Source: Undibacterium parvum (GTDB lineage: Bacteria > Pseudomonadota > Gammaproteobacteria > Burkholderiales > Burkholderiaceae_D). Taken from it: DNA of 64,000 bases. The notes beneath the pieces were generated by a model, which was not told the origin of the DNA, ran no database searches, and was given only the letters and a program-made list of their open reading frames with translations. Location of the stretch: NCBI RefSeq assembly GCF_003955735.1, contig NZ_CP034464.1, positions 2,294,001 to 2,358,000 on the forward strand. The letters are read 5' to 3'. The first letter of the stretch is position 1; each line of letters begins with the position of its first letter. Shown here in pieces: positions 1 through 64,000 of the stretch. Position numbers and translations under genes: made by a program.

Positions 1-708
1 GCCTTGGCAAGCGCCATACAATTGGCGGACGCGCCCTTGCCAACCATGTTGATCGGCACGCTGCCAGTGGTGATCGCGATATGCTCGAATTGGTCACCGC
101 AGCACGCCAGCGAGGGCATCGCCTGGAAAAAACTGGCACTGCCCTTATTGTGTATTTTTATAGGTCTGATGCTGGTCAATGCGGCCGAATTACGCCATCT
201 GGATGGCCAGCGTAGCCTGAGCCAATATCTGCAGGGCGGGTTGATCGCACTGTTGGCAGTGGCCGCCTGGACCTGGTATCCGATCATGAATGCGCGTTAC
301 ATGAAGGTCTACACGCATATTAGTGCCAGCACCTGGGCCACCGCTCAGGGTTTGATGACACTGCCGCTGGCGCTGCTAGGTCTAGCGGGCTACGCCTTGT
401 TTGCCCAACTGTATGCGGCACCGGGTGGCTATGCTTTTCCCTTGGGCAGCGCGCCGGCTAAATTTATCGCGGCGATGTTGATCTTGGGCTTTGCCGCCTC
501 CTGGTTGGGCACGCTATTCTGGAATCACGCCAGTAAAAAATTGCCGACTAGCCTGGCTGGACAACTAATCGTGTTTGAAACTTTGTCTGCTCTGCTGTAC
601 ACGTTTATCTTGCGCGGCGAGTTCCCGGCGAAGCAGATACTACTAGGGGTATGCCTATTGTGCCTGGGGGTTGCGCTTGCAGTACGTGCGTTTAAACAGC
701 AACATTAA
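1..708 (+). CDS. DMT/EamA-family membrane transporter, 5'-truncated by the window edge
   Basis: Integral membrane protein, mostly hydrophobic helices, read as the C-terminal part of a drug/metabolite transporter (EamA-like, usually about 300 residues with ten helices). The reading frame is open to base 1, so the true start lies outside the window; the TTG at 4 is only the first possible start visible. Recognisable features are the run of about seven hydrophobic segments, the mid-protein basic loop after WYPIMNARY and the short charged tail ending in FKQQH. The substrate cannot be read from the sequence. It converges with the histidine kinase gene on the other strand, with a shared hairpin between them. 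Confidence 0.7.
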   Translation, partial: ALASAIQLADAPLPTMLIGTLPVVIAICSNWSPQHASEGIAWKKLALPLLCIFIGLMLVNAAELRHLDGQRSLSQYLQGGLIALLAVAAWTWYPIMNARYMKVYTHISASTWATAQGLMTLPLALLGLAGYALFAQLYAAPGGYAFPLGSAPAKFIAAMLILGFAASWLGTLFWNHASKKLPTSLAGQLIVFETLSALLYTFILRGEFPAKQILLGVCLLCLGVALAVRAFKQQH

Positions 709-715
709 GGATACT

Positions 716-740
716 CCCCTAAAAATAGAGATTTTTAGGG
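716..740. terminator. Bidirectional terminator-like hairpin between convergent genes
   Basis: CCCCTAAAAA followed by a six-base loop and TTTTTAGGG forms a stem-loop just after the transporter stop codon and overlapping the kinase stop codon. It could end both transcripts. The left arm begins with GATACTCCCC, the same end sequence as the dispersed 82-84 bp elements in this window, so the hairpin may be derived from one of their ends. Confidence 0.5.
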
Positions 741-3086
741 ACGGGGCACGGTGAACCAGAAACAGGTGCCCAGACCTGGCTGCGTCACATAGCCGATTTC
801 ACCGCCCATTTTTCCTATCAGTTTTTTACTGATATTGAGACCCAGGCCGGTGCCGCCCTGCTGGCGGGTATTGTCGCTTTCGGCTTGCGCAAAAGCCTCG
901 AAAATACGACTTTGAAAATCTAATGGTATGCCGCTGCCGTGGTCTTCGACTTCGACCCGCCAGTAGGCTTCGGCCTCTGCCAGACGGATTTCTATCTCAG
1001 CCCCGGGTGGGGAGAATTTAGCCGCATTCGAGAGTAAATTCGCCAACACTTGCATCAGCCTATCCGGGTCACCGATGGCGATGCCGTTCAGGCTAGTCTG
1101 TTCCATCCGATAACGCACCTGATAGCTGGCCGCATAAGCGGCATTGGCCTCGATAGACTGGGCGATCAAGTCCTTCAGATTGACGCTGACACTGGCGATC
1201 GTCATTTGCCCTGAAAGTAGTTTATCCATATCCAGAATATCGTTGACCAGGGTAATTAAACGCTGGCTATTGCGATTCGCGACCTTGATCAACTCTAAGG
1301 CCTTGTCCGGTAAAGTGCCGAGTATGCCCGCTTCCAGTAAACCCAGAGCGCCACGGATGGAGGTGACCGGTGTACGCAACTCATGACTGACAGTGGAGAT
1401 AAACTCGGATTTGATACGCTCCATTTGTTTGCGTTGCGAGATATCGGTGTGGGTGCCGACCATGCGTAAAGCAGCACCATCGGCAGCGCGTTGCACCACC
1501 ATGCCGCGATCAAGTATCCACAAATAGCTGCCGTCTTTGCACAAGACCCTATGCTCGTTCGAAAAGCTATTGGTTATGCCGTCCAGATTTGCCTCTACAT
1601 CAGCCATCACGGCGGGCATGTCTTCCGGATGAACCCGGCTCGACCATTCTGTCAAAGCATCACCGATTTCTGCTTCGCTGTGGCCTAGCATTTCTTTCCA
1701 GCGTTTTGAGAGTTGCACTTTACCGCTAGGAATATCCCAATCCCAGACCCCATCGCCGCTGCCTTCCAGCGCAAACTTCCAGCGCTCTTCACTGGCGCGC
1801 AAAGAAGCCAGTGCCTTGATGGTTTTTTGTTCTAAACGCTTGTTGTCCGTGATGTCGGTGCCAACGCCGCAGGTGCCGGTAATCTTCCCTTCGAGATCAA
1901 ATAAGGGCGATCTAACCACCAGATAAGTATGCGTGCCATCTTCGCCTTGCACGTTATTTTCGGTCTGTAGCGTGAGCCCTTTCTCGATCAGCAGGCGCTC
2001 GCTCACTGCTACTTTTTCTGCCAATTCCAAGGGCAGCACATCAAGATAGCTCTTACCTAGAATATCGGCATTGCTGCAATGAAAAATGCGTTCGTATTCC
2101 TTATTCACATACAGATAACGGCCCTGCAAATCGCGTACATGCACGTAGGAGGTGGTGCTATTCATCAGGGTGTTAAATAACTGAATGCTGTCCTGGAGTT
2201 TTTGTTCCGCCAGTTTGAGTTCGGAAATCTCTCGTATGATCACCAGGTAACACAATTTTTTCTCAACCAATAGCTGCATTTCACTGATGGAAATGGCGAT
2301 GGCGAAGTGGCTGCCGTCACTGCGCTTGCCTATCATTTCACGGCGTGGATCAGCCATCTTGGCCTGATTGACGCGGCGGTAGTTTTGTATGAACCCTTCG
2401 CTGGTGCTGTGATAAGACTCGGTCAGTAAGCTCTTAATATTGCGGCCTAGCAAGCTCTCTTCCGTATAGTTAAACATCGCCAGCGTGGCCGTGTTGAGCG
2501 CCTGTATTCTATCGTTCAGGTCCACCGTGATGATCGCATCAGCGACGTTTTCCAGGACGTTAACGAGTTTGGATTCGCAGTCTAAAGCACGTTGCTGATG
2601 ATAGCTCAGGGCCAGCTCAGTTTCGGCCCAGGCTGCGAAGTCTTTGAGTGCCGCTAGCTCGCGCGCGCTGAGGCTGCGTGGGCTGTGCGCGATCAGACAT
2701 AAAGTGCCGAGTTTGTAGCCGTTCGGTCCATTTAATGGCACGCCCGCATAAAATTTAACAAAAGGGGCGGCGGTGACTAGGGGATTGTCGGCAAAGCGCG
2801 GATCAAGGTCGGCGTTTTCCACCACAAAGATGGGATCCTGCAGGATCGCGTGTCCGCAAAAAGAGACATTGCGCGGAGTTTGGCTGGCGTCTAGCCCTTG
2901 TTTTGACTTGAACCACTGCCTATCTTGATCGATCAGAGAAATCAGCACGATGGGCACGCCAAACAAGAGTTGCGCGCTACGCGTGATGCGCTCAAAGCGC
3001 TCTTCGCTCGGGGTATCGAGCACGCACAGTGAGCGTAGCTCTGCCAGCCGCGCGACTTCGTTATCCGGTATGCCTGGTTGCAGCAT
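735..3086 (-). CDS. GAF-PAS-PAS-PAS sensor histidine kinase
   Basis: A 783-residue soluble sensor kinase. An N-terminal GAF domain (about residues 25-160) is followed by three PAS/PAC modules (about 170-290, 300-415 and 430-555), a HisKA dimerisation helix with the phospho-acceptor His in FISTVSHELRTP (near residue 560) and a HATPase_c domain with the N, G1 and G2 boxes (NLLSNAAKFS, DHGSGIP, GGTGLGL). There is no transmembrane segment and no receiver domain, so it should sense a cytoplasmic cue and pass phosphate to a regulator encoded elsewhere. No partner response regulator is adjacent; the LytTR regulator at 3753 belongs with its own kinase. The signal is unknown. Confidence 0.88.
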   Translation of the reverse strand: MLQPGIPDNEVARLAELRSLCVLDTPSEERFERITRSAQLLFGVPIVLISLIDQDRQWFKSKQGLDASQTPRNVSFCGHAILQDPIFVVENADLDPRFADNPLVTAAPFVKFYAGVPLNGPNGYKLGTLCLIAHSPRSLSARELAALKDFAAWAETELALSYHQQRALDCESKLVNVLENVADAIITVDLNDRIQALNTATLAMFNYTEESLLGRNIKSLLTESYHSTSEGFIQNYRRVNQAKMADPRREMIGKRSDGSHFAIAISISEMQLLVEKKLCYLVIIREISELKLAEQKLQDSIQLFNTLMNSTTSYVHVRDLQGRYLYVNKEYERIFHCSNADILGKSYLDVLPLELAEKVAVSERLLIEKGLTLQTENNVQGEDGTHTYLVVRSPLFDLEGKITGTCGVGTDITDNKRLEQKTIKALASLRASEERWKFALEGSGDGVWDWDIPSGKVQLSKRWKEMLGHSEAEIGDALTEWSSRVHPEDMPAVMADVEANLDGITNSFSNEHRVLCKDGSYLWILDRGMVVQRAADGAALRMVGTHTDISQRKQMERIKSEFISTVSHELRTPVTSIRGALGLLEAGILGTLPDKALELIKVANRNSQRLITLVNDILDMDKLLSGQMTIASVSVNLKDLIAQSIEANAAYAASYQVRYRMEQTSLNGIAIGDPDRLMQVLANLLSNAAKFSPPGAEIEIRLAEAEAYWRVEVEDHGSGIPLDFQSRIFEAFAQAESDNTRQQGGTGLGLNISKKLIGKMGGEIGYVTQPGLGTCFWFTVPRP

Positions 3087-3412
3087 GTGACGCCCTTTTT
3101 AGCTAGTCTTCTTGAGAACATGCGAAAAAAATTGTGAGGTCCAAGCTAGATGCTGGCTTGCTAGGTGATCACTATAGCAAAACTTGCCAGCGAAAGGGGA
3201 TAGATGTTGCGACTCTCAATATGATGCTCAATTCGCCTTTTAGATCATTAAGATACTCAGTGGGGGTATCTGTCGTGATATCTCATTTGCGCAATACAGA
3301 TAAGGACAATTGCCCACTAAAAAGCGATACTCCCCTATTTTTGTGATTTTTAGTATCTATTCAACCTGCTACTAAAATTATTAAAAAAGACGAAAACCTC
3401 TCAAAGGAGATA

Positions 3413-3486
3413 CCGAGACACAGAGAAAAACGGGGAACTGCCTTGCTTTCCTCTGTGAATCTCTGTGTCTCTGTGCCTCTGTGTTG
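3413..3486. repeat. ACACAGAG-type inverted repeat
   Basis: ACACAGAGAAAAA on the left is mirrored by TTTCCTCTGTG and then CTCTGTGTCTCTGTGCCTCTGTG on the right, giving a low-complexity hairpin. A related element made of CGCAGAG/CTCTGCG words lies at 28003-28078. Similar intergenic hairpins are common in proteobacterial genomes. Function unknown; a role as terminator or repetitive palindrome is inference. Confidence 0.5.
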
Positions 3487-3660
3487 AGTGGTTTTGACTT
3501 TCTTCATAGCGGGCTGAACAGTAACGATTTTTACGAGAAAATAAGAGGGGCGTCGTGGGACTGCAGCATGATGATTGCTGGTGATCAAATCCTGAACTGA
3601 GCAAGATCGCGGTGGCTTGCGTTGATTTGAAGTTGCCGCCTGTTGAGCTTAATTTTATAC

Positions 3661-3745
3661 AGATACTAGGGGTGAGTATCGATGGTGATTTCTATTTTGC
3701 GTAGGTAATCATTGCGCAAGCCAGCATCGATTTCAGATACTCCCC
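3661..3745. repeat. Relic of an ATACTCCCC-type element
   Basis: AGATACTAGGGGTGAGTATC on the left and CAGATACTCCCC on the right bracket about 50 bp of unrelated sequence. The ends match the ATACTCCCC / GGGGAGTAT ends of the better-preserved 82-84 bp elements elsewhere in the window, although their orientation here is less regular. It lies just downstream of the LytTR regulator stop codon. Confidence 0.4.
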
Positions 3746-3752
3746 ACATTAT

Positions 3753-4544
3753 TTACATTTGTTGAAATAGATGCAGATGATTGCGGCTCACTTCTAATTT
3801 CTCGGGGTGGCCTTTTAATTGCACTAATTGGCGGCCGCGGAAATCGCGTGTCACTTCGCTGATGGCTTGCACGTTGACGATGCAAGAGCGGTGTATGCGC
3901 CAAAATTCATCTGGATTGAGTTCATCTTCCAGCTCTTTGAGCGACTTGCGTATCAGATATTCGGCGGCCTCGGTCTGTACCCGGGTATATTTTTCGTCAG
4001 AGCGAAAAAATAAGACTTCTTTGGTGCTGATCATGCGCAAACTGGCGCCGACACTGGCCTGTATCCAGCGCAGATAATCGGTTTTATGTGCCTGGCTATG
4101 TTGCAGCAATTGCTGGAGTAATTGTTCCATTTGTTCGGATTGCGGGGCAGCGCCTGGATGTGTACTCGGCGCGGCGCTGGCGACGGCAGCCAGTCTTTGT
4201 TGCAGGCGGCGACAAGTGCTGGCTAAGCGTTCCGCATCGACCGGTTTCAACAGGTAATCCATAGCACCTTGCTCGAAAGCCTGAATCGCGTATTCATCGT
4301 AAGCGGTGACGAACACGATCTGCGCTTGTTGCGCTAAAGTGCGGGCCGCCTCTATGCCGTTTTTACCCGGCATACGGATATCGAGAAAGATGATGTCGGG
4401 CGCATGCAACTGCGCTTGTTCGAGTGCGGCGATGCCATTGGCCGCCTCCGCCACGATCTGCAACTCTGGCCAGACCTCGGCCAGGCGGCTCTTGAGTTGC
4501 TCGCGCATCGGGGTTTCGTCATCGACGATCAGGGCGGTCGGCAT
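3753..4544 (-). CDS. LytTR-family response regulator (AlgR/LytR type)
   Basis: A 263-residue regulator with an N-terminal receiver domain (acidic pair in VDDETP, phospho-acceptor Asp in IIFLDIRMPGKNG, signature Lys in YLLKPV) and a C-terminal LytTR DNA-binding domain (about residues 160-260, with FRSDEKYTRV, EFWRIHRSCIVN and a final VSRNHLHLF). LytTR regulators bind direct repeats and often control surface, fimbrial or exopolysaccharide genes. The gene lies 20 bp downstream of the kinase gene at 4565 and is surely its partner. Direct targets are not visible. Confidence 0.9.
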   Translation of the reverse strand: MPTALIVDDETPMREQLKSRLAEVWPELQIVAEAANGIAALEQAQLHAPDIIFLDIRMPGKNGIEAARTLAQQAQIVFVTAYDEYAIQAFEQGAMDYLLKPVDAERLASTCRRLQQRLAAVASAAPSTHPGAAPQSEQMEQLLQQLLQHSQAHKTDYLRWIQASVGASLRMISTKEVLFFRSDEKYTRVQTEAAEYLIRKSLKELEDELNPDEFWRIHRSCIVNVQAISEVTRDFRGRQLVQLKGHPEKLEVSRNHLHLFQQM

Positions 4545-4564
4545 AGAGATTTCCTGGAGACAGA

Positions 4565-5440
4565 TTAATTGAGTGGCAGACGTATGCTGACGCGTGCACC
4601 GCCATTGGCCGGCGCTTCGACTATCAATTGCGCACGGCTGCCGTAGAGTATTTTGAGGCGTTCGCGGATATTCGACAAGCCTATGCCGTCATCGGCATGC
4701 AGATTAAAGCCTACCCCATCGTCAGTGACCGTCACTTGCAGATCGTTGTCGAGACGGATCGCCTGTATCGTAATATGGCCGCCAGCTACTTTTGGTTCTA
4801 GCCCGTGTTTAATCGAATTTTCTACCAGGGTCTGCAACATCATCGCTGGAAAAGCCGCCAGTGCTAACTCAGGTGCGACCTCAATACTGGTGCTGAGACG
4901 CTCTCCCATGCGAGCTTGCATGATGTTCAGATAGGCACGTGACATCTCCACTTGCTGCCCCAGACTACTACTGTTTTTGTCACGCATCTGCGGCAAGGCG
5001 GCGCGCAAATACAGGATTAAGGCGGCATGAATTTTGGCCGCCTGGGCCTGATCGGTTTCGATTAACTGGCCGATCAGCGCCAGGGTATTAAATAAAAAAT
5101 GCGGCTCTATCTGTGCCTGCAAGGCCGCCATTTGCGCTTCCAGCAAACGTCGCTCCAAGGCTTCTACATCGGCCCGCGTGATGGCGGCACTGGCTGCCAA
5201 CTCGGCCTTACGCTTGCCGCCAGCCACACTCTTGATGACGATAGAGCCCCAGAAGAACAAGCCGCCCAAAGGGCCAAAACCGATAGGGCCGGTAATCAGA
5301 AACACCAGAAAGCAAATCAGGATCAGGTGCAACCATGAGACCACCGCCAACCAGTCGAAGAAGCGCCACCATAAGACGCGCGCGGTCTCGCACACATCCA
5401 GGGTGAAATTTAAAACTTTATTCTCGTTAGACTTATGCAT
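4565..5440 (-). CDS. LytS/AlgZ-type sensor histidine kinase
   Basis: A 291-residue membrane kinase. Two N-terminal hydrophobic segments (about residues 25-75) are followed by the His_kinase (LytS/YehU) domain with the phospho-acceptor in QIEPHFLFNTLALI and a compact HATPase domain (LVENSIKHG, VTDDGVGF, GIGLSNI). This class works with LytTR regulators, and its partner gene follows directly. There is no recognisable extracytoplasmic sensing domain, so the signal may be sensed in the membrane. The short membrane-protein gene upstream on the same strand (5504-5755) may be part of the same transcript. Confidence 0.9.
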   Translation of the reverse strand: MHKSNENKVLNFTLDVCETARVLWWRFFDWLAVVSWLHLILICFLVFLITGPIGFGPLGGLFFWGSIVIKSVAGGKRKAELAASAAITRADVEALERRLLEAQMAALQAQIEPHFLFNTLALIGQLIETDQAQAAKIHAALILYLRAALPQMRDKNSSSLGQQVEMSRAYLNIMQARMGERLSTSIEVAPELALAAFPAMMLQTLVENSIKHGLEPKVAGGHITIQAIRLDNDLQVTVTDDGVGFNLHADDGIGLSNIRERLKILYGSRAQLIVEAPANGGARVSIRLPLN

Positions 5441-5503
5441 GCTAGTTCTCCCTGTCCCCGGGTTCTACACCAGGGCGCTGCAAATGGATTTAGTTAAATT
5501 AGA

Positions 5504-5755
5504 TTATTGATTGCTGGTTTGCTTGGGCTTGAGCACGCACAGCAATACTACTAGCTTTATCAACAAGAAAGCGATAAACAGGCTCAAGGCCAGGGGCAGT
5601 ATGCTCAGTAGCAAGGCGGCACCCAGACATGCCAGAATTAAGTTAGGCATAGCTAAAGTCATCAAATACTGAAAAACCTGGCGGGCCAGCGCAAAAAATT
5701 CCAGGCTAGTCTGGCGCAAGCTTTTGATTACTTGTGCGAATGTAGGGCTTTGCAT
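5504..5755 (-). CDS. Small two-helix membrane protein of unknown function
   Basis: An 83-residue protein. I placed the start at the ATG at 5755 because TAAGGAGAGCAG, a strong ribosome-binding site, sits directly upstream; a longer frame exists but has no such site. Residues about 25-75 form two hydrophobic helices (LTLAMPNLIL..., LLLSILPLALSLFIAFLLIKLVVLL), and the tail is basic and polar. It is encoded 63 bp upstream of the LytS-type kinase on the same strand, so it could be co-expressed and might modulate the kinase, but nothing in the sequence shows this. Confidence 0.6.
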   Translation of the reverse strand: MQSPTFAQVIKSLRQTSLEFFALARQVFQYLMTLAMPNLILACLGAALLLSILPLALSLFIAFLLIKLVVLLCVLKPKQTSNQ

Positions 5756-5993
5756 ACTGCTCTCCTTAGTGTGTAAATGCTTGCTGATATCAGCGCAGCG
5801 GCCAGTCGTTAGGCTCACTGTAAGCGGATGTGCTGCACGACACCAGCGTGCTGCGACCAATTGCAGCAGCATGCGGGTGAATGGTGACGGCAGTGGATAA
5901 ACGGTGTGCCGTCGCTAGTAGTTTTAGGGTGAGCTGCAGGGTAGGGGCGGAATAACATACAATGGCTGCCTCCCTGTTTATATATTTATCCCC

Positions 5994-6497
5994 GTGCTGA
6001 CTTCTCTCCTTAAATTCGCAGCCCTGCTCCTGACAGTGACGCTGATGGCCTGTTCTCCTAAGTTTGACTGGCGCGAAGTGCGTGGTAGCGATGCCCCGTT
6101 TACCATCCTAATGCCCGCCAAAGCGGCTTCGTTCTCGCGTCTGATGGAACTCGATGGCGTCAATCTGAATCTGCACATGACCGCCGCCGATGCGGGCGGC
6201 GTGAGTTTTGCGGTCGGTTATGCCAAAGTCAATGAGAGCAGCAAAATACCCGGGGTGCTCGCCGCGATGCAAGCGGGCATGTTGAAAAACATACGCGCCA
6301 CCAGTAGCAAGCCACGTCAATCAGATGGCAGTGAAATCGAGGCGATCGGCCAACTCCAAAATGGCCAAACGGTCAAACTACTAGGGCGTTTTGTGGCCCG
6401 TGGTAACTGGGTGTATCAGGTCGTCATCATAGGCCCGGAAAAAGCGCTGAACGCCGACGTGGTCGATACCTTTCTGACCTCCTTCAAAGCAGGATAG
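5994..6497 (+). CDS. Predicted lipoprotein of unknown function
   Basis: A 167-residue protein with a GTG start, a hydrophobic signal segment and a lipobox LMAC with the lipidated Cys at residue 20. The mature part (FDWREVRGSDAPFTILMPAK...) resembles small periplasmic lipoproteins that carry a domain beginning with an 'FTxLxP' strand, but I cannot name a family. Residues after the lipobox favour outer-membrane anchoring (Ser-Pro rather than Asp at +2/+3). It stands alone between divergent neighbours. Confidence 0.6.
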   Translation: MLTSLLKFAALLLTVTLMACSPKFDWREVRGSDAPFTILMPAKAASFSRLMELDGVNLNLHMTAADAGGVSFAVGYAKVNESSKIPGVLAAMQAGMLKNIRATSSKPRQSDGSEIEAIGQLQNGQTVKLLGRFVARGNWVYQVVIIGPEKALNADVVDTFLTSFKAG

Positions 6498-6676
6498 GGT
6501 AGTGCGAGGCGCGTAGGTGGCGGACTAATTTAACACTCACTGCCTTAGGATTTTTTGTGATTTACCAACACTGGGACTCTCCTAAATGTCTTTTTAGGAC
6601 TATCATTTAGTTACGTTGACCGTTTTTTTCGTCTAGAAGGAGATGGCCGCTGTTTCACCACCACATAGGAGAAAAA

Positions 6677-7027
6677 ATGTTAATCACTTTTACATCCAAG
6701 GCCGCCGCCGAAGTGACCATGTATAAAGAACATGCGCGTCGGGCTTTAGAGCTACTCCATAAAAATGTCGATCGTGGGGTGTTGACCTTTGCCGAGACTG
6801 CCAATGCGATCAAGGTGATAGAGGATGCGGTGGCTGAGAGTCGCGCTCATCCTATCAGCGAAGAGGTAGTGCATGATATTGAAGCCCATCCAGATGATGA
6901 CGACAATGAGCATGAACACGAGCAAGAGGCGGTCGCCAAAGTCAGTTTTTCTGCCCGCATGTTTCCCTTGCTAGATATGCTCAGAGCTGCGCACAAGAAG
7001 CAACATGATGTGATCTGGAGCGAGTAA
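6677..7027 (+). CDS. DUF1840 family protein
   Basis: A 116-residue protein opening with MLITFTSKAAAEVTMYKEHA, the hallmark start of the DUF1840 family in betaproteobacteria. The middle is helical, followed by an acidic/His stretch (EAHPDDDDNEHEHEQE, about residues 69-85) that might bind metal, and a C-terminal helix (RMFPLLDMLRAAHKKQHDVIW). A ribosome-binding site (AGGAG) lies a few bases upstream. It ends 4 bp before the hydrolase gene, so the two are probably one operon. The molecular role of DUF1840 is not known. Confidence 0.8.
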   Translation: MLITFTSKAAAEVTMYKEHARRALELLHKNVDRGVLTFAETANAIKVIEDAVAESRAHPISEEVVHDIEAHPDDDDNEHEHEQEAVAKVSFSARMFPLLDMLRAAHKKQHDVIWSE

Positions 7028-7031
7028 GGGC

Positions 7032-7904
7032 ATGAGCGCGCACATAGAAAACACCCAGGAATTTACTTTAAGCAGCAACGACGGCACCCAACTATTCGTG
7101 CGCGACTGGCCCTTAGAAGGCTCAGCCACGCCGCAGGATGGGGTCTTCATCATGCATGGTTTAGGTGAACATTGTGGTCGTTATGCGCATGTGGCGCGGT
7201 TTTTTAATACTTTGGGGTTTGCGGTGCGCACCTATGATCATCGCGGTCATGGGCAGTCTGGCGGCAGCCGCGGTGATGTGCCAGATACCGAGGCACTATT
7301 ACGCGATGCGCGTATGCTGCTGAACGATTTCAGTAAAAAATTGCAAGCACCGCCTTTGCTATTTGGGCACAGCATGGGAGGTGTATTTGCAGCGCGTTTT
7401 GCCACGGCTGGCTTAGCGCCGGTGCGGGCGCTGATCCTGTCTTCTCCAGCGCTGGCGTTGCACATGTCGGGGCTAGAGAAAGTCTTGCTGAAAGTGGCGA
7501 GCCTGTTAATCCCAGGTTTAGGAATACCGAACGGTTTAAAAACCCGCTATTTGTCGCATGATGCAGCAGTGGTCGCGGCCTACGAGAATGATGCCTTAGT
7601 ACACGGCAAGATCAGTGCGCGTCTGCTCAATGCAATGTTGCAAGCGGCTGAGTTCTCGCTTCAGCACACCGCGCAATTGACGATTCCTGTTTTACTTCTG
7701 GTCGCGCAACAAGATCATCTGGTCGACCCGAAAGGCAGTGCCGCCTTCGCCAAAAATCTAAACCCAGCGCGTGCCAAGGCGATTTTCTACCCAGATTTTT
7801 ATCACGAAATTTTTAATGAGCTGGAAGCGACGCAGGTTTTCGATGATCTGCGAACTTGGTTAGAGCAACAGCATTTCACCCCCTTGTTGGCGAAGTCAGC
7901 TTGA
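7032..7904 (+). CDS. Alpha/beta hydrolase, monoacylglycerol-lipase-like
   Basis: A 290-residue serine hydrolase of the Hydrolase_4 (serine aminopeptidase S33/monoacylglycerol lipase) type. Residues visible are the oxyanion-hole HGLGEHCGRY (42-51), the strand YDHRGHGQS, the nucleophile elbow GHSMGG with Ser114, the acid in LLVAQQDHLVD and the His in YPDFYHEIFNE. No signal peptide, so it is cytoplasmic. Substrates are probably monoacylglycerols or other esters, which is family knowledge rather than something shown here. Translation is likely coupled to the preceding DUF1840 gene. Confidence 0.85.
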   Translation: MSAHIENTQEFTLSSNDGTQLFVRDWPLEGSATPQDGVFIMHGLGEHCGRYAHVARFFNTLGFAVRTYDHRGHGQSGGSRGDVPDTEALLRDARMLLNDFSKKLQAPPLLFGHSMGGVFAARFATAGLAPVRALILSSPALALHMSGLEKVLLKVASLLIPGLGIPNGLKTRYLSHDAAVVAAYENDALVHGKISARLLNAMLQAAEFSLQHTAQLTIPVLLLVAQQDHLVDPKGSAAFAKNLNPARAKAIFYPDFYHEIFNELEATQVFDDLRTWLEQQHFTPLLAKSA

Positions 7905-8042
7905 GCCTGCCTGAATCTGTTTGAATCTAAGCAGCGCACAGCTGGCGCTACGTTTGAAATAGCTGGAGCGCCTGTCAGGCTGTTACACTAGCGGCCTATC
8001 TAGGCAAGACTAGTAAATGCACCGCTAAAATTTAAGAATGAT

Positions 8043-9482
8043 ATGCAAACACCTTCAAGAAAAACCCTGACTAAGCCGAGTAACCCGAGTAAGACGGCGA
8101 AGCCGTCGAGTCAGGCGAAATCATTCAAGCCTGCCAATCCGGCAACGCCAGCGCCGACTGCCACTGCCGAATTCAAAATGACAGAAATTAAAGCCGATTC
8201 TTTGGCCTTTAGTCTGGTAGGTGCTGCGCAAGCGGTCGCTTATGTGTTGGAAGGGATGGCCCTACCTCAGGCGCTAGCCAAAGTGTTTGCGCAAACCAAT
8301 GCCTCACCGCAAGCGCGCGGCGCGATTCAGGATATTTCCTATCGCAGCATGCGGCAGGTCGGTTGTGTCGATGCCCTGCTGACTTTAATGACGACTAAAC
8401 CGCCTGAGCCACCCTTGCTGTACAGCTTGATGTGTTGTGCGCTGACCTTATTAGTCAAAGTGGATGGCGAAGAAGCTCCCTACGAAGATTTTATCGTGGT
8501 CGATCAAGCCGTCAATGCCGCCGCCTCTAGCCCGCACATGGTGTTTGCCAAAGGCATGGTCAATGCCATCTTGCGGCGTTTTTTGCGCGAGCAGGCAAGT
8601 CTGCTCGCTACCGTGATGAAGCAACCGACCGCGCTATGGAATTACCCGCAATGGTGGGTAGATCAATGTAAAGCGGCGTATCCGCAAGATTGGCAAGCCA
8701 TCTTGCGCGCCGGCAATCAGCCGCCGCCTTTGACACTGCGCGTCAATCAAAGGCAGATTTCCGTGGCGGATTACTTAGTCATGCTGGAAGCGGCACAAAT
8801 GGCCGCCACCCAGATCGGCCCGGACGCGGTGCGTCTGGTGAAGCCAGTTCCGGTTCTTCAACTACCAGGATTTGAACAAGGTCTGGTGTCGGTGCAAGAT
8901 GCCGGTGCGCAATTAGCCGCTAGCTTGCTCGATGTGCAAGATGGCATGCGGGTCTTGGATGCCTGCGCGGCACCGGGTGGTAAGACTTGCCATTTGCTGG
9001 AAATCGCCAATCTTGATTTGCTGGCCATCGATTCTGATCCTAAACGGGTCGAACGCATCCATGAAAATCTGACAAGGTTGAAACTGAGCGCCAATGTCAG
9101 GGCCGCCGATGCCGGTAAATCCAACTGGTGGGATGGTCAGGCGTTTGACCGTATCTTGGCCGACGTACCTTGCACCGCCTCCGGCATAGTCAGACGGCAT
9201 CCGGATATACGCTGGTTACGCCGCAAAATGGATGCGGTGCAGTTGGCGGCCTCTTCCGCGCGTTTGCTGGATAATCTCTGGACTATGCTGAAACCCGGCG
9301 GAAAATTGCTGCTGGTGACTTGTTCTATCTGGCCTATGGAGTCTGAGGCTCAGGCGGCGGCGTTTGGAGTACGTCATGACGCAGTCCGACTTGATGCGCC
9401 AGGGCAATTACTACCACAGTTGGATGGCAACAACGATCATGATGGCTTGTTTTACGCTTTGTTTCAAAAACCGGCAGTCTGA
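8043..9482 (+). CDS. rsmB: 16S rRNA m5C967 methyltransferase RsmB
   Basis: A 479-residue protein with a Lys/Pro-rich N-terminal extension (about 50 residues), a NusB-like RNA-binding domain (about 60-190) and a Rossmann methyltransferase domain. The SAM motif DACAAPGGKT starts near residue 306, the ADVPCTASG motif with the release Cys follows, and VTCSIWPMES carries the catalytic Cys near 427. RsmB methylates C967 of 16S rRNA. Gene order with DUF4390 and NtrYX-type genes downstream is the usual betaproteobacterial one. The N-terminal extension is unusual in length and probably disordered. Confidence 0.93.
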   Translation: MQTPSRKTLTKPSNPSKTAKPSSQAKSFKPANPATPAPTATAEFKMTEIKADSLAFSLVGAAQAVAYVLEGMALPQALAKVFAQTNASPQARGAIQDISYRSMRQVGCVDALLTLMTTKPPEPPLLYSLMCCALTLLVKVDGEEAPYEDFIVVDQAVNAAASSPHMVFAKGMVNAILRRFLREQASLLATVMKQPTALWNYPQWWVDQCKAAYPQDWQAILRAGNQPPPLTLRVNQRQISVADYLVMLEAAQMAATQIGPDAVRLVKPVPVLQLPGFEQGLVSVQDAGAQLAASLLDVQDGMRVLDACAAPGGKTCHLLEIANLDLLAIDSDPKRVERIHENLTRLKLSANVRAADAGKSNWWDGQAFDRILADVPCTASGIVRRHPDIRWLRRKMDAVQLAASSARLLDNLWTMLKPGGKLLLVTCSIWPMESEAQAAAFGVRHDAVRLDAPGQLLPQLDGNNDHDGLFYALFQKPAV

Positions 9483-9546
9483 AACGGGTTTCCAGTTATC
9501 ATGTTGATCACCCGTACATGATATAGGCATCGCTTTTTATTTTCAC

Positions 9547-10140
9547 ATGCTCAGACGCCTCTTTACTTTTTTCCGTCAGATTTTGCTGTTTGCTTCATTT
9601 GCTGCGCTCACGCTCATCGCAATGCCGCATGGTCTTGCGCTGGCAAATGAAGTGGAAGTGACGACTGCGAAGATAGAATCGTCAGAAGAAGGTTATCGCA
9701 TCGTGGCCGCCTTCTCCTTCGAGCTTAGTCATGGGCTCGAAGACGCCATCACGCGCGGTGTGCCTATGTATTTCACCACCGAAGTAGAAATGACCAGACC
9801 GCGCTGGTATTGGCTGGATGAAAAAACCATACGTTCACAGCAGACCGTCAGGATTGCCTATAATCTCTGGACCCGCCAATACACAGCAGCCATCAATGGT
9901 AGTCTGCAGCAAAATTTTGCACGCTTAGAAGACGCCATGGCCTTAGTGCTACGACCACGCCGGTGGTTGGTGGCGGACAAAAGCGCGCTCAGTTCCGGCG
10001 CCAATTACAATGTGGCGGTGCGTCTCAAGCTCGATATCAATCAACTGCCTAAGCCCTTTTTGATTACTTCATTAAACAATAGTGACTGGCGCCTGTCTTC
10101 GGACTGGAAGCGCTTTACCTTTAAGGCTGACGATAAGTGA
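9547..10140 (+). CDS. DUF4390 exported protein
   Basis: A 197-residue protein with an N-terminal signal or anchor (about residues 8-35, ending ...GLALA-NEVEV) and a beta-rich body containing ALEDAITRGVP-like and PRWYWLDEKT motifs typical of DUF4390. In betaproteobacteria this family is almost always encoded between rsmB and an NtrY-type kinase, as here. It overlaps the kinase gene by 4 bp (GTGA), so translation is coupled. A periplasmic role in signalling to the kinase is a reasonable inference but unproven. Confidence 0.85.
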   Translation: MLRRLFTFFRQILLFASFAALTLIAMPHGLALANEVEVTTAKIESSEEGYRIVAAFSFELSHGLEDAITRGVPMYFTTEVEMTRPRWYWLDEKTIRSQQTVRIAYNLWTRQYTAAINGSLQQNFARLEDAMALVLRPRRWLVADKSALSSGANYNVAVRLKLDINQLPKPFLITSLNNSDWRLSSDWKRFTFKADDK

Positions 10141-12491
10141 CCAGGTTTTTGCGGTATGCCTTAATTGTTGGCGGTGCTCTGATGAGCATCTTATTGTTCT
10201 TTTTAACCTCTGCATCAGAAAATTCAGCCCGGTTTGCCCAATATTATGGCTGGTTACTTGCTGCCAATGCCTTCGTGGCCCTCGCATTATTGGGTTTGGT
10301 GCTGGCTTTATTGTGGCGATTATTCAGCCGTTACCGTACCCGCGAATTTGGTTCGCGTCTGATGACGCGTCTGGTGCTGCTGTTCGCCTTAGTCGGCATC
10401 TTGCCAGGCGCGGTGATCTATGTGGTCTCGGTACAGTTTGTGTCACGCTCGATTGAATCCTGGTTTGATGTCAAAGTCGAGTCCGCTTTGGAATCTGGAT
10501 TAAATCTTGGCCATAGCGCCTTGGAATACACGCTAGCTGATCTGGAAAATAAAGCCCGTGATATGGCCTCGCAATTATCCGAGCCATCCGAGACTTCGAT
10601 GGCTTTGCGCTTATCGCGTCTGCGCGAGCAAATGCAAGTGGAAGAAGCCAGTATCGTGAATGGCCGCGGGCGTTTGATTACTTCCGCCAGTGCCAACTCC
10701 AGTGTCCTGGTGCCAGAATTACCGACGCCCGCCATGATACGTCAGGCCAAGGTGGCACGCGTGTTTGCCGCCACCGAAGGCAATGCCGAGCTACGTGCGC
10801 CCGATCTAAAAATCCCAGCAAGTAATGCCGGCGCCAGCCGGCCGGTCTTGGCGGCCGAACCGGCCAATGTTCTGCGTTCAAGGGTGGTGGTGGCGTTGCA
10901 AGTTTCCGGCATGGGCTTGTCTCTGCAAAATGAGACTATTTACCTGCAACTGATACATCCGGTACCGGTAAGTTTAGCCAGTCATGCCGAAGCTTTGCGC
11001 AGCGCCTGGGGCGAGTATCAGGTCCGGTCTTTAGGTCGTGGTAGCCTCAAGACCATGTATATTTTTACTTTGACGCTGACTTTGCTGCTGGCTATTTTTG
11101 CAGCGATTACTAGTGCCTTCCTGATCTCCGGCGAATTGGCCAGGCCCTTGCTGTTGTTGGCAGAGGGAACCAAGGCGGTCGCCGAAGGGAATTTATCGCC
11201 ACGTCCTATCGTCACTAGTTCTGATGAGCTGGGTAGCTTGACCCAGTCTTTTAACATCATGACGCGCCAGTTATTTGATGCCCGTGCCTCGGTAGAAAAA
11301 AATCGCAATGAATTGGAAAACGCCAAGGCCTATCTAGAATCGGTGTTGGCAAATATGTCGGCTGGGGTAATGGTGCTGGATCAAAGCGCCAAATTAGTCA
11401 CCTGCAATGAGTCGGTAGAGCGGATTTTACAGCGTAGTTTTGAAACCGAAATCGGCAAACCTTTGGCTGAGATCGATGGCATGCAGACCTTTGCTGCGGC
11501 CATAGATCAAGCCTTTTCCGAGCAACATGCACATTCGGCGGCGGGTGGTGAAGATGAAAATCAGCAGCATTGGCAGCAGCAGATAGAAGTGCCAAGGCCG
11601 CAAGCAATTAAGCACGATGAGACTCATAGTGGAACCATCAGCGCCGTGAATAATGAATCCGATCAGCGCATCACTTTGTTGGCGCGTGGTTCCCATTTAC
11701 CGGTGGCTGCCGCGATCGGCTATGTGGTGGTATTTGATGACATCAGTAGTATTATCTCGGCGCAGCGCTCTATCGCTTGGGGCGAAGTGGCGCGCCGTTT
11801 GGCGCATGAAATCAAAAACCCTCTGACACCGATACAATTATCCGCCGAACGTTTGCAAATGAAATTGCAGGGCAAGTTAAGCGAGAGTGATATCTTGATA
11901 CTCAATAAGAGCACCAGCACCATCGTCAATCAAGTCACCTCGATGAAACGTATGGTGGATGATTTTAGTGACTACTCCAGAACGCCACCAGCGGTCTTAA
12001 ACTCCTTAAACTTATCGGCCCTAATTGACGATGTTTTACATTTGTACATGGAAGGCGATGGTCGCGATGCGATCCATCTTCATCTGGCTCCCGAGCTGCC
12101 AAATGTGATGGGCGATGTTACCCAATTGCGTCAGGTCATCCATAATCTGCTGCAAAATGCACAAGACGCGGTCGCCGATAATGCCAAGTCCAATCAAGCC
12201 GCACATATCGATGTCGTCACCGAAATAGTCCGCTATACCAGTGCCGACAAGACTGACCGGTCGGCGGTTCGGCTTTCCATCATCGACAATGGACCGGGAT
12301 TTTCCAGCAAAATTTTGGCGCGTGCCTTTGAGCCGTATGCCACTTCCAAGCCGCGCGGTACCGGTTTAGGCCTGGCGATGGTGAAGAAAATCATTGATGA
12401 ACATGGCGGTAGAGTCGATATTCAAAATCGTAGTGATACAAACGGTGCAAAAATATCGATTTTGCTGTTAAAGTTAGCACCGGATTCGTAG
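10137..12491 (+). CDS. NtrY-type membrane sensor histidine kinase
   Basis: A 784-residue kinase starting at GTG inside the previous stop. Three N-terminal membrane helices (about residues 5-110), a long extracytoplasmic region, another helix (about 300-325), a HAMP domain (LARPLLLLAEGTKAVAEGN...), a PAS domain, HisKA with the acceptor His in RRLAHEIKNPLTP (near residue 557) and HATPase_c (NLLQNAQDAV, IDNGPGF, GTGLGLAMVKK) are present. NtrY kinases control nitrogen or respiratory genes in proteobacteria. The partner regulator follows 90 bp downstream. Confidence 0.9.
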   Translation: MTRFLRYALIVGGALMSILLFFLTSASENSARFAQYYGWLLAANAFVALALLGLVLALLWRLFSRYRTREFGSRLMTRLVLLFALVGILPGAVIYVVSVQFVSRSIESWFDVKVESALESGLNLGHSALEYTLADLENKARDMASQLSEPSETSMALRLSRLREQMQVEEASIVNGRGRLITSASANSSVLVPELPTPAMIRQAKVARVFAATEGNAELRAPDLKIPASNAGASRPVLAAEPANVLRSRVVVALQVSGMGLSLQNETIYLQLIHPVPVSLASHAEALRSAWGEYQVRSLGRGSLKTMYIFTLTLTLLLAIFAAITSAFLISGELARPLLLLAEGTKAVAEGNLSPRPIVTSSDELGSLTQSFNIMTRQLFDARASVEKNRNELENAKAYLESVLANMSAGVMVLDQSAKLVTCNESVERILQRSFETEIGKPLAEIDGMQTFAAAIDQAFSEQHAHSAAGGEDENQQHWQQQIEVPRPQAIKHDETHSGTISAVNNESDQRITLLARGSHLPVAAAIGYVVVFDDISSIISAQRSIAWGEVARRLAHEIKNPLTPIQLSAERLQMKLQGKLSESDILILNKSTSTIVNQVTSMKRMVDDFSDYSRTPPAVLNSLNLSALIDDVLHLYMEGDGRDAIHLHLAPELPNVMGDVTQLRQVIHNLLQNAQDAVADNAKSNQAAHIDVVTEIVRYTSADKTDRSAVRLSIIDNGPGFSSKILARAFEPYATSKPRGTGLGLAMVKKIIDEHGGRVDIQNRSDTNGAKISILLLKLAPDS

Positions 12492-12581
12492 TAGCTCAGT
12501 ATTTTTCTACTGATGAAAAAAATGACGTCCGCAGAGACGTTTTATTTAAATAAAATAATAAGCATGTAATAGGGTAGATTG

Positions 12582-13307
12582 ATGGCAAACATATTAGTTG
12601 TTGACGACGAAATGGGAATCCGAGAGCTACTTTCGGAGATATTGGGCGACGAGGGACACGTCGTACAATTGGCAGAAAATGCACAGCAGGCCCGTGCCGC
12701 GAGGTTGGAGTCGCGACCGGATCTGGTCTTGCTCGACATCTGGATGCCGGATACGGATGGCGTCACCTTACTCAAAGAATGGCAACGTGATGGTATGTTG
12801 AGCATGCCTGTGATTATGATGTCAGGCCATGCCACGATAGATACTGCGGTCGAAGCTACCCGCATCGGTGCCTTGAATTTTCTCGAGAAACCTATCGCCC
12901 TGCAAAAATTACTGAAAGCGGTACAGCAAGGTCTTAGCAGGGGCAGCGAAGTTGCTCGCCCTGCGGTCGCTAGTTTGCCGCCAGCGTCGGCAGAAATGTT
13001 GACGAATAACGCAGTGACGCATGCCTTTAGCAGCAATGCTGCAGGTTTCGAAACCCGCCAATTTGCCAGCTCAGGGGTAATGGCGCCAGCGAGCAATAAT
13101 CAATTTGCCAATTTGTCGTTTGAATTACCACTGCGCGAAGCCAGAGATGCGTTTGAACGTATTTATTTTGAATATCATCTGAACCGTGAAGGTGGCAGCA
13201 TGACCCGCGTGGCAGAAAAGACGGGTCTGGAACGCACCCATCTGTATCGCAAGCTAAAACAGTTAGGTGTAGAGTCGGTCAAGTACGCCAAACGCGGTGA
13301 ATCATAA
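12582..13307 (+). CDS. NtrX-type response regulator lacking the AAA+ domain
   Basis: A 241-residue regulator. The ATG at 12582 is preferred over the TTG one codon earlier. The receiver domain is complete (VVDDEMGI, phospho-acceptor Asp52 in LVLLDIWMPD, MMSGHAT, FLEKPI). A linker of about 70 low-complexity residues joins it to a C-terminal Fis-type helix-turn-helix (MTRVAEKTGLERTHLYRKLKQLGV). The sigma54-interacting AAA+ module of classical NtrX is absent, so this protein should bind DNA but not activate sigma54 polymerase directly. Such shortened NtrX proteins are known in betaproteobacteria. Confidence 0.88.
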   Translation: MANILVVDDEMGIRELLSEILGDEGHVVQLAENAQQARAARLESRPDLVLLDIWMPDTDGVTLLKEWQRDGMLSMPVIMMSGHATIDTAVEATRIGALNFLEKPIALQKLLKAVQQGLSRGSEVARPAVASLPPASAEMLTNNAVTHAFSSNAAGFETRQFASSGVMAPASNNQFANLSFELPLREARDAFERIYFEYHLNREGGSMTRVAEKTGLERTHLYRKLKQLGVESVKYAKRGES

Positions 13308-13316
13308 ACTGCCAGC

Positions 13317-13688
13317 ATGGCAGCTAGTTTAGTAACACTAGTAAGCGGTGGCAGCTATGCAGACCGAGAAGCCTGGATAGCCGCCGCTCTTACGCATGAA
13401 CCACCGCTACTGAGCATGGCAGCGATACTCGAAGGTCTGCCGGATGGTCAGCCATTGCTCACCTCTAATCCCCTGCTTGCTTTACACAGAGTTGCCCCCG
13501 GATGCATGTGTTGCATAGGCAATCTGGTGATGCGCGTGACGCTCAATCGTATTCTTAGAAAACCACCGGTACGCTTGTATCTGGGTCTGGCCGATAATCA
13601 GCATATAAAAAATTTAGTTTATTTTTTGCAGCAGCCTCCCTACAATGAATTAATCGAGTTCGATCAGGATATACGGCTAGGATCCTGA
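13317..13688 (+). CDS. Short CobW/G3E-GTPase-like protein with degenerate P-loop
   Basis: A 123-residue protein encoded 9 bp after the NtrX-like gene. It carries the zinc-binding style motif APGCMCCIGNLVMRVTLNRI and, 20 residues on, GLADNQ, which match the GCxCC and GLADP segments of G3E (CobW/UreG/HypB) GTPases. Where the P-loop GxxGxGKT should be it reads VSGGSYADREAW, so nucleotide binding is probably lost. The protein is about a third of the usual length and ends right after the GLAD region. It may be a metal-binding remnant or an adaptor. The assignment is by motif only. Confidence 0.55.
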   Translation: MAASLVTLVSGGSYADREAWIAAALTHEPPLLSMAAILEGLPDGQPLLTSNPLLALHRVAPGCMCCIGNLVMRVTLNRILRKPPVRLYLGLADNQHIKNLVYFLQQPPYNELIEFDQDIRLGS

Positions 13689-13824
13689 AGCGAAGGCGGA
13701 TTAAAGTTTATTGTTTCCTCACCGTAATTATCACTAAGCATCTTGAAATTAGCTCTTCAGCGCACCATCTCGAAAACTAAGATTGTTCAGGCTAAGATAA
13801 AAATTATTCAGGAAGGGATGCAAA

Positions 13825-14082
13825 ATGAACCTTATTTACAATAGCGACCAATACAGCGTGGTCGAGTATGGTGCCGATGTCGATCACGAAGCCCTGCGCT
13901 TTGGCGGCTACGAGATCACCGATAAATCGGTGCGACGTGAATGGTTTATCGGCGGCTCTTTAGCGGAAAATTTTCGCAAAGATGTGCATGATTTGATCGC
14001 CGGCGAACCGAGTATAGAAGAGATAGACGAATTTTTAGGTCAGTTTGATCTGTATATGGCGCAATCGGTTTTGCTACACTAA
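13825..14082 (+). CDS. DUF3567 family protein
   Basis: An 85-residue acidic protein opening MNLIYNSDQYSVVEYGA, the typical start of DUF3567, a small family nearly confined to betaproteobacteria. Conserved features visible are the GGYEITDKS strand, the central FRKDVHDLIAGEPSIEEIDEFL helix and the C-terminal FDLYMAQSVLLH. A good ribosome-binding site (AGGAAGGG) lies upstream. The function is unknown. It appears monocistronic. Confidence 0.8.
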   Translation: MNLIYNSDQYSVVEYGADVDHEALRFGGYEITDKSVRREWFIGGSLAENFRKDVHDLIAGEPSIEEIDEFLGQFDLYMAQSVLLH

Positions 14083-14200
14083 ATAGGCTTTCCACTTTTT
14101 AGTAAATCAGCGGCTAAATTCTTAGCGAAAGGCGCGGGATTGCAGACACCGCGCCATCCACGTACACTGAGTGTCTAATTATTAACAGGCGCTCAGTATC

Positions 14201-15241
14201 ATGACCTCTCCTTTGCACACATTTATACGTGGCCTACCCAAGGCCGAATTGCATTTGCACATAGAAGGTTCGCTAGAACCGGAACTGATGTTTGCCTTGG
14301 CTCAACGCAACGGCATCGCCTTACCCTATACCTCAGTAGAGCAAATACGCGCAGCCTATGATTTTAGCGATTTGCAATCCTTCCTCGATTTGTACTACGC
14401 CGGTGCGGCAGTACTGCTGAACGAGCAAGATTTTTATGATTTGACGATGGCGTATATACAGCGTGCAGTGGCCGATAATGTGCGGCATGTAGAATTATTT
14501 TTCGATCCACAGACCCACACCGTGCGCGGGGTGGCGATGGCAACGGTATTTGGCGGGATTGCGCGTGCCTTGCGCCAGGCGCGCCAGCAATATGATTTTT
14601 CTGGCAGCATGATATTGTGTTTTTTACGCCATCTGAGTGAAGCAGATGCCCTCGCCACTCTCGCCGAGGCACTGCCTTTACGCGAAGCATATCAAGATCT
14701 GTGGAATGGCATAGGCCTCGATTCTGCCGAGGTTGGCAATCCTCCTGAAAAATTTAGCCGGGTCTTTGCGCAAGCCTCTCAGCTAGGATTTCGTCTGGTG
14801 GCGCATGCCGGTGAAGAAGGTCCACCGGCTTACATCCATAGCGCGCTTGCAGATTTAAAAATCGAGCGTATCGATCACGGAGTAAGGGCCGAAGAAGACC
14901 CGGCTTTGATGGCTGAATTAATTCACAGCCAGATGCCGCTGACGGTCTGTCCTTTGTCGAATTTAAAGTTAAAAGTCGTACAGGATATGCGTCAGCATAA
15001 CTTGGCCAGAATGCTGCGTGCGGGCGTCTGCGTCACCATCAACTCAGATGATCCGGCCTATTTTGGCGGTTATATGAATAGTAATTTCATCGCCAGCGCC
15101 GATGCCCTCGATCTGAGTCGTGACGAGTTAATCCAGTTGGCTAAAAATAGCTTTTGTGCCTCGTTTGCCAGTGCCGAACAAAAGCAGACATGGCTGGAAG
15201 AATTGGCCGAATATGCAACAAGGGCGGCCACTGAAGTTTAA
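14201..15241 (+). CDS. add: Adenine deaminase of the adenosine-deaminase family
   Basis: A 346-residue amidohydrolase. Metal ligands are H18 and H20 (ELHLHIEGS), H202 with the catalytic Glu205 in HAGEEGP, the His in RIDHGVR and D283/D284 in SDDPAYFGGY. The combination HAGEEGP, RIDHGV and SDDPAYFGGY is that of the adenine deaminase branch (EC 3.5.4.2, for example the Pseudomonas enzyme) rather than of E. coli-type adenosine deaminase, which has HAGE plus RIGHG. It would convert adenine to hypoxanthine for purine salvage. Databases often name such proteins adenosine deaminase, hence the symbol. No operon partner is visible. Confidence 0.88.
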   Translation: MTSPLHTFIRGLPKAELHLHIEGSLEPELMFALAQRNGIALPYTSVEQIRAAYDFSDLQSFLDLYYAGAAVLLNEQDFYDLTMAYIQRAVADNVRHVELFFDPQTHTVRGVAMATVFGGIARALRQARQQYDFSGSMILCFLRHLSEADALATLAEALPLREAYQDLWNGIGLDSAEVGNPPEKFSRVFAQASQLGFRLVAHAGEEGPPAYIHSALADLKIERIDHGVRAEEDPALMAELIHSQMPLTVCPLSNLKLKVVQDMRQHNLARMLRAGVCVTINSDDPAYFGGYMNSNFIASADALDLSRDELIQLAKNSFCASFASAEQKQTWLEELAEYATRAATEV

Positions 15242-15373
15242 TTTGCGCCGGGCTAACTGGCATTTTATTGATAATTCGACTAGGCTATTTAAATCCTTGA
15301 TCAGTATCAAAGACAGGCCAGATCAAGCAGCGTGATACTTCTAATTCAGACTTATTGACCTCGCGGAGCGCTT

Positions 15374-15973
15374 ATGAGTAAGCACGATCAACTTCTCAGT
15401 TTAAACCGCGCGGTCTCTATCAACGAGAGTCTCAAGCAAGTCATAGAGATTTCCAGCCAGATCAATATCGTCGCCACGAATGCGATTTTGATTGCCAAAC
15501 GCGCCGGGCCACAATCGGCAGGATTTAGAATCGTCGCGATGGAGTTGCGCCTGTTCAGCCGAAAAATCGAAGACTTGATGGGTTTTCTCGGTGGCCTGAT
15601 TTTTCAATTGGTGCACCGTGTCGCCGAACTACGCAAACTAGAAAAACGCCTGAGTTTGCTGAGTGACACCATGTCGAAAAACAGCGTATCTGAAGAACGA
15701 CTGGCGCACAGTTTTCAGCAAAGACACACCGTATTCATAGACAAAAAAGCCTTGGCGCAGATCGATTGGGAGCAATTAGAAAAAGAAATTTTTAGATCGC
15801 TGGCGCTCTGCAGTGCCGGGTCCATGTTGTCTCACAATGGACGTATAGAAGCCGCTTACGGTGGCAGTATGCTCGCCGACATGCAGCAAGTGGCGAGCCG
15901 TATCGAAGACATCATGACCCAAGTAATCACGACTTTGAAGCATCTGAACACCACCCTGAAGAGCGAGTCATGA
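15374..15973 (+). CDS. Soluble MCP-signalling-tip-like protein, partner of the di-iron protein
   Basis: A 199-residue helical protein without membrane segment or HAMP. Residues about 27-62 (ISSQINIVATNAILIAKRAG, then GFRIVAMELRLFSRKI) closely mirror the hairpin tip of methyl-accepting chemotaxis proteins, where CheA and CheW bind. The rest is predicted coiled coil, with a C-terminal bundle. It overlaps the downstream ODP gene by 4 bp (ATGA). Family knowledge says that oxygen-binding di-iron proteins feed chemoreceptors, so this is best read as a miniature cytosolic receptor or adaptor. Several consensus tip residues differ, so CheA coupling is uncertain. Confidence 0.6.
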   Translation: MSKHDQLLSLNRAVSINESLKQVIEISSQINIVATNAILIAKRAGPQSAGFRIVAMELRLFSRKIEDLMGFLGGLIFQLVHRVAELRKLEKRLSLLSDTMSKNSVSEERLAHSFQQRHTVFIDKKALAQIDWEQLEKEIFRSLALCSAGSMLSHNGRIEAAYGGSMLADMQQVASRIEDIMTQVITTLKHLNTTLKSES

Positions 15974-16716
15974 AGAAAATCCAATATCTGTACGAAAAAG
16001 GCGATCATAAATGGGCGGTAGTGACGCGCGATCCGGATAAACCAGACTACTTAATCGACACCAATGAATACCTGATTATTCAAGGGAATAAAGCGATCCT
16101 CACCGACCCCGGTGGCTCAGAGATTTTCCCGGAAGTATTCTCGGCCATCAATACAGAATTTGATGCGCGTAGTATTAGCGCCTTATTTGCCTCACATCAG
16201 GATCCTGATGTCATTTCTTCACTCGGTTTATGGCTAGATTTCAATCCTGATTTAAAGTGTTATCTGAGCTGGTTATGGGGATCTTTCGTGCCCCACTTTG
16301 GCGGCAATGCCAGTACCTTCATCAATTTGCCCGACAGCGGTGGCGAGATTCCACTAGGCAATCTTATCTTGCAAGCGATCCCAGCGCACTATTTGCATTC
16401 TTCAGGCAATTTCAATCTGTATGACGCTGTCGCCAAGATGCTGTTTTCGGGGGACATTGGTGCCGCTTTGCTGCCGCCCGGTGAAGACGCCCTGATCGTC
16501 AAAAATTTTGATCAGCATATCCGCCATGCGCGTGGCTTCCACCAACGCTGGATGGGCTCTAACGAAGCCAAACTCGATTGGTGCCAAAGAGTGCAGTCTA
16601 TGCAGATCGATATGCTGTGCCCGCAACACGGCGCAATTTATCAAGGCGAAGACGTAGCGCGCTTTATCAATTGGTTCGCCGAGTTGCCGGTAGGCTCGGG
16701 CATACGCCGCAATTAA
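15970..16716 (+). CDS. Oxygen-binding di-iron (ODP) metallo-beta-lactamase-fold protein
   Basis: A 248-residue protein of the flavodiiron-type metallo-beta-lactamase fold. Candidate iron ligands are H76, D78 and D80 in SHQDPDV, H140 in PAHYLHSSG, D162 in FSGDIGAAL and H220 in PQHGAIY. It lacks the flavodoxin domain of flavodiiron proteins. Family members such as the Treponema ODP bind O2 at the di-iron site and signal to chemotaxis receptors. The overlap with the MCP-tip-like gene upstream supports a sensory rather than catalytic job here. The alternative is an O2 or NO reductase-like enzyme, but no electron donor is encoded nearby. Confidence 0.8.
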   Translation: MKKIQYLYEKGDHKWAVVTRDPDKPDYLIDTNEYLIIQGNKAILTDPGGSEIFPEVFSAINTEFDARSISALFASHQDPDVISSLGLWLDFNPDLKCYLSWLWGSFVPHFGGNASTFINLPDSGGEIPLGNLILQAIPAHYLHSSGNFNLYDAVAKMLFSGDIGAALLPPGEDALIVKNFDQHIRHARGFHQRWMGSNEAKLDWCQRVQSMQIDMLCPQHGAIYQGEDVARFINWFAELPVGSGIRRN

Positions 16717-16984
16717 TCTTGCTTGAACGTAAGGAGCGCATCGCCTCACGCTCAGCCTAAAATAAATAGTCGGACAAATTTCCTATAGTCGGCTATGATA
16801 AATCGTCACACCACGCTGCAGCGCTGCTGCTTAACTCGGCGGGTAGGTCTTGCTGTTTGGCATGCCCCGCTATCCTGTTGTTTCATCTCAGTCAAAACTT
16901 TATGAGTCGCATAGTTACACCGCACATTTCCGTATAGTTCTGACGCGCTAGTGCGTCGGATCAGCTTTTTTAAAGGAGCTAACG

Positions 16985-17326
16985 ATGAACACTTGGAATG
17001 ACGTGCCACACTTTGCATTTGACCAAGATTTTGCCCTGGGTTTTATAGGCAAATACTTGCTGATAGGGATCACCCGCACTGGCAACAAGGGAAAAGTACT
17101 TACACAACAGCAACTCCACGGTACCATCGTCAATGCCACCGCACTAGGGATAGAACTAGAACTCGGTGGCGTGCATGAGGGCAAAACCTGGCGTATGCCG
17201 CCCATACTCGAAGAACTGGCACCCGCCAGACGCGGCAAATACGAGCTTAAAACCACCGGCGAGGTGGTCGAAGATCCTGACTTCACCTTCACCTTAACCA
17301 TGCCCACCACCCGCGCTGCCACTTAA
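16985..17326 (+). CDS. Conserved hypothetical protein
   Basis: A 113-residue protein with a strong ribosome-binding site (AAAGGAGCTAACG). Its sequence (DQDFALGFIGKYLLIGITRT at residues 13-32, then LHGTIVNATALGIELELGG) suggests a small beta-barrel with an Sm- or SH3-like repeat of strands, ending in TTGEVVEDPDFTFTL. I do not recognise a named family. It is flanked by non-coding sequence on both sides and is probably monocistronic. Confidence 0.6.
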   Translation: MNTWNDVPHFAFDQDFALGFIGKYLLIGITRTGNKGKVLTQQQLHGTIVNATALGIELELGGVHEGKTWRMPPILEELAPARRGKYELKTTGEVVEDPDFTFTLTMPTTRAAT

Positions 17327-17459
17327 CAATCAGCCGCCAGATCAGTGCGCGCAGATGCTGTGCGCACTGCTTGACTCCTTGCCATAAAATTTTACAGCTG
17401 CGTGCGCAAACTCCTCAGGCATGGTCAAATACGGGCTTGATCATTTTTAGTATGCCAAC

Positions 17460-18008
17460 ATGACAGAGCCAGCGCACACCCCTTCCACCTTAAGTTACCG
17501 ATTAGCCGTCGCCGATGATGCCGCCGCGATCGCGCGTCTGGTCAACAGCGCCTATCGGGGCGACTCTAGCCGTCAGGGCTGGACTACCGAAGCCGATTTA
17601 TTAGAAGGCGATCGTATCAACGCCGATCAGGTACGTGAGCTGATACTGGCGGACGAATCCCTGATTTTGCTATGCCAGCAAAATCAGCAGCCAGAATTAT
17701 CTGGCTGCGTGCATTTGCAAAAAACTGAAAACGCCGCGTATCTGGGCATGTTCGTGGTCAAGCCCACCCAACAAGGCAGCGGCATAGGCAAGCAATTCAT
17801 GCGAGAGGCCGAGACGCTGGCGCAGCACAGCTGGCAGGTGCAGACCATCTGGATGACCGTGATCACGCTCAGGCATGAGTTAATCGCCTATTACGGACGG
17901 CGCGGCTACCAGCGTACCGGGCAATTTAAACCCTTCCCTAGCGAGATCAGCAAAGAAGTCATGCTGGTCCCCGATTTGCATTTTGAGGTGCTGGAAAAAC
18001 GCCTGTAA
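17460..18008 (+). CDS. GNAT family N-acetyltransferase
   Basis: A 182-residue acetyltransferase with the acetyl-CoA-binding motif A QQGSGIGKQFM (around residues 104-114) preceded by strand LGMFVVKP, and a C-terminal YYGRRGYQRTGQFKPFP segment. The first 50 residues (LAVADDAAAIARLVNSAYRG) are the usual GNAT N-terminal strand and helix. The acceptor cannot be inferred. Single gene, convergent with the glycosylase gene downstream. Confidence 0.82.
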   Translation: MTEPAHTPSTLSYRLAVADDAAAIARLVNSAYRGDSSRQGWTTEADLLEGDRINADQVRELILADESLILLCQQNQQPELSGCVHLQKTENAAYLGMFVVKPTQQGSGIGKQFMREAETLAQHSWQVQTIWMTVITLRHELIAYYGRRGYQRTGQFKPFPSEISKEVMLVPDLHFEVLEKRL

Positions 18009-18084
18009 GCAATTTTTGTAAGTGCGGCAACGCCCAGTTTGATGAAAAAATTGGGGCGGCTGTGCCAGCAATGTATCCGGCCGC

Positions 18085-18672
18085 TTAGCCGGCCTTGGCG
18101 AGTACTTGCGCGACCCTGCTTTGCAACACCGGTATCAGCTCTTGCTCAAACCATGGATTGCGCTTGAGCCATAGATTATTCCTTGGACTTGGATGTGGCA
18201 GGGGCAAGCTGTGCGGCCAATGCTGGCGCCAGGCCTGTACCAGTTCAGTGACCGACTGTGCAGAATCGGGGAAGTGATAGGCCTGCGCGTATTGCCCTAT
18301 TACTAGCGTCAGCTCTACTTTTTTAAGCTGCGCCAGCAAGAGGCTACGCCAGGTCGGCGCACATTCTGGGCGCGGCGGCAGATCGCCTGATTTACCAGTG
18401 CCGGGGAAGCAAAATCCCATAGGCAGGATGGCAATTTTCCGGGCATCATAAAAAACCTCACGCGTGATCCCCAGCCAAGCACGCAGGCGCTCGCCACTGG
18501 CATCATCGAAGGGTATGCCGCTGGCGTGCACCTTACTGCCAGGTGCCTGACCAGCGATCAGGATACGCGCGGACGGATGCAGCTGTAGCACCGGGCGCGG
18601 CCCCAAGGGCAGCTGCGCCGCACACAGCGTGCAAGCACGAACGTCTGTCAGCAAACCAGTCAGGCTAGGCAT
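18085..18672 (-). CDS. Uracil-DNA glycosylase family protein
   Basis: A 195-residue UDG-superfamily protein. Visible are the pair CxxC (ACTLCAAQLP) near the N-terminus, the motif-1 region LIAGQAPGSKVHASGIPFDD, ILPMGFCFPG and the motif-2 region LPLPHPSPRNNLW. It lacks the extra iron-sulphur cysteines of family 4/5 enzymes, and belongs to the short uracil-DNA-glycosylase-like group whose substrate is not well established. A DNA-repair role is family inference. The gene borders the accessory region that starts just downstream of position 18700 on the plus strand. Confidence 0.8.
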   Translation of the reverse strand: MPSLTGLLTDVRACTLCAAQLPLGPRPVLQLHPSARILIAGQAPGSKVHASGIPFDDASGERLRAWLGITREVFYDARKIAILPMGFCFPGTGKSGDLPPRPECAPTWRSLLLAQLKKVELTLVIGQYAQAYHFPDSAQSVTELVQAWRQHWPHSLPLPHPSPRNNLWLKRNPWFEQELIPVLQSRVAQVLAKAG

Positions 18673-18740
18673 AGCAGACCTCAGTAAGGGGTAAATTAAG
18701 CCTGGCCAGGCGCCCGGCTAGCATCAAAGATAAATAGCGC

Positions 18741-18878
18741 GAAGGGTGGGCACAGCAGCATCGTGCCCACGCCTAAGGCTCAAGCAACAACACATCAGTT
18801 TAAGCCCATCAAACCAAAATCTCCATGCATAGCTGTAGGTTCATCTCCGCGTGGGCACAAAAACTTGCTCACCCTACC
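18741..18878 (-). repeat. Family A inverted-repeat element (copy 1)
   Basis: About 138 bp with ends GGTAGGGTG and CACCCTT and an inner repeat GTGCCCACGC/GCGTGGGCAC. Read on the minus strand it begins about 20 bp after the stop codon of the 108-residue gene. Better copies at 25232-25369 and 53012-53148 show full terminal inverted repeats, GTAGGGTGGGCA/TGCCCACCCTAC. Relative to the adjacent gene the orientation is the same in every copy. Confidence 0.75.
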
Positions 18879-18897
18879 TGGCTTTTTTTCCTTGAAG

Positions 18898-19224
18898 TCA
18901 TTTTGTGAGCCCGTACTTCTGCCGCAGGTTTAGAAAGTGGTGCCCGAGAATTTGTCTCTTTGCGACCTCAATGACGATCACGACAAATGCGTCTGGTACA
19001 TCAGTGCTGATAAGAACGTGCTGCCATGCATTCGAGCTATTCCGATAGACGTACGCGACATTCCAGTCTTGTGTGTCTCGCCCCGAAAATTCGCTGGACA
19101 GAACCGCTTCCGTGTACTCCCATATGTCCACGATCTCTTCAGCGGACTTTGTGACGTCTTGCATTGGAGGAGAGAACGTTTTGAGGAACCGTTCTTCCAG
19201 CATTGGTCGAAGCTGGATTGCCAT
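18898..19224 (-). CDS. Cassette-borne protein of unknown function
   Basis: A 108-residue protein (MAIQLRPMLEERFLKTFSPP...) with no family I recognise. The core, EYTEAVLSSEFSGRDTQDWNVAYVYRNSSNAW followed by DAFVVIVIEV, suggests an alpha/beta fold; there is no signal peptide. Its start codon lies 4 bp beyond the GTTAGA core of leader copy 1, the position expected for the first cassette of an integron-like array. A family A repeat follows its stop codon. Confidence 0.55.
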   Translation of the reverse strand: MAIQLRPMLEERFLKTFSPPMQDVTKSAEEIVDIWEYTEAVLSSEFSGRDTQDWNVAYVYRNSSNAWQHVLISTDVPDAFVVIVIEVAKRQILGHHFLNLRQKYGLTK

Positions 19225-19228
19225 GACT

Positions 19229-19480
19229 TCTAACTAGATATGTCCGTCACCGTTACGGGCGAAACGGACGGATGTCGCATAAAAATTTAAGAGCAAGCTC
19301 TCAAAACCAAGTCCAGCTTGGCTTTCCGTCGATCTACTGTAAATGCGATTAGCACTAAAAAATCGTCAAAGCGTCATTGCTGTTGTCTTTCATTTTACCA
19401 ACAATATTGACATATTTGAAATCAATTTCAGGTTTTTATTGCCCAGAATGCTAGCCCGCGTACGGTGGTGTTAGCCTCAC
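19229..19480 (-). promoter_or_regulatory. Leader copy 1: promoter, hairpin and GTTAGA core
   Basis: Read on the minus strand: a TGAAATTGATTTCA palindrome, a -35 box TTCAAA (19415-19420), 17 bp, and a -10 box TAAAAT (19392-19397). A transcribed leader follows, containing TTTTGAGAGCTTGCTCTTAAA (about 19285-19305) and a hairpin with arms GTCCGT and ACGGAC (19242-19269), ending in CTAGTTAGA at 19229. The same sequence occurs at 52290-52510 and diverges only after GTTAGA, as expected for an insertion point. Promoter activity is inferred from the boxes. Confidence 0.65.
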
Positions 19481-19601
19481 CCGTAATCCAGCATAGAGTC
19501 ATTCCAAGCGGCGCAATAGATGCAGCCGATTGCGCGCTGTCTGCTTAGTTAGTGGCGCCTGTGCGCCTCCTGGGCCTCGTGTCTGGCTCGGACTGCCTAA
19601 A

Positions 19602-19684
19602 CATACTCCCCCTAGTGTTTTTTGAGTGCCCAATACGTATATGCGCCAACCGCTAGATTCGACTTCAAAAATCGGGGAGTATCT
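19602..19684 (-). repeat. Family C element (copy 1), ATACTCCCC inverted repeat
   Basis: An 83 bp element with ends CATACTCCCC and GGGGAGTATC around a TATATGCGCC core. It lies upstream of leader copy 1. Copies at 22031-22112 and 27058-27139 are in the same orientation; copies at 52126-52208 and 55148-55231 are inverted, matching the reversed leaders there. This could be a miniature transposable element or a fixed part of the leader. Confidence 0.75.
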
Positions 19685-19781
19685 GTTTTTCTGTGCGGTG
19701 CTAACTCCTTTGCAGGTGTTTTTCTTGCATTATTGGCACGCAGAACAGTAATTGGCGTTTTCAGCAGACATACACAGTTGC

Positions 19782-19804
19782 AATTGCGAATCATTCGCAT
19801 TAAA
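19782..19804. promoter_or_regulatory. Fur-box-like operator upstream of the TonB-dependent receptor
   Basis: AATTGCGAATCATTCGCATTA resembles the palindromic Fur consensus (GATAATGATAATCATTATC) in the arrangement TGCGAATcATTCGCA. It lies about 90 bp before the GTG start of the receptor gene. Repression by iron-loaded Fur is the inference. Confidence 0.6.
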
Positions 19805-19891
19805 ATGCGGCTTTAGCCAGCTAAGCCAGAGCGCTCATCCGCTACCCTTCAGACCGCCAGCCACCATTTCTTGATATAAAAAGGAAGTATT

Positions 19892-21964
19892 GTGGCAATT
19901 CGAAAGACTCCATTAGCGCTCTTGGTCGCGCTGGCGATTCAACAATTCATTCATCCGGCACACGCACAATCGAACTTGCCCTTAGACGGCCAGTCCAAGG
20001 TGCCAGCTGTCCAGAATGCAGCAGCCGAAAACCTAGGCCAACGGCCACTCGCGGCTAGCACGAATGTAGCGCATATTGCTGAGCTACCGACAGTGCAAGT
20101 GCAAGCGCAAACGCCCAGCCAAGATGATGTGGTAGTGCGTAGCGTGCTGCAAGCCAGCCAGGCACGTGATTTACATGATGTGTTTCGCAATGATGCAGAA
20201 ATCAGCATCGGTGGGGGCGCTAGCCCAGTGACGCAAAAAATGTATGTGCGGGGTTTAGAAGAAGCGCTGCTCAATGTCTCGGTGGATGGTGCCACGCAAA
20301 ATAACCATCTGTATCACCATCAAAGCGCACTGTTGATCGATCCAGCCTTAATTAAGCGTGTTGAAATTGAAAAAGGCACGGCTGCAGCGAGTGCCGGCCC
20401 TGGTGCTTTAGGTGGCGCGATGCGGGTCTTGACCGTCGATGCCGCTGATCTATTGCAAGAAGGTCAGAACATCTCGGCTATTTTGAGTGCTAGCGTAATG
20501 AGTAACGATGGCTTGAAAACCGGTGCAACTGTGGCGGCGCGCTTTGCCAAGGTGGATGCCTTATTCTCCGCCAGCCATCTGGATCTGGCGGATTACAAAA
20601 ACGGTAATGGCGTGAAAGAGCAGAACTCAGGCTCTGAGCAGCACAATCTCTTATTTAAATTGGGCCTGAGCTTGGCCGAAAATCAGCGTCTTTCTCTTAA
20701 TCATCAATCGAATGAAGATAAAGGCGTGCGTTATTTACGCGCCAATATGGTGGGGTTTAAACATCCGGTATTGCCGAATGAGGCCATGCCACAAAGTCTG
20801 CTGCGCACTACCAGCAGCCTCAAATATGAGGGCAAAGGAGTCGGCCCGGTGAGCGCTATCGAGAGCACCCTGTATCAATCCAAGGTAGAAGGTGATCGTA
20901 CCGATCAGCGCGGTAACTATAGTGGCGAAGCGATTACCACCCAGGGCTTGGATCTAGGCTTAAAAAACGCCATCGGCGATCACTATCTTAAATACGGTGT
21001 GAATTTACGTAAAGAAAACTCACAAACCAATCAAATCCGCGACCCTTATGGGAATACCGGCAGTGGCAAAGAAGAAAACAAAATTGCCGGTGTTTATGTG
21101 GAAGCGCTACTCGACTTTGGCAGAATAAATGTATCGAGTGGGCTGCGTTACGATCACTACGATTACACGGATAATCATCAGCAAAATTTTAAAAGCGATG
21201 GCGTCTCGCCAAGCGCAGGCCTGAACTTGCAGGTGAGCGAGAGCCTATTACTGAAAGCCGGCTATGCGCAGGCCTTACGCGGTGCGGGGCTCAATGAAGC
21301 CTTTTTACTCGACATGATCGATTGGAAAAACGCCCCGAAACTGGAAGCAGAAAAAGCCAGCATCTCAGAAATCGGCTTTGTCTTTACCCAGCAAGGCTTT
21401 AAGTTCAGCGGAAATTTATTCAAACAGCGCATCAACAACTTCATTGATGTCGCTGAATGCAGTGCCGACGCGGATTGCCGGACTAATGTGGGCGATGCCA
21501 GCATCACCGGTTACGAGTTGCGGACCGAATATCGACTCGGCAGCCTGCGTCTTGGTGCCTCGGTTGCCAAGAGTAATTCAGATCGCGATGGTCGCGCATT
21601 TAATGATGGTGATCAGGGATTAGGCACCAGCTATGGCCGCAGCTGGACTACCTATGCAACTTACGATATACCTGCCTATGCCCTACAGTTGGGTTGGCAA
21701 GGGCGCTTTGTTGAGGCGCTCGATTATCAACCGGTAGCCAGCAATGCCACGCTAACCAAAGCCGGTTATGGGGTGAACGACGTGTATGTCAACTTCTTAC
21801 CGTTCAAGAAAGACACACTCAGCTTGCGACTATCGGTGAAAAATATCTTTGATCAACAGTATTACGATCAAGCCACCTTTGCCTACCATGGTCGCTTGAA
21901 AAAAGTACTCGGCCATCCGGAGGCGGGCCGTGATGTACGGCTCGAAGTCAGTTATAAATTCTAA
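19892..21964 (+). CDS. TonB-dependent outer-membrane receptor, probably iron or haem uptake
   Basis: A 690-residue receptor with a GTG start behind AAGGAAG and a signal peptide ending AHPAHA-like (residues 1-25). The plug domain spans about 70-200 (VRGLEEALLNVSVDGATQNN, then VEIEKGTAAASAGPGALGGA), followed by a beta-barrel ending in the typical C-terminal Phe (LEVSYKF). LPTVQVQAQ near residue 70 is a TonB-box-like stretch. The plug resembles siderophore or haem receptors; the ligand cannot be read, and no haem FRAP/NPNL signature was seen. The Fur-box-like palindrome upstream supports iron regulation. No periplasmic binding protein or ABC genes lie nearby. It is flanked by direct copies of the family C element. 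Confidence 0.88.
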   Translation: MAIRKTPLALLVALAIQQFIHPAHAQSNLPLDGQSKVPAVQNAAAENLGQRPLAASTNVAHIAELPTVQVQAQTPSQDDVVVRSVLQASQARDLHDVFRNDAEISIGGGASPVTQKMYVRGLEEALLNVSVDGATQNNHLYHHQSALLIDPALIKRVEIEKGTAAASAGPGALGGAMRVLTVDAADLLQEGQNISAILSASVMSNDGLKTGATVAARFAKVDALFSASHLDLADYKNGNGVKEQNSGSEQHNLLFKLGLSLAENQRLSLNHQSNEDKGVRYLRANMVGFKHPVLPNEAMPQSLLRTTSSLKYEGKGVGPVSAIESTLYQSKVEGDRTDQRGNYSGEAITTQGLDLGLKNAIGDHYLKYGVNLRKENSQTNQIRDPYGNTGSGKEENKIAGVYVEALLDFGRINVSSGLRYDHYDYTDNHQQNFKSDGVSPSAGLNLQVSESLLLKAGYAQALRGAGLNEAFLLDMIDWKNAPKLEAEKASISEIGFVFTQQGFKFSGNLFKQRINNFIDVAECSADADCRTNVGDASITGYELRTEYRLGSLRLGASVAKSNSDRDGRAFNDGDQGLGTSYGRSWTTYATYDIPAYALQLGWQGRFVEALDYQPVASNATLTKAGYGVNDVYVNFLPFKKDTLSLRLSVKNIFDQQYYDQATFAYHGRLKKVLGHPEAGRDVRLEVSYKF

Positions 21965-22306
21965 GCTAGGACTTAGATAAAATTGTCCTCAGCGTATCCT
22001 TGGCTTCGTGCCTGGCCTAGGATGCTTAAGCATACTCCCCCTAGTTTTTTTTAAATACCCAATGGCTATATGCGCCAACCGCTAGGTTTGATTTTAAAAA
22101 TCGGGGAGTATGTGATTTTATGGGGGTATCTATGTGTGACGACCGTACTCCAAATCGGTAGGGCGCTAGGGGTTTGATCTATTTCAGCCTATGGAATCTC
22201 AAAACAAGTACTCTGCCGCAGGTATATCCTTTACGACTCACTGCCGGGATCAGCGCATACCAGATGTGTGAAGGCGGAGGTTGTGCGAACCAGCTTTCGC
22301 GAACAG
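21965..22306. other. Gene-free stretch holding a family C element
   Basis: A 342 bp gap between the receptor stop codon and the GrpB-family gene stop codon. It contains family C copy 2 and, next to the GrpB-gene stop, TAACTGTTCGCGAAAGCTGG (minus strand), which may be the start of a decayed attC-like site. No open reading frame with a ribosome-binding site was seen. Confidence 0.45.
22031..22112 (-). repeat. Family C element (copy 2)
   Basis: An 82 bp element CATACTCCCC...GGGGAGTATG, most similar to copy 1 (shared TATATGCGCCAACCGCTAG). The 30 bp before it (GGCTTCGTGCCTGGCC) also resembles the sequence before copy 1, so the repeated unit is about 110 bp. No leader promoter follows this copy. 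It lies 67 bp after the receptor gene and marks the distal end of the minus-strand array. Confidence 0.75.
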
Positions 22307-22798
22307 TTACGCGGTATTCCTGTAAGCGGCCAGTGTTGCGGAAATAAACTCTGACTTGGCGCGGCGATACAGCTCAGAACCGAGGCCCACAGAATTAAGT
22401 TTGACTTGGTTGTACTGCGCCAGCAATTCAGGTTTAGCCCGCAATAGCGTGCGAAAAACCAGGAAGAGTTCTTCGAATTGAGATCCGCTTGCCACCACTT
22501 GGACAGCATGTTCATTTTCTGTATGCTGGCACTCCAACATGCATAGTTCCCCGGTGCGTAAAGTGTCCATCTTCTCGGTGTAAGCATGTCGCTTAAGCGT
22601 TTGCACAACTTGTTCTAAGCATGCCCCGTCTACGATCATGCAAACGTCGAGGTCCGCCTTGGAAATAGCCCCCGGAACTGAAGAAGAACCTATATGTTCC
22701 AGCTTGGCAAATGGAATAATTAGCTGAAGACTAGTGGCGACACGCGCGTAGCGTTGCGCCAATTCTGGCTGATAAGTTGCTGACGAATGTAATTTCAT
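22307..22798 (-). CDS. GrpB/UPF0157 family nucleotidyltransferase-like protein
   Basis: A 163-residue protein with HIGSSSVPGAISKADLDVCMIV (residues 36-57), the GSSSVPG and DLD signature of GrpB (UPF0157), a nucleotidyltransferase-fold family often fused to or encoded near CoA or acetyltransferase genes. The catalytic reaction is unknown. It is the last gene of the minus-strand array. Upstream, CCACAACTCAAATGCTAGTGCC resembles the 3' end of an attC-like site seen again at 53184-53202. Confidence 0.75.
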   Translation of the reverse strand: MKLHSSATYQPELAQRYARVATSLQLIIPFAKLEHIGSSSVPGAISKADLDVCMIVDGACLEQVVQTLKRHAYTEKMDTLRTGELCMLECQHTENEHAVQVVASGSQFEELFLVFRTLLRAKPELLAQYNQVKLNSVGLGSELYRRAKSEFISATLAAYRNTA

Positions 22799-22892
22799 GG
22801 CACTAGCATTTGAGTTGTGGGGTCACCATAGCGGCGAAGTCGCGTAGCGAGTGCTTAGCGCACAATATCTGACACGAAGCCATACTTTTTGA

Positions 22893-23025
22893 GACGGGTC
22901 GGCACAGCAGCATCGTGCCCACGCTAAGGCGCAAGCAAGCACACCTCAGCTTAAGCGCATCAAAGCAAAACGGCCATGCATAGCGGTCGGTTCATCTTTG
23001 CCTCGGCACCAATACGTGCTCACCT
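22893..23025 (-). repeat. Family A inverted-repeat element (copy 2, degraded)
   Basis: Same layout as copy 1 (GTGCCCACGC, CATGCATAGCGGTCGGTTCATC) but with decayed ends. On the minus strand it begins directly at the stop codon of the helix-hairpin-helix gene (GAGCCAGGTGAGCACG). Confidence 0.65.
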
Positions 23026-23028
23026 GGC

Positions 23029-23295
23029 TCATCTATTTGTGGTGTTGCCGTCGGTTACCGCCAATGCTGCGCTGATGGCGGCCTCCACCGCAGCTTTCGC
23101 CTGCGGGCTATTCTTCCAACAAGAGGAGCCGCTTAGCTTCGCACCTTGAGCAAGGATGTCTCGCGCATCTGCGTCGGCCAACTGGCGAAGGGTAGAGAAC
23201 CCCATTTGTTCAAGGCGCTCGATGAGCTTTGGCCCGACGCCCTTAACGCGCAGAAGCGCACTTTTTTCAAGCTGAGAGAACGGCACAACACTCAT
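23029..23295 (-). CDS. Small helix-hairpin-helix protein
   Basis: An 88-residue protein with VKGVGPKLIERLEQMGFSTLRQLADADARDIL (residues 18-49), a helix-hairpin-helix motif like those in pathogenicity-locus/TfoX C-terminal proteins and DNA polymerase or ligase tails. The remainder (WKNSPQAKAAVEAAISAAL) is helical. Such proteins may bind DNA non-specifically, but the role is unknown. It is preceded by an attC-like site (23305-23376) with the expected spacing to the start codon, so it behaves as a gene cassette. Confidence 0.65.
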   Translation of the reverse strand: MSVVPFSQLEKSALLRVKGVGPKLIERLEQMGFSTLRQLADADARDILAQGAKLSGSSCWKNSPQAKAAVEAAISAALAVTDGNTTNR

Positions 23296-23304
23296 CTTTT
23301 TGCC

Positions 23305-23376
23305 TTTTAACGTTCAAGGACAGGGGCGCTGCGCGGTGCCTTATCGCGCAGCGTCTCCTGCACCGGAGGGTTGAGC
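23305..23376 (-). other. attC-like recombination site
   Basis: A 72 bp site on the minus strand. It starts with GCTCAAC, matching RYYYAAC, and ends with CGTTAAAA, close to GTTRRRY (last base off). The inner arms CAGGAGACGCTGCGCG and CGCGCAGCGCCCCTG fold as an imperfect stem with an unpaired stretch, as attC sites do. It sits between two small genes on the same strand, ending 10 bp before the next start codon. Simple terminators lack the two terminal core boxes. Confidence 0.65.
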
Positions 23377-23408
23377 TCGCGATAGAGCAGCATAGAACAT
23401 GACAAGAA

Positions 23409-23822
23409 CTATGGCTCAAGACCGAGGACTTTTTTCATTTCGTCTGTGAAAGTATCAAAGCGACGACGCATTGGCTGACGTTTATCTGGTGTGCCGGAAT
23501 CGATTGTTTTTTCATTTGGGTCGTAGGCGATGCTGATGTGTGGGCCTCGTTGCTTCCCTTCGTAGATATCGGACTCGATGATATTCTTCTTGGTATCGAA
23601 TGTGGCGACAATCTTAAAACCCATTGCTGGTGGGCCAACAAGGACACCACCGATGCCATCAGCACCAAGGTAGAGCGCCTGACCTTCAAAGAGATATGGA
23701 CCTTCCAAGACCGAGCCGTCTGTCGCCCATACTCCAACGAGGTGAGGCGGTATGGCGTCCGCTGCATTAGTAGACGTTGCTGCCAAGACGAGTAATGTGA
23801 ATATAAAGAATAGTTTGGACAT
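23409..23822 (-). CDS. Cassette-borne exported protein of unknown function
   Basis: A 137-residue protein with a signal peptide (MSKLFFIFTLLVLAATSTNA, cleavage near residue 20). The mature part has short repeats of aromatic/glycine turns (VGVWATDGSVLEGPYLFEGQ, YLGADGIGGVLVGPPAMGFK), which suggest a small beta-barrel in the periplasm. I know no family. attC-like sites lie on both sides (23305-23376 and 23872-23956), the expected arrangement of a gene cassette. Confidence 0.6.
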   Translation of the reverse strand: MSKLFFIFTLLVLAATSTNAADAIPPHLVGVWATDGSVLEGPYLFEGQALYLGADGIGGVLVGPPAMGFKIVATFDTKKNIIESDIYEGKQRGPHISIAYDPNEKTIDSGTPDKRQPMRRRFDTFTDEMKKVLGLEP

Positions 23823-23871
23823 AGGATCCTTGGCGATGACGCTACGATTTCAGTACGCTGATACAAGTCGA

Positions 23872-23956
23872 GCCCCAACGAATAGCGTTTATCCGCCGCA
23901 CCGGAACGCAAAAATAAGATCCGCGGACTGCTTGCGGCGGATAAAGCTTGTTGGAC
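23872..23956 (-). other. attC-like recombination site with perfect inner stem
   Basis: An 85 bp site on the minus strand. It starts with GTCCAAC (fits RYYYAAC) and ends with CGTTGGGGC (core GTTGGG). The inner arms TTTATCCGCCGCA and TGCGGCGGATAAA are perfect 13 bp complements, with extra bases at the base of the stem. It ends 50 bp before the exported-protein gene. This is the clearest attC-like site in the window. Confidence 0.7.
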
Positions 23957-24048
23957 TGAACCGCCTGTGTGGCGGTCACACTGGGGATTGTAAGCGATGC
24001 GTTCGGAGTATTGCTAGTAATTTGACATGTAGTCGCGGCGCTTCAGGT

Positions 24049-24112
24049 GCGCCAAGTGCGTGGTGTATTTGGCGTAGCCGTAATCACCATTTACTCGTCC
24101 CATGCGCCCTTG
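24049..24112 (-). repeat. Family B element (copy 1)
   Basis: GTGTATTTGGCGTAGCCGTAATCACCAT then CATGCG: an inverted repeat with arms GGTGATTACGGCTACGCC, related to copies at 25169-25229 and 25968-26030. Elements of the form GGTGTATTACGGCTACGCCTAATACACC are widespread in proteobacteria. Confidence 0.55.
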
Positions 24113-24117
24113 GCATG

Positions 24118-24513
24118 CTACTTGGCTTTTGCATGAAGATCGGCATAAGCAAGGCCGAGGCCAAGCGACCAATCCATTTTGGAGTTTTCTATCAAGGTGA
24201 TCATGATGTCGTCTGCCCGAAAGCCCGCCAGGCTCGCTTGTTCGGCAACGTGACGAAATAAGGCACGTTTTTGATCGTCAGTGCGTCCAAGCAGAAAAAC
24301 CACCTCAATCACGCAAGCATCTTTTGAACGATTAACGCCGCCAAAATGAGGATCAAGAATAATCTCGTCGGTGTCGAAACGCGTTATCAATTGAAACAGA
24401 TCCTTGGGCGGGACATTGCAAGTCTTTACCAGCCCATCTTGAACCGCTGCGGCTAAGGCTTGCACTTGGCTTGAGGAGAGGTGGCGCGGAGCGGAAATTT
24501 TAGTCAGTGGCAT
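24118..24513 (-). CDS. Tautomerase family protein
   Basis: A 131-residue protein. I chose the ATG at 24513 because it yields MPLTKIS..., placing the catalytic Pro directly after the initiator Met as in 4-oxalocrotonate tautomerase/MIF proteins, and because AGAGAGATCACG precedes it; a longer frame would bury the Pro. Two beta-alpha-beta units (APRHLSSSQVQALAAAVQDGL and ACVIEVVFLLGRTDDQKRAL) fit the long tautomerase type. Substrate unknown. No attC-like site is found immediately on either side, only family A and B repeats, so it may be a chromosomal gene trapped in the array. Confidence 0.75.
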   Translation of the reverse strand: MPLTKISAPRHLSSSQVQALAAAVQDGLVKTCNVPPKDLFQLITRFDTDEIILDPHFGGVNRSKDACVIEVVFLLGRTDDQKRALFRHVAEQASLAGFRADDIMITLIENSKMDWSLGLGLAYADLHAKAK

Positions 24514-24534
24514 CGTGATCTCTCTTAATAGTGC

Positions 24535-24673
24535 GTAGGGTGGGAACAGCATCATCGTGCCCACGCGTAAGGTTCAAACAACAACACATCCGCTTAAACC
24601 CATCCAGGCAAAACGGCCATGCATCAAGGTAGGTGCATCTCCGCGTGGGCGCAAAAACCTGCCCACTCTAGCA
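24535..24673 (-). repeat. Family A inverted-repeat element (copy 3)
   Basis: A 139 bp copy with ends CGTAGGGTGGGAA and CCCACTCTAGC, inner arms GTGCCCACGCG/CGCGTGGGC. On the minus strand it starts about 15 bp after the stop codon of the VOC-family gene and ends about 20 bp before the tautomerase start codon. Confidence 0.75.
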
Positions 24674-24686
24674 GCCTGAAAAGATC

Positions 24687-25091
24687 TCAATCCGCCTTGT
24701 TTTTGTCGTCCCACGGCATAGGCTGCCACAGTTCTAGTTTATTGCCCTCGGGGTCCATGATCCATGCGAACTTGCCGTTTTCGTGCGACTCTGGCCCCTT
24801 CAAAATCTCGGTGCCAGCGGCCTGCAGTTGCTTCAACATCTCATCGAGATCATCGACCCGATAGTTGATCATGAAGCTAGCGTCGCTGGGGCTGAACCAT
24901 GCGCTGTCCTGGCTCGCCACATGCCAGACGGTCAGACCCTGATCTTCGGCGCGATCTTCTGGCCATTTGAGGATGCAGCCACCGAAGTCTTCCAGCACCA
25001 TACCCAAGTGCTGTTGATACCACGCCGCCAGCGCCGCGTTATCGGCGCGACTCTTGAAAAAAACACCGCCTATGCCTGTTACTTTCGCCAT
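24687..25091 (-). CDS. VOC (glyoxalase/bleomycin-resistance) family protein
   Basis: A 134-residue protein with the two beta-alpha-beta-beta-beta modules of the vicinal-oxygen-chelate fold: FFKSRADNAALAAWYQQHLGM (residues 12-32) and VDDLDEMLKQLQAAGTEILKGP, ending NGKFAWIMDPEGNKLELWQP with the metal-ligand Glu in KLELWQ. Function could be a lyase or resistance protein; the substrate cannot be inferred. A sound ribosome-binding region precedes the ATG (CCGGAGACTAGC). Confidence 0.8.
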   Translation of the reverse strand: MAKVTGIGGVFFKSRADNAALAAWYQQHLGMVLEDFGGCILKWPEDRAEDQGLTVWHVASQDSAWFSPSDASFMINYRVDDLDEMLKQLQAAGTEILKGPESHENGKFAWIMDPEGNKLELWQPMPWDDKNKAD

Positions 25092-25168
25092 GCTAGTCTC
25101 CGGTTTGTTAAGCTGAATTATCTTGCGGACAGCATTTGATGTTACACCAAAATCCCAAAGCTACAGAC

Positions 25169-25229
25169 CGCGTAGGGTGTATTAGGCGTAGCCGAAATAC
25201 ACCATTTTCATCCCATGCGGCGCAATAGT
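25169..25229 (-). repeat. Family B element (copy 2)
   Basis: CGTAGGGTGTATTAGGCGTAGCCGAAATACACC followed by CATGCGGCGCAATAG. It adjoins family A copy 4 with no gap, giving one composite repeat block of about 200 bp. Confidence 0.6.
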
Positions 25230-25231
25230 GC

Positions 25232-25369
25232 GTAGGGTGGGCACAGCATCATCGTGCCCACGCCTAAGGCTCAAGCAACAACACATCAGCTTAAGCCGAT
25301 CCAGGCGAAACAGCCAAGCATAGCGGTCGGTTCATCTCCGCGTGGGCACAAAAACCTGCCCACCCTACC
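25232..25369 (-). repeat. Family A inverted-repeat element (copy 4, well preserved)
   Basis: A 138 bp copy with perfect ends GTAGGGTGGGCA and TGCCCACCCTAC and inner arms GTGCCCACGC and GCGTGGGCAC. On the minus strand it starts about 20 bp after the stop codon of the nuclease-like gene, after ACATAACCTGGGACT, which looks like the opening box of an attC-like site. Confidence 0.8.
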
Positions 25370-25388
25370 AGACTGATATAGTCCCAGG

Positions 25389-25886
25389 TTATGTAATTTT
25401 TTCATCTTTTGCATTACCAAAAAAACCGAAATCGAAATAATGCTTTTTATCTTTTGCTAAACATATACCGATTTTTCCTTCTGCACATTGGGCTAGCGGA
25501 ATTGTATTTTTTCCATTCAATTCCTCCAATGAACCCCAATATATTGAAAATGTAAATTGGTCGAATTGAATTGCCATCCAATGCGGTTCTGCGCAGTATT
25601 CCTGGGTTGCCGTTGCCGCTTTTTTGTATGCGTCATTTCCGAGATTATAAAAAGCGTTTAGCTTATGGTCTTTCTGGTATTTGTTTCTGGCTTTAACGCT
25701 AATGATGAATCTCTTTCCGTCTTTTTCTGCATATAAGTCTGCGAAAGGAAAGTTCATCTTTTTATCATTTAAGTTTATTATTTTTTCATAGTGATTATCG
25801 ACAAGTGCTTTAATTGCAAAAAGTTCGCCCAGTTCCCCAAGTGATTTTTTTCTTGATGCTTCCTTTTTATTTTCTTCATTGCTCAT
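25389..25886 (-). CDS. Possible PD-(D/E)XK nuclease-fold protein, AT-rich cassette gene
   Basis: A 165-residue protein. GELGELFAIKALVDNHYE (residues 17-34), PFADLYA with Asp50 and RFIISVKARNKYQ with Lys65 follow the alpha-E, beta-D, beta-xVK order of the PD-(D/E)XK nuclease fold, although the residue two before Lys is Ser rather than Glu/Asp. Base composition is clearly more AT-rich than the flanking genes, a sign of transfer. The hairpin plus GACATAAC sequence at 25916-25943 precedes it. It could be a nuclease, a defence component or an inactive homologue. Confidence 0.5.
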   Translation of the reverse strand: MSNEENKKEASRKKSLGELGELFAIKALVDNHYEKIINLNDKKMNFPFADLYAEKDGKRFIISVKARNKYQKDHKLNAFYNLGNDAYKKAATATQEYCAEPHWMAIQFDQFTFSIYWGSLEELNGKNTIPLAQCAEGKIGICLAKDKKHYFDFGFFGNAKDEKIT

Positions 25887-25915
25887 GATGGAATATTAGT
25901 CACATAATTAGTTAT

Positions 25916-25943
25916 GTCCGCCACCCTGACGGGCGAAACGGAC
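25916..25943 (-). promoter_or_regulatory. Leader-type hairpin (third copy)
   Basis: On the minus strand, GTCCGTTTCGCCCGTCAGGG continues to GGCGGAC and then ATAACTAATTATG. This matches the hairpins of leader copies 1 and 3 (19242-19269, 52470-52497) including the preceding TTTATGCGACAT. Here no promoter copy lies upstream; a family B repeat replaces it. It suggests that the hairpin is a module able to move separately, or that this was once a leader. Confidence 0.6.
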
Positions 25944-25967
25944 GTATGTCGCATAAACAATTTAAGC

Positions 25968-26030
25968 GCGTAGAGTGTATTAGGCGTAGCCGTAATACAC
26001 CATTTTTCATTTCATCCGGCGCAATAGATG
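25968..26030 (-). repeat. Family B element (copy 3)
   Basis: CGTAGAGTGTATTAGGCGTAGCCGTAATACACC followed by TTCATCCGGCGCAATAG, near identical to copy 2. It lies between the leader-type hairpin and a half copy of family A. Confidence 0.6.
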
Positions 26031-26050
26031 AAGCTTGTTGCGCCCGCGTG

Positions 26051-26096
26051 CTGTCGGTTGACCTCTGCGTGGGCACAAAAACGTGTCCACCCTACC
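26051..26096 (-). repeat. Family A element (copy 5, half)
   Basis: Only the gene-proximal half remains: GGTAGGGTGGACACG...TGTGCCCACGCAGAGG on the minus strand. It interrupts an attC-like site whose 5' portion (26130-26136 GCCTAAC and following GCTGACGTGCCCCGGCAAGCC) is intact. Confidence 0.6.
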
Positions 26097-26136
26097 TGGC
26101 TTGCCGGGGCACGTCAGCTCTATGGAAGGGTTAGGC
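26097..26136 (-). other. Left half of an attC-like site
   Basis: On the minus strand GCCTAAC (fits RYYYAAC) includes the TAA stop codon of the preceding gene, as is usual in gene cassettes, followed by CCTTCCATAGAGCTGACGTG and CCCCGGCAAGCC. The matching right half is absent, replaced by the half family A copy. Confidence 0.55.
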
Positions 26137-26733
26137 GTCACTCCTCGAAACAGCACTGCGAATCTCGGAAAGGTGTCCGCTGATATTCTCCAGTTGTTCG
26201 ACGATTGGATCGACTGGTTTAGCGGACTTCCTGAACGGCTGAAGATCGATCGTCGTTGACTCGACAACTCGGTTGTCTTGGTATTCGTACTCCGCTTGGA
26301 CCGTGAACTGCTGGGGGCAGCGCTCTGAGTCTCTGAAGATGTTGTGGCCCACGCCCAAGTAAAAGACCATCTCGGCTTGCGGTGAAAGGGACTGGATCGG
26401 GTGGACAAATGTCGTGTACTTTCTGAGATTGTCATCTTCGTCAGGATGAGCGTTGAAGTAGAAGTCCTTGTCTAGACTCAGCCGGAGATTTTTAGCGGAC
26501 GATCCGCCTGCATTTTTTATCGACAGCATGAGCATGGTACTCATAGCCCGGACGACAGGTGTCACCTGAATGTACGGGCGAGTGGAGGCGTCGAGTTGTG
26601 CCTTCATGACAGCGACGGTTTCGCGGTTCGCCTTGACCATCTGATAGGTAACGATCGCTACGAAGAGCGAGATGGCCGCCGAACAACCGCCGGTGATTGC
26701 GACAGCTAGATTGATCTTATCTGCGAGGTTCAT
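26131..26733 (-). CDS. Membrane-anchored cassette-borne protein of unknown function
   Basis: A 200-residue protein with one N-terminal membrane helix (INLAVAITGGCSAAISLFVAIVTY, residues 7-30), a short helix (MVKANRETVAVMKAQLDA), and a beta-rich domain with STRPYIQVTPVVRAMSTMLM and IKNAGGSSAKNLRLSL, similar to many small membrane-anchored immunoglobulin-like proteins of unknown function. It is the first gene behind leader copy 2; GCGTTAAGC (26749-26757 region, core GTTAAGC fits GTTRRRY) lies 16 bp before its ATG, and its stop codon lies inside an attC-like box. Confidence 0.6.
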   Translation of the reverse strand: MNLADKINLAVAITGGCSAAISLFVAIVTYQMVKANRETVAVMKAQLDASTRPYIQVTPVVRAMSTMLMLSIKNAGGSSAKNLRLSLDKDFYFNAHPDEDDNLRKYTTFVHPIQSLSPQAEMVFYLGVGHNIFRDSERCPQQFTVQAEYEYQDNRVVESTTIDLQPFRKSAKPVDPIVEQLENISGHLSEIRSAVSRSDA

Positions 26734-26748
26734 GGGGGTTTTCTGACG

Positions 26749-26755
26749 CTTAACG
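26749..26755 (-). other. Integron-type core box GTTAAGC before the first gene
   Basis: On the minus strand ATAACGCGTTAAGCGTCAG; GTTAAGC fits the GTTRRRY core exactly and lies 16 bp before the start codon of the membrane-anchored protein. It is the equivalent of GTTAGA in leaders 1 and 3. Confidence 0.5.
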
Positions 26756-26869
26756 CGTTATAAATTTTCATTTTACAAAATTATCCGGCTATCAAAAATG
26801 CGGACACCGGGAGGGGTTTCTGCGCACAGCCTTTTACCGCTTATTTTTTCGCTGCTCTACTGAATGAAT

Positions 26870-26990
26870 GCGCGGTTTAAATAAATCGATAAAAGCGGCA
26901 TCGCTATTGTCTTGCATTCTATCAATAAACTTAACATATTTGAAATTAATTTCAATATTTCATTGTCCCGCATACTAGCCTTAGCTGCCT
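26870..26990 (-). promoter_or_regulatory. Leader copy 2: divergent promoter copy
   Basis: On the minus strand: GGCTAGTATGCGGGACAATG, TTGAAATTAATTTCAA palindrome, -35 TTCAAA (26939-26944), 17 bp, -10 TAGAAT (26916-26921), then GCAAGACAATAGCGATGCCGC. The promoter block matches the other three leaders, but the downstream part has diverged and lacks the hairpin. It should drive the minus-strand array. Confidence 0.6.
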
Positions 26991-27057
26991 GACGTTTGCT
27001 TTACTAGCAGTAGCAACTGCCGACCTTCCGGTTCGCGCCTGGCTTGGACTTTATGAA

Positions 27058-27139
27058 CATACTCCCCTAGTGTTTTTTGAATGCGCAATGGATATATGCG
27101 CGAATAGCTGCATTCGCTTATAAAAATAGGGGAGTATCT
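27058..27139 (-). repeat. Family C element (copy 3)
   Basis: An 82 bp element CATACTCCCC...AGGGGAGTATC with the TATATGCGC core, preceded by GGTTCGCGCCTGGCTTGGAC as in copies 1 and 2. It lies about 70 bp upstream of leader copy 2 and bounds the minus-strand array together with copy 2 at 22031. Confidence 0.75.
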
Positions 27140-27373
27140 GTTTTGGGCGGATATTTTATCGTAGCGATGAAGCCGCTAACTCAGGCCGAAGCGTACGCCA
27201 CCGCTAGGTGAAATTTTGCAGCGCTGGGCTGGTCGCTTTGTGCGTGCGCGGGCTGGCATACAGACTGGCTCACAGAACTTTTATCGCCACTTCCGGTCTA
27301 GTTAATGCTTAGGCAAGCAGGCAGGCAGGCAAGCTTGCTAGCATCTATTTATTCCTCAAACAGAAAGAGCCGC

Positions 27374-27931
27374 ATGAGCATACTGAGCAGCGCAAGACTA
27401 CGTCTGGTACCGATGAACGATAGCCATTTTGATGGTCTGTTCGCGATGAATAGCGACCCCGCCGTGATGCGCTATATCACTGGCAAGCCAGATACGCCGG
27501 CCGATACGCAGGCGATGATAGAGCGGGTCAAGGCGCGCTGGTTAGATTGTGGTTATTCGTGGTGGAGTTTTTTTGAGCTGGACAGCGAGCAAATTATCGG
27601 CGCCGGTTGCATCCAGCATCTGGGGCGCGATGCTGCCAATCCGCTAGAAATTGGCTGGCGTTTGCGCCAGGATAAATGGGGGCAGGGCTATGCCTCCGAA
27701 GCGGCCGAGTGCATGGCCAGCTTCGCCTTCGACACGCTGAAAACCGATCTGCTGTGCGCGGTTTGTCAGCCAGAAAATCTAGGCTCAGCCCACGTCATGA
27801 AAAAACTCGGCATGCACTACAAGGGCCTGGAACGTTGGTATGAGATGGAGGTCGCGGTGTATCAAATGACAGGCAGCGATTGGGCGAGCCGTGCACAAGC
27901 TGAGTGCGTAGGTCCGATTAGCGCAGCGTAA
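27374..27931 (+). CDS. GNAT acetyltransferase, RimJ/RimL-like
   Basis: A 185-residue protein; the ATG at 27374 (MSILSSARLRLVPM) is preferred over an upstream frame start that lacks a ribosome-binding site and is encoded by a GGCA-repeat. Visible are RLRLVPMNDSHFDGLF, the acetyl-CoA motif KWGQGYASEAAE and NLGSAHVMKKLGMHYKG, all typical of RimJ/RimL-type acetyltransferases. The final seven or so codons (GPISAA) lie inside an inverted repeat (27907-27980), so the natural C-terminus may have been altered by the element. Confidence 0.8.
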   Translation: MSILSSARLRLVPMNDSHFDGLFAMNSDPAVMRYITGKPDTPADTQAMIERVKARWLDCGYSWWSFFELDSEQIIGAGCIQHLGRDAANPLEIGWRLRQDKWGQGYASEAAECMASFAFDTLKTDLLCAVCQPENLGSAHVMKKLGMHYKGLERWYEMEVAVYQMTGSDWASRAQAECVGPISAA

Positions 27932-27980
27932 TCGGGCGGTACAGACATGCGTGCGATTACGCTGCGCTAATCGCACCTAC
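27907..27980. repeat. GATTAGCGCAGCGTAATC inverted repeat overlapping a gene end
   Basis: Arms GTAGGTCCGATTAGCGCAGC.. and ..GCTGCGCTAATCGCACCTAC form a near-perfect 26 bp inverted repeat around an 18 bp centre. It resembles the family B type elements (GTAGGGTG...TACGCTACGC) but with a different arm sequence. Its left arm supplies the last codons and stop of the acetyltransferase gene. Confidence 0.7.
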
Positions 27981-28002
27981 AGTACTAGCAGCTCACAAGA
28001 AA

Positions 28003-28113
28003 AAGCTTTGCCGCAGAGTACGCAAAGGAAAAAACCAAGGTTTTCTCTGCGTACTCTGCGCCTCTGCGGCGAGAAAAGTTTTTGTTTTTAGGTTTTTAGA
28101 AGTTCCCTTTTTA
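28003..28113. repeat. CGCAGAG hairpin followed by a half family D end
   Basis: GCCGCAGAGTACGCAAAGG faces CTCTGCGTACTCTGCGCC and CTCTGCGGCG, a hairpin of the same style as 3413-3486. It is followed by GGTTTTTAGAAGTTCCC (28090-28107), exactly one end of the family D element at 32136-32268. Between here and the aspartate kinase gene there is also a GCTAGCTG tandem at about 28156-28183. Confidence 0.5.
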
Positions 28114-28235
28114 TTTTCAAGCTTAGTGCGGATTGACCCTGGACTAGCGCTGCAGTAAGCTAGCTGGCTAGCTGGCTAGCTGTCGGGTGTATTTGCCCAA
28201 GCGTCCTACTCACTCGCTCTACTCTGGAAACCGTA

Positions 28236-29639
28236 ATGAAAAAAATCGTCGTCAAATTTGGTGGTTCTAACCTGCGCCGGCCGCAGGATATCGACCGCAT
28301 CGTGAACGTGGTGCAAACCTATAAGCGGCCTCTGGTGCTGGTGGTGTCGGCGTTTTTTGGGGTGACTAATGAGTTGGTGGCTTGCGTTCAGGCTGCCAAA
28401 GAAGGTGCTGGCACCGCAGCGGCGCTGGCTGAGAGTCAGAGCTATACGCTGGCCTTGCGCGCCCTCAAGAAACAGATCGTCGCCGCGAATATCAGCGACC
28501 CTGCGCAGCGCGCCCGTACCGAGGCGGCGCTGGCGGTGCGGCTCGATCAGCTGGATCGCTATTTAACCGGCATCCATTGTATCGGTGCGGTACCTAGCTT
28601 TGTCAACGATGCCATCCTCAGTTATGGCGAGCGGCTGTCTAGCTTGCTACTCACCGAGGTCTTGCAGAGTCGTGGCATCGCGGCGCGCGAAGCCTTGCCG
28701 GAAGAGATAGGTTTGATCACCGATGGTGTGTTCGGCAATGCCGCTTGCGATTTCGAGCTGAGCGCCGCCAAGGTCGCCAAGGCTTTGGCCGGTGATGGCG
28801 TGATCGTGGTGCCTGGTTTTTATGGCGTCGATCAGAACGGTAAGACCACCTTGTTCGGGCGCGGCGGTTCGGATTATTCGGCTGCCTCGATCGCCGCTTG
28901 TCTGGGGGCCGAATCTCTGGACGTCTGGAAAGATGTGGATGGTTTCCTCAGCGCCGATCCGGGTACGGTGAGTGCGCCGCGTTCTATCGCCCAATTAAAT
29001 TATCTGGAGGCGGCTGAGCTCTCGTATTTTGGCGCCAAAATTTTACATCCGCGTACGGTCGAGCCGCTGTTTGATCGCGATATTCCTATCCGCATCCTCA
29101 ACATCACGCGCCCTGAGCGCGGCTTACAGCCTTACACCATCATCGATGACCAGCGCCGCGTCACGCACGATGTGGTGAAAAGCGTGACCTCGACCGAAGA
29201 CGTGGCGATACTCAAGTTGCATGGCCCCGGGGTCGGCTTTAAGCCCGGCATTCTGGCGCAAGTAACCAATACCCTGGATCAGCACGGCATCAACATCAAG
29301 AGCGTGCTGACGGCACAAACGGCGATCAATCTGTTGGTGGCGCGCGATCAGCTCGATGCGGCTTATGCGGCATTGGTAGAGCATCATCTGGCTGGCGTGG
29401 TGGAAGTGAGCCGCAATGCCGCAGTGGCGATTGTGGCGGTGGTAGGCGATGGGGTGTTGGATGCCTCGGACGTAGGCAGTGCGATAGCCAGCCGCGCCTT
29501 GTCCGCCGCCTTAGCCGGCGGTGTACGAGTCTGCCTGGCAGCAGCCGGTGCCAGTGAAGTAGCTGCGTATATGCTGGTGCATGAAGAGGATAGAAAACTG
29601 GCCTTGCAAGCGGTGCATGCGGAGTTTTTTGGGGCTTAG
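28236..29639 (+). CDS. Aspartate kinase
   Basis: A 467-residue enzyme for ATP-dependent phosphorylation of aspartate, first step to Lys, Thr, Met and diaminopimelate. KFGGSNL (residues 7-13), the FVNDAILSYGERLSSLLL and GRGGSDYSAASIAACLGAE motifs, and KILHPRTVEPL are the kinase-domain hallmarks. The C-terminal 140 residues hold two ACT domains (VAILKLHGPGVGFKPGILAQ and the following VAIVAVVGDGV). The N-terminus (MKKIVVKFGGSNLRRPQDI) and length match the longer class seen as second aspartokinase in many proteobacteria, so another copy probably exists elsewhere. Whether it is feedback-inhibited is unknown. Confidence 0.9.
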   Translation: MKKIVVKFGGSNLRRPQDIDRIVNVVQTYKRPLVLVVSAFFGVTNELVACVQAAKEGAGTAAALAESQSYTLALRALKKQIVAANISDPAQRARTEAALAVRLDQLDRYLTGIHCIGAVPSFVNDAILSYGERLSSLLLTEVLQSRGIAAREALPEEIGLITDGVFGNAACDFELSAAKVAKALAGDGVIVVPGFYGVDQNGKTTLFGRGGSDYSAASIAACLGAESLDVWKDVDGFLSADPGTVSAPRSIAQLNYLEAAELSYFGAKILHPRTVEPLFDRDIPIRILNITRPERGLQPYTIIDDQRRVTHDVVKSVTSTEDVAILKLHGPGVGFKPGILAQVTNTLDQHGINIKSVLTAQTAINLLVARDQLDAAYAALVEHHLAGVVEVSRNAAVAIVAVVGDGVLDASDVGSAIASRALSAALAGGVRVCLAAAGASEVAAYMLVHEEDRKLALQAVHAEFFGA

Positions 29640-29710
29640 TTGTGATGGTCTGGCACCGCTTGCAAGCGGCGCCAGACCCTGATTGTGAAGGGTTCTAGGT
29701 CTAAGGAATA

Positions 29711-31147
29711 TTAATTTTCGGGTTTTATTTTGAGACTTAAAGAACTCAAGGCAGCCAATATGCAGAGTGCAGCGGTGCCCAGAAAGGCGCCCTGATAGCC
29801 TAGCAACTGCGCTGGCATTGCCGCCTGTGTCAGACTATTGGCCTCAGTGATGCTATGCGCTAGCGTTGACAGGCTAGCGACGCCTAAGGCCGCGCCCAGT
29901 TGACGTGATGTATTGAACAGGCCAGATGCCAGCCCCGCCAGTTTGGCCGGAACACCGGCCAGTGCGGTGTGCGCCGAAGTCATTAGCATCAAGCCCAAAC
30001 CAAGACCAGTCAGCAAAGTGGGGCCGAGTATATCGTTCAGATAATTCGGCTGCAGCGGCAAACGGCTTAGCCAGGCCAACCCGGCAGCGCTGATCAGCCC
30101 TCCCAGAAAAGGCAAGCGCCGGAATCCGCCATCCATCAGCGGGCGCGAAACGATGGCGGCGATCGCCAGCGTTGTCCCCATAGGCAGCAGCGCCAGGCCG
30201 GTATCTAGCGGGCTGTAACCGAGAATTTGCTGTAACACAATGGAAAGGAAAAAAGTCGAGGCGGTCAAGGCTGCCCCCAGAGCGAGCACCACAACATTTC
30301 CTATGCGCACGCTGTGTAACTGAAAAATACTCAGCGGTATCAGCGCATGCTTAGTCTTGGCCTGTATCCAGATAAATCCCATAATCAAGAGCCAGGCACT
30401 CGCCAGTGCCACAAGCACGGTGGGAGAACCCCAGCCAAGTGTGACGGCCTGCGTGATACCAAATAACAAGGCAGCAGTTCCTAAAGTAATGCTAAGCGCG
30501 CCCCAGACATCAAGTCTGGCAGGTGGATTGCCGGCATCCCGCGCTTGCATGCACAAAGCCACGCCAGCGATTAAGGCGCAGCCTATCGGGACATTGACGA
30601 ACATGACCCAGCGCCAGCCGAATTTTTCGGTCAGCAGACCACCGATCAGCACTCCCAAAGCGGAGGCGATCGCGCTCGATGCCGCCCACATTGAGATCGC
30701 CCGCGCTTTGGCTGGCCCGCCAGGATACACCGCGACGATTACCGCCAGCGTCGAGGTTGCCAGAGCCGAGGCACCAAAGCCCTGGATCGCCCTGGCGATC
30801 AATAAGGCCGCTGGCGTGCTCGCCAGACCTCCGGCCAGGCTGGCAGCGGTAAATACCAACAGGCCAGATTGCAAAATGCGCTTACGTCCGTACAAATCGC
30901 TGGCGCGCGCCGCCAGCAACATACAACCGCCCAGACACAGCAGATAGGCGTCCACCACCCATTGTTGCTGGACCTTGGAAAGGCCCAGGTCAGCCTGCAT
31001 GGCTGGCAGCGCGACATTGACGATAGCACCATCCATGACCACCATGAAAGAGGCCACGCAGGCGATCACGACCGCCACCCAGAGCGGGATGTGCGGATAA
31101 ATTAAGGACTGCGCCGGTAGCGCAGCCGGGGTAGGGGAGGCATGCAT
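29711..31147 (-). CDS. MFS efflux transporter, DHA2 (EmrB/QacA) type
   Basis: A 478-residue, about 14-helix transporter. Motif VVMDGAIVNVALPAMQADLG (helix 1), the loop 2-3 motif ARASDLYGRKR and motif C region AIASALGVLIGGLLTEKFGW are the DHA2 signature for proton-driven drug export. It is divergently transcribed from the AraC-type regulator at 31288, with about 140 bp between start codons, so the regulator probably controls it. No membrane-fusion protein (EmrA) is encoded nearby, so it likely works alone in the inner membrane. Confidence 0.9.
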   Translation of the reverse strand: MHASPTPAALPAQSLIYPHIPLWVAVVIACVASFMVVMDGAIVNVALPAMQADLGLSKVQQQWVVDAYLLCLGGCMLLAARASDLYGRKRILQSGLLVFTAASLAGGLASTPAALLIARAIQGFGASALATSTLAVIVAVYPGGPAKARAISMWAASSAIASALGVLIGGLLTEKFGWRWVMFVNVPIGCALIAGVALCMQARDAGNPPARLDVWGALSITLGTAALLFGITQAVTLGWGSPTVLVALASAWLLIMGFIWIQAKTKHALIPLSIFQLHSVRIGNVVVLALGAALTASTFFLSIVLQQILGYSPLDTGLALLPMGTTLAIAAIVSRPLMDGGFRRLPFLGGLISAAGLAWLSRLPLQPNYLNDILGPTLLTGLGLGLMLMTSAHTALAGVPAKLAGLASGLFNTSRQLGAALGVASLSTLAHSITEANSLTQAAMPAQLLGYQGAFLGTAALCILAALSSLSLKIKPEN

Positions 31148-31287
31148 AAAGAGATCCTGAAATGTTGGTTAAGTTGCGTATTCTGGCTGGAAGGAAATAA
31201 ATGCCTTCATCGCCACTGACAGTATTGGACTTAGAGGCAAAAGCCTGATAACGTTGTTTGGACAAAAAATAATGAGAAGCGGCCAAA

Positions 31288-32115
31288 TTGAGTTTATCGA
31301 CTAATCCTGTCTTGCCCGATATCGAAGATCGCCTCGATGGCCCTGCGGTGGTGGCTATTTGGGGTGAGGATCAGCCTGGCAATGGTTTTCGACTCGGCAC
31401 CCGCGAGTACGACTGGCACGCGCATGCGCGCGGCCAGGTGTTTTGCGTGGAAAGCGGCTTGATTCATATGCGCACCGAGCATGGCTCCTGGCTGTCGCCG
31501 CCGCATAAGGCAGGCTGGATACCGCCGGGCATACCGCATCAGGTCAGTGTGAATGGTGCAATGAGTGGCTGGAGTGTTTTGATTACACCGCAAGCGAGTC
31601 TGCATTTGCCTCGCCAGCCTTGCGTGATTGGTATCAGCGATGTGATGCGTGCCCTGGTGCAGCGCGCAGTCAGCTGGTCTGAGCAAGAGCAATTGGAAGT
31701 CGAACAAGAACGCTTGACCGCAGTACTGCTGGATGAAATCCGGTTGGCCCCACAACTAGGGCTGCATTTGCCGCTGCCGCAAGACCGGCGCTTACTGCGC
31801 ATTAGCAATGCCTTGTATCAGCAACCGGACGATACCAAAAGTCTGCAAGCATGGGCAAGCTGGGGTGGAGTATCGGCACGCACCCTGAGCCGTCTGTTCC
31901 GGGAGCAGACCGGACTCAGTTTTGCACAGTGGCGGCAGCAGGCAAAACTCAGCCATGCTTTGGAGCGGCTGGCGCAAGGTGACTCGGTGGCGCAGGTAGC
32001 GGATGCTTTAGGTTATGCCACGCCGAGTAATTTTATCGCGATGTTCCGGCGCAGCTTTGGCGATTCTCCGGCGCACTATTTTTCCAACCAGTCTAGCCAC
32101 ATCCTGAGGCGTTAG
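31288..32115 (+). CDS. AraC-family regulator with N-terminal cupin domain
   Basis: A 275-residue regulator with a TTG start; no in-frame ATG lies further upstream. The cupin sensing domain (YDWHAHARGQVFCVESG, then GWIPPGIPHQV) carries His residues able to bind a ligand or metal. The C-terminal double helix-turn-helix (GVSARTLSRLFREQTGLSFA and VAQVADALGYATPSNFIAMF) is typical. The divergent layout makes the MFS pump its likely target. Confidence 0.85.
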   Translation: MSLSTNPVLPDIEDRLDGPAVVAIWGEDQPGNGFRLGTREYDWHAHARGQVFCVESGLIHMRTEHGSWLSPPHKAGWIPPGIPHQVSVNGAMSGWSVLITPQASLHLPRQPCVIGISDVMRALVQRAVSWSEQEQLEVEQERLTAVLLDEIRLAPQLGLHLPLPQDRRLLRISNALYQQPDDTKSLQAWASWGGVSARTLSRLFREQTGLSFAQWRQQAKLSHALERLAQGDSVAQVADALGYATPSNFIAMFRRSFGDSPAHYFSNQSSHILRR

Positions 32116-32135
32116 CGCACTTCTAAAACCCCGTA

Positions 32136-32268
32136 GGGAACTTCTAAAAACCCTTTAATCGGGATGCAGCGCAAGGCGCAAACCGGAGCAATACGTCGGT
32201 ATTGCGAGGATCGCATTGAACAATCGACGCCGCGATGCGCTCGAGTATGGGGTTTTTAGAAGTTCCCC
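32136..32268. repeat. Family D element, GGGAACTTCTAAAAACCC inverted repeat
   Basis: A 133 bp element with perfect 18 bp terminal inverted repeats GGGAACTTCTAAAAACCC/GGGTTTTTAGAAGTTCCC and an internal CAATACGTCGGTATTG palindrome. Another partial end (CACTTCTAAAACCCCG) lies directly to its left and a half end at 28090. This has the look of a MITE, mobilised by an outside transposase. Confidence 0.8.
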
Positions 32269-32289
32269 GTGAGCGACACGCAATACCGA

Positions 32290-32335
32290 CGCCGCTTGCA
32301 GGCCGAAATGCCGCCAGCAGGCGCATAGATATTGC
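32290..32335. repeat. REP-like GCAGGC/GCCAGCAGGCGC palindrome
   Basis: CGCTTGCAGGCCGAAATGCC followed by GCCAGCAGGCGCATAG. Related sequences occur at 43071-43104 and, inverted, at 60376-60402. This is consistent with a dispersed repetitive extragenic palindrome. Confidence 0.5.
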
Positions 32336-32358
32336 GCCGCTGTTTGCTACAAGGCCGG

Positions 32359-33147
32359 CTATTTTTTACGCAAGAGATCCAGCTCGGCCACTATTTGCAG
32401 CGCTCTGGCGGCGGCCGTAGTTTTTAACTGCGGGCTGGCGTTTTTTGACATGTCGTTGAGACGAAACCAGTCGGCGCTGATGCTATCGCCCATTTGCTCG
32501 GACACGATATGCCAGGCATAGGCTTCCAGCGCATTGTTTTCATTAAAATAGAGTTCGGAGATGATACCCGCCGAACGAATATTTCCCGCGACCAGTGCCT
32601 GTTTAAACGATTGTTTGGCGGCGTCGGGATAATTCATGCTGGGATCAAATTCTGGATTGTCTTTTTGCCCGTTCAGTTCAAACGCATATTTCTCGCCAAT
32701 ATGCACCATGGCAAAGGCGTCGCCCGCTTTGGCCATCTTGCGCAAGGTTTTTAAATCTTTGGTGTAGTACTCTGGTGGCACCATATAACCTAGCTGCTCC
32801 ATCTGCTTGCGACGGGCTGCTTCGCGTGGCGATATTTCTTCTTTTTCCGGCAATTCGACCAAACTATTTGAGGCCTGATTATTCGGCATGTTGAGGCTGG
32901 TCTCGGTATTTGCTGGGCCAAGTTCAAACGGTGATGCATGCAGATTATTGCCGCTGTTTTGCCGAATGGACTGAGTGCCGTCTGGCTTGCCATCGGCGCG
33001 AAATTTTTCACTCCCTGGTTGGCCATTTTCTGATTGTTGAGCAAGCCCAGGCTGAGTTGATACGCTAGGCGATACCGGCCACAAAATCAGCGTCACGGCC
33101 AGCCCGACTAGGACGACTAGTCCAATTAAATAAGATAATTTTTTCAT
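32359..33147 (-). CDS. Membrane-anchored protein with Sel1-like C-terminal domain
   Basis: A 262-residue protein with an N-terminal membrane anchor (SYLIGLVVLVGLAVTLILW, residues 4-22), a long low-complexity periplasmic linker (about 25-105) and a helical C-terminal part (AKAGDAFAMVHIGEKYAFE, ALVAGNIRSAGIISELYF, ALEAYAWHIVSEQMGDS) that reads as two to three Sel1/TPR-like repeats. Such proteins usually mediate protein contacts in the periplasm. No partner is evident. Confidence 0.6.
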   Translation of the reverse strand: MKKLSYLIGLVVLVGLAVTLILWPVSPSVSTQPGLAQQSENGQPGSEKFRADGKPDGTQSIRQNSGNNLHASPFELGPANTETSLNMPNNQASNSLVELPEKEEISPREAARRKQMEQLGYMVPPEYYTKDLKTLRKMAKAGDAFAMVHIGEKYAFELNGQKDNPEFDPSMNYPDAAKQSFKQALVAGNIRSAGIISELYFNENNALEAYAWHIVSEQMGDSISADWFRLNDMSKNASPQLKTTAAARALQIVAELDLLRKK

Positions 33148-33226
33148 ACACGATCACAAAAAAACCAACAATCTAGGCGCGCGCCGAAGCAGGCAACATT
33201 CGGCGCGCGAGCTGGCGATCTAGAGA

Positions 33227-33787
33227 CTAGACGCGTGGTAGATTGCTATAGCATTTGGAGGTGCCATTGGCATAGCCCCAACGGGTGTAGTAGTCGCGCT
33301 GGGCCGGGGTGCCGTGGTCACCGCCTGCGTAGTAGCGGGCGCTGCTGACTGCGGCCGCCAGGAAAGGGCTATAGCGCAAGGAACTTTCCGCATATTTCAC
33401 AAAAGATCCGCCGGCGCAATCGGCCTGCAACTCCATGTAAGGGGCACGCTGATTGATGTTTCTGGTGAATTGTATCGAGTGACCCCATTCATGGCCTAGC
33501 ACTGCCTTGGCGGCGTAGTTACCATGATTGCTCTCTACCGTTTGTAGAAAACTGGTGCCGACGCTGATGATGTAAGGGCCGCAAGCGCGTGCATCTGGTG
33601 TGCCAGATTCGCCACATGCACGCTGATTGATATACACGGTCGGGTTGGCCATAGAGCCAAATACGCCGCGTATTTCAGTCGCAGTTTTATTGATATAGCT
33701 GGTGGTGACGGTCACCGCTTGCGCAGTCTGGGTCAAGCTGCAAAGAGCAAGTGTGATGGCAATAGCCAGTGGTAATTGTTTTTTCAT
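33227..33787 (-). CDS. Exported neutral zinc metallopeptidase-like protein
   Basis: A 186-residue protein with a signal peptide ending TAQA (residues 1-24) and the motif VLGHEWGHSIQFT, HExxH at residues 99-103, followed by E119 in MELQADCAGG. That combination (HExxH, then ELQAD) is that of the YpfJ-like neutral zinc metallopeptidase family. The protein is shorter than YpfJ (about 290 residues) and has additional Cys pairs (RACGESG, ARACG, DCAGG) suggesting disulphides. It is probably secreted to the periplasm or outside. Confidence 0.7.
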   Translation of the reverse strand: MKKQLPLAIAITLALCSLTQTAQAVTVTTSYINKTATEIRGVFGSMANPTVYINQRACGESGTPDARACGPYIISVGTSFLQTVESNHGNYAAKAVLGHEWGHSIQFTRNINQRAPYMELQADCAGGSFVKYAESSLRYSPFLAAAVSSARYYAGGDHGTPAQRDYYTRWGYANGTSKCYSNLPRV

Positions 33788-34171
33788 TGCTTGGTGTCTC
33801 CGGGTTGGGATCTCAGCCGACTGTTTTTTAAATGTGCCGGCTTCAAAAAGCCATCTGCAAATGAGCTCGCAGATGAGATGTTCGCATCCGCAGTACTACG
33901 CGGATCGAGGCTTCAGTAGAGCGCTTTTTTAGGCGGAAAGGAAGTGCGGAGATCGCTCGAGCAGGTGCAATGCGGATTTAAAAAAATATTAAATTGATAT
34001 GCAAGCGAAGATAATTTTGCGAATCAAAAAATCAAGAGGGTAAATCTTGAGCTTAGAAAATTGATCTCGCTATCGTGTTCTATTCCATCGCTATTTGTAC
34101 ATAGTCTTTTGTTAAAAAATAATGTTGTTTATGCGTGTGACAATTTACCAAGACTGCCAACCTAGGTTAAT
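33788..34171. other. Gene-free AT-rich stretch
   Basis: A 384 bp gap between the peptidase start codon and the sulfurtransferase stop codon. It is AT-rich on its right half, probably holds the peptidase promoter, and shows no repeat family or recognisable RNA. Confidence 0.4.
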
Positions 34172-35095
34172 TTAGGCGACTGCCGGTAACTGGGCGTGGT
34201 GCTTGGCACTCCATTCCATCCAACCACCGTCGTACACGCTGATCTGCTGCCAGCCCATGCACCAGGCGTAAAAGAAAGCCAGTGAGGCGCGCCAACCAGT
34301 GCCGCAATAAAACACATTATGCTGATCTGGGCGAATCCCGGCCTCATGCCAGAACTGGCAGATTTCAGCAGCCGGTTTCATTCTGCCATCGGCAGACTGG
34401 AAGGCGCTCATACTATTAATATCGCCATCCGCACCAGCGCGGCCCCAGCGTGCACCGGGTATTTCACCGCAGGCACTGATGTAACTGTAAGCCGAGGTTT
34501 TGCCAGAATACTCGGCCCAGCTACGGATACTCACCAGTGTGGCAGCGCGGCTGACCAGGAGCTCTTCAACTTGCGGCAGATCGATCAGATACTCGGGATG
34601 GGCAGGAAACGCGCCGCCAAAATCGTTCAACGCTAGGCGCACTGCGGGCGGCTGCGTGGATAAGGGCAAACCAGCCGCCAGCCAGGCCGCGAGGCCACCG
34701 TCCAGCAGACGTACGTCTTTTACTCCGGCATACAGTAGTAGATGCGCCACGCGCGCGGCGGCCAGAGAGTTGCGGCTGTACAACACAATACAATGATCGT
34801 GACGAATCGCTTTGCCGAGCAAGACTGCCAACAATTGCGGGTCGGGAATTTTGTTCCATTTGGGCGGGCACTCAAAGGAACTGGTATCGAGATAGCCAGC
34901 CGTGGGGATGTGGCCATCCGCGTAGGCCTGCTCGCTAGCACAGCCTACTTCAAATAACTGCCAGTCGGGTCCAGGCGGCGCGCTGCCAGTGATGAATTCA
35001 TACAATAAATCAGCTGCGAGGAGTTGTTGCTGGTAGGCCAAAGTGCATGAAAAATTGGCAGATGAATTAACAGATAAGTAAGCAGAAGCAGGCAA
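34172..35095 (-). CDS. YnjE-like rhodanese-domain sulfurtransferase
   Basis: A 307-residue protein with two visible rhodanese domains. The C-terminal one has the active loop CGTGWR with Cys264 (VFYCGTGWRASLAF), as in YnjE-type sulfurtransferases, while the first domain (IVLYSRNSLAAARVAHLLLY) has Ser at the Cys position and should be inactive. DGGLAAWLAAGLP and DGGWMEWSAK are the conserved end motifs of each domain. It would transfer sulphane sulphur from a donor to thiol acceptors. No clear signal peptide. It is a single gene. Confidence 0.82.
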   Translation of the reverse strand: MPASAYLSVNSSANFSCTLAYQQQLLAADLLYEFITGSAPPGPDWQLFEVGCASEQAYADGHIPTAGYLDTSSFECPPKWNKIPDPQLLAVLLGKAIRHDHCIVLYSRNSLAAARVAHLLLYAGVKDVRLLDGGLAAWLAAGLPLSTQPPAVRLALNDFGGAFPAHPEYLIDLPQVEELLVSRAATLVSIRSWAEYSGKTSAYSYISACGEIPGARWGRAGADGDINSMSAFQSADGRMKPAAEICQFWHEAGIRPDQHNVFYCGTGWRASLAFFYAWCMGWQQISVYDGGWMEWSAKHHAQLPAVA

Positions 35096-35328
35096 GGCGA
35101 GCAGGCATTAGAAAATATTGCCCACATTGTAGTGCATAGACCGGCTGCAAGAGTCATAATCAAAAAAACACTGCTTAAAAAATATGCAAAACAAGCAGCA
35201 TAAACATACAGAAAATCCTATCGATTTCGATGAAAAAATAGGCGATTACAATTACTTACATAGTTTAAATCTGAGCATTTTAAAAACCGCATACAATCCC
35301 GAAACCTGCCCTAAGGAAAGATTGCAAA

Positions 35329-37086
35329 ATGGAACAAAATACTAAAATCAGCGACGATACCAGCCTGCCGCTAGCGAGCGTTTTAGCCGTCAGCACTTTA
35401 TTAAGTGCCTGTGGCGGTGGTGGCTCTAGCATAGGTGGTAATAGCACGCCAGGCACCACGCCACCGCCCGTGGTGGTCACGAAACCGGCGAATGAAGCGG
35501 AAGCCGCGCGTTTCCTGGCGCAAGCCGCCTTTGGTGGCGCGCCCACGGCACGCCAGGCACTCATCAGCAATGGTTTCGAGCCTTGGATTAATGAGCAGCA
35601 AGCTTTGCCGCTAGGGCAGTCCAGATTTGATGAAATGAATGCCATCAAACTTAGTGACCCCGGCGTTTTTGCGCTGCAAAGTGAGCTGCGCGACAATATG
35701 ATGTGGAAGCGCATCGCCGCCGCCCCAGATATGTTGCGTCAGCGCATGGCGCTGGCCTTATCCGAAATTTTTGTGGTAACGATTAGCGGTGTCGATCTGC
35801 CTACCCAAGCGCATGCACTGTGCGGCTATATGGATATGCTGGAAAAAAATGCTTTTGGAAATTTCCGCCAGTTGTTAGAAGATGTCACTCTCAGCGTTCC
35901 TATGGGACGCATGCTGGGCACCTTCAGAAATATGAAGGAAGACAGCAAGACCGGCCGCCGACCTGATGAAAATTACGCGCGCGAAGTGATGCAGTTGTTC
36001 ACCATCGGTTTAGTCGAATTGAATATGGATGGCAGCGCCAAGCTCGATGCCAATGGCAAGCCTATAGACAGCTACAACCAAGACACCGTCAGCAATCTAG
36101 CGCGGGTGTTTACCGGTTGGAGTATTACACTTGATTGGACCTCGACTGACCCCGATCCCGAGCCCATGCGCCAACCTATGCGCCTGGATGAAAATGCCCA
36201 CTCTCTGTTAGAGAAAAAATTTCTCAGTGCGACAATACCCGCCAATACCGATGGCAGGGCTTCGCTGAAAATCGCGCTCGATACCTTATTTAATCACGCC
36301 AATGTTGCGCCCTTTATCAGCCGGCAGTTGATACAGCGTTTTGTCAGCAGTAATCCTAGTGCCGCTTATGTAGGTCGCGTTGCGGCGATATTTGCCAACA
36401 ATGGGCTGGGAGTGCGCGGTGATTTGAAAGCCGTCGTCAAAGCTATTTTGATGGATGCCGAAGCGCGTACTGCCCCGGATGCCGCCAATCTGTTTGCCGG
36501 TAAAATCGTTGAGCCTATGGTACGCGTCGGCAGTTTTTTCCGCGGTATGAAATTCACAAGTCCGGATGGCCAATGGCGCCTGGTACGCGCCAGAAGTTTT
36601 GGGCAGCAACCGCTCGGTGCGCCTAGTGTTTTTAACTTTTTCCGTCCCGGATATGTGCCGCCGAATACTGCCTTGGCGACTCAAAACAAACAATCGCCAG
36701 AGCTGCAAATTGTTTCTGAACAATCCGTGTTGACTCAGGTGAATGAGTGGGCCACGCTGTTAGACAACTCCGCTTCGTACACGCGCCGTAATTATCAGGA
36801 TGCGGCCAAGGCCTATAAATCCGATCCGGATAGCAGCGGCTTGCAATTAGATTGGGCTTTGGAATTGAGCTTGGTCAGCAAACCGGACGCCTTGATTGAA
36901 CACTTCAATCTCTTATTCTCGGCCGGCCAATTATCTGCCAATAGCAAGCAGATCATCCTCACCAGCATCAGTAAAATGCCGCTGACCGATACCGATGCGG
37001 CCAAGCTACTCACCAAACAACTTAATCTGGTCAAAACCGTAGCCCTGATGGTCTTGGTTGCGGCAGACACTCAATTGCTGAAGTAA
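35329..37086 (+). CDS. DUF1800 family protein
   Basis: A 585-residue protein. An N-terminal lipoprotein-like segment (VLAVSTLLSACGGGGSS, lipobox LSAC near residue 27) is followed by a helical DUF1800 domain: AARFLAQAAFGGAP, MMWKRIAAAPDMLRQRMALALSEIF, RPDENYAREVMQLFTIGL. These are the standard motifs of this secreted family. It is encoded 11 bp upstream of a DUF1501 gene, the usual partner. Role unknown; an extracellular assembly is inferred from the export signals of both. Confidence 0.88.
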   Translation: MEQNTKISDDTSLPLASVLAVSTLLSACGGGGSSIGGNSTPGTTPPPVVVTKPANEAEAARFLAQAAFGGAPTARQALISNGFEPWINEQQALPLGQSRFDEMNAIKLSDPGVFALQSELRDNMMWKRIAAAPDMLRQRMALALSEIFVVTISGVDLPTQAHALCGYMDMLEKNAFGNFRQLLEDVTLSVPMGRMLGTFRNMKEDSKTGRRPDENYAREVMQLFTIGLVELNMDGSAKLDANGKPIDSYNQDTVSNLARVFTGWSITLDWTSTDPDPEPMRQPMRLDENAHSLLEKKFLSATIPANTDGRASLKIALDTLFNHANVAPFISRQLIQRFVSSNPSAAYVGRVAAIFANNGLGVRGDLKAVVKAILMDAEARTAPDAANLFAGKIVEPMVRVGSFFRGMKFTSPDGQWRLVRARSFGQQPLGAPSVFNFFRPGYVPPNTALATQNKQSPELQIVSEQSVLTQVNEWATLLDNSASYTRRNYQDAAKAYKSDPDSSGLQLDWALELSLVSKPDALIEHFNLLFSAGQLSANSKQIILTSISKMPLTDTDAAKLLTKQLNLVKTVALMVLVAADTQLLK

Positions 37087-37097
37087 AGGAGCACCAC

Positions 37098-38465
37098 ATG
37101 GATCATCATTTTACCCGTCGCGAATTTCTTAAACGCGCCAGCATCCTGGGAGCCGCCGGTGTCGCTGCTCCCATGGCTTTGAATTTATCGATACTCAATG
37201 AAGCGGTCGCGGCCACTAGTCCAACGGATTACAAAGCGCTGGTCTGCCTGTATATGGCAGGCGGCAATGATTGCCACAATGTGCTGATCCCCTACGACAA
37301 TGCCAACTATGCAAAATATGCGGCGATCCGTCAGGCACTGGCAATACCGCAGGCCAGTCTGAGCGCAACGGCATTAGGCTTGGTCGATGCCGGTGGCCGG
37401 CAAATGGCTTTGGCACCGCAGTGGGCGGGTCTGAAAACTTTGTATGATGCAGGTAGTTTGGGGGTAATCAGCAATATCGGTACCCTAGCAGTGCCGACCA
37501 CCAAGACCCAATACAAAAACAATTCGGTACCCCTGCCGCCTAAATTGTTATCGCACAACGATCAAACCAATGTATGGTTATCTGGCGCTGGCGAAGGTGC
37601 CGGTAAAGGCTGGGGCGGTCGTATTGCCGATCTGTACATGGCAAACAATACCAGTACCGCCTTAACTTGCGTGTTGATAGGTGGCTCGCGGGTATTTTTA
37701 AGCGGCCAGCAAACCGCTGCCTTTACTCAGGGTACAGGCACTCCTTTGCAATTGCTCGGTGGCGCCAGCAGTCGCTGGGGCAATACAACGCTGCGCGCAG
37801 ATTTGATCGATTTAATGAGTAAGGGCAAGGACAATGAACTGGCCAATGCCTATCGCGATATTAGTAATCGCGGCATCAGCACTTCAACCACAGTTGCCAA
37901 TGCCTATGTAGGAAAAGCCGACCCTGTCGGTTTTCCGGCGAATAATAATTTATCCGATCAACTCAAAGCAGTCGCCAAAATGATCGCTGCGCGCGATACT
38001 TTAGGGAATAAACGGCAAGTCTTCATGGTGCAAATTGGCGGCTTCGATTTGCACGATGATCTGATGCAAAAACATCCGGGATTATTAACCAGCATCAACG
38101 ACGCAATGCTGGCGTTTCAAAATTCTATGCTGGCTTTGGGCTTGCAAAATAATGTCACCACCTTCACTGCTTCCGAATTTGGCCGTACCCTCTCCTCGAA
38201 TGGCGATGGCTCGGATCACGGCTGGGGTAGTCATCATCTGGTGATGGGTGGTGCGGTTAAAGGTGGACAGATTTTTGGTAAAAAAATGGTGCCAGAGATA
38301 GACGGTGATTTCGACATTGGTCAGGGTCGCCTTATCCCTGATTTTGCTACCGATCAATTGGCTTGGTCACTGGCGAAATGGTTTGGCGCGCAAGACAATG
38401 ATCGTTCTTTGATCATGCCGACCATGGCAAATTTCGATGTAAATGCACTTAAAATATTTGGCTAG
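37098..38465 (+). CDS. DUF1501 family protein with Tat signal
   Basis: A 455-residue protein opening with a twin-arginine signal (FTRREFLKRASILGAAG, Arg-Arg at residues 7-8). The mature part is alkaline-phosphatase-like DUF1501: YMAGGNDCHN (residues 53-62), SHNDQTNVW, VQIGGFDLHDD and ASEFGRTLSSNGDGSDHGWG. Several Asp/His clusters (GGFDLHDD, DGSDHGWGSHH) could bind metal. Export by Tat suggests cofactor insertion before secretion. Paired with the DUF1800 gene upstream. Confidence 0.88.
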   Translation: MDHHFTRREFLKRASILGAAGVAAPMALNLSILNEAVAATSPTDYKALVCLYMAGGNDCHNVLIPYDNANYAKYAAIRQALAIPQASLSATALGLVDAGGRQMALAPQWAGLKTLYDAGSLGVISNIGTLAVPTTKTQYKNNSVPLPPKLLSHNDQTNVWLSGAGEGAGKGWGGRIADLYMANNTSTALTCVLIGGSRVFLSGQQTAAFTQGTGTPLQLLGGASSRWGNTTLRADLIDLMSKGKDNELANAYRDISNRGISTSTTVANAYVGKADPVGFPANNNLSDQLKAVAKMIAARDTLGNKRQVFMVQIGGFDLHDDLMQKHPGLLTSINDAMLAFQNSMLALGLQNNVTTFTASEFGRTLSSNGDGSDHGWGSHHLVMGGAVKGGQIFGKKMVPEIDGDFDIGQGRLIPDFATDQLAWSLAKWFGAQDNDRSLIMPTMANFDVNALKIFG

Positions 38466-38508
38466 AGGCACTTGCTTGTGGGTACTCGTTTGAGTGCCCA
38501 CAAGTCAC

Positions 38509-39468
38509 TTAGATCAAGGCGGCAAAGCGCGACAAATCGACATTGCCACCCGAAATCACCACACCAACTTTTTTCCCCTGTAAATCTAGCTGACGGCTAA
38601 ACGCCGCGGCGGCGCCCAGACAGCCGGTCGGCTCCACCAAGATCTTCATGCTGCTAGCGAAAAATTTCATGGCCTCGACCAAGTCGCTATCCTCCACGCT
38701 CAAAATATCCGCTACCCGTTTTTGTATGACCTGAAAAGTGAGCTGACCGAGTTGCTGGGTTTGCGCCCCGTCGGCAATCGTCACCGGCGTGTCGATACGC
38801 ATGATCTGACCGGAACGCAAGCTTTGCTGGCCATCATTGCCGGCCTGCGGCTCGACTCCGAATACACGGCAAGCGGGGCTGAGCGCCTGTGCCGCAGTGG
38901 CGCAGCCGGATAACAGACCACCACCGCCCAGCGGTACCAGCAAGACATCCAGATCGCCCACCTCTTCTAACAATTCTTTGACCAGCGTACCTTGGCCAGC
39001 CATCACGTGCGGGTGATCGTAAGGCGGAATTAGCGTGAGGCCACGCTGTTCCGATAAGCGCCGTCCGATTGCTTCGCGGTCTTCGTTGTAACGGTCATAC
39101 AGCACCACTTCTGCACCGTAGCCGCGGGTGGCTGCCACTTTGATGGCAGGTGCATCATTAGGCATGATGATCACCGCTGGCACACCGAGCAAACGCGCCG
39201 ATAAGGCGATGCCCTGAGCATGGTTGCCGGATGAAAAGCTGACCACGCCGCAGGCTCTTTGCTCAGGCGTGAATTGCGCGATGGCGTTGTAGGCCCCGCG
39301 AAATTTAAATGAGCCTGAGCGTTGAAAATTTTCGCATTTAAAAAAAATCTGCGCACCGCTAAGCTGGTTGGCGGTACTAGAGCTCAATACCGGAGTGCGA
39401 TGGGCAACTGCGGCTATGCGCTGATGCGCGGCCACGATGTCCTGGTAGCAGATCGGCAGCTGGCTCAT
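38509..39468 (-). CDS. PLP-dependent hydroxyaspartate/threonine-type dehydratase
   Basis: A 319-residue fold-type II enzyme. Schiff-base Lys55 in RSGSFKFRGAYNA, SFSSGNHAQGIALSA, and the phosphate-binding loop GGGGLLSG are visible. There is no C-terminal ACT regulatory domain, so it is of the serine-racemase/threo-3-hydroxyaspartate dehydratase group rather than biosynthetic threonine deaminase. The neighbours favour hydroxyaspartate or a related amino acid: its 4 bp overlap with a YheO-type regulator, and a glutamate/aspartate-type binding protein on the other side of that regulator. Serine or threonine remain possible substrates. Confidence 0.82.
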   Translation of the reverse strand: MSQLPICYQDIVAAHQRIAAVAHRTPVLSSSTANQLSGAQIFFKCENFQRSGSFKFRGAYNAIAQFTPEQRACGVVSFSSGNHAQGIALSARLLGVPAVIIMPNDAPAIKVAATRGYGAEVVLYDRYNEDREAIGRRLSEQRGLTLIPPYDHPHVMAGQGTLVKELLEEVGDLDVLLVPLGGGGLLSGCATAAQALSPACRVFGVEPQAGNDGQQSLRSGQIMRIDTPVTIADGAQTQQLGQLTFQVIQKRVADILSVEDSDLVEAMKFFASSMKILVEPTGCLGAAAAFSRQLDLQGKKVGVVISGGNVDLSRFAALI

Positions 39469-40118
39469 GCCTGATCTCCTTTGCTGGGTAAATAGGTGTA
39501 CACGGTGGAGCGCGCCACACCCAGGGTATTGGCGACAATAGTCTGGGCGTTTTTCAAATCCATCAGCCCGGCCTCTGCCAAATGCTGCACGGCGTTACGT
39601 CTTTGCGCCCGGCTCAGCATATGCGGGGTAGTGTTTAAGCCAGCAGCAAACTGCTCCAAAGTGCTGCGTATCAGATCCAAACTTGGTGCTACTAAATTTT
39701 CCTGGATCACCACCGGGGCAGTCTGGGTTTGTATCAGTTGATGCAGGCTACCGGCTGCTGCCGTCAGCACCGAGACATCGATGTTGAGGCAGATCGCCAT
39801 GACGTAGTCGCCAGCGCTATTTTTGATACCGATAGAAGTACTTTTGGCAGGGCGCCCATCCGGAAAACGATTCGGGTAGTTCTGCAGCACCTCGGGAAAT
39901 GAGGGATCGCTGATGCGCGCCAGGCCGATTTCTGTGGTGCTGTCACCGAGCTTGCGGCCGGACAAATTATTTGAAATCGCCACCACGTGATGCTGTTCTA
40001 CAGTCAAATCGTGCAACACCACTTCCACCAAGGGGAAGAAAGTTTTCCCCAGTGCGTCTACGATTTTCTTGCCTTCTCTGAGAAGTAATTGGTTTTCGCT
40101 TAGTTTCATATCGAACAT
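39465..40118 (-). CDS. YheO-type PAS/HTH transcriptional regulator
   Basis: A 217-residue protein. A YheO-like PAS domain (about residues 10-125, LGKTFFPLVEVVLHDLTVEQHHVVAISN and NSAGDYVMAICLNIDVS) is followed by a helix-turn-helix (LAEAGLMDLKNAQTIVANTLGVARSTVYTYL). Such regulators often control amino-acid catabolic genes. It overlaps the dehydratase gene by 4 bp and is divergent from the binding-protein gene. The operator candidate at 40126-40148 overlaps its own promoter region, which would allow autoregulation. Confidence 0.85.
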   Translation of the reverse strand: MFDMKLSENQLLLREGKKIVDALGKTFFPLVEVVLHDLTVEQHHVVAISNNLSGRKLGDSTTEIGLARISDPSFPEVLQNYPNRFPDGRPAKSTSIGIKNSAGDYVMAICLNIDVSVLTAAAGSLHQLIQTQTAPVVIQENLVAPSLDLIRSTLEQFAAGLNTTPHMLSRAQRRNAVQHLAEAGLMDLKNAQTIVANTLGVARSTVYTYLPSKGDQA

Positions 40119-40125
40119 TATGTCA

Positions 40126-40148
40126 GAATTTGATGATTTGTCAAATTC
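40126..40148. promoter_or_regulatory. Inverted repeat between regulator and binding-protein genes
   Basis: GAATTTG, nine bases, CAAATTC: a perfect 7+7 bp palindrome 8 bp from the regulator start codon and about 110 bp from the binding-protein start. Position and symmetry fit an operator for the YheO-type regulator acting on both genes. This is inference. Confidence 0.45.
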
Positions 40149-40257
40149 AAGGATTTATGGTTAAAATGGCGCACTTTTAAAAAACTCAGTGCCAGCCTCG
40201 ATGGTACTGCCCCCGATCTTTTTCTAGACATTTTGAAGCAAATAAATAGGATATAGA

Positions 40258-41235
40258 ATGAAATTATTGTTAGCGTCAGCCTCCTTGATGGGCAGTGTTT
40301 TACTCGGTATTTTGCCAGTCCAGGCGCAAGAATTAACCGGCACCTTAAAAAAAATCAAGGACAGCGGCGTCATTACTTTGGGTGTGCGCGACTCCTCCAT
40401 CCCGTTTTCGTATATCGACGATAAGCAAGCGTATCAGGGTTACTCTATCGATTTGTGCAAAAAAGTTGTGCTGGCAGTGCAGCGGCAACTCGGCGTGGCT
40501 ATCATTAAAACGGTCTACAACCCAGTCACTTCGGCCACCCGCATCCCCTTGATGGCGAATGGAACGATAGATCTGGAATGCGGCTCCACCACGAATAATC
40601 TGGAGCGCCAAAAACAGGTTGCCTTCGCGCCCACCATGTTTCTTGGCGCCGGTAGGCTGATGTCGAAAAAATCCAGCAAGATACGCAGTCTGGCGGATTT
40701 ACGCGGAAAAACCGTGGTCTCTACCGCTGGCACCGCGAACTTAAAACAGCTTACTTTGATGAACGCCGAGCAAAATTTAGGCATCACTATCGTTGCCGCC
40801 ACCGATCATGCGGAATCATTTCTGATGCTGGAAACCGGGCGCGCGGCAGCCTTTGCGATCGATGATATTTTGATGGCGAGCCTGGCCGCTGGCTCTAAAA
40901 ACGCCAACGATTATGAGCTGAGCAAGGAAGCGTTGTCACTCGAACCCTACGGCATCATGCTGCGCCGTGATGATATTGAATTTAAAAAAATGGTCGATGC
41001 GGCGGTTAGCGCCGTGTATACCTCGGGCGAGATCAATGCAATTTATGCGAAATGGTTTCTCAAGCCGATTCCTCCCAAAGGTATCAACATGCAGTTCGCA
41101 CTCTCACCGCAATTGCAGGCCGCCTTCATGAAACCGAATGATTCGGGCGACCCAGCCAGCTACGCAAGCGTGCCGGAGGCGCAAAAACATTTGAGTCAGA
41201 AACTAGGCCAGCAACTGAGCCAGAATAAGAAGTAA
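40258..41235 (+). CDS. Amino-acid ABC transporter substrate-binding protein (GltI-like)
   Basis: A 325-residue periplasmic protein with a signal peptide ending VQAQ (about residue 23) and the type-II binding-protein core: LKKIKDSGVITLGVRDSSIPFSYID, YQGYSIDLCKKV, DLECGSTTNNLERQ and DLRGKTVVSTAGTANLKQL. Overall it resembles glutamate/aspartate binding proteins (GltI). No permease or ATPase gene is adjacent in the window, so it must share a transporter encoded elsewhere. Divergent from the YheO-type regulator. Confidence 0.85.
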   Translation: MKLLLASASLMGSVLLGILPVQAQELTGTLKKIKDSGVITLGVRDSSIPFSYIDDKQAYQGYSIDLCKKVVLAVQRQLGVAIIKTVYNPVTSATRIPLMANGTIDLECGSTTNNLERQKQVAFAPTMFLGAGRLMSKKSSKIRSLADLRGKTVVSTAGTANLKQLTLMNAEQNLGITIVAATDHAESFLMLETGRAAAFAIDDILMASLAAGSKNANDYELSKEALSLEPYGIMLRRDDIEFKKMVDAAVSAVYTSGEINAIYAKWFLKPIPPKGINMQFALSPQLQAAFMKPNDSGDPASYASVPEAQKHLSQKLGQQLSQNKK

Positions 41236-41294
41236 GCGAGGCACTCAGAGCCGGGTCTGCGCTGCTTCGGGGTGCTAAGGCTTAGCCAGCGGGA

Positions 41295-41753
41295 CTACTC
41301 TATCCCTATGTAAATCACCACTTTTTGCGGGCTGAGATAATCTTCAAAGTCCGTCGCAAAACGGCGCTGGTGCTGGCTATTCGTTTGAAAATACGTCCAC
41401 ACCTGCGCCCACCCCTGTATCACCGCCGCCGGCATGACGCCCTCGCATTCAAACGCCAGATAGCGTCCGGCCTGTATCTCGATTGTGGCAAGTTCTGGCG
41501 AGGCAGTTTCTACCGCCATCCCCGCAGTCACGTCAAACGCTCCGCTGGCGTCCGATTCATAGCCTGAATACACGCCCAGCATTCTGGCTGGCGCGATTTG
41601 TCCGGGTATTTTTTCTGGATATTGCTGACTGAAAAATTGCGCCCACATAGTGCCGATTTTCGCCGTGGCGGGATTAAATTCATCGCTATTGCGGGTGCGT
41701 ACGGCCAGACCGCTGACGGTAAAACTGGCGAGGTCGAGAATTTTTCTAGTCAT
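41295..41753 (-). CDS. GyrI-like/AraC effector-binding domain protein
   Basis: A 152-residue stand-alone GyrI-like domain: FTVSGLAVRTRNSDEFNPATAKIGTMWAQFF, LGVYSGYESDASGAFDVTAGM, then IQAGRYLAFECEG and VIQGWAQVWTYF, ending DFEDYLSPQKVVIYIGI. These domains bind small hydrophobic or cationic ligands. There is no DNA-binding domain attached. Regulation and partner are unknown. Confidence 0.82.
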   Translation of the reverse strand: MTRKILDLASFTVSGLAVRTRNSDEFNPATAKIGTMWAQFFSQQYPEKIPGQIAPARMLGVYSGYESDASGAFDVTAGMAVETASPELATIEIQAGRYLAFECEGVMPAAVIQGWAQVWTYFQTNSQHQRRFATDFEDYLSPQKVVIYIGIE

Positions 41754-41946
41754 ATTGGGCTCCGGTGGGATAAGGATAATGCAGCACTTACGCTGAACTT
41801 GGCGAGCAGATTAACACAAGCGGGTTTCACAAATCTTGCTGTATCTGCTCTCTGTCAGCGATAAGATTAAGCTTAGTTTGCATGGCATGGCGGCAAAAAT
41901 CTTGAAATCGCTTGCGCTTAGCGATCGCCTAGACGCACTGCTAGTT

Positions 41947-42897
41947 TCAATAACGCGCATCTTTCGGCTTGCCGCCTTTACTCCAATCCTTCGATTTTTC
42001 TGCGTAATCAGGCCGCTTTTGGGTGGTAAAGAAGGCGGCAACATCAACCGCCTCTTGGTCTGATAGTGTACCGCCCTGGCCCAGTGGCATATTCGCTTTG
42101 ACGAACGCAGCAGCATTATTTAAGCGCGCCATCCCGGCACCGATATTAAAAGAGCGATCGCCCCACAGCGCAGGAAATAAATAGCCACCATCTGGCAATT
42201 GCTGGCCCTCGCCTTTATCGCCATGGCAGGAAGCGCATTTTTCTGCGTAGACTTTTAGACCGTGTGCCAGATCCGGTGCCTGATCTGATTTCACCGGTTT
42301 AAAGCCGCGCCCATTCAAGCTCATGCCGGTAGGCACATCCTTAGAGAGCCACCAGATATAACTTAACATCGCATTCATTTCTACGCTGTCATGCGGCAAA
42401 GCCTTGCCGTTCATGGAGCGTTGAAAACAATCATTGATGCGCGCCTGCAAGGACCCCATGGCCGCAGTACGGCTGCGGTATTCAGGGAACACGCCCCACA
42501 AGCCGACAAACGGGGCAGCACCGGCGACCGTGCCGCCATTCAAATGACATGAGCTGCAATTTAAGCCATTGCCGACATAGGCTTTGGCAAATTTTTGGGT
42601 ATTAAGGACTAAGTTACGGCCAAGTTGAACCGCCTCACCCATCTCCGCTTTGGGCAGGCTGCTATCGTCCGGCATCTGAATCGGAAAAGAACTCGCTGTC
42701 ATGGCAGAAGAGGCTGTGGTGCTGAGCGTGTTGCTGGCAGCGGCTACTGGCGCCGCCTCTTTTTCGCTGCCTGCCGGGGAAGCATGCGCCTCACTCAGGG
42801 GAGTATGCGTGAACAGGAAAATCACGCTACCAACAGCTGCCAGAAACATGCCTGTCGCTATCAATAGATAGCGCTGATGAGAAGTTTTCATATTCAT
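41947..42897 (-). CDS. Dihaem c-type cytochrome, TsdA-like (thiosulfate dehydrogenase family)
   Basis: A 316-residue protein anchored by an N-terminal helix (YLLIATGMFLAAVGSVIFLF). Two haem motifs are present: NCSSCHLNGG in the first domain and KCASCHGDKG in the second. The first domain reads VFPEYRSRTAAMGSLQARIN followed by DCFQRSMNGKALPHDS, the pattern of TsdA, where a Cys close to this position is an axial haem ligand. TsdA oxidises thiosulfate to tetrathionate or acts in reverse. No TsdB partner is adjacent. The N-terminal low-complexity linker is rich in Ala and Ser. Confidence 0.75.
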   Translation of the reverse strand: MNMKTSHQRYLLIATGMFLAAVGSVIFLFTHTPLSEAHASPAGSEKEAAPVAAASNTLSTTASSAMTASSFPIQMPDDSSLPKAEMGEAVQLGRNLVLNTQKFAKAYVGNGLNCSSCHLNGGTVAGAAPFVGLWGVFPEYRSRTAAMGSLQARINDCFQRSMNGKALPHDSVEMNAMLSYIWWLSKDVPTGMSLNGRGFKPVKSDQAPDLAHGLKVYAEKCASCHGDKGEGQQLPDGGYLFPALWGDRSFNIGAGMARLNNAAAFVKANMPLGQGGTLSDQEAVDVAAFFTTQKRPDYAEKSKDWSKGGKPKDARY

Positions 42898-43182
42898 CCA
42901 CCGTAGTGATCGAACATCAAGTATTACATAAAAGCCTATACAAAAATATCAATTTTATGTGTAGATTCGGCAACGACGATGTATGGGCGCGGCGGAGAGG
43001 CCTTGCGATGGGCAAACAGAACTTTTTAAAATTTTTCATTGGAATGCACAGCAAGGCGCATATCCGATGCGGCCTGCAGGCCAATATCGTGCCAGCAGGC
43101 GCATGGGGATTGCGCAGTCGAATTGAAGACCTCGAAAGTTTTCACGACATGCGGTATCACGCCATGCTGCGATTTTCGGATG
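42898..43182. other. Gap with REP-like palindrome
   Basis: A 285 bp region between the cytochrome start codon and the stop codon of the alkane hydroxylase fusion. It contains GGCCTGCAGGCC and GCCAGCAGGCGCATGGGG (43071-43104), matching the REP-like sequences at 32290 and 60376. No gene seen. Confidence 0.45.
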
Positions 43183-45435
43183 TTAGTTAGCCCGTATCAA
43201 GCTAGCGATGCCGCTGCGCTGGTTGGCGCGGGCGGCCAGCGCTTGCTCTTCTTTGGAGGCATAGTTACGATCCCATGCCAGCACCTTGGGCGTCATTAAG
43301 GCGTGCCAGAGTGGCGGTATCAAGGCCACCAGAATGGTGGTGAGATAGCCGTTGATCATCATAGGCGCATCCTGATAGGGCTTGAGTTCATGGTAAGGCA
43401 CTTCGCCCTGAGCGTGATGATGCGAGTGACGGGTCAGGTTGAACATGGTCCAGGAGCTGATGCGGCGATTGGTGTTCCACGAGTGGCGCGGCTGCACCGG
43501 GGTCTCCGGATTACGCACCATGCCGTAATGCTCCATGTAATTGACGATTTCTAGCAAGGATTTTCCAAACAGTGCGCACAGCGTAAAGAACGCGGCACCG
43601 ACAGCACCGCCCAGCGCCCAGGCGGCGCCCACTAGCAAGGCGCTCATCAAATAACCGCGCAACACCGCATTGTGCGGCGAATACAGCGCATAGGCTTTGC
43701 GTTTTAAGCGTCTGGCTTCTATGTTCCAGGCGCTGATATTGCCTTTGATGGTAGAGGCGAGCACGTGATGGTAGACGTTGCGCCCACGCGGTGCGGTCGC
43801 CGGATCGTGTTCAGTCGAGACGTAGCGATGATGACCGTACACGTGCTCGATGGCGAACGAGGTATCAAAGCTATACGCCAGCAACCAGCGGCCTATCAGC
43901 ATGGAGACCGGGTCCCAGGTGCGATGGGTCAATTCGTGACCGGTAATGGTGCCGATCAGGCCTATCGTTAGCCCAGTCAGTATCAGAGCAGAAAGGTGAT
44001 TACCGAATGATGTGAGATTGCGTGCGGCAATCACATCATAACCACTAAGTTGAGTAAACCAGTGACCAAAACCGAGCGGATCAGCGGGGCTGACCGACCA
44101 GACTGCAGAAAACACGATGAGCGATAACAGCGGCCATGCCAACCACAACTGGATGGTGAGTATGCGTGGATGAGTGAATTCTGGCACTGAGGTGTCGTCG
44201 CCCAGAAGCGCATCGCCGACGATATAGAAAAACAAGACTGCCAGCAAACCTAGCGTAACATACGCGCCGCCAGCCAGAATCGCGGCGGCAGAAAACAGGC
44301 CCACCAGATGGAACATAAAATACTTCAGATACGCGAATACGCTGGCAACGTTGGCGGTGCTGGTATCAATTGGCTCGGCTGTCGGCGCTGACTTAGCGGT
44401 CTGTGATTGAGCGGCAGCGGCATCCATCCTGCTGACGAACCGGTCTGCATGTATGTGTTCTTTTGCGACGCCGTTTTGGCCTAGCGTTAGCACCGCACTG
44501 TCTATCATGCCCGGCGGGCCGCACAGGTAAGCATGTGCGCCGTTTTCCAGCAAGGCGGGAATCTGCTCAGTCACCAGACCGCGCTTGCCCTGCCAGAGAT
44601 CGCCGTCTTTGACTTCTGAGAGCACAGCAACGAAGCGAAATTCCCCATGCCAGAGTCGCCCGATTTCTGCGATTTCGGCCAGACAATACAGATCTTTTTC
44701 TTCTCTTGCGCCAAACAAGACGGTGGCGGAGCGCGCGACATTCGCCTGCAGCGCTTCCTGCAATAGCGCCAGGATAGGAGCGAGGCCGCTGCCGCCCGCC
44801 ACCAGCAGCAAGGGCGCATCCGCATCACGCAGCCAGAAGTCACCCGCCGGTCCTTCAATGGTGACACTTTGCCCCAGCAAATTCTGATCATGGATGTGCG
44901 AAGAAAACACACCGCCGGGCAGCTTACGGACAAAGAAACTTACTTGCGCATTCTGCTGTGAGGGCGTGGCAAACGAGTAGCTACGCTGCACCTCTGGCAA
45001 AGACGCCATGCTGAGATTGGCGAACTGGCCGCCGCGGTAGTTCAGCGGTGCATCTAGTTGCACATTCAAACGCGTGATGTCATGCGTCAGCCGCTGTTGC
45101 GCTATGACCGTGCCGCAGACGCTGTGCTGCGCAGCTTGAAGGGAAAGATCGACCTCGATCCGGATATCGGATAAAGGGACACTTTGGCAGGCCAGAATAA
45201 ATCCCTGGTCCATTTCATCGTCGGAAAGTAGGTAGCTGGACTCGGTATGCTCTTTGACCTTTCCTTCGGTCAGTTTGCATTTACAGGTGGCGCAACCACC
45301 GACCCGGCAACTATTAGGAAAATCTATCCCTTGTCGTATTGCCGCATTGAGCAGGGTTTCGTCCGGAAGCACCGTAATGGCAGTGCCATTGATATGCGCC
45401 ATGCTTGGCGTCTTTATCGCATTAGAAAAAAACAT
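43183..45435 (-). CDS. Single-chain alkane hydroxylase: ferredoxin - ferredoxin reductase - AlkB/XylM fusion
   Basis: A 750-residue membrane enzyme. Residues 12-98 are a plant-type [2Fe-2S] ferredoxin (Cys43, Cys48, Cys51, Cys83). Residues about 105-335 form an FNR-type reductase (RSYSFATP at 151-158, GGSGLAP at 214-220, YLCGPPGM at 303-310). Residues about 365-725 are an AlkB/XylM membrane di-iron hydroxylase with HELTH (500-504), HVYGHH (531-536), NYMEHYGMV (632-640) and HSHHH (670-674). The first two domains have the order of XylA, so this is in effect a XylA-XylM type fusion carrying its own electron chain from NAD(P)H. Substrate is likely a medium-chain alkane or aromatic methyl group. 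A GGAG site precedes the ATG. Confidence 0.9.
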   Translation of the reverse strand: MFFSNAIKTPSMAHINGTAITVLPDETLLNAAIRQGIDFPNSCRVGGCATCKCKLTEGKVKEHTESSYLLSDDEMDQGFILACQSVPLSDIRIEVDLSLQAAQHSVCGTVIAQQRLTHDITRLNVQLDAPLNYRGGQFANLSMASLPEVQRSYSFATPSQQNAQVSFFVRKLPGGVFSSHIHDQNLLGQSVTIEGPAGDFWLRDADAPLLLVAGGSGLAPILALLQEALQANVARSATVLFGAREEKDLYCLAEIAEIGRLWHGEFRFVAVLSEVKDGDLWQGKRGLVTEQIPALLENGAHAYLCGPPGMIDSAVLTLGQNGVAKEHIHADRFVSRMDAAAAQSQTAKSAPTAEPIDTSTANVASVFAYLKYFMFHLVGLFSAAAILAGGAYVTLGLLAVLFFYIVGDALLGDDTSVPEFTHPRILTIQLWLAWPLLSLIVFSAVWSVSPADPLGFGHWFTQLSGYDVIAARNLTSFGNHLSALILTGLTIGLIGTITGHELTHRTWDPVSMLIGRWLLAYSFDTSFAIEHVYGHHRYVSTEHDPATAPRGRNVYHHVLASTIKGNISAWNIEARRLKRKAYALYSPHNAVLRGYLMSALLVGAAWALGGAVGAAFFTLCALFGKSLLEIVNYMEHYGMVRNPETPVQPRHSWNTNRRISSWTMFNLTRHSHHHAQGEVPYHELKPYQDAPMMINGYLTTILVALIPPLWHALMTPKVLAWDRNYASKEEQALAARANQRSGIASLIRAN

Positions 45436-45475
45436 GTCGTCTCCGTGGATTTTGAAATCAGCACCTCATTTGTGT

Positions 45476-45495
45476 CTATGGTACGACGGCCATAG
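45476..45495. promoter_or_regulatory. Inverted repeat in the divergent hydroxylase/regulator promoter region
   Basis: CTATGG, eight bases, CCATAG lies between the divergent start codons of the hydroxylase fusion and the AraC regulator. Nearby are two TTGACA-containing half repeats (TGATTGACATTCATG at about 45513 and TTATTGACAATCG at about 45534). Either could be the regulator's binding site. Confidence 0.35.
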
Positions 45496-45614
45496 AATTA
45501 TCTTGGGGTGCATGATTGACATTCATGGGTCATTTATTGACAATCGTTTTGTCTTTAAATTTAGCCTTCAATTTAGCCTTAGTTGCGCCTTTAGTTGCAT
45601 TCCCACGGAGCCCC

Positions 45615-46640
45615 ATGAGCACACCAGAATTTTCGCTATCAGTGTTCTACCTACGCCAGATTGCAGAGCAAATCCGCAGTATCGGCGGTGATGTCGAACA
45701 CTGGCTGGCGCATAGTCAGCTCGACGAGGCACAACTGGCCGACTCCTCGCTGCAAATTCCCTACGCAGAATTAAGGCTGCTGATAGGGGCGGCACTCAGC
45801 AGCACTAAAGAGCCAGCGCTGGGTTTGCTGGTGGGAGAACGTCTGGTTGCCAATACCCACGGCATACTTGGCTACGCCGCGATCAATAGCGCAAGCTTGC
45901 GGCAAGCGGTGCAATTGCTTGCGCATTATTTGCGCGTGCGCACCTCTCTGGTTTTACTCAGCTATGAAATTCACGGTGATCAGTTTCGCCTGGTCTTTAG
46001 CGAGCCTGTGCCCTTGGGCGAAATCCGTAGGCCAGTGCTGGAAGCGGTGATACTGACGATCAAAAACCTGCTCGATCATATTGCCATGGGCTCATGCAAT
46101 GTCAGTGAAGTCGCCTTCCCTTTTGATGCGCCAGACTATGCCGCGCTGGCGCAAGACTTGTTCAAATGCGAACTGCGCTATGGGCAAGCGTGGGCCGGTA
46201 TTGCACTGCCGCTCAATAGCATCGATCTGCCTTTAAAAATGGCCGACCCGGCCAGCTTTCAAGATGCTGTACAGATTTGCCAGCGAGAGCTAGACAAACT
46301 GCTTAAAAGTGAAAGCCTGAGTACGCAGTTGCGCCGGATTATGCTGGAGAAACAAGGTGGCTTCCCATCGCTGAACGTCATGGCGCGCTTACTGCATTTA
46401 ACACCGCGCACCCTGCATCGCCGTTTGCTGCAAGAACAAACTTCGTACAAAGAAATCATCGAAGATGTACGCCATACCTTGGCGCTAGAATATTTGAAAT
46501 CTGGCCAGCTCAGCATTCAGGAAATCGCCTACATGCTCGGTTACAGCGACATCGCCAATTTTCGCCGCGCCTTTAAACGCTGGGAGCAGCTGGCACCGTC
46601 TTTGTACCGCTTGCGCATGGTGCCAAGCCGGATTAAGTAG
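45615..46640 (+). CDS. AraC-family regulator with AraC-type N-terminal arabinose-binding-like domain (OruR type)
   Basis: A 341-residue regulator. I chose the ATG at 45615 (MSTPEFSLSVFYLRQ) behind CGGAG rather than a TTG about 100 bp upstream. The N-terminal domain (LGLLVGERLVANTHGILGYA, EAVILTIKNLLDHIAMG) is of the PF12625 type, and the C-terminus is a classic AraC helix-turn-helix (FPSLNVMARLLHLTPRTLHR and LSIQEIAYMLGYSDIANFRR). Divergence from the alkane hydroxylase fusion suggests it activates that gene in response to hydrocarbon, as AlkS and its kin do by other means. Confidence 0.85.
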   Translation: MSTPEFSLSVFYLRQIAEQIRSIGGDVEHWLAHSQLDEAQLADSSLQIPYAELRLLIGAALSSTKEPALGLLVGERLVANTHGILGYAAINSASLRQAVQLLAHYLRVRTSLVLLSYEIHGDQFRLVFSEPVPLGEIRRPVLEAVILTIKNLLDHIAMGSCNVSEVAFPFDAPDYAALAQDLFKCELRYGQAWAGIALPLNSIDLPLKMADPASFQDAVQICQRELDKLLKSESLSTQLRRIMLEKQGGFPSLNVMARLLHLTPRTLHRRLLQEQTSYKEIIEDVRHTLALEYLKSGQLSIQEIAYMLGYSDIANFRRAFKRWEQLAPSLYRLRMVPSRIK

Positions 46641-46678
46641 CCTCCAAAAGCCGCTTTGCCACGCGCAAAATTGCGCTT

Positions 46679-48304
46679 GTGATCACCGCTTTCATGGGAG
46701 ATACTGCTAGCCAGATGCTTGTTTTCCAGGAGTACCTAGTGCTGCTCAGCTTTAGAGATTTCGAGATTGATACCAGCTTGTTCACCTTGCGCTCTGGCGA
46801 TCAGCTGAGCCGCGTCGAGCCGCAGGTGTTCGACCTGATCGTGTATCTGGCGCAGCAACCCGAGCGCATCGTCAGCGCGCAAGAGTTGCTAGCTCACTTA
46901 TGGGCGGGCAAGGTGGTGACCGAGTCCAGCCTGAGAAGCTGCATCAAGGCCGCACGTCAGGCACTCGGTGATAGCGGGGCTGCGCAGAACTGCATTGCCA
47001 CCGTCAGAAATCGCGGCTACCGCTTTGTCGCCGCCCAGTGCGTGCCAAGCGCGCCCGTCCTTAGCCCTAGGCTGCGATTGGAGCCCGCATACCCGGCTGG
47101 CGTGCCGCCACAGCCGCACCGTGCCTCGATCGCGATCATGCCCTTTGTCGATCTCTCGCAAGCTAGCCAGGGCCGCGCCGGTATCGCCGACGCCTTGGTG
47201 CACGATGTCATCTTTCAATTAGCGCAAATGCGCAGTCTGTTTGTGATCGCACAGGGCAGCGTGTTCGCGCCCAAGCTGCGCCAGCTTGATGCACGAGAGG
47301 CTGGCCAACTCTTGCAGGTTGATTATGTCGTGAGCGGGTCTGTAAGTCTCAAAGATCAGCGTTTGAGCGTCAGCCTTGAATTGGCCGAGACCGGCACTGC
47401 CCGCATCGTCTGGGTGGAAAATTTTTGTCAGGCGCTCGACGATGCTCTGCTGGTTTTGAACCAGATCGGCAGCAAGATCGTCGCCACGCTGGCCAGCGAA
47501 GTCGAGCTGACCGAGCGCAACCGCGCCATCCTGCGTCCACCCGATTCGCTCGATGCCTGGCAAGCCTACCACCGCGGCTTATGGCATATGTATCGTTTCA
47601 ATCAAAACGACAACCAGCAAGCCCAGCATTTTTTTGATATTGCGGTGCGTCTCGACCCGAGTTTTTCGCGCGCCTACACCGGGCTATCGTTCACCCATTT
47701 CCAAAACGCTTTTCAGGGCTGGTCGGCGCGTGCCGCCCAGGTTGATCTGGCCTACCAAACCGCCAGCCTCAGTTTGGAAGCCGATCAACGCAATCCTTCT
47801 GCGCACCTGGCGATGGGGCGCGCACTCTGGTTGCGTGGCCAACATGCCGACGCGGTCGATGAACTGGAGCACAGCATACAACTCAGCCCTAGCTTTGCCC
47901 TGGGCCACTACACGCTGGCGTTTGTGCACGCGCAAGCGGGCGATCCGCATGCGGCGATTTTAGCCTCGGATCATTCGCGCCTGCTCAGTCCCTTCGATCC
48001 GCTGCTGTTTGGTATGTTGGGTGCGCGTGCGATTGCACATGTGCGTCTGGGGCAGTACAGCGAAGCGGCAGTGTGGGCCGTGAAGGCAGCCGCCCGTCCC
48101 AACGCGCATATCCATATTTTGGCACTGGCTGCGTATAGCCTGGCCTTGGCAGGCGCCCTCGACCAAGCGCGCGCGCTGGTGGCGACGCTACACCAGCAAC
48201 AGCCGCATTACCAGGTCGAGGAATTTATCCTGGCTTTCCGTTTTGATGCGCAGGGCGCGCAATTATTTCGCCAGGCGGCCCGCCTGATCGCGCCCAGCTG
48301 CTAG
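46679..48304 (+). CDS. CadC-like winged-helix regulator with TPR domain
   Basis: A 541-residue regulator; GTG at 46679 or the ATG at 46694 are both possible starts. Residues about 20-115 are an OmpR/PhoB-type winged helix (SFRDFEIDTSLFTLRSGDQLSRVEPQVFDLIVYLAQ, NRGYRFVAA). A TolB-like/adenylate-cyclase-associated domain follows (SIAIMPFVDLSQASQG, DVIFQLAQMRSLFVIAQGSV) and then four or five TPR units (about 290-540). There is no membrane helix, so unlike CadC it would be cytoplasmic. Signal and targets are unknown. Confidence 0.8.
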   Translation: MITAFMGDTASQMLVFQEYLVLLSFRDFEIDTSLFTLRSGDQLSRVEPQVFDLIVYLAQQPERIVSAQELLAHLWAGKVVTESSLRSCIKAARQALGDSGAAQNCIATVRNRGYRFVAAQCVPSAPVLSPRLRLEPAYPAGVPPQPHRASIAIMPFVDLSQASQGRAGIADALVHDVIFQLAQMRSLFVIAQGSVFAPKLRQLDAREAGQLLQVDYVVSGSVSLKDQRLSVSLELAETGTARIVWVENFCQALDDALLVLNQIGSKIVATLASEVELTERNRAILRPPDSLDAWQAYHRGLWHMYRFNQNDNQQAQHFFDIAVRLDPSFSRAYTGLSFTHFQNAFQGWSARAAQVDLAYQTASLSLEADQRNPSAHLAMGRALWLRGQHADAVDELEHSIQLSPSFALGHYTLAFVHAQAGDPHAAILASDHSRLLSPFDPLLFGMLGARAIAHVRLGQYSEAAVWAVKAAARPNAHIHILALAAYSLALAGALDQARALVATLHQQQPHYQVEEFILAFRFDAQGAQLFRQAARLIAPSC

Positions 48305-48334
48305 CCGCAGTTTCTTCACTTGCTGCAGTTTTTT

Positions 48335-48697
48335 TCATTTGCGCATGATGTGATTCTTGAGCGAATAAATAATCGCCAGCACGTCTTTCTTGGTTTCTTC
48401 ATCGTAATGATGCTTATCCATGGCGCCGAGTATGTCATCGGTGGCGGCCAGATATTCTTGCTCGCTGATGTTCATCCCGGTATGCGCTGCCACCATGTCT
48501 TTGCCGGTATAAGGGGCAGGGCCACCAGCGCCCGCGCCGAAAAATTCACGCGCCATGCGTTTGGCGCGCTCCAGATCTTTGATGTTTTCAAAGCGTGTTT
48601 TGATGAGTGGGTTGGCCAGATGGGCGGCCATGACATCGTCCACCAACAGACGTATGCCTTCGGCTTCTCTGAGGCGCTGATACAGTGTTTGGTTCAT
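48335..48697 (-). CDS. Group 1 truncated haemoglobin
   Basis: A 120-residue globin. YTGKDMVAAHTGMNIS carries the proximal His72, NPLIKTRFENI corresponds to the distal region, and the YKxMxF-type helix E is replaced by KRMAREFF. The truncated 2-on-2 fold usually handles O2 or NO. AGGAGCCTAGC gives a ribosome-binding site. It is a single gene, and its opposite-strand frame at 48320-48718 is only an overlap. Confidence 0.82.
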   Translation of the reverse strand: MNQTLYQRLREAEGIRLLVDDVMAAHLANPLIKTRFENIKDLERAKRMAREFFGAGAGGPAPYTGKDMVAAHTGMNISEQEYLAATDDILGAMDKHHYDEETKKDVLAIIYSLKNHIMRK

Positions 48698-49033
48698 GCT
48701 AGGCTCCTTGCTGGTTAAGAGGGATACGCTGATAAAATTTTAGCCAGCGAGCGCCCAGCTTGCTTGGAGAAAGCGTGAAGGTTTTGTGATGATAGGCGGC
48801 GCGGATGGCTCAGCAACCCGCGCATCGAGCCCCCAAATTATCCGTAGACATCGCAAAAATAGGGGGGGTATGTGCCACAGTATGGCGTTTGCGCATATCA
48901 GATATGCGCGATATGACTAGCTCTGCCTATACTATCACCCAGTATATGCTGAGTGTAGCTTGCGCCGCGCCAACCCGGCAGAACCAGGCGGGCGTCAGAG
49001 CGAATGCAGCTGCACTGGATTGTTAGCGCTCAA
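48698..49033. other. Gene-free stretch with a half family C end
   Basis: A 336 bp region. AAAATAGGGGGGGTATGTGCC at about 48856-48876 matches one end of family C, but no opposing end is present within 150 bp, so it is a solo half. A TATGCGCATATC palindrome follows. No gene seen. Confidence 0.45.
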
Positions 49034-50650
49034 TTAGCGGTAGCCAGGCAATTTTTTTTCGGCTAACTCAAACAAAAGCTGAGTCAGCAAGGCTAAAGCA
49101 GCAGCCGGAATTGCACCGGCCAGCATCATGTTTTGATCATTGATGGCCAGCCCGATGACGATGCGTTCGCCATAACCACCAGCGCCGATAAAGGCGGCGA
49201 TGGTGGCGCTACCGACGTTGAGTACCGCTGCAGTTTTAATACCGGCCAAGATGGTGGGCAAGGCCAGCGGCAGTTCGATGTAGCGCAGCCTTTGCCACTT
49301 ATTTAAACCTAGCGCCAGACCAGCCGCGCGTAAGCCGCCAGGCACTTGCAAGATGCCAGTACAGCTATTGCGCACGATCGGCAATAAGGCGTAGACAAAC
49401 AGCGCCAATAGCGCCGGCAGCAGGCCGATTTGTCCGAGTAGCGCAATCAAGATGGTCAGTAAGGCCAGCGCCGGCACCGTCTGCAACACACCTACGCTGC
49501 CCATCACCAGTTGGCGCAAGGCCGGGCGGTAGGCCGCCAAGATGCCCAAAGGCACAGCGACCACACAGGCCAGTGCCACCGAGACGAAAACCAGGGTCAG
49601 ATGCTGCCAACTCAGCGTCCAGAATTTTTCATCAAACAAACGCTGCAGCAAACTGGCGGCGGGCGCGGCAGGCTGGCTGGTCAGCGCCACCGGCAATGCC
49701 GCATCGGCCGCCAATACCGGCGCGGCGCCGGGCGCAGATGCGGTGGCTAAAAATGCCGCAGCCACCGCGCTAAAAGTCTGGCCCTGCAGTTCAGCCTGGG
49801 CGTTCATGACGCGCATCTGGGTATCGCTAATCGCGCCTTGCAGACTTTGCAAACTGGCCCAAGCCTGTGGGTAGCGGCTAGGCAAATCGAGCCGGTAGAG
49901 CAGCACCGCATCGTAACGCGGGAAGTAAGCCAGATCGTCGATCAAAACCCGCAAGCCGTATTTTCCTATCTGCGAAGAAGTCGCATACACATCGATCAGA
50001 TCGACTTGCTGCTTGGCCAGCGCCTCGTAAGCGATGCCGTTTTCTAAGACGCGTGGCTGCTGCGGCAGGGCGTAGCGCTGTGCCAGCGCCGGCCAGCCAT
50101 CGTTACGCCCAAAAAATTCGGGCGAGAGCGCCAGACGTAATTGCGGCGCACGCAGCAGATCGCTGATGCGGCGTATCCCGAGTCGCTGGCTATCTGGCTC
50201 GCGCATCGCCAGCGCATAGCTATTATTAAAACCCAGCGGCAAAGCCATCCCTAAGCCCAGTTGTGCCAACTCGCGCTGCATCTGCGGCAAAGGCGTGGGG
50301 CTAGTGTGTTTTAAGACTTCAAAGTTAATCGTGCCGGTGTAATCGGGATAAATATCAATACTGCCAGCCTGCAAGGCGGCCAACACCACCGCGGTATTAC
50401 CCAAGCCCTGACGATGCTCGGCGAGCGTTTCAGGCGCCAGTTTTAGGCGCAAAATTTCGCCTAAAATATACGATTCAGTAAACCGCTTCGAGCCTATCTG
50501 CAGCTGCGCCTGCGCGGCCTGCACAGAGTGAGGCGCGCTCAGACTGAACAGCAACAAGCCAGCTAACAGCAGCCGCAGCCAATACAGATTCAGGCCGCGC
50601 GCGGGCGCTAGGCAGATGCTGATGGCGGGGCGATAGTGCTGATTTTTCAT
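49034..50650 (-). CDS. Osmoprotectant (OpuC-type) fusion of substrate-binding protein and permease
   Basis: A 538-residue protein. After a signal anchor (LNLYWLRLLLAGLLLFSLS) comes an OpuAC/ProX-type binding domain (about 45-300: IGSKRFTESYILGEILRLKL, DIYPDYTGTIN), a short Ala-rich linker and a BPD permease domain (about 335-535: LTLVFVSVALACVVAVPLGI, LRAAGLALGLNKWQRLRYIELP and VGSATIAAFIGAGGYGERI). Such N-terminal SBP fusions are known among glycine-betaine/choline transporters, though fusions with the SBP at the C-terminus are commoner. No ATPase gene is next to it in the window, so the ATPase must be encoded elsewhere. Confidence 0.85.
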   Translation of the reverse strand: MKNQHYRPAISICLAPARGLNLYWLRLLLAGLLLFSLSAPHSVQAAQAQLQIGSKRFTESYILGEILRLKLAPETLAEHRQGLGNTAVVLAALQAGSIDIYPDYTGTINFEVLKHTSPTPLPQMQRELAQLGLGMALPLGFNNSYALAMREPDSQRLGIRRISDLLRAPQLRLALSPEFFGRNDGWPALAQRYALPQQPRVLENGIAYEALAKQQVDLIDVYATSSQIGKYGLRVLIDDLAYFPRYDAVLLYRLDLPSRYPQAWASLQSLQGAISDTQMRVMNAQAELQGQTFSAVAAAFLATASAPGAAPVLAADAALPVALTSQPAAPAASLLQRLFDEKFWTLSWQHLTLVFVSVALACVVAVPLGILAAYRPALRQLVMGSVGVLQTVPALALLTILIALLGQIGLLPALLALFVYALLPIVRNSCTGILQVPGGLRAAGLALGLNKWQRLRYIELPLALPTILAGIKTAAVLNVGSATIAAFIGAGGYGERIVIGLAINDQNMMLAGAIPAAALALLTQLLFELAEKKLPGYR

Positions 50651-50839
50651 AGACTATTTTTCAAAGGCGGATGCTGGCAGTATGCACGTGCCGCCGCCCG
50701 CATGCCAGACAAACTTGCGGCAAAGCGCTGCACTGGCGTGCCTGGCACAACAAAGCGACGTCAGCCTATTTTCGGCTAAAAGCTGTGCTAATCTGCTAGC
50801 GCGCCGCCTACCCACAGCGCCGCTTACCGGAGTCTTGTT

Positions 50840-52078
50840 ATGTCGATGTTGCCGCCAAATTCACCGCAAAATACGCCCGCGTTCAGCTCGGCGCGCCAGC
50901 TCAGCGGCCCGCATTTAGCCGCAGCGCTGTGCGATAGCCGCCGCCGCTTGCTGGCGCTGGTGGATGATCTCAGCGATGCCCAGTGGCGGCCAGCCTATCA
51001 AAGCGGCGTCAATCCTGTGGCCTGGGAGCTCGCGCATATCGCCTGGTTCGCCGAGTTCTGGATCTTGCGCGGCCCGCACCAGCGCACTGCGGATGGCTAT
51101 GTCCAGGCACAACAAGCGCCGTGCTACGCTGGCCCGGATCGCTTGTTTGATTCGGCCCGGCTAGCGCACGCGCAACGCTGGCAAGAGCCTATGCCTAGCC
51201 GCGCCGAACTGGCTCACATTTTGGCCGCGCAGTTAGCCGCCTGTCTGGCCGCCATCCCGGATACCGCCAACATGGACGCCCGCAGCGCCGACGCCGCCCT
51301 GTATTTTCATAGACTGGCCCTGCTGCATGAAGACATGCACGCCGAAGCTTTTTACTGGATGCGCGCCGCGCTCGGCTACCCAGCTCCCGATGGCTGCACG
51401 CCACCGCTGGTGGCCACTAGCCAGCCGCTGCAGCTGGCGGCCGCGCAGATCCAGCTCGGCAGCGGGCACGATGCCCCCGGCTTTGCCTTCGATAACGAGC
51501 AAGCGCCACACAGCGTCACGCTGGCCGCGTTTGAGATCGATAGCGCGCCACTGACGGCGGGCAAGTTTGCCGATTTTGTCGAGCAAGGCGGCTACACCCA
51601 AGCCGACTACTGGCCAGCACAAGCCGGAGTCTGGCGCAAGCAAAGCGGCGCCACGCATCCAAAGCACTGGCGCAAAACTAAAACCGGCGCATGGCAAACC
51701 CGCTGGTTTGATGAATGGCTGCCGCTAGCGCCACAAGCCGCCGCCATCCATCTGAATGCCTACGAAGCACAAGCCTATTGCCTGTGGGCCAAGCGCCGCC
51801 TGCCCACCGCTGCCGAATGGGAATACGCAGCCAGCACCCGGCCCGATTTTTTGTGGGGGCACAGCGTCTGGGAGTGGACCAGCGACGCCTTTCTGCCCTA
51901 CCCCGGCTTTGTCGCCGGCCCCTACGCCGACTACTCGCAACCCTGGTTTAGCACGCACAGCGAATTGCGCGGCGGCGCGTTCGCCACCCACGCACGCTTA
52001 CACCATCCGCACTACCGCAACTTCTTCCAGCCGCAACGCCAGGACATCTTCGCCGGCTTACGCACGGTGGCACTGTAA
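50840..52078 (+). CDS. EgtB/SenA-family non-haem iron enzyme (DinB_2 + FGE-sulfatase)
   Basis: A 412-residue two-domain protein. The N-terminal DinB-like four-helix part supplies candidate iron ligands in ELAHIAWFAEFWIL and LLHEDMHAEAFYW (His-x3-His-x-Glu pattern). The C-terminal FGE-sulfatase domain (about 200-412) has IQLGSGHDAPGFAFDNE, RLPTAAEWEYAAS, ELRGGAFATHARLHHPHYRN and FFQPQRQDIFAGLRT. Ergothioneine (EgtB) and selenoneine (SenA) synthases share this layout; EgtD, SenB or SenC are not nearby, so which chalcogen-histidine product is made is undecided. It is a single gene, on the border of the second accessory region. Confidence 0.75.
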   Translation: MSMLPPNSPQNTPAFSSARQLSGPHLAAALCDSRRRLLALVDDLSDAQWRPAYQSGVNPVAWELAHIAWFAEFWILRGPHQRTADGYVQAQQAPCYAGPDRLFDSARLAHAQRWQEPMPSRAELAHILAAQLAACLAAIPDTANMDARSADAALYFHRLALLHEDMHAEAFYWMRAALGYPAPDGCTPPLVATSQPLQLAAAQIQLGSGHDAPGFAFDNEQAPHSVTLAAFEIDSAPLTAGKFADFVEQGGYTQADYWPAQAGVWRKQSGATHPKHWRKTKTGAWQTRWFDEWLPLAPQAAAIHLNAYEAQAYCLWAKRRLPTAAEWEYAASTRPDFLWGHSVWEWTSDAFLPYPGFVAGPYADYSQPWFSTHSELRGGAFATHARLHHPHYRNFFQPQRQDIFAGLRTVAL

Positions 52079-52125
52079 GCCGCAGCAAGCGCCACCCGCA
52101 TCAGGCTGCAAAAAATCCGCAAAAA

Positions 52126-52208
52126 CAGATACTCCCCGTTTTTTAAGCAAAACAGGCTGCTTGCCCACATAGCTATTGTGCATTTAGAAAATACCATGGG
52201 GAGTATGC
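52126..52208 (+). repeat. Family C element (copy 4)
   Basis: An 83 bp element CAGATACTCCCC...GGGGAGTATGCG, inverted relative to copies 1-3 and lying about 80 bp upstream of leader copy 3, the same relation and distance as copy 1 to leader 1. It directly follows the EgtB-family stop codon by about 50 bp. Confidence 0.75.
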
Positions 52209-52287
52209 GCTTAAGCCGCGAGTCGCAGCGTTTCGAAAGAAGCGAAAAGGCAACGCGGGCTAAGCTGACAGCGCACCAACAGGGCTA

Positions 52288-52510
52288 GCGTTCTGGAAAA
52301 TAAAATATTGAAATTAATTTCAAATGTGTCAATATTATTGATAAAATGAAAGACTATAGCAATGACGCTTTTCACGATTTTTTTACTGATCACATTTACC
52401 GTAAGTCGATGGAAAGCCATGCTGAATTTGGGTTTTGAGAGCTTGCTCTTAAATTTTTATGCGACACCCGTCCGTTTCGCCCGTCAGGGTGACGGACATA
52501 TCTAGTTAGA
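52288..52510 (+). promoter_or_regulatory. Leader copy 3: complete promoter, hairpin and GTTAGA core
   Basis: GGGCTAGCGTTCTGG, TTGAAATTAATTTCAA palindrome, -35 TTCAAA (52319-52324), 17 bp, -10 TAAAAT (52342-52347), TTTTGAGAGCTTGCTCTTAAA (52425-52455 region), the hairpin with arms GTCCGT and ACGGAC (52470-52497) and CTAGTTAGA (52502-52510). It is almost identical to leader copy 1 on the other strand, 33 kb away. Homology stops at GTTAGA. It should drive the genes from 52521 on. Confidence 0.7.
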
Positions 52511-52520
52511 GAACCAATAC

Positions 52521-52991
52521 ATGCCATTTCCCTTCCAATTTATGCAAGATAATTTCTGGGCCTTGTACACGGTTGCCTTTGGCTGGATTGTTCTGGTTGC
52601 TATTGCATCAGTCTTATATCGCAAAATCAAATCCAAACCAATGCGTATTGTGAAGCCAGAAAATTCCTTGTTCATGGAGCGATGGACGTCTGGCCGATCT
52701 CTACGTAACTTCGTCAGTCGCCTCGGGGGAGCAAGAAATTGCTTGTTTGTCGCTGTTACACGGAACGAACTGATTGTCCGTCCGCACTTCCCATTCACTA
52801 TGTTTTTTCTTCCCGAAATTTATGGACTTGAAATAGTCGTTCCTCGATCTGCCGTGCGAAGCGTTGAGATTAAGTCTGGATTACTTGGGAGTTCGGTTCT
52901 GTTAAATATTGATCGTTCGCCTGGCGAAAGTTTTAGACTTGAACTGCGTCTCAGAGCGCCAACTGAATTTGCGCAGGCAATGGTTTCATGA
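52521..52991 (+). CDS. Membrane-anchored cassette-borne protein of unknown function
   Basis: A 156-residue protein with an N-terminal helix (WALYTVAFGWIVLVAIASVLY, residues 13-33), then a soluble domain with two beta stretches (NCLFVAVTRNELIVRPHFPF, VEIKSGLLGSSVLLNIDRSP) that could be a PH-like or small beta-sandwich fold. No family recognised. It begins 10 bp after the GTTAGA core of leader 3, so it is the first gene of that array. A family A repeat follows. Confidence 0.55.
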   Translation: MPFPFQFMQDNFWALYTVAFGWIVLVAIASVLYRKIKSKPMRIVKPENSLFMERWTSGRSLRNFVSRLGGARNCLFVAVTRNELIVRPHFPFTMFFLPEIYGLEIVVPRSAVRSVEIKSGLLGSSVLLNIDRSPGESFRLELRLRAPTEFAQAMVS

Positions 52992-53011
52992 GCGATCAGT
53001 TCTCTAGCCTG

Positions 53012-53148
53012 GTAGGGTGGGCACGTTTTTGTGCCCACGCAGAGATGAACCTACCGCTATGCATGGCCGTTTTGGTTTGATGGGTTTAAGGTGGTGTGTT
53101 GCTGCTTAAGCCTTACGCGTGGGCACGATGATGCTGTGCCCACCCTAC
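53012..53148 (+). repeat. Family A inverted-repeat element (copy 6, well preserved)
   Basis: A 137 bp copy with ends GGTAGGGTGGGCAC and GTGCCCACCCTAC and inner arms GTGCCCACGCAG/CGCGTGGGCAC. It lies about 20 bp after the preceding stop codon, on the plus strand, in the same orientation relative to the array as all other copies. The sequence after it (CCCCACAACTCAAACGTTATG) resembles the right half of an attC-like site. Confidence 0.8.
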
Positions 53149-53183
53149 GTACTGGTCGTTCGTGTGGGACGGCTGTGGCGCCC

Positions 53184-53202
53184 CACAACTCAAACGTTAT
53201 GT
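53184..53202 (+). other. Right half of an attC-like site
   Basis: CACAACTCAAACGTTATGT, with core GTTATGT, lies 7 bp before the start codon of the next gene. The left half is absent; a family A copy occupies the space before it. A decayed version, CACAACTCAAATGCTAGTGCC, precedes the GrpB-family gene on the other strand (about 22803-22820). Confidence 0.45.
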
Positions 53203-53208
53203 GTAGTG

Positions 53209-53493
53209 ATGACGATGAATGATATTGATGGAAACGAAGTTGAAGTCGGGGACATTGTGCGTGTTTTGTCCATCAATGAAGATCTGTTGAAGAACTGCCT
53301 TACAGACGTTGAGCGCCCGCATCACGAGGCAATGATCAATAACGAATACCGAATTGATGAAATCGTGGAAAGCGGAATGAAAGTCAGCGTTTCCATCCAA
53401 TGGGAGGAACCAGACGGCGTAGGCATTGGTGGCCTGTATATGTTCCCAAACGAATTTCGCTTAGTTAAGAAATGTTCACGTGAAAACACATAA
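53209..53493 (+). CDS. Cassette-borne hypothetical protein
   Basis: A 94-residue acidic protein. The ATG at 53209 or 53215 is the start; a longer frame from 53119 would run through the repeat and lacks a ribosome-binding site. Sequence MNDIDGNEVEVGDIVRVLSI then YRIDEIVESGMKVSVSIQWE reads as a small beta-barrel (SH3- or KOW-like). Followed by an attC-like site overlapping the stop codon region. No family recognised. Confidence 0.6.
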   Translation: MTMNDIDGNEVEVGDIVRVLSINEDLLKNCLTDVERPHHEAMINNEYRIDEIVESGMKVSVSIQWEEPDGVGIGGLYMFPNEFRLVKKCSRENT

Positions 53494-53542
53494 CTCAATA
53501 ATCGACTCAGACGCTTTGCCCCGGTCATTTCGGCGTTAGGTT
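53489..53542 (+). other. Short attC-like site
   Basis: ACATAACTC at the stop codon, then a 40 bp middle (CGACTCAGACGC, GCCCCGGTCATTTCGGC) and the core GCGTTAGGT (GTTAGGT fits GTTRRRY exactly). The opening box ACATAAC deviates at one base from RYYYAAC. At 54 bp it is shorter than the other sites, so part of the stem may have been lost. Confidence 0.5.
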
Positions 53543-53547
53543 TCAGA

Positions 53548-53952
53548 ATGATCCGTCGCCTCTTCATTTCGCTTGTTTCCGTACTCCGGCTCGGCTGCGT
53601 TTCCTCCGCTGAGGACTCTGAGCTTGCTGGGAGAGTTGGTAAGTATCTAGACGCTGCTGGAGTAATACCATCAGACACGCGAAATGCCGATAGAACTCAC
53701 TCGGGAAATATAGTCTATGTCGGCCCTGGAGTGAATGGGTCCCCGCATTTCACTTACTACGAAGTGACAGATCTGAAAGACATGCGAAAGCTAAAGGAGG
53801 CTGCCGAAATCGCGATGAAGGAGATTCCGGCGGTGCGAAAGATAACCTTGCACTTCATGGAAAAACAGGTGTTTCATCAGCAGCCAGACGGTTCGGGCTT
53901 TAGGGGGCGAGAAAAGGAGATTGAAACAATTGTGGTACGGAGAGAGTCATGA
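53548..53952 (+). CDS. Cassette-borne lipoprotein-like protein
   Basis: A 134-residue protein with an N-terminal hydrophobic segment and a possible lipobox LRLGC (Cys17). The mature part (IVYVGPGVNGSPHFTYYEVTD, then MRKLKEAAEIAMKEIPAVRKIT) looks like a small alpha/beta periplasmic domain of unknown family. Flanked by attC-like boxes on both sides (53536-53542 and 53963-53969). Confidence 0.55.
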   Translation: MIRRLFISLVSVLRLGCVSSAEDSELAGRVGKYLDAAGVIPSDTRNADRTHSGNIVYVGPGVNGSPHFTYYEVTDLKDMRKLKEAAEIAMKEIPAVRKITLHFMEKQVFHQQPDGSGFRGREKEIETIVVRRES

Positions 53953-53962
53953 GGCATCTGCA

Positions 53963-54003
53963 ACCTAACTTTTCGGTCCACACGGACAAGCAACATCAAG
54001 CCT
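53963..54003 (+). other. Left half of an attC-like site
   Basis: ACCTAAC (fits RYYYAAC exactly) begins 11 bp after the stop codon, followed by TTTTCGGTCC and GGACAAGC. The following family A copy again replaces the right half. The same pattern (left box, then family A) occurs at 26097-26136. Confidence 0.55.
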
Positions 54004-54106
54004 GCTAGGGTGGGAACATTTTTGTGCCCACGCAGAGACGATGAACCTACCGCGATGCATGGCCGTTTTGGTTTGATGGGGCGAATTGAGGTGTTGTTGT
54101 TTGTCG
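54004..54106 (+). repeat. Family A element (copy 7, partial)
   Basis: GCTAGGGTGGGAACATTTTTGTGCCCACGCAGAG... with CATGCATGGCCGTTTTGG, missing its right terminal arm. Plus strand, same relative orientation as the others. Confidence 0.65.
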
Positions 54107-54205
54107 CTGCACAGCTCCAATAAGCGCATTTGCTGCGCAATTTATAGGCAGGGCCGGCTGATCTGCTTTGGCTAGGCATCATACGAAAATGGAATCAAGG
54201 TGGAA

Positions 54206-54643
54206 ATGAATATTCGAGCTAAGCTCTTAGTTATCGCCGGTATCATTGCCGCGGCTACGGCAGTTTGGCATTGGCTCTGTATCATTGGCGGTCTTAGCTG
54301 GTACGCTTTTGCCCATGCTCCGCCTATCATTTTGGAATCAGTGAAACAAGCAACTTTACTGGCGCCGGCAGGTGCCTTTATGATTGGACTTTTATTTTTG
54401 TCCTGTACTGTATTTGCATTTTCTGCTGCCGGTTTAATTCGTAAAATACCCCTGTTAAAATCGGCACTCGCCAACATCGCCTTACTTTGTCTGGTGCGTG
54501 GCGGCATAGGGATTGCGCACTTAGTATTGGCGCAGCATCTGGATAGATGGGAGCTGGTGGCTAGCCCAGTCTGGTTTTTTTGTGGCGTGTGCTTCCTACT
54601 TGGTTTGGTCGAGCAATACAAAATGCCGCAGCTAGCGAGGTAA
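54206..54643 (+). CDS. Four-helix membrane protein of unknown function
   Basis: A 145-residue protein with four hydrophobic helices (about 8-30, 45-70, 80-100, 110-135), start ATG at 54206 behind AAGGTGG; a GTG two codons earlier is possible. No charged active site is apparent. GGCTAGGC at 54170-54177 resembles a decayed GTTAGGC core, so it may be an old cassette. No family recognised. Confidence 0.6.
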   Translation: MNIRAKLLVIAGIIAAATAVWHWLCIIGGLSWYAFAHAPPIILESVKQATLLAPAGAFMIGLLFLSCTVFAFSAAGLIRKIPLLKSALANIALLCLVRGGIGIAHLVLAQHLDRWELVASPVWFFCGVCFLLGLVEQYKMPQLAR

Positions 54644-54763
54644 GCGCAAACCTAGGGCACAATCGGCTTAATCGGCTGTATTGAACGCGCCGCAGGAAAT
54701 GAGAAATTACTAGATTAGGCTTGCACCGCGCTAGCGCCAGGCGCACAACAGTGAGGCAAAACC

Positions 54764-55081
54764 ATGTTACAGCCACGCACACTCAAATTTTTAGCGGCCA
54801 TCATTGCCGGCCTGATTTTGCTGGCCTTGCCCGGCTTGGCGTGGCCAGCGTATCTGGATACGCCGATAGGTTTAATCGTGGCGCTGCCCTATCTGTCGAT
54901 TTATTTGTTCCACAGCATAGGCATCCCCGGCCTGCTGCAACATCACGGTGCCTGCGGTTGGGGCTGGTGCCCACCCACCGTTTTCGGCTGGGTTTTTCTA
55001 TGCAGCTTTTGGCTGCTGATCGCATGGCTACTAGCCTGGGGCATCGCCAGTCTGAACGCGCCTGATGGTGACCAAGACTAA
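54764..55081 (+). CDS. Two- or three-helix membrane protein of unknown function
   Basis: A 105-residue protein with hydrophobic segments at about 8-28, 35-55 and 75-95. It contains the hydrophilic loop LQHHGACGWGWCPPT with two Cys residues and His, which could bind metal or form a disulphide. It looks chromosomal rather than cassette-borne, since no core box precedes it. Function unknown. Confidence 0.6.
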   Translation: MLQPRTLKFLAAIIAGLILLALPGLAWPAYLDTPIGLIVALPYLSIYLFHSIGIPGLLQHHGACGWGWCPPTVFGWVFLCSFWLLIAWLLAWGIASLNAPDGDQD

Positions 55082-55147
55082 AGCCAAAGCGGCCACTGTA
55101 CGCCGCCTAAGCAAGCCAGTACGTCCCTTCTAAAAATCCCTCAAAAT

Positions 55148-55231
55148 CAGATACTCCCCTATTTTTTTCAAAAAATAGGCCATTTTCGCACAGATTTATT
55201 GCATACTTTAAAAATACCACTGGGGAGTATG
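55148..55231 (+). repeat. Family C element (copy 5)
   Basis: An 84 bp element CAGATACTCCCC...GGGGAGTATGC with internal hairpin ATTTTTTTCAAAAAAT, upstream of leader copy 4. Same orientation as copy 4. Confidence 0.75.
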
Positions 55232-55285
55232 CATAGCCAGACGCGCATCGAAAGCTGCGCTGACGCCGCTGGTAGCGCGTAAAAA

Positions 55286-55470
55286 TGGCTAGACTTCTGG
55301 TTAATAAAATATGAAATTTGATTTCAAATATGTCAATATTTTGGTAGAATGAAAGCCGTTAATATGGCGCTTTTCACGATTTTTTTGGTACTAATCGCAT
55401 TCACAGTACATCGCTGGAAAGCCAAGTTGAACTTTGGTTTTGAGAGCTTGCTCTTAAATTTTTATGCATC
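55286..55470 (+). promoter_or_regulatory. Leader copy 4: promoter and leader without hairpin
   Basis: GGCTAGACTTCTGG, ATGAAATTTGATTTCAA, -35 TTCAAA (55323-55328), 16 bp, -10 TAGAAT (55345-55350), then TTTTGAGAGCTTGCTCTTAAA. Homology to copies 1 and 3 ends at TTTTTATGC (55468), just before the hairpin would begin. So the break is at a different position from leaders 1 and 3, and the first gene starts 5 bp later. Confidence 0.65.
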
Positions 55471-55473
55471 AAG

Positions 55474-55705
55474 ATGAAAATACCGATCACCCTTATTTCA
55501 ACATTGTTAGTCATACTCGCAGTTCTGTGTTTTATGTTTACAAAACATGTTCAAAAAAACGTTTTCATTTAATATGTTTTTAAACGAATCAAGCAAAGAA
55601 ATTAAGCAATCGTACACGATTAGTGCATTCACAATAAGCTTGCTCGGGGCTACTTTCTTATTGCTCGTTTCGCTCGCACTCTTAAAGCACTTTGGTGTCA
55701 TTTAG
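55474..55705 (+). pseudogene. Two-helix membrane protein split by a frameshift at an A7 run
   Basis: Two adjoining frames each encode one membrane helix: 55474-55572 (MKIPITLISTLLVILAVLCF...) and, in the +1 frame, from about 55559 through the ATG at 55574 to the TAG at 55703 (NESSKEIKQSYTISAFTISL, LLVSLALLKHFGVI). The frames meet at CAAAAAAAC (seven A at 55553-55559). A single base slip would join them into a 76-77-residue protein. It may be a disrupted gene, a programmed slip or a sequencing error. Confidence 0.5.
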
Positions 55706-55711
55706 TATGTC

Positions 55712-55789
55712 GAATAACAAGATATTCGACATCGCTCCACTCCGTTCCGCCGGACACGCTAGCGCGTGCCGTTCAATTTTGCGATAGGC
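55712..55789 (+). other. attC-like site
   Basis: GAATAACAAG opens it, close to RYYYAAC; the stop codon of the previous gene is 7 bp before. An inner hairpin ATGTCGAAT/ATTCGACAT (55708-55733) and GGACACGCTAGCGCGTGCC are present. It ends with GCGATAGGCG, a one-base variant of GTTAGGC. The next ATG follows 4 bp later. Confidence 0.5.
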
Positions 55790-55793
55790 GTTT

Positions 55794-56420
55794 ATGAACC
55801 GACTCATCTCAATCGGACTTGCCATAGCCGTTGCCCCAGCAACTCTTCTTGCCTTTGGCCAATGGACAGAATCCTCCGATATGATTTATGTGTCTGAGGT
55901 GGCACTGTTTGACATAGCGTTGCCCCTTGGAGGGCTGCTTGTCATGGTCGGCCTGTTGAAGAAAAAAATTCCATCTCCGTTACAGTTAGCTAAGGGCACA
56001 GCAACCCAAAACTCCCTAAATGTAATCCGCAGACTCTGGGGGCTTTCAATCACAGGACTAGCCAACGCATCTGCGCCGATCTTCGACAAGATCTACCTGA
56101 AACTGTTTTGGGCATCACTTATTGGTCTTATCGCTTTTTCAGTCGCGTTCGGAACCCCCATCATAGGTACAGTTAATTCTGACAAAGTGATTGCTATGGC
56201 GGGGTGCAAGCCGCCAGGCTTTGACTCCCCGGCAGTTTGCCCTTCGGGTAGTTTTGTATCTCGTTTTGCTCCGCTCACAGGCTGGACGAGGATCGTATTG
56301 CTCGCACCAATCGTGCCGATCATTTTTATTCAACAATTCTGGGATTTGTTGCTTGGATGGTTGCTAGTTACTCTGGTTTTCTATTTCAAAAGTGGAAAAT
56401 GGGCCCACAAAATGAAATAA
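55794..56420 (+). CDS. Cassette-borne membrane protein of unknown function
   Basis: A 208-residue protein with four to five hydrophobic helices (LISIGLAIAVAPATLLAFG, VALFDIALPLGGLLVMVGLL, LFWASLIGLIAFSVAFGTP, and two near the C-terminus) and a Cys-containing extracellular loop (MAGCKPPGFDSPAVCPSGSF) that could carry a disulphide. Flanked on both sides by attC-like sites. No family recognised. Confidence 0.6.
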   Translation: MNRLISIGLAIAVAPATLLAFGQWTESSDMIYVSEVALFDIALPLGGLLVMVGLLKKKIPSPLQLAKGTATQNSLNVIRRLWGLSITGLANASAPIFDKIYLKLFWASLIGLIAFSVAFGTPIIGTVNSDKVIAMAGCKPPGFDSPAVCPSGSFVSRFAPLTGWTRIVLLAPIVPIIFIQQFWDLLLGWLLVTLVFYFKSGKWAHKMK

Positions 56421-56443
56421 CTGGCCACCAAATAAAGATAAAT

Positions 56444-56514
56444 GCCTAACTCGGCACTCAACCTCGCTCCGTTCAGTTGCTGAACACTGCGCGATAAAGC
56501 CGCGCCGGTTAGCG
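56444..56514 (+). other. attC-like site
   Basis: A 71 bp site opening with GCCTAAC (fits RYYYAAC), with a terminal hairpin GTTCAG-TTG-CTGAAC and a stem CTAACTCGGC facing GCCGCGCCGGTTAG, ending GTTAGCG (core GTTAG). 24 bp after the previous stop codon and 30 bp before the next start. Confidence 0.65.
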
Positions 56515-56544
56515 CTAACTTAAAAATCATTACCTAGAAAAATT

Positions 56545-56871
56545 ATGCTATCAAAAAACATGGATAAGAGCGCAGTCAATCTATTGGGTGTTTTGAGTTT
56601 TACGCCGCTTATATCTACTTTTTATTTGTTGTACAGCGCGTTTTTTTTGGCCAATGGATTGAACATACTCCCCTTCGCGATAGCTGCATGGCTGACTTGG
56701 GTAGGAGTCTTGCTTATTTTTTCGATTTTTCTGATTCAGTCAACAGACTTTCTGCCACATCAAAAATTTGCATGGATTGCGATTCTTGCTTTTTTTGGGA
56801 TGCTATCGCTCCCGCTATTTTGGTGGATACACTTTAAGTCGCCGGACAATTCTAGAAGTAAAAAAATATAG
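56545..56871 (+). CDS. Cassette-borne three-helix membrane protein
   Basis: A 108-residue protein with three hydrophobic helices (about 18-40, 45-65, 78-98) and a basic C-terminus (SRSKKI). It is AT-rich compared with flanking core genes. Preceded by the attC-like site at 56444-56514; none follows, so it may be the last cassette of the array. No family recognised. Confidence 0.6.
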   Translation: MLSKNMDKSAVNLLGVLSFTPLISTFYLLYSAFFLANGLNILPFAIAAWLTWVGVLLIFSIFLIQSTDFLPHQKFAWIAILAFFGMLSLPLFWWIHFKSPDNSRSKKI

Positions 56872-56922
56872 CCATCAGCAAATCAATTTCATACGCATTC
56901 TTCACTTTTTTGAAAGCTCCAA

Positions 56923-57339
56923 ATGCAGATTGAACACCGTATCGTCATCGCTGCCACGCCTGCCACGGTGTTCCGTATTTATCAGGATGTGCAGAACTGG
57001 CATACCTGGGATCCGGATACCAAACAGGCGACTTTGGATGGCCCATTTCAGGTCGGTAGCCGTGGCCGTATCACGCCGCCTAAGGGCATGACGGTGCCTA
57101 TGTTGCTGACCCAAGTGGAGCCCGACCGCTGCTTTACGGTGGTGTCTAAAATACCGTTGTTTGGCATGCTGTTCGAGCACGAGTTAAAACCGCTGGCCGG
57201 CGCCACCGAGGTGATCCATCGCGTGAGCTTCTCAGGTTTGCTGTCGTATCTGCTAGGCCCTATGTTGTGCAAGCAACTCAACGCTGGCCTGCCTATCACT
57301 TTGAGCCGGCTAAAGGCGCTGGCAGAGCGCAGCGCCTGA
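56923..57339 (+). CDS. SRPBCC (START/Bet v1-like) family protein
   Basis: A 138-residue protein with the helix-grip sequence IEHRIVIAATPATVFRIYQDVQNWHTWDP (residues 3-31), GPFQVGSRGRITPPKG and VIHRVSFSGLLSYLLGPML. These are lipid or small-ligand-binding folds. The ligand is unknown. Codon use is like the core genome and no core box precedes it, so it marks the end of the accessory region. Confidence 0.78.
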   Translation: MQIEHRIVIAATPATVFRIYQDVQNWHTWDPDTKQATLDGPFQVGSRGRITPPKGMTVPMLLTQVEPDRCFTVVSKIPLFGMLFEHELKPLAGATEVIHRVSFSGLLSYLLGPMLCKQLNAGLPITLSRLKALAERSA

Positions 57340-57465
57340 TGGGCGATTTTGCCTAAGTCTTACTTGTAACAAGAAGCTAGGCGTGGAATACTCTGCTTAA
57401 GTAGCTGACAGTCCGACCACAAAATGAGGGGTTTCGATTTTAAATGGAAATGAGAAATTCTTGTC

Positions 57466-59511
57466 ATGCCAGCCCAGATCTCGCCCCTGTCTGACCAGCA
57501 GCGCCTGAGCTTAGGGCTGCTGATCTCCCTGAGCCTACACGCGCTGTTGTTGAATCTGGCCTTCAATGCGCAGGGGCTGGGGCATGCTGGATTAGCCTCA
57601 GTCTGGCCAGAGCGCCGCTACGAAATCCCCGCTCTGCATATTGCTCTCACTGCGCCTGCCGCAGCATTGGCTGCGCCCGTTGCGCCCTTGCTGAGTGCCG
57701 AGCTAGCACCGCCAATAGCGCTGCCACCGCAAGGGATCACGCTCACGCAATTCAGCGCCACACCCGCAGCGCTGCCGCCTGCCACGATCGCCGCGCAGAG
57801 TCCGCCGAAAAAAACGCGCAAGGCCAAGCAGCGGGCCGCATCCGCGAGTGCCGCCGTGCTTGCGCCTTTAGCAGCCGAGCAGCCAGCGCTGAAAAAACCC
57901 AGCTTACCGACGACTAGCGCAGACTTGATCGCGCTGGCGAAGGCTGAACAACCCAACTGGCGCGTGCCTGCTAGGCCCGAGTTGCCAACGGCTGTCAGTG
58001 CGGTCGCCACGCCGCCACTAACAGAACCGGTCGCACTGACCGAGCCAGCGCAAGATCCGCAAAATGAGGCTGAAAAACGCGTCGCTGAGTCCCAGGAAAT
58101 AGCAAAGCAGGCGGACGCACAACAAGAGGCTGTGCGCCAGGAAAATGCGCGGCTAGAAGCGCTGAGAATAGAAACTGAGCGCCAGCAACTAGCCCAGCAA
58201 ACAGCGGCAAAACTGGCTGCGGTGCAGCAAGAAATTAGCCGTCAGGAAGCGGCGCGTGCCGATGCCGCCAAGCTTGCAGAGAAGCTTGCAACTAAGCTTG
58301 CAACTAAGCTTGCAGATAAGCTTGCAGATAAGCTCGCCGCTGAGCAAGCCGCCGAGCGCCAAGAAGCAGCCAAAAAAGTCGCTGCACAACAACTGGCGAA
58401 GCTGCAAGAGGCGGCACAACTAGAGGCCGCCCGCAGCGAAGCGGCACGGCTAGCCACGGCAAACTTAGCAGCCGCAAAATTAGAGACTGAACACCAGCAA
58501 CTAGCCCAACAATCAGCGGCAAAACTGGCTGCGGCGCAGCAAGAAATTAGCCGTCAGGAAGCGGCGCGTGTCGAAGCCGCCAGGCTTGCAGATAAGCTCG
58601 CCGCTGAGCAAGCCGCGGAGCGCCAAGAGGCAGCCAAAAAAGTCGCCGCGCAACAGCAGGCGAAGCTGCAAGAGACGGCACAACTAGAAGCCGCCCGCAG
58701 CGAAGCGGCACGGCTAGCAACAGCAAGCTTAGAAGCCGCAAAAATAGAGACTGAACGCCAGCAACTAGCCCAGCAATCAGCGGCAAAACTGGCCGCGGCG
58801 CAGCAAGAAGCGAGCCGTCAGGAAGCGGCGCGTGCCGAAGCCGCCAGGCTTGCAGATAAGCTTGCAACTAAGCTCGCCGCTGAGCAAGCCGCAGCCCAAC
58901 AACTGGCGCAGCTGCAAGACGCGAAATTGCAAGACGCCGCACGGCAAGCCGCAGCGCTAGCCGAGAGCGCTCGTCAGGTCGCCGCACAACAAGAGAGCAG
59001 CCGCCGCCTCGCGCTAGAGTTGGAAGCGAAGCGCTTAGCGGCCTTGCAAGCCGAGGCCGAACAACGTCAGGAAAAACTGCGCGCCATCGGTAGGCAGTTG
59101 AACTTAGAAGCGGCACAGCGCGATGCTGCGGCCCTGCGTAAGTTACCCTCGACCAGCGGCGCGCGGCGCGGCAGAATTTTGGCACGCACCGATCCCAACC
59201 CAGAGCTGGCCGCGTACGCGCAAACCTGGGGCAACAAGATAGAGCGCAGCATGAGTTTAGACATGGTACGCGAGGCGCTTAAACAGCCGCACCTCGATCC
59301 CATGGTGATGGTGGCGGTGCGCAGCGACGGCTCGGTGGAGTCGGTCACTTTTGCGGTCTCCAGCGGCGTGCCGGCGATAGACGAAGCGATACGCCGCATC
59401 GTCTACAGTCAGGTCAATTACCCGGCATTTCCGGCGGCGTTACTCAAGGATTATGATGTGATAGAAATCCGCAGAACCTGGTACTTCGACAGCAGCATAC
59501 GGCTGTACTGA
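57466..59511 (+). CDS. TolA/TonB-like envelope protein with expanded coiled coil
   Basis: A 681-residue protein: N-terminal membrane helix (LGLLISLSLHALLLNLAFNA, about 12-31), Pro/Ala-rich segment, a long Ala/Gln/Glu-rich coiled coil (about 195-560) built from repeats of QQLAQQSAAKLAAAQQEISR-type units, and a TonB_C domain (about 595-681, RSDGSVESVTFAVSSGVPAI and YPAFPAALLKDYDVIEI). The DNA shows blocks of about 100 bp recurring at 58171, 58483 and 58747 and a 12 bp tandem AAGCTTGCAACT/AAGCTTGCAGAT at about 58270-58330. This should span the periplasm like TolA. It is not next to exbB/exbD or tolQR. Confidence 0.8.
   Translation: MPAQISPLSDQQRLSLGLLISLSLHALLLNLAFNAQGLGHAGLASVWPERRYEIPALHIALTAPAAALAAPVAPLLSAELAPPIALPPQGITLTQFSATPAALPPATIAAQSPPKKTRKAKQRAASASAAVLAPLAAEQPALKKPSLPTTSADLIALAKAEQPNWRVPARPELPTAVSAVATPPLTEPVALTEPAQDPQNEAEKRVAESQEIAKQADAQQEAVRQENARLEALRIETERQQLAQQTAAKLAAVQQEISRQEAARADAAKLAEKLATKLATKLADKLADKLAAEQAAERQEAAKKVAAQQLAKLQEAAQLEAARSEAARLATANLAAAKLETEHQQLAQQSAAKLAAAQQEISRQEAARVEAARLADKLAAEQAAERQEAAKKVAAQQQAKLQETAQLEAARSEAARLATASLEAAKIETERQQLAQQSAAKLAAAQQEASRQEAARAEAARLADKLATKLAAEQAAAQQLAQLQDAKLQDAARQAAALAESARQVAAQQESSRRLALELEAKRLAALQAEAEQRQEKLRAIGRQLNLEAAQRDAAALRKLPSTSGARRGRILARTDPNPELAAYAQTWGNKIERSMSLDMVREALKQPHLDPMVMVAVRSDGSVESVTFAVSSGVPAIDEAIRRIVYSQVNYPAFPAALLKDYDVIEIRRTWYFDSSIRLY
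58171..58850 (+). repeat. Tandem coding repeats in the TolA-like gene
   Basis: Three copies of a block starting GAAACTGAGCGCCAGCAACT (or GAGACTGAACACCAGCAACT) at 58171, 58483 and 58747, with further variable 12-bp AAGCTTGCAACT-type units between them. The variable distances (312 and 264 bp) indicate recombinational length changes. Confidence 0.65.
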
Positions 59512-59917
59512 TGAAACCAAAAAAGCGCAAAAAAATACCAGAAATAAGTGAATTTTTTTGTGCTTTTTTGAGTACCAAGACATACTTAAAAAAAATTTAA
59601 ATCCCATCGTAGTCGTGTGTTTTTATTGTGCTTTGCCAGCATGATTACCAAGGTCGCTAACTGCGAAGGCTCGTAATCCTTGCAAAATTTTGTTATACTG
59701 GAACCAGATTGATTGGCTGTTATAAATTTTTTTTAGCAGCATAAATTAATTTCTCATTAGGCACAGCCTAAGCTGAAAGTGAGTCTTGTCTAGCATCCCT
59801 GCTAAGCAATTTCTCGCGACGAAAATCCCGACAAAACGTCACCCCGACGTGAAGCAACTTGTTTTAAGTGAAGTTCAAACGAACCATCTCAAACAAGATT
59901 TCTAGGAGGAAGTACTC
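59512..59917. other. Gene-free 406 bp stretch, long leader of the HPF-family gene
   Basis: No gene seen. The region is AT-rich. TGTTATACT at 59691-59699 looks like an extended -10 promoter. The ribosome-binding site AGGAGG (59904-59909) sits 8 bp before the next start codon. About 215 bp of untranslated leader would follow from that promoter, containing no recognised riboswitch. Confidence 0.45.
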
Positions 59918-60268
59918 ATGCAAATTCAGATCAACACCGACAGAAATATCTCTGGCCACGAAGCACTCTCTCACAAAGTGGAAGCGCTCATACAGCACGC
60001 TCTGCATCGTTTCGCCGATAGAATTACCCGCGTTGAAGCGCATCTGAGCGACGTCAATGGTGCGGCAAAACCTGGGCCTCACGATAAGCGCTGCTTACTC
60101 GAAGTACGCCTCTCCGGACTACAGCCTATGTCGGTTACCGAAACCGCAGAAACGCTAGAGCAAGCGGTTAATGGCGCCAGCAAAAAAATGATCAGCATGC
60201 TCGATACCAGCGTGGGACGATTGAACAAGATAGATCGTAGCGTTCCCGACTTAGAGACTTCCGAGTAA
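59918..60268 (+). CDS. HPF/RaiA-family ribosome-associated protein
   Basis: A 116-residue protein of the S30AE/sigma-54 modulation fold: MQIQINTDRNISGHEALSHKVEALI, RITRVEAHLSDVNG and LLEVRLSGLQPMSVTETAET, then a helix EQAVNGASKKMISMLDTSVG. These factors bind the ribosomal decoding site in stationary phase. The sequence is more divergent than standard HPF next to rpoN, so this may be a second paralogue. A very strong ribosome-binding site and a terminator close after it indicate independent high expression. Confidence 0.85.
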   Translation: MQIQINTDRNISGHEALSHKVEALIQHALHRFADRITRVEAHLSDVNGAAKPGPHDKRCLLEVRLSGLQPMSVTETAETLEQAVNGASKKMISMLDTSVGRLNKIDRSVPDLETSE

Positions 60269-60301
60269 GCTTCTCTGAACAGATTTATTTTTGTAGTAGA
60301 C

Positions 60302-60346
60302 AAAAAAAGAGCCGCATCGATTTTTAATTGATGCGGCTCTTTTTTC
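60302..60346 (+). terminator. Rho-independent terminator
   Basis: AAAAAGAGCCGCATCGA, a short loop and TTGATGCGGCTCTTTTTT, about 12 GC-rich stem pairs flanked by A and T runs, 35 bp after the HPF-family stop codon. It can terminate in both directions, also serving the gene at 60435. Confidence 0.85.
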
Positions 60347-60375
60347 TGCGCCGCGCGCCAGGTCTGTGTAAGCGC

Positions 60376-60402
60376 TATGCGCCTGCTGGCTTGCATGCCG
60401 AA
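60376..60402. repeat. REP-like palindrome copy
   Basis: CTATGCGCCTGCTGGCTTGC ATGCCG, the inverse of the element at 32290-32335. It lies between terminator and thioredoxin-like gene stop codon. Confidence 0.45.
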
Positions 60403-60434
60403 AAATATACTCTGTCAGAGTTTAGGCTGGTTTT

Positions 60435-60914
60435 TTATCGCCCTTCAGCCACTTCGGATAACAGCTGGCCAATCGCCGCGCCTATACTGAGATCGTCTTT
60501 TTGGCCGAAACGATGCATGCGCAGCAGGCCATTTTTATCGATCAACATGAAACTGGGCGTGCCCTGCATTTGGTAGGCTCGCATGGTGAGTGGCAGACCA
60601 GCCTGGCCGTCTGGTGTATCGACCGCGATTGGCATGCTGAGTTGATGTTGCGCGATAAAGCCAGCCAGTGCCGTAGGCTGCATCTGCGCATGATTTTCAA
60701 ACACGGTGTGCAAACCGAGTACCGCCACATCTTGGGGATCAAACAGATCAAAGATACGCTGCAACTGCGGCACGCTGTGATGGACGCAAGCCGGACACAG
60801 CATTTGGAAGGCACTCAGCACGATGACTTTGCCGCGCAAAGATTCCAGACTCAAAGCATGTTCGGTATTAAACCACTGGCTTACCTGTAAAGCTGGGGCT
60901 AAGCGCGGATGCAT
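60435..60914 (-). CDS. Thioredoxin-fold (TlpA/AhpC-TSA type) protein
   Basis: A 159-residue protein with the redox motif CPAC (residues 40-43) after LRGKVIVLSAFQML, GLHTVFENHAQM, and the cis-Pro loop QGTPSFMLIDKNG. No signal peptide is evident, so it should be cytoplasmic. CPAC is a less usual dithiol motif than CGPC; it could work in thiol repair or as a peroxiredoxin partner. Single gene, followed by the shared terminator. Confidence 0.8.
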   Translation of the reverse strand: MHPRLAPALQVSQWFNTEHALSLESLRGKVIVLSAFQMLCPACVHHSVPQLQRIFDLFDPQDVAVLGLHTVFENHAQMQPTALAGFIAQHQLSMPIAVDTPDGQAGLPLTMRAYQMQGTPSFMLIDKNGLLRMHRFGQKDDLSIGAAIGQLLSEVAEGR

Positions 60915-61003
60915 AAGATCGCCTTAAGACTGGAAACGACATTGTGACTGTGCGACACAGAGGCCCGCAGTGCAGCGCTCTGTGCAGCGCTCTGTGTCAC
61001 GCC

Positions 61004-62221
61004 TCATTGCGCGCTTAAGCCTGCCTCCGCATCCAGCGCTTTTTGTACTGCACGATAAAAGTCATCACGCGATGCCGTCGCTGTGGCATCGCGCGCGCCG
61101 CCGGCCCAGTTGGCGTTAGAGACGATCACCAGCTTGCGTTGGGGGTCGATGAAAATACCTTGGCCAAAAATCCCGCGCGCAGCAAAACTGCCATCGCTAT
61201 TGGTCCACCATTGATAGCCATAACCGCGCTCAGGCTTACCGATGCCGATACGCGTGCTGGTGGCTTCTTGCAGCCAGCCTTCTGGCAGTATGCTGTGTCC
61301 ATTACTCATGGCACCGTTCAGAATAAATTGCCCGAAACGCGCATAGTCGCGCGCCGCAGCCTGGATGCAACAGCCACTTATTTCCTGCCCGGTTTTACTC
61401 AGTATCCAGGTGGCGGGTTGCTGCATGCCGGCCGGTACCCACACTTTTTCAGATAGATAGCTGGCGAGACTTTTTTTGGTGGCGCGATTAATTAAAATAC
61501 CGACTAGATTGGTCTCGCCGGTGCTGTAGTGCCAGCGCGTGCCGGGCGCCACTTCGCGTGGCAATTGGCGCATATAACTGAGCAGCGCATCGCTACCGTC
61601 GGCAGGCTTGTGGTTATTGAATTTCGCCACATCGGAATTCGGGTCGGCGTAGTCTTCATTCCACTTGACGCCCGATGTCATGGTCAGCAATTGGCGAATA
61701 CTGACCTGCTCATAGGCCGAGCCTTTCAGCTCTGGCACATAGGCGCTGACCATCTCATCCATGCTCTTGATGTAGCCATCCTTGATTGCGGCACCGAGTA
61801 GGGTAGAAGTAAACGATTTGGCGACCGAGAAACTGGTCCAGCGCCCGGCCGCGTCAAAACCCAAGCCATAGCGCTCCATGCGTAACTTGCCATCCTGTAG
61901 CACGATCAGCGCAGCGCTGCGCTGCATGGCCATATACGCATCGATATCGAGCTCTAACTTTAAGGGCGCGCCTAGTGGCAGGGCAGAAGGCGTGCTGGCA
62001 GCCGCGACGACCCGCGATTTGGCCAGTATCGGTAAGCGATCCAAGGCGCGAAACGCGGCATCGCGCTGCGGCTGGCTCCAAAACAGCACATCGCGGTTGG
62101 TTGGCATGCTCGCCAGCAGCCCTTGGGTTTCTATATCGAGGCTAAACCAGGCAGCCAGACCGGCCAGCCCTGCCAGCCCGAATACGCCAAGGCTAGTCCA
62201 AATAAGCTTTTTCAATTTCAA
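61004..62221 (-). CDS. Serine hydrolase of the class C beta-lactamase family
   Basis: A 405-residue protein anchored by an N-terminal helix (IWTSLGVFGLAGLAGLAAWF). SxxK motif with Ser132 and Lys135 (FSVAKSFTSTLLGAA), the Tyr in WHYSTGETN, and the KTG-like area GYQWWTNSDGSF are visible. Such periplasmic enzymes include EstB-type esterases and 6-aminohexanoate-dimer hydrolases; beta-lactam hydrolysis is not implied. No operon partner. Confidence 0.85.
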   Translation of the reverse strand: MKLKKLIWTSLGVFGLAGLAGLAAWFSLDIETQGLLASMPTNRDVLFWSQPQRDAAFRALDRLPILAKSRVVAAASTPSALPLGAPLKLELDIDAYMAMQRSAALIVLQDGKLRMERYGLGFDAAGRWTSFSVAKSFTSTLLGAAIKDGYIKSMDEMVSAYVPELKGSAYEQVSIRQLLTMTSGVKWNEDYADPNSDVAKFNNHKPADGSDALLSYMRQLPREVAPGTRWHYSTGETNLVGILINRATKKSLASYLSEKVWVPAGMQQPATWILSKTGQEISGCCIQAAARDYARFGQFILNGAMSNGHSILPEGWLQEATSTRIGIGKPERGYGYQWWTNSDGSFAARGIFGQGIFIDPQRKLVIVSNANWAGGARDATATASRDDFYRAVQKALDAEAGLSAQ

Positions 62222-62368
62222 TCGAATGCTCCTAAATTTTAGTGTATGGATGAGTCAGTCAAACAGCTAAAGACTGTATTCCAGAATGCATAAATTGTCA
62301 CACTAATCATTGCTGGCATCGACTCACTTTTCATCAAGACTGTCTTTTTCAGCTTATTGGATGGGCAT

Positions 62369-62395
62369 ACGTTATTCCAATTAATGGAATAACGT
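62369..62395. promoter_or_regulatory. Perfect 27 bp palindrome upstream of the YHS gene
   Basis: ACGTTATTCCA, ATTAA, TGGAATAACGT: 11 bp perfect arms in the intergenic region between the divergent hydrolase and YHS-protein genes, about 110 bp before the latter. Operator for an unknown dimeric regulator is the best reading; no such regulator is encoded next to it. Confidence 0.55.
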
Positions 62396-62506
62396 ATTGT
62401 AATTTTAGAATATTCTCCTTTAATTTGAAATTGATTAAAGTGTCTTCATTCGAAACGCATTGCGGATCGGAGTCGCAAACCTCTTACTCAATTTAAAGGA
62501 AGCATC

Positions 62507-63010
62507 ATGTTGAAGATCTCTCTAACTCGCCGTTTGGTTTTATCTGTTTTTGCCGCATCGATCGCTGCTGTCGCCAGTGTGCCACTCACCGCATTCGCTT
62601 ATGATGAGGCGTCGACCAGCGCCATCAACCTGGACGCCAAACAGATAGCGCTCAAGGGTTACGATGCAGTTGCCTATTTCAGCGTGGGTGCACCGACTTT
62701 AGGCAATGCCCACTTCAGTGCTAAGCACGGTGCGGCAACTTACCATTTTGCGAATGCAGAAAATCGTGCCAAATTTATCGCCAATCCTGAGCATTTCGCA
62801 CCGCAGTTCGGTGGCTTTTGTGCCATGGGTGTCGCCTTGGAAAAAAAGTTAGATGGTGACCCGCAAGCATGGCGTGTGGTGGATAACAAACTGTATCTGA
62901 ATGTGAATAAAGACATACAGAAAAAATGGTTGGAAAACGTACCAGGCAATCTGAAAACCGCTCAGGGAAACTGGCCAACGATCAAAGACAAAACTCCAAA
63001 TAGCCTGTAA
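62507..63010 (+). CDS. Exported YHS-domain protein
   Basis: A 167-residue protein with a signal peptide (ending TAFA, about residue 31) and a YHS-like domain (IALKGYDAVAYFSVGAPTLG, TYHFANAENRAKFIANPEHFAPQFGGFCAMGVAL). Family members are often linked to metal handling, including copper or tellurite resistance, but no ligand is certain here. A ribosome-binding site (AAAGGAAG) precedes the ATG. Confidence 0.82.
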   Translation: MLKISLTRRLVLSVFAASIAAVASVPLTAFAYDEASTSAINLDAKQIALKGYDAVAYFSVGAPTLGNAHFSAKHGAATYHFANAENRAKFIANPEHFAPQFGGFCAMGVALEKKLDGDPQAWRVVDNKLYLNVNKDIQKKWLENVPGNLKTAQGNWPTIKDKTPNSL

Positions 63011-63067
63011 GTGCAGAGCTTTTATCGAAGCAAGATCAGTCTGGTATGCAACACGCTAGACTGATTT

Positions 63068-63171
63068 TAGGACTTACGCAAAACTGTCCCAGCTAGGCGT
63101 GCCGCCGAAGACAGTACTTCAGTACGGCAAGGCGGATACAACGACGCTGGGGCGGTTTTGCGTAAGTCCTA
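63068..63171. repeat. Family E element, AGGACTTACGCAAAACTG inverted repeat
   Basis: A 104 bp element with ends TAGGACTTACGCAAAAC/GTTTTGCGTAAGTCCTA and an internal CAGTACTTCAGTACGG palindrome, reminiscent in layout of family D. It sits between the YHS and glutaredoxin genes and ends about 20 bp before the glutaredoxin start codon. MITE-like; no transposase visible. Confidence 0.8.
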
Positions 63172-63191
63172 TTTTTAAAGAAGATAGCATC

Positions 63192-63461
63192 ATGAACAAA
63201 ATCACCATGTACAGCACTTTAAGCTGTCCTTACTGCGCAGGCGCAGAACAGTTGATGCAACAAAAAGGCATCGCCTACGACAAAATTTTAGTCGACCGTG
63301 ACCCTGGCGAATTGAGCAAAATGATGCAGCGCTCGGGTAGGCGCAGCGTGCCGCAACTGTTTATCGGCGAGACGCATATAGGCGGATTCGATGACCTGAA
63401 TGCACTCGAACTAGCCGGTGGTTTAGCGCATTTGAGCGCGCCACCCACCGACTCAGCATAA
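63192..63461 (+). CDS. grxC: Glutaredoxin 3-type (GrxC)
   Basis: An 89-residue glutaredoxin: active site CPYC at residues 12-15, RRSVPQLFIGETHIGGFDDL with the cis-Pro and glutathione-binding motif. The ATG at 63192 is behind AAGAAGATAGCATC; a longer frame would extend through the family E element and is not believed. It reduces disulphides with glutathione. Confidence 0.9.
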   Translation: MNKITMYSTLSCPYCAGAEQLMQQKGIAYDKILVDRDPGELSKMMQRSGRRSVPQLFIGETHIGGFDDLNALELAGGLAHLSAPPTDSA

Positions 63462-63539
63462 ATTTTAATCGGATGACCGAGAGCCGCTGGCGCAGGTTTG
63501 ACATAGGCTTGACAACACAACGCCTGGGAGGGCAGCACG

Positions 63540-64000
63540 ATGTTGATAATGGAGACAATTTTAAACGCTGAAAAATGTGCGACAGTGCTGCAAGCCCGCC
63601 TTGCGCCACTAGTGCAACTAGCGGCGCGTGGCTATATTGCCAAAATATTTTTCTGGTCGGGCTTAAGCAAATGGCGCGACTGGGCTAGCACGCTGGGCTT
63701 ATTTGAAGAGGAATATCATGTGCCGCTGTTAGCACCTGAGCTAGCGGCTTATCTGGCCACCGGCTGCGAGTTGTTACTGCCGATTTTATTGTTGCTCGGC
63801 CTGATGAGCCGGCTCTCTGCTGCCGGCTTATTCTTACTCAATATTGTCGCCGTGATTGCCTACTACCATGTGCTGGGCGATATGCCTGTCGCACTGCAAG
63901 ACCATCTGGAATGGGGAATCATCCTGGCGCTCTTGATGGTCGCTAAGCCTGGCATATTGAGCCTGGATTATTGGCTAAGCGCTCGATCCAAAACGCCATA
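63540..64000 (+). CDS. DoxX-family membrane protein, cut by the window edge
   Basis: An open frame from ATG at 63540 to at least 63998 (153 codons), where the sequence ends with TA, possibly the start of its stop codon. Residues RGYIAKIFFWSGLSKWRDWA and LAAYLATGCELLLPILLLLGLM show the four-helix DoxX family fold. The protein may be complete or nearly so. It is encoded close after the glutaredoxin gene and could be in the same transcript. Function unknown; some DoxX proteins belong to thiosulfate or redox-related membrane complexes. Confidence 0.75.
   Translation, partial: MLIMETILNAEKCATVLQARLAPLVQLAARGYIAKIFFWSGLSKWRDWASTLGLFEEEYHVPLLAPELAAYLATGCELLLPILLLLGLMSRLSAAGLFLLNIVAVIAYYHVLGDMPVALQDHLEWGIILALLMVAKPGILSLDYWLSARSKTP

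Follow-up and report, generated by a model that had tools for sequence, protein, structure and literature searches.

The window, a stretch of 64,000 nucleotides of the Undibacterium parvum genome (a single contig, 97.95% complete), contains at 18.7-27.1 kb small genes on the minus strand, as the preliminary description had reported; they number eight. Leader 1 precedes one of these genes and leader 2 precedes seven. They had been taken for one continuous array; however, a TonB-dependent receptor gene on the plus strand splits leader 1 from leader 2. More arrays lie at 52.1-56.9 kb of the window and at 1.84 Mb of the same genome. The genes of the window arrays, together with the receptor gene, are:

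18898-19224, minus: 108-aa protein, sole gene behind leader 1
19892-21964, plus: TonB-dependent receptor, 690 aa; not a cassette, interrupts the array
22307-22798, minus: GrpB-family protein; a 46%-identical GrpB sits in the attC array of another genome
23029-23295, minus: helix-hairpin-helix protein (Pfam PF14520)
23409-23822, minus: 137-aa protein, labelled exported in the preliminary description; gene flanked by two attC sites
24118-24513, minus: tautomerase (Pfam PF14552)
24687-25091, minus: VOC/glyoxalase-family protein (Pfam PF00903)
25389-25886, minus: 165-aa protein, previously labelled nuclease-like, which Pfam did not confirm
26131-26733, minus: 200-aa cassette-like protein, previously labelled membrane-anchored; no Pfam family
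52521-52991, plus: 156-aa cassette-like protein
53209-53493, plus: 94-aa cassette-like ORF
53548-53952, plus: 134-aa cassette-like ORF
55794-56420, plus: 208-aa cassette-like protein

Pfam assigned families to four of the eight small genes (GrpB, HHH_5, Tautomerase_2 and Glyoxalase) and none to the other four, and PADLOC did not place any of 8 proteins in a family. A search with the 200-aa protein found 44 proteins, counting the query, and 41 of these are encoded on contigs of at most 10.6 kb.

The leaders are attI platforms with a putative cassette promoter (Pc). Leaders 1 and 2 share a promoter block, as previously noted (19368-19456 and 26892-26980, 79% identity over 89 nt), and the repetition of the leader is both real and more extensive than first described, with two more copies in the window and others at 1.84 Mb:

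19229-19308, minus: attI of leader 1, 96% identical to the reference; the homology of the copies ends at the G|TTAG crossover
19339-19448, minus: Pc-like promoter part of leader 1, 83.8% identical to the reference copy
25905-25969, minus: partial attI, a delta-attI-like tail without promoter, 89% identical to attI, preceding the 165-aa gene
26748-26877, minus: diverged attI-like end of leader 2, with GTTAAGC at 26748-26754 ahead of the first gene
26878-26980, minus: Pc-like promoter part of leader 2 (repeat D7), 84.6% identical to the reference over 26878-26968
52125-52513, plus: leader 3, with repeat block, Pc-like part and attI; query of the leader searches
55148-55467, plus: leader 4, with repeat block, Pc-like part and truncated attI

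Over its whole segment, leader 2 shows only 45-56% identity to the 14 other copies; the promoter part is shared and the attI end has diverged. The partial attI at 25905-25969 has an A in place of the G before TT. Like L096:9054-9133, it is a truncated attI whose end is the core site and which lies next to a gene within an array. A promoter match, TTCAAA-17-TAAAAT at 52319-52347, scores 9 of 12, the best match there being on the opposite strand, and this stretch holds four promoter-like sites over both strands against 0.6 in shuffles. On this slight promoter evidence, the first genes may still be driven by the leader promoters. An Rfam search of 17000-29000 returned no leader match; two matches below threshold, at 27.9 and 22.4 kb, were each to a eukaryotic family.

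Up to the TTRRR crossover, leader copies resemble each other at about 80%; beyond it, their similarity is at random level. In 13 leader/attI copies from five genomes, pairwise identity averages 0.80 over the 40 nt that precede the cut, compared with 0.27 at +5 to +45, with a search motif that fixes most of the last 12 pre-cut positions and the TT after the cut; outside this motif, at -30 to -15, identity averages about 0.79. The input comprised 14 stretches, of which g1725 has no recognisable junction, and copies w55, w27, g1840 and g3904 were left out on account of a truncated or diverged attI end. Cassettes are joined to attI at G|TTRRR here, and the first cassettes behind this leader differ in other genomes.

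The attC sites were scored with our own covariance model, R1, in place of the standard IntegronFinder model. R1 was built from 22 hand-chosen sites, comprising 13 of 19 forward pattern matches and 9 sites from other scans; the 6 matches left out were not attC-like by eye (G000:4502141, G006:4059082, G012:271126, G016:C5:73433 and two of G019). In the search of the window's own genome, 150 of 972 first-look candidates were scored. The sites in the window are:

22803-22850, minus: attC fragment upstream of GrpB, 79% identical to L109:3222-3269, which falls within an R1-called attC of an intI-bearing locus
23305-23376, minus: attC site; R1 30.7 bits, genome-wide E 7e-4; fold z -3.9; 80% identical to L132:4949-5010 in the attC array of another genome, a site not called by R1
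23873-23956, minus: attC-like site by structure alone (scanner; DNA fold z -4.8); not found by R1
26095-26140, minus: attC 5' half, cut by a REP-like repeat, 82.6% identical to L229:7309-7354 of the same genome, which overlaps an R1-called attC at 7282-7350
53151-53197, plus: attC without its outer 5' bases; R1 20.8 bits, window E 0.0032, genome-wide E 0.25; 92% identical to L136:10436-10484, an R1-called site on an intI-bearing contig
53488-53541, plus: weak attC; R1 15.7 bits, window E 0.064, genome-wide E 4.9; 83% identical to L140:12027-12080, which lies in an intI-bearing locus and is itself a weak R1 site; folding no better than shuffles (z 0.55)
55708-55792, plus: attC-like site with changed crossover triplet; not R1-called; fold z -1.95; 81% identical to L106:8772-8866, which belongs to an intI-bearing locus and is not called by R1, and 77% to L140:10170-10242, which R1 does call
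56444-56514, plus: attC-type site by homology; not R1-called; fold z -1.9; 90% identical to one site of the attC array in G004, 82% to another there that is a weak R1 site, and 75% to G036

The 18.7-27.1 kb array thus has one R1 site, one structural site and two fragments, and the 52.1-56.9 kb array has two R1 sites with homologues elsewhere and two sites recognised by homology. Across the 64-kb window, a motif-plus-stem scanner returned exactly 23305-23376 and 23873-23956; five shuffled windows, which were crude shuffles of two-base blocks, yielded no site. The single-strand folds of both sites beat all 200 shuffles. Three sites had been named beforehand. The covariance model recovered 23305-23376; 23872-23956 stands on structure, and 56444-56514 has homologues but escapes the model. 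Among matches of the arrays to integron arrays of other genomes, 7 of 14 fall within R1-called attC sites versus 0 of 34 control matches, R1-called sites making up 1.94% of the subject bases compared; two matches to the own-genome loci L229 and L230 are left out of the 14.

Several of the gaps between genes are occupied by a 150-bp REP-like repeat, D1, which begins GTAGGGTG and consists of two inverted palindromic halves. Read by eye, these are GTAG-tagged palindromes in an inverted pair, and D1 is assigned by resemblance to the GTAG-tagged REP/BIME elements of PMC3733652. Also present is a dispersed inverted-repeat block, CATACTCCCC..GGGGAGTAT, upstream of the leaders:

18740-18883, minus: D1, at the expected attC position
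22896-23024, minus: D1
24530-24677, minus: D1 as separator
25227-25374, minus: D1 as separator
26050-26101, minus: D1, half copy
53000-53155, plus: D1 abutting an attC
19602-19686, minus: inverted-repeat block upstream of leader 1
22030-22114, no strand: inverted-repeat block standing alone at the distal end of the leader-2 array
27058-27141, minus: inverted-repeat block upstream of leader 2

Of the six gaps among the seven leader-2 genes, two have an attC-like site without D1 and four have D1 or half of it, two of the latter also containing an attC remnant. The inverted-repeat block does not belong to the promoter; it is a dispersed repeat, present in 15 of 43 genus genomes and elsewhere in its own genome. 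We dropped the idea that it is the integron's own, given this distribution and the 6 of 17 distinct places that lie at leaders. Joint movement of leader and block as a unit was weakened as a proposal, since from leader to leader the blocks have diverged further than the promoters have; in addition, three solo blocks group with the leader blocks, and two of these have no leader alongside. In all, the promoter block, the small genes and two of the attC-like sites of the preliminary description hold, with corrections to the continuity of the array, the number of leaders, the upstream block, the content of the gaps, the attI end of leader 2 and the model support for 56444-56514.

No integron integrase reaches the cut-off in the genome by TIGR02249 search, the best match scoring 81.8 bits versus 265, so that the intI next to attI that marks a complete integron is missing here; 12 of the 43 genus genomes have an IntI over the cut-off. 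Searches near the leaders of the window revealed no significant intI remnant (w52, E 0.068; w19, E 0.19). One copy elsewhere in the genome, g1847a, has an intI match with E 0.002, which however lies at a distance from the leader and has the wrong orientation. In other genomes, faint intI N-terminal similarity lies upstream of leaders in G134 (E 9e-8), G034 (E 4e-4) and G035 (E 0.004). On contig C148 of G035, the leader (977-1150, plus) abuts a broken intI (30-975, minus), followed by two R1-called attC sites, and G035 has two further leaders at loci where no intI was found.

Five of the eight leader copies in the window's genome form one clade with support of 1.00, leaving w27, g1840 and g3904 outside. 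The spacer between repeat block and promoter, as cut, takes in some 30 nt that belong to the promoter part. Compared pairwise in six copies, it is homologous in 15 of 15 pairs, with 0 of 500 shuffles reaching the score of any pair. It is not shared by g1840, whose score is reached by 44 to 297 of 500 shuffles in six pairs. Six copies thus have a common upstream joint that lacks an integrase. Four copies with intact attI and this joint are followed by unrelated first cassettes, which start exactly at the crossover point. G015 is the only relative found with these loci, at 99-100% identity. Gene-content variation among strains had been suggested earlier as a check on the array; the gene order is identical in G015, so cassette turnover is not seen here.

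We propose, with a probability of about 0.84, that the arrays are a CALIN-type relic of a chromosomal integron with an amplified integrase-less platform, whose ancestor lost intI and was copied within the lineage, and whose arrays now appear static. The leader would have provided a Pc promoter and an attI platform, and a past integron integrase would have inserted small cassette genes at the attI G|TTRRR point, as the junction footprint suggests. The ancestral platform would then have lost its intI gene and gained the dispersed repeat block upstream, before being copied to several places in the lineage, to which the joint shared by six copies and the clade of five point. Copies with an intact attI would have come to carry different first cassettes. 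With the integrase gone, REP-like repeats would have disrupted attC sites or taken their place, and the arrays seem to be static. Of the two interpretations offered previously, the CALIN alternative is supported by the genuine attI and attC homology and the lack of an IntI at the cut-off in the genome; maintenance by an integrase from another part of the genome found no support.

An extension of this proposal is that the platform formed a multi-port system, copied to five positions in three clusters of one chromosome and loaded in trans by a since-lost integrase of another integron or a plasmid. It is suggested by the copies sharing their integrase-less joint by descent and yet, in the four with intact attI, holding unrelated first cassettes; we offer it tentatively, as a possibility that falls short of even odds. 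Several complete integrons, one per leader, could instead have each lost their own intI independently, with no amplification of the platform. G035, where this leader occurs both beside a broken intI and at loci without one, and the faint intI traces in G134, G034 and G035 fit such losses. We nevertheless consider them unlikely, because they would not yield the repeat-block/spacer/promoter joint common to six leaders or the clade of five.

The dispersed repeats raise the question of whether the region is simply a hot spot built by REP-like elements, with the attC-like sites being chance hairpins or unrelated relics. D1 separates several genes, and the three arrays, which span about 21 kb or 0.4% of the genome, contain 6 of its 14 exact D1 pattern sites. 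This reading is very improbable in view of the attI junction footprint and the broken intI that adjoins the same leader in G035, and the attC homology to integron arrays of other genomes (7 of 14 against 0 of 34) largely refutes it. Arrays that are still active and served by a recombinase elsewhere are harder still to credit. The genome has ten PF00589 matches, eight of them above the Pfam cut-off, and a leader-like stretch lies about 380 bp past the gene of a 439-aa tyrosine recombinase at 3.90 Mb; however, none reaches the IntI cut-off, the 3.90 Mb protein has no TIGR02249 match at E 0.001, and G015 retains the same gene order.

The usual picture of an integron is a single integrase with a single attI and a single array. 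In sedentary chromosomal integrons, such as those of Vibrio and Xanthomonas, a promoter/attI is followed by small, unrelated genes that all point the same way. The arrays described here are likewise chromosomal and have that arrangement, but they lack an integrase, are small, have several platforms and have non-uniform attC sites. Several copies of a landing site without a recombinase are unusual relative to one site beside its own recombinase. CALINs are defined in PMC9024848 as clusters of attC sites lacking an integron integrase, with a threshold of at least two attC. By R1 rather than IntegronFinder, at least two attC sites lie here without an integron integrase nearby or in the genome; unlike CALINs, the arrays retain a promoter/attI platform in several copies, and REP-like repeats interrupt several attC sites or stand in their place. 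The delta-attI-type cassettes of mobile integrons, of class 1 and 2, lie downstream of a gene and have a working integrase, according to PMC12901181. The truncated attI sequences at 25905-25969 and L096:9054-9133 similarly lie inside arrays beside cassette genes, but as tails of 65-80 bp that precede genes on an integrase-less chromosome where whole leaders are repeated too.

Among the papers listed by a literature search, judged by titles and opening abstracts, there was no report of repeated attI platforms without integrase, which is not proof of absence in print, and integrons with multiple attI sites gave no paper; papers naming both Undibacterium and integrons concerned other subjects, judged by title. 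If several integrase-less attI platforms do exist in this lineage, it would follow that a docking site can spread apart from its integrase and be loaded in trans. The leader copies supply an attI family with a defined junction, and attI outside class 1 is described as poorly known in PMC9024848. The repeats that cut attC sites suggest one route to a frozen array.

The surroundings of the window were also compared. L099, a recombinase fragment lying 10 kb ahead of the window, is not taken for a decayed IntI, as just 38 residues match and the ORF beside it was recognised by eye as an IS91-like transposase. At 45 aspartate-kinase loci, of which the 39 of at least 8 kb were compared, none shares any other window protein at E 1e-8 (20 queries, one of which, at 53211, was out of frame and discounted), and therefore the site is not comparable through such synteny. 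At E 1e-30, a neighbouring gene resembling uracil-DNA glycosylase has a counterpart in 7 of 43 genomes.

The region is a degenerate chromosomal integron without an integrase, of the CALIN type, which carries several platforms of a putative cassette promoter with attI (Pc-attI). Integrase-less integrons of this type are a known kind, and the form with several platforms is unusual. The genome, a single contig of 4.91 Mb (97.95% complete) in which the window spans G000:C1:2294001-2358000, contains no gene above the 265-bit cut-off of the NCBIfam integron integrase model TIGR02249. The top score, 81.8 bits, came from one of two genes whose lengths and PF00589 scores point to XerC and XerD. In the genus, 12 of 43 genomes encode a protein that passes this cut-off, and the near-identical relative G015 encodes none. 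Of the alternatives in the preliminary description, the CALIN is supported by this search and by the likeness of the attI and attC sequences to integrons of other genomes.

The promoter block said to be repeated is indeed shared, 19368-19456 and 26892-26980 being 79% identical over 89 nt. The small genes are as described, but the array is not continuous, since a plus-strand receptor gene splits it. A single 108-aa gene lies behind leader 1 and seven genes behind leader 2. Leader copies extend to a second array in the window and a third at 1.84 Mb.

Leader copies and the interrupting gene (window positions, or G000 for the whole genome)
19229-19686, leader, complete or near-complete
19892-21964, plus strand, TonB-dependent receptor, 690 aa
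26748-27141, leader, attI diverged
52125-52513, leader, complete or near-complete
55148-55467, leader, attI truncated
G000:1843440-1843780, leader, 1.84-Mb array
G000:1847711-1848097, leader, 1.84-Mb array
near 1840.8 kb, leader, 1.84-Mb array, diverged

The 13 leader or attI copies aligned, from five genomes, are alike only as far as the base that precedes TTRRR (mean pairwise identity 0.80 in the 40 nt before the cut vs 0.27 at nt 5-45 past it). That base is G in 12 copies and A in a partial attI tail at 25905. Likeness that ends at the attI crossover is the footprint of cassette insertion; judged by sequence, the leader is a putative Pc with attI. In G035, a leader (C148:977-1150, plus strand) abuts intI on the opposite strand (30-975), broken by one TGA, one TAG and one frame change, and is followed by attC sites called by our covariance model R1 at L100:1645 (19.2 bits) and L100:2543 (27.7 bits). 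Faint similarity to the intI N-terminus precedes leaders in G134 (E 9e-8) and single copies in G034 (E 4e-4) and G035 (E 0.004). Upstream of the window leaders it was not significant (E 0.068 at 52 kb, 0.19 at 19 kb), and the 1847-kb copy gave E 0.002 but on the wrong strand. The promoter part contains a palindrome, TTGAAATTAATTTCAA (e.g. 52308-52323), possibly an operator; two copies have it in perfect form and others in near-perfect form.

A search of the own genome with 52125-52520 gave 14 matching places, a count that takes in the query and four hits to only the dispersed inverted-repeat block upstream of leaders. The same query matches 6 of 43 genus genomes, the own genome included, one of them (G040) by the repeat block alone. 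The promoter-attI part has matches in 6 of the 392 genomes of the family; five belong to this genus and one to another. A leader-like stretch (L098:6912-7104, G000:3904911; 67% identical), with no clear GTT junction, follows a tyrosine recombinase gene (439 aa) at a distance of about 380 bp.

In a tree of eight own and seven other-genome leader copies, five own copies form one clade (support 1.00), with the 27-, 1840- and 3904-kb copies outside. The spacer between repeat block and promoter (the stretch compared takes in about 30 nt of the promoter part) shows homology in 15/15 pairs among six copies (0/500 shuffles each) and in 0/6 pairs with the 1840-kb copy. BLAST did not find the repeat block in six other-genome leader loci (L101, L102, L103, L105, L227 and L236), a set outside which the intI-bearing L100 stands. 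The common spacer and the block's absence from these loci make a single origin of the integrase-less joint, followed by copying, the most likely course. Four members of the clade have an intact attI end, and behind them the first cassettes are unrelated from the crossover point on. This could reflect later action of an integrase in trans, or copying of arrays followed by cassette removal at the exact site, which also requires an integrase. Different cassettes behind a copied integrase-less joint are the basis for the possible reading that the platforms were loaded in trans.

A mechanical scanner (RYYYAAC..GTTRRR plus stem) returned just two sites in the window, 23305-23376 and 23873-23956, and nothing in five crudely shuffled windows. 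R1, trained on 22 attC sites, all from other genomes of the genus, gave seven matches in the whole genome (E up to 10), for which 150 of the 972 candidates from a first look were scored; the window holds three of the seven. The same three ranked highest among 13 matches (E up to 10) when the window was searched alone with filters off. Of the sites proposed in the preliminary description, 23305-23376 was called, but 23872-23956 (23873-23956 by scanner) and 56444-56514 were not in either search. Intergenic parts of the three arrays also match integron loci of other genomes.

attC calls and intergenic matches
23305-23376, attC, 30.7 bits, E 6.9e-4 genome-wide, 9e-6 window-only
53151-53197, attC, 20.8 bits, E 0.25 genome-wide, 0.0032 window-only
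53488-53541, attC, 15.7 bits, E 4.9 genome-wide, 0.064 window-only
22803-22850, matches L109
23308-23370, matches L132, subject site without R1 call
53151-53199, matches L136, 92%
53489-53542, matches L140
55698-55792, matches L106, 81%, subject site without R1 call
55715-55787, matches L140
56444-56508, matches L131 and L134
L096:4967-5050 (1.84-Mb array), matches L135, L136 and L137, 81-88%

R1-called attC sites are overlapped by 7 of 14 array matches vs 0 of 34 control matches (149 kb of control sequence); such sites (E up to 1, weak and training sites counted) make up 1.94% of subject bases. One of the 14, to L143, seems to be coding sequence common to both loci outside the array as well. 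GrpB has a counterpart in the attC array of G004, at 46% identity over 156 aa. Single-stranded DNA folding z values of -3.9 (23305), -4.8 (23873), -1.9 (56444), -1.95 (55708), +0.55 (53488) and -1.9 (53144) indicate a good hairpin at some attC sites, not all.

In the first array, separators other than attC are formed by D1, a repeat of 150 bp that starts GTAGGGTGGGCAC and consists of two palindromic halves in inverted orientation; 18.7-26.1 kb holds five copies or parts. The genome has 14 exact occurrences of the half-pattern, six of which lie within the three arrays (some 21 kb, or 0.4% of its length), and D1 adjoins attC remnants at 26101 and 53151. The partial attI tails (25905-25969 and L096:9054-9133) resemble delta-attI-type cassettes of mobile integrons (PMC12901181). 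The 1.84-Mb array (L096, G000:C1:1838000-1853000) has three leaders (one diverged), a partial attI and D1 repeats. It also holds an attC site with homologues on intI-bearing contigs and a gene of 710 aa, more than a typical cassette would carry.

On gene-content variation, a test named in the preliminary description, G015 has the same three arrays in identical order (99-100% identity) with no cassette turnover seen in them, but first cassettes behind the same leader differ among G031, G034, G035 and G134. The gene of a 200-aa protein may be altered in G015, where a candidate counterpart is 80% identical. As query, this protein found 44 proteins including itself; 41 of these come from contigs no longer than 10.6 kb, and among named genomes Pulveribacter suum encodes one at 48% identity. 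This sporadic spread fits a cassette without proving one. Identity to G015 also stays at 99-100% throughout the 16 kb examined at the 52-57 kb array. In blocks next to the arrays (26899-30421 vs L110; L096:11346-15001 vs L112) it is 77-92%, or there is no match over 250 bp, a pattern reminiscent of block exchange with leader 2 at one of the breaks.

Further attC sites of the own genome, up to 58.6 bits, lie at L229:6794-7848 (about 333 kb) and L230:6469-7025 (about 228 kb), and at 228 kb a 31-bp attI end precedes attC by about 430 bp. G004 and G005, with no IntI above cut-off, have attC clusters (L131, L132; 20 distinct plus-strand R1 sites each, E up to 1) that are big CALINs. An element of about 78 bp, ATACTCCCC..GGGGAGTAT, one end often ATACTGGGGGGAGTAT, occurs in 15 of 43 genus genomes at up to 41 per genome (e.g. 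G002, G016); a reversed-pattern control never matched. A contig titled as a Spirochaetes MAG (L177) encodes an aspartate kinase 71% identical to that of the window, possibly through binning error or transfer.
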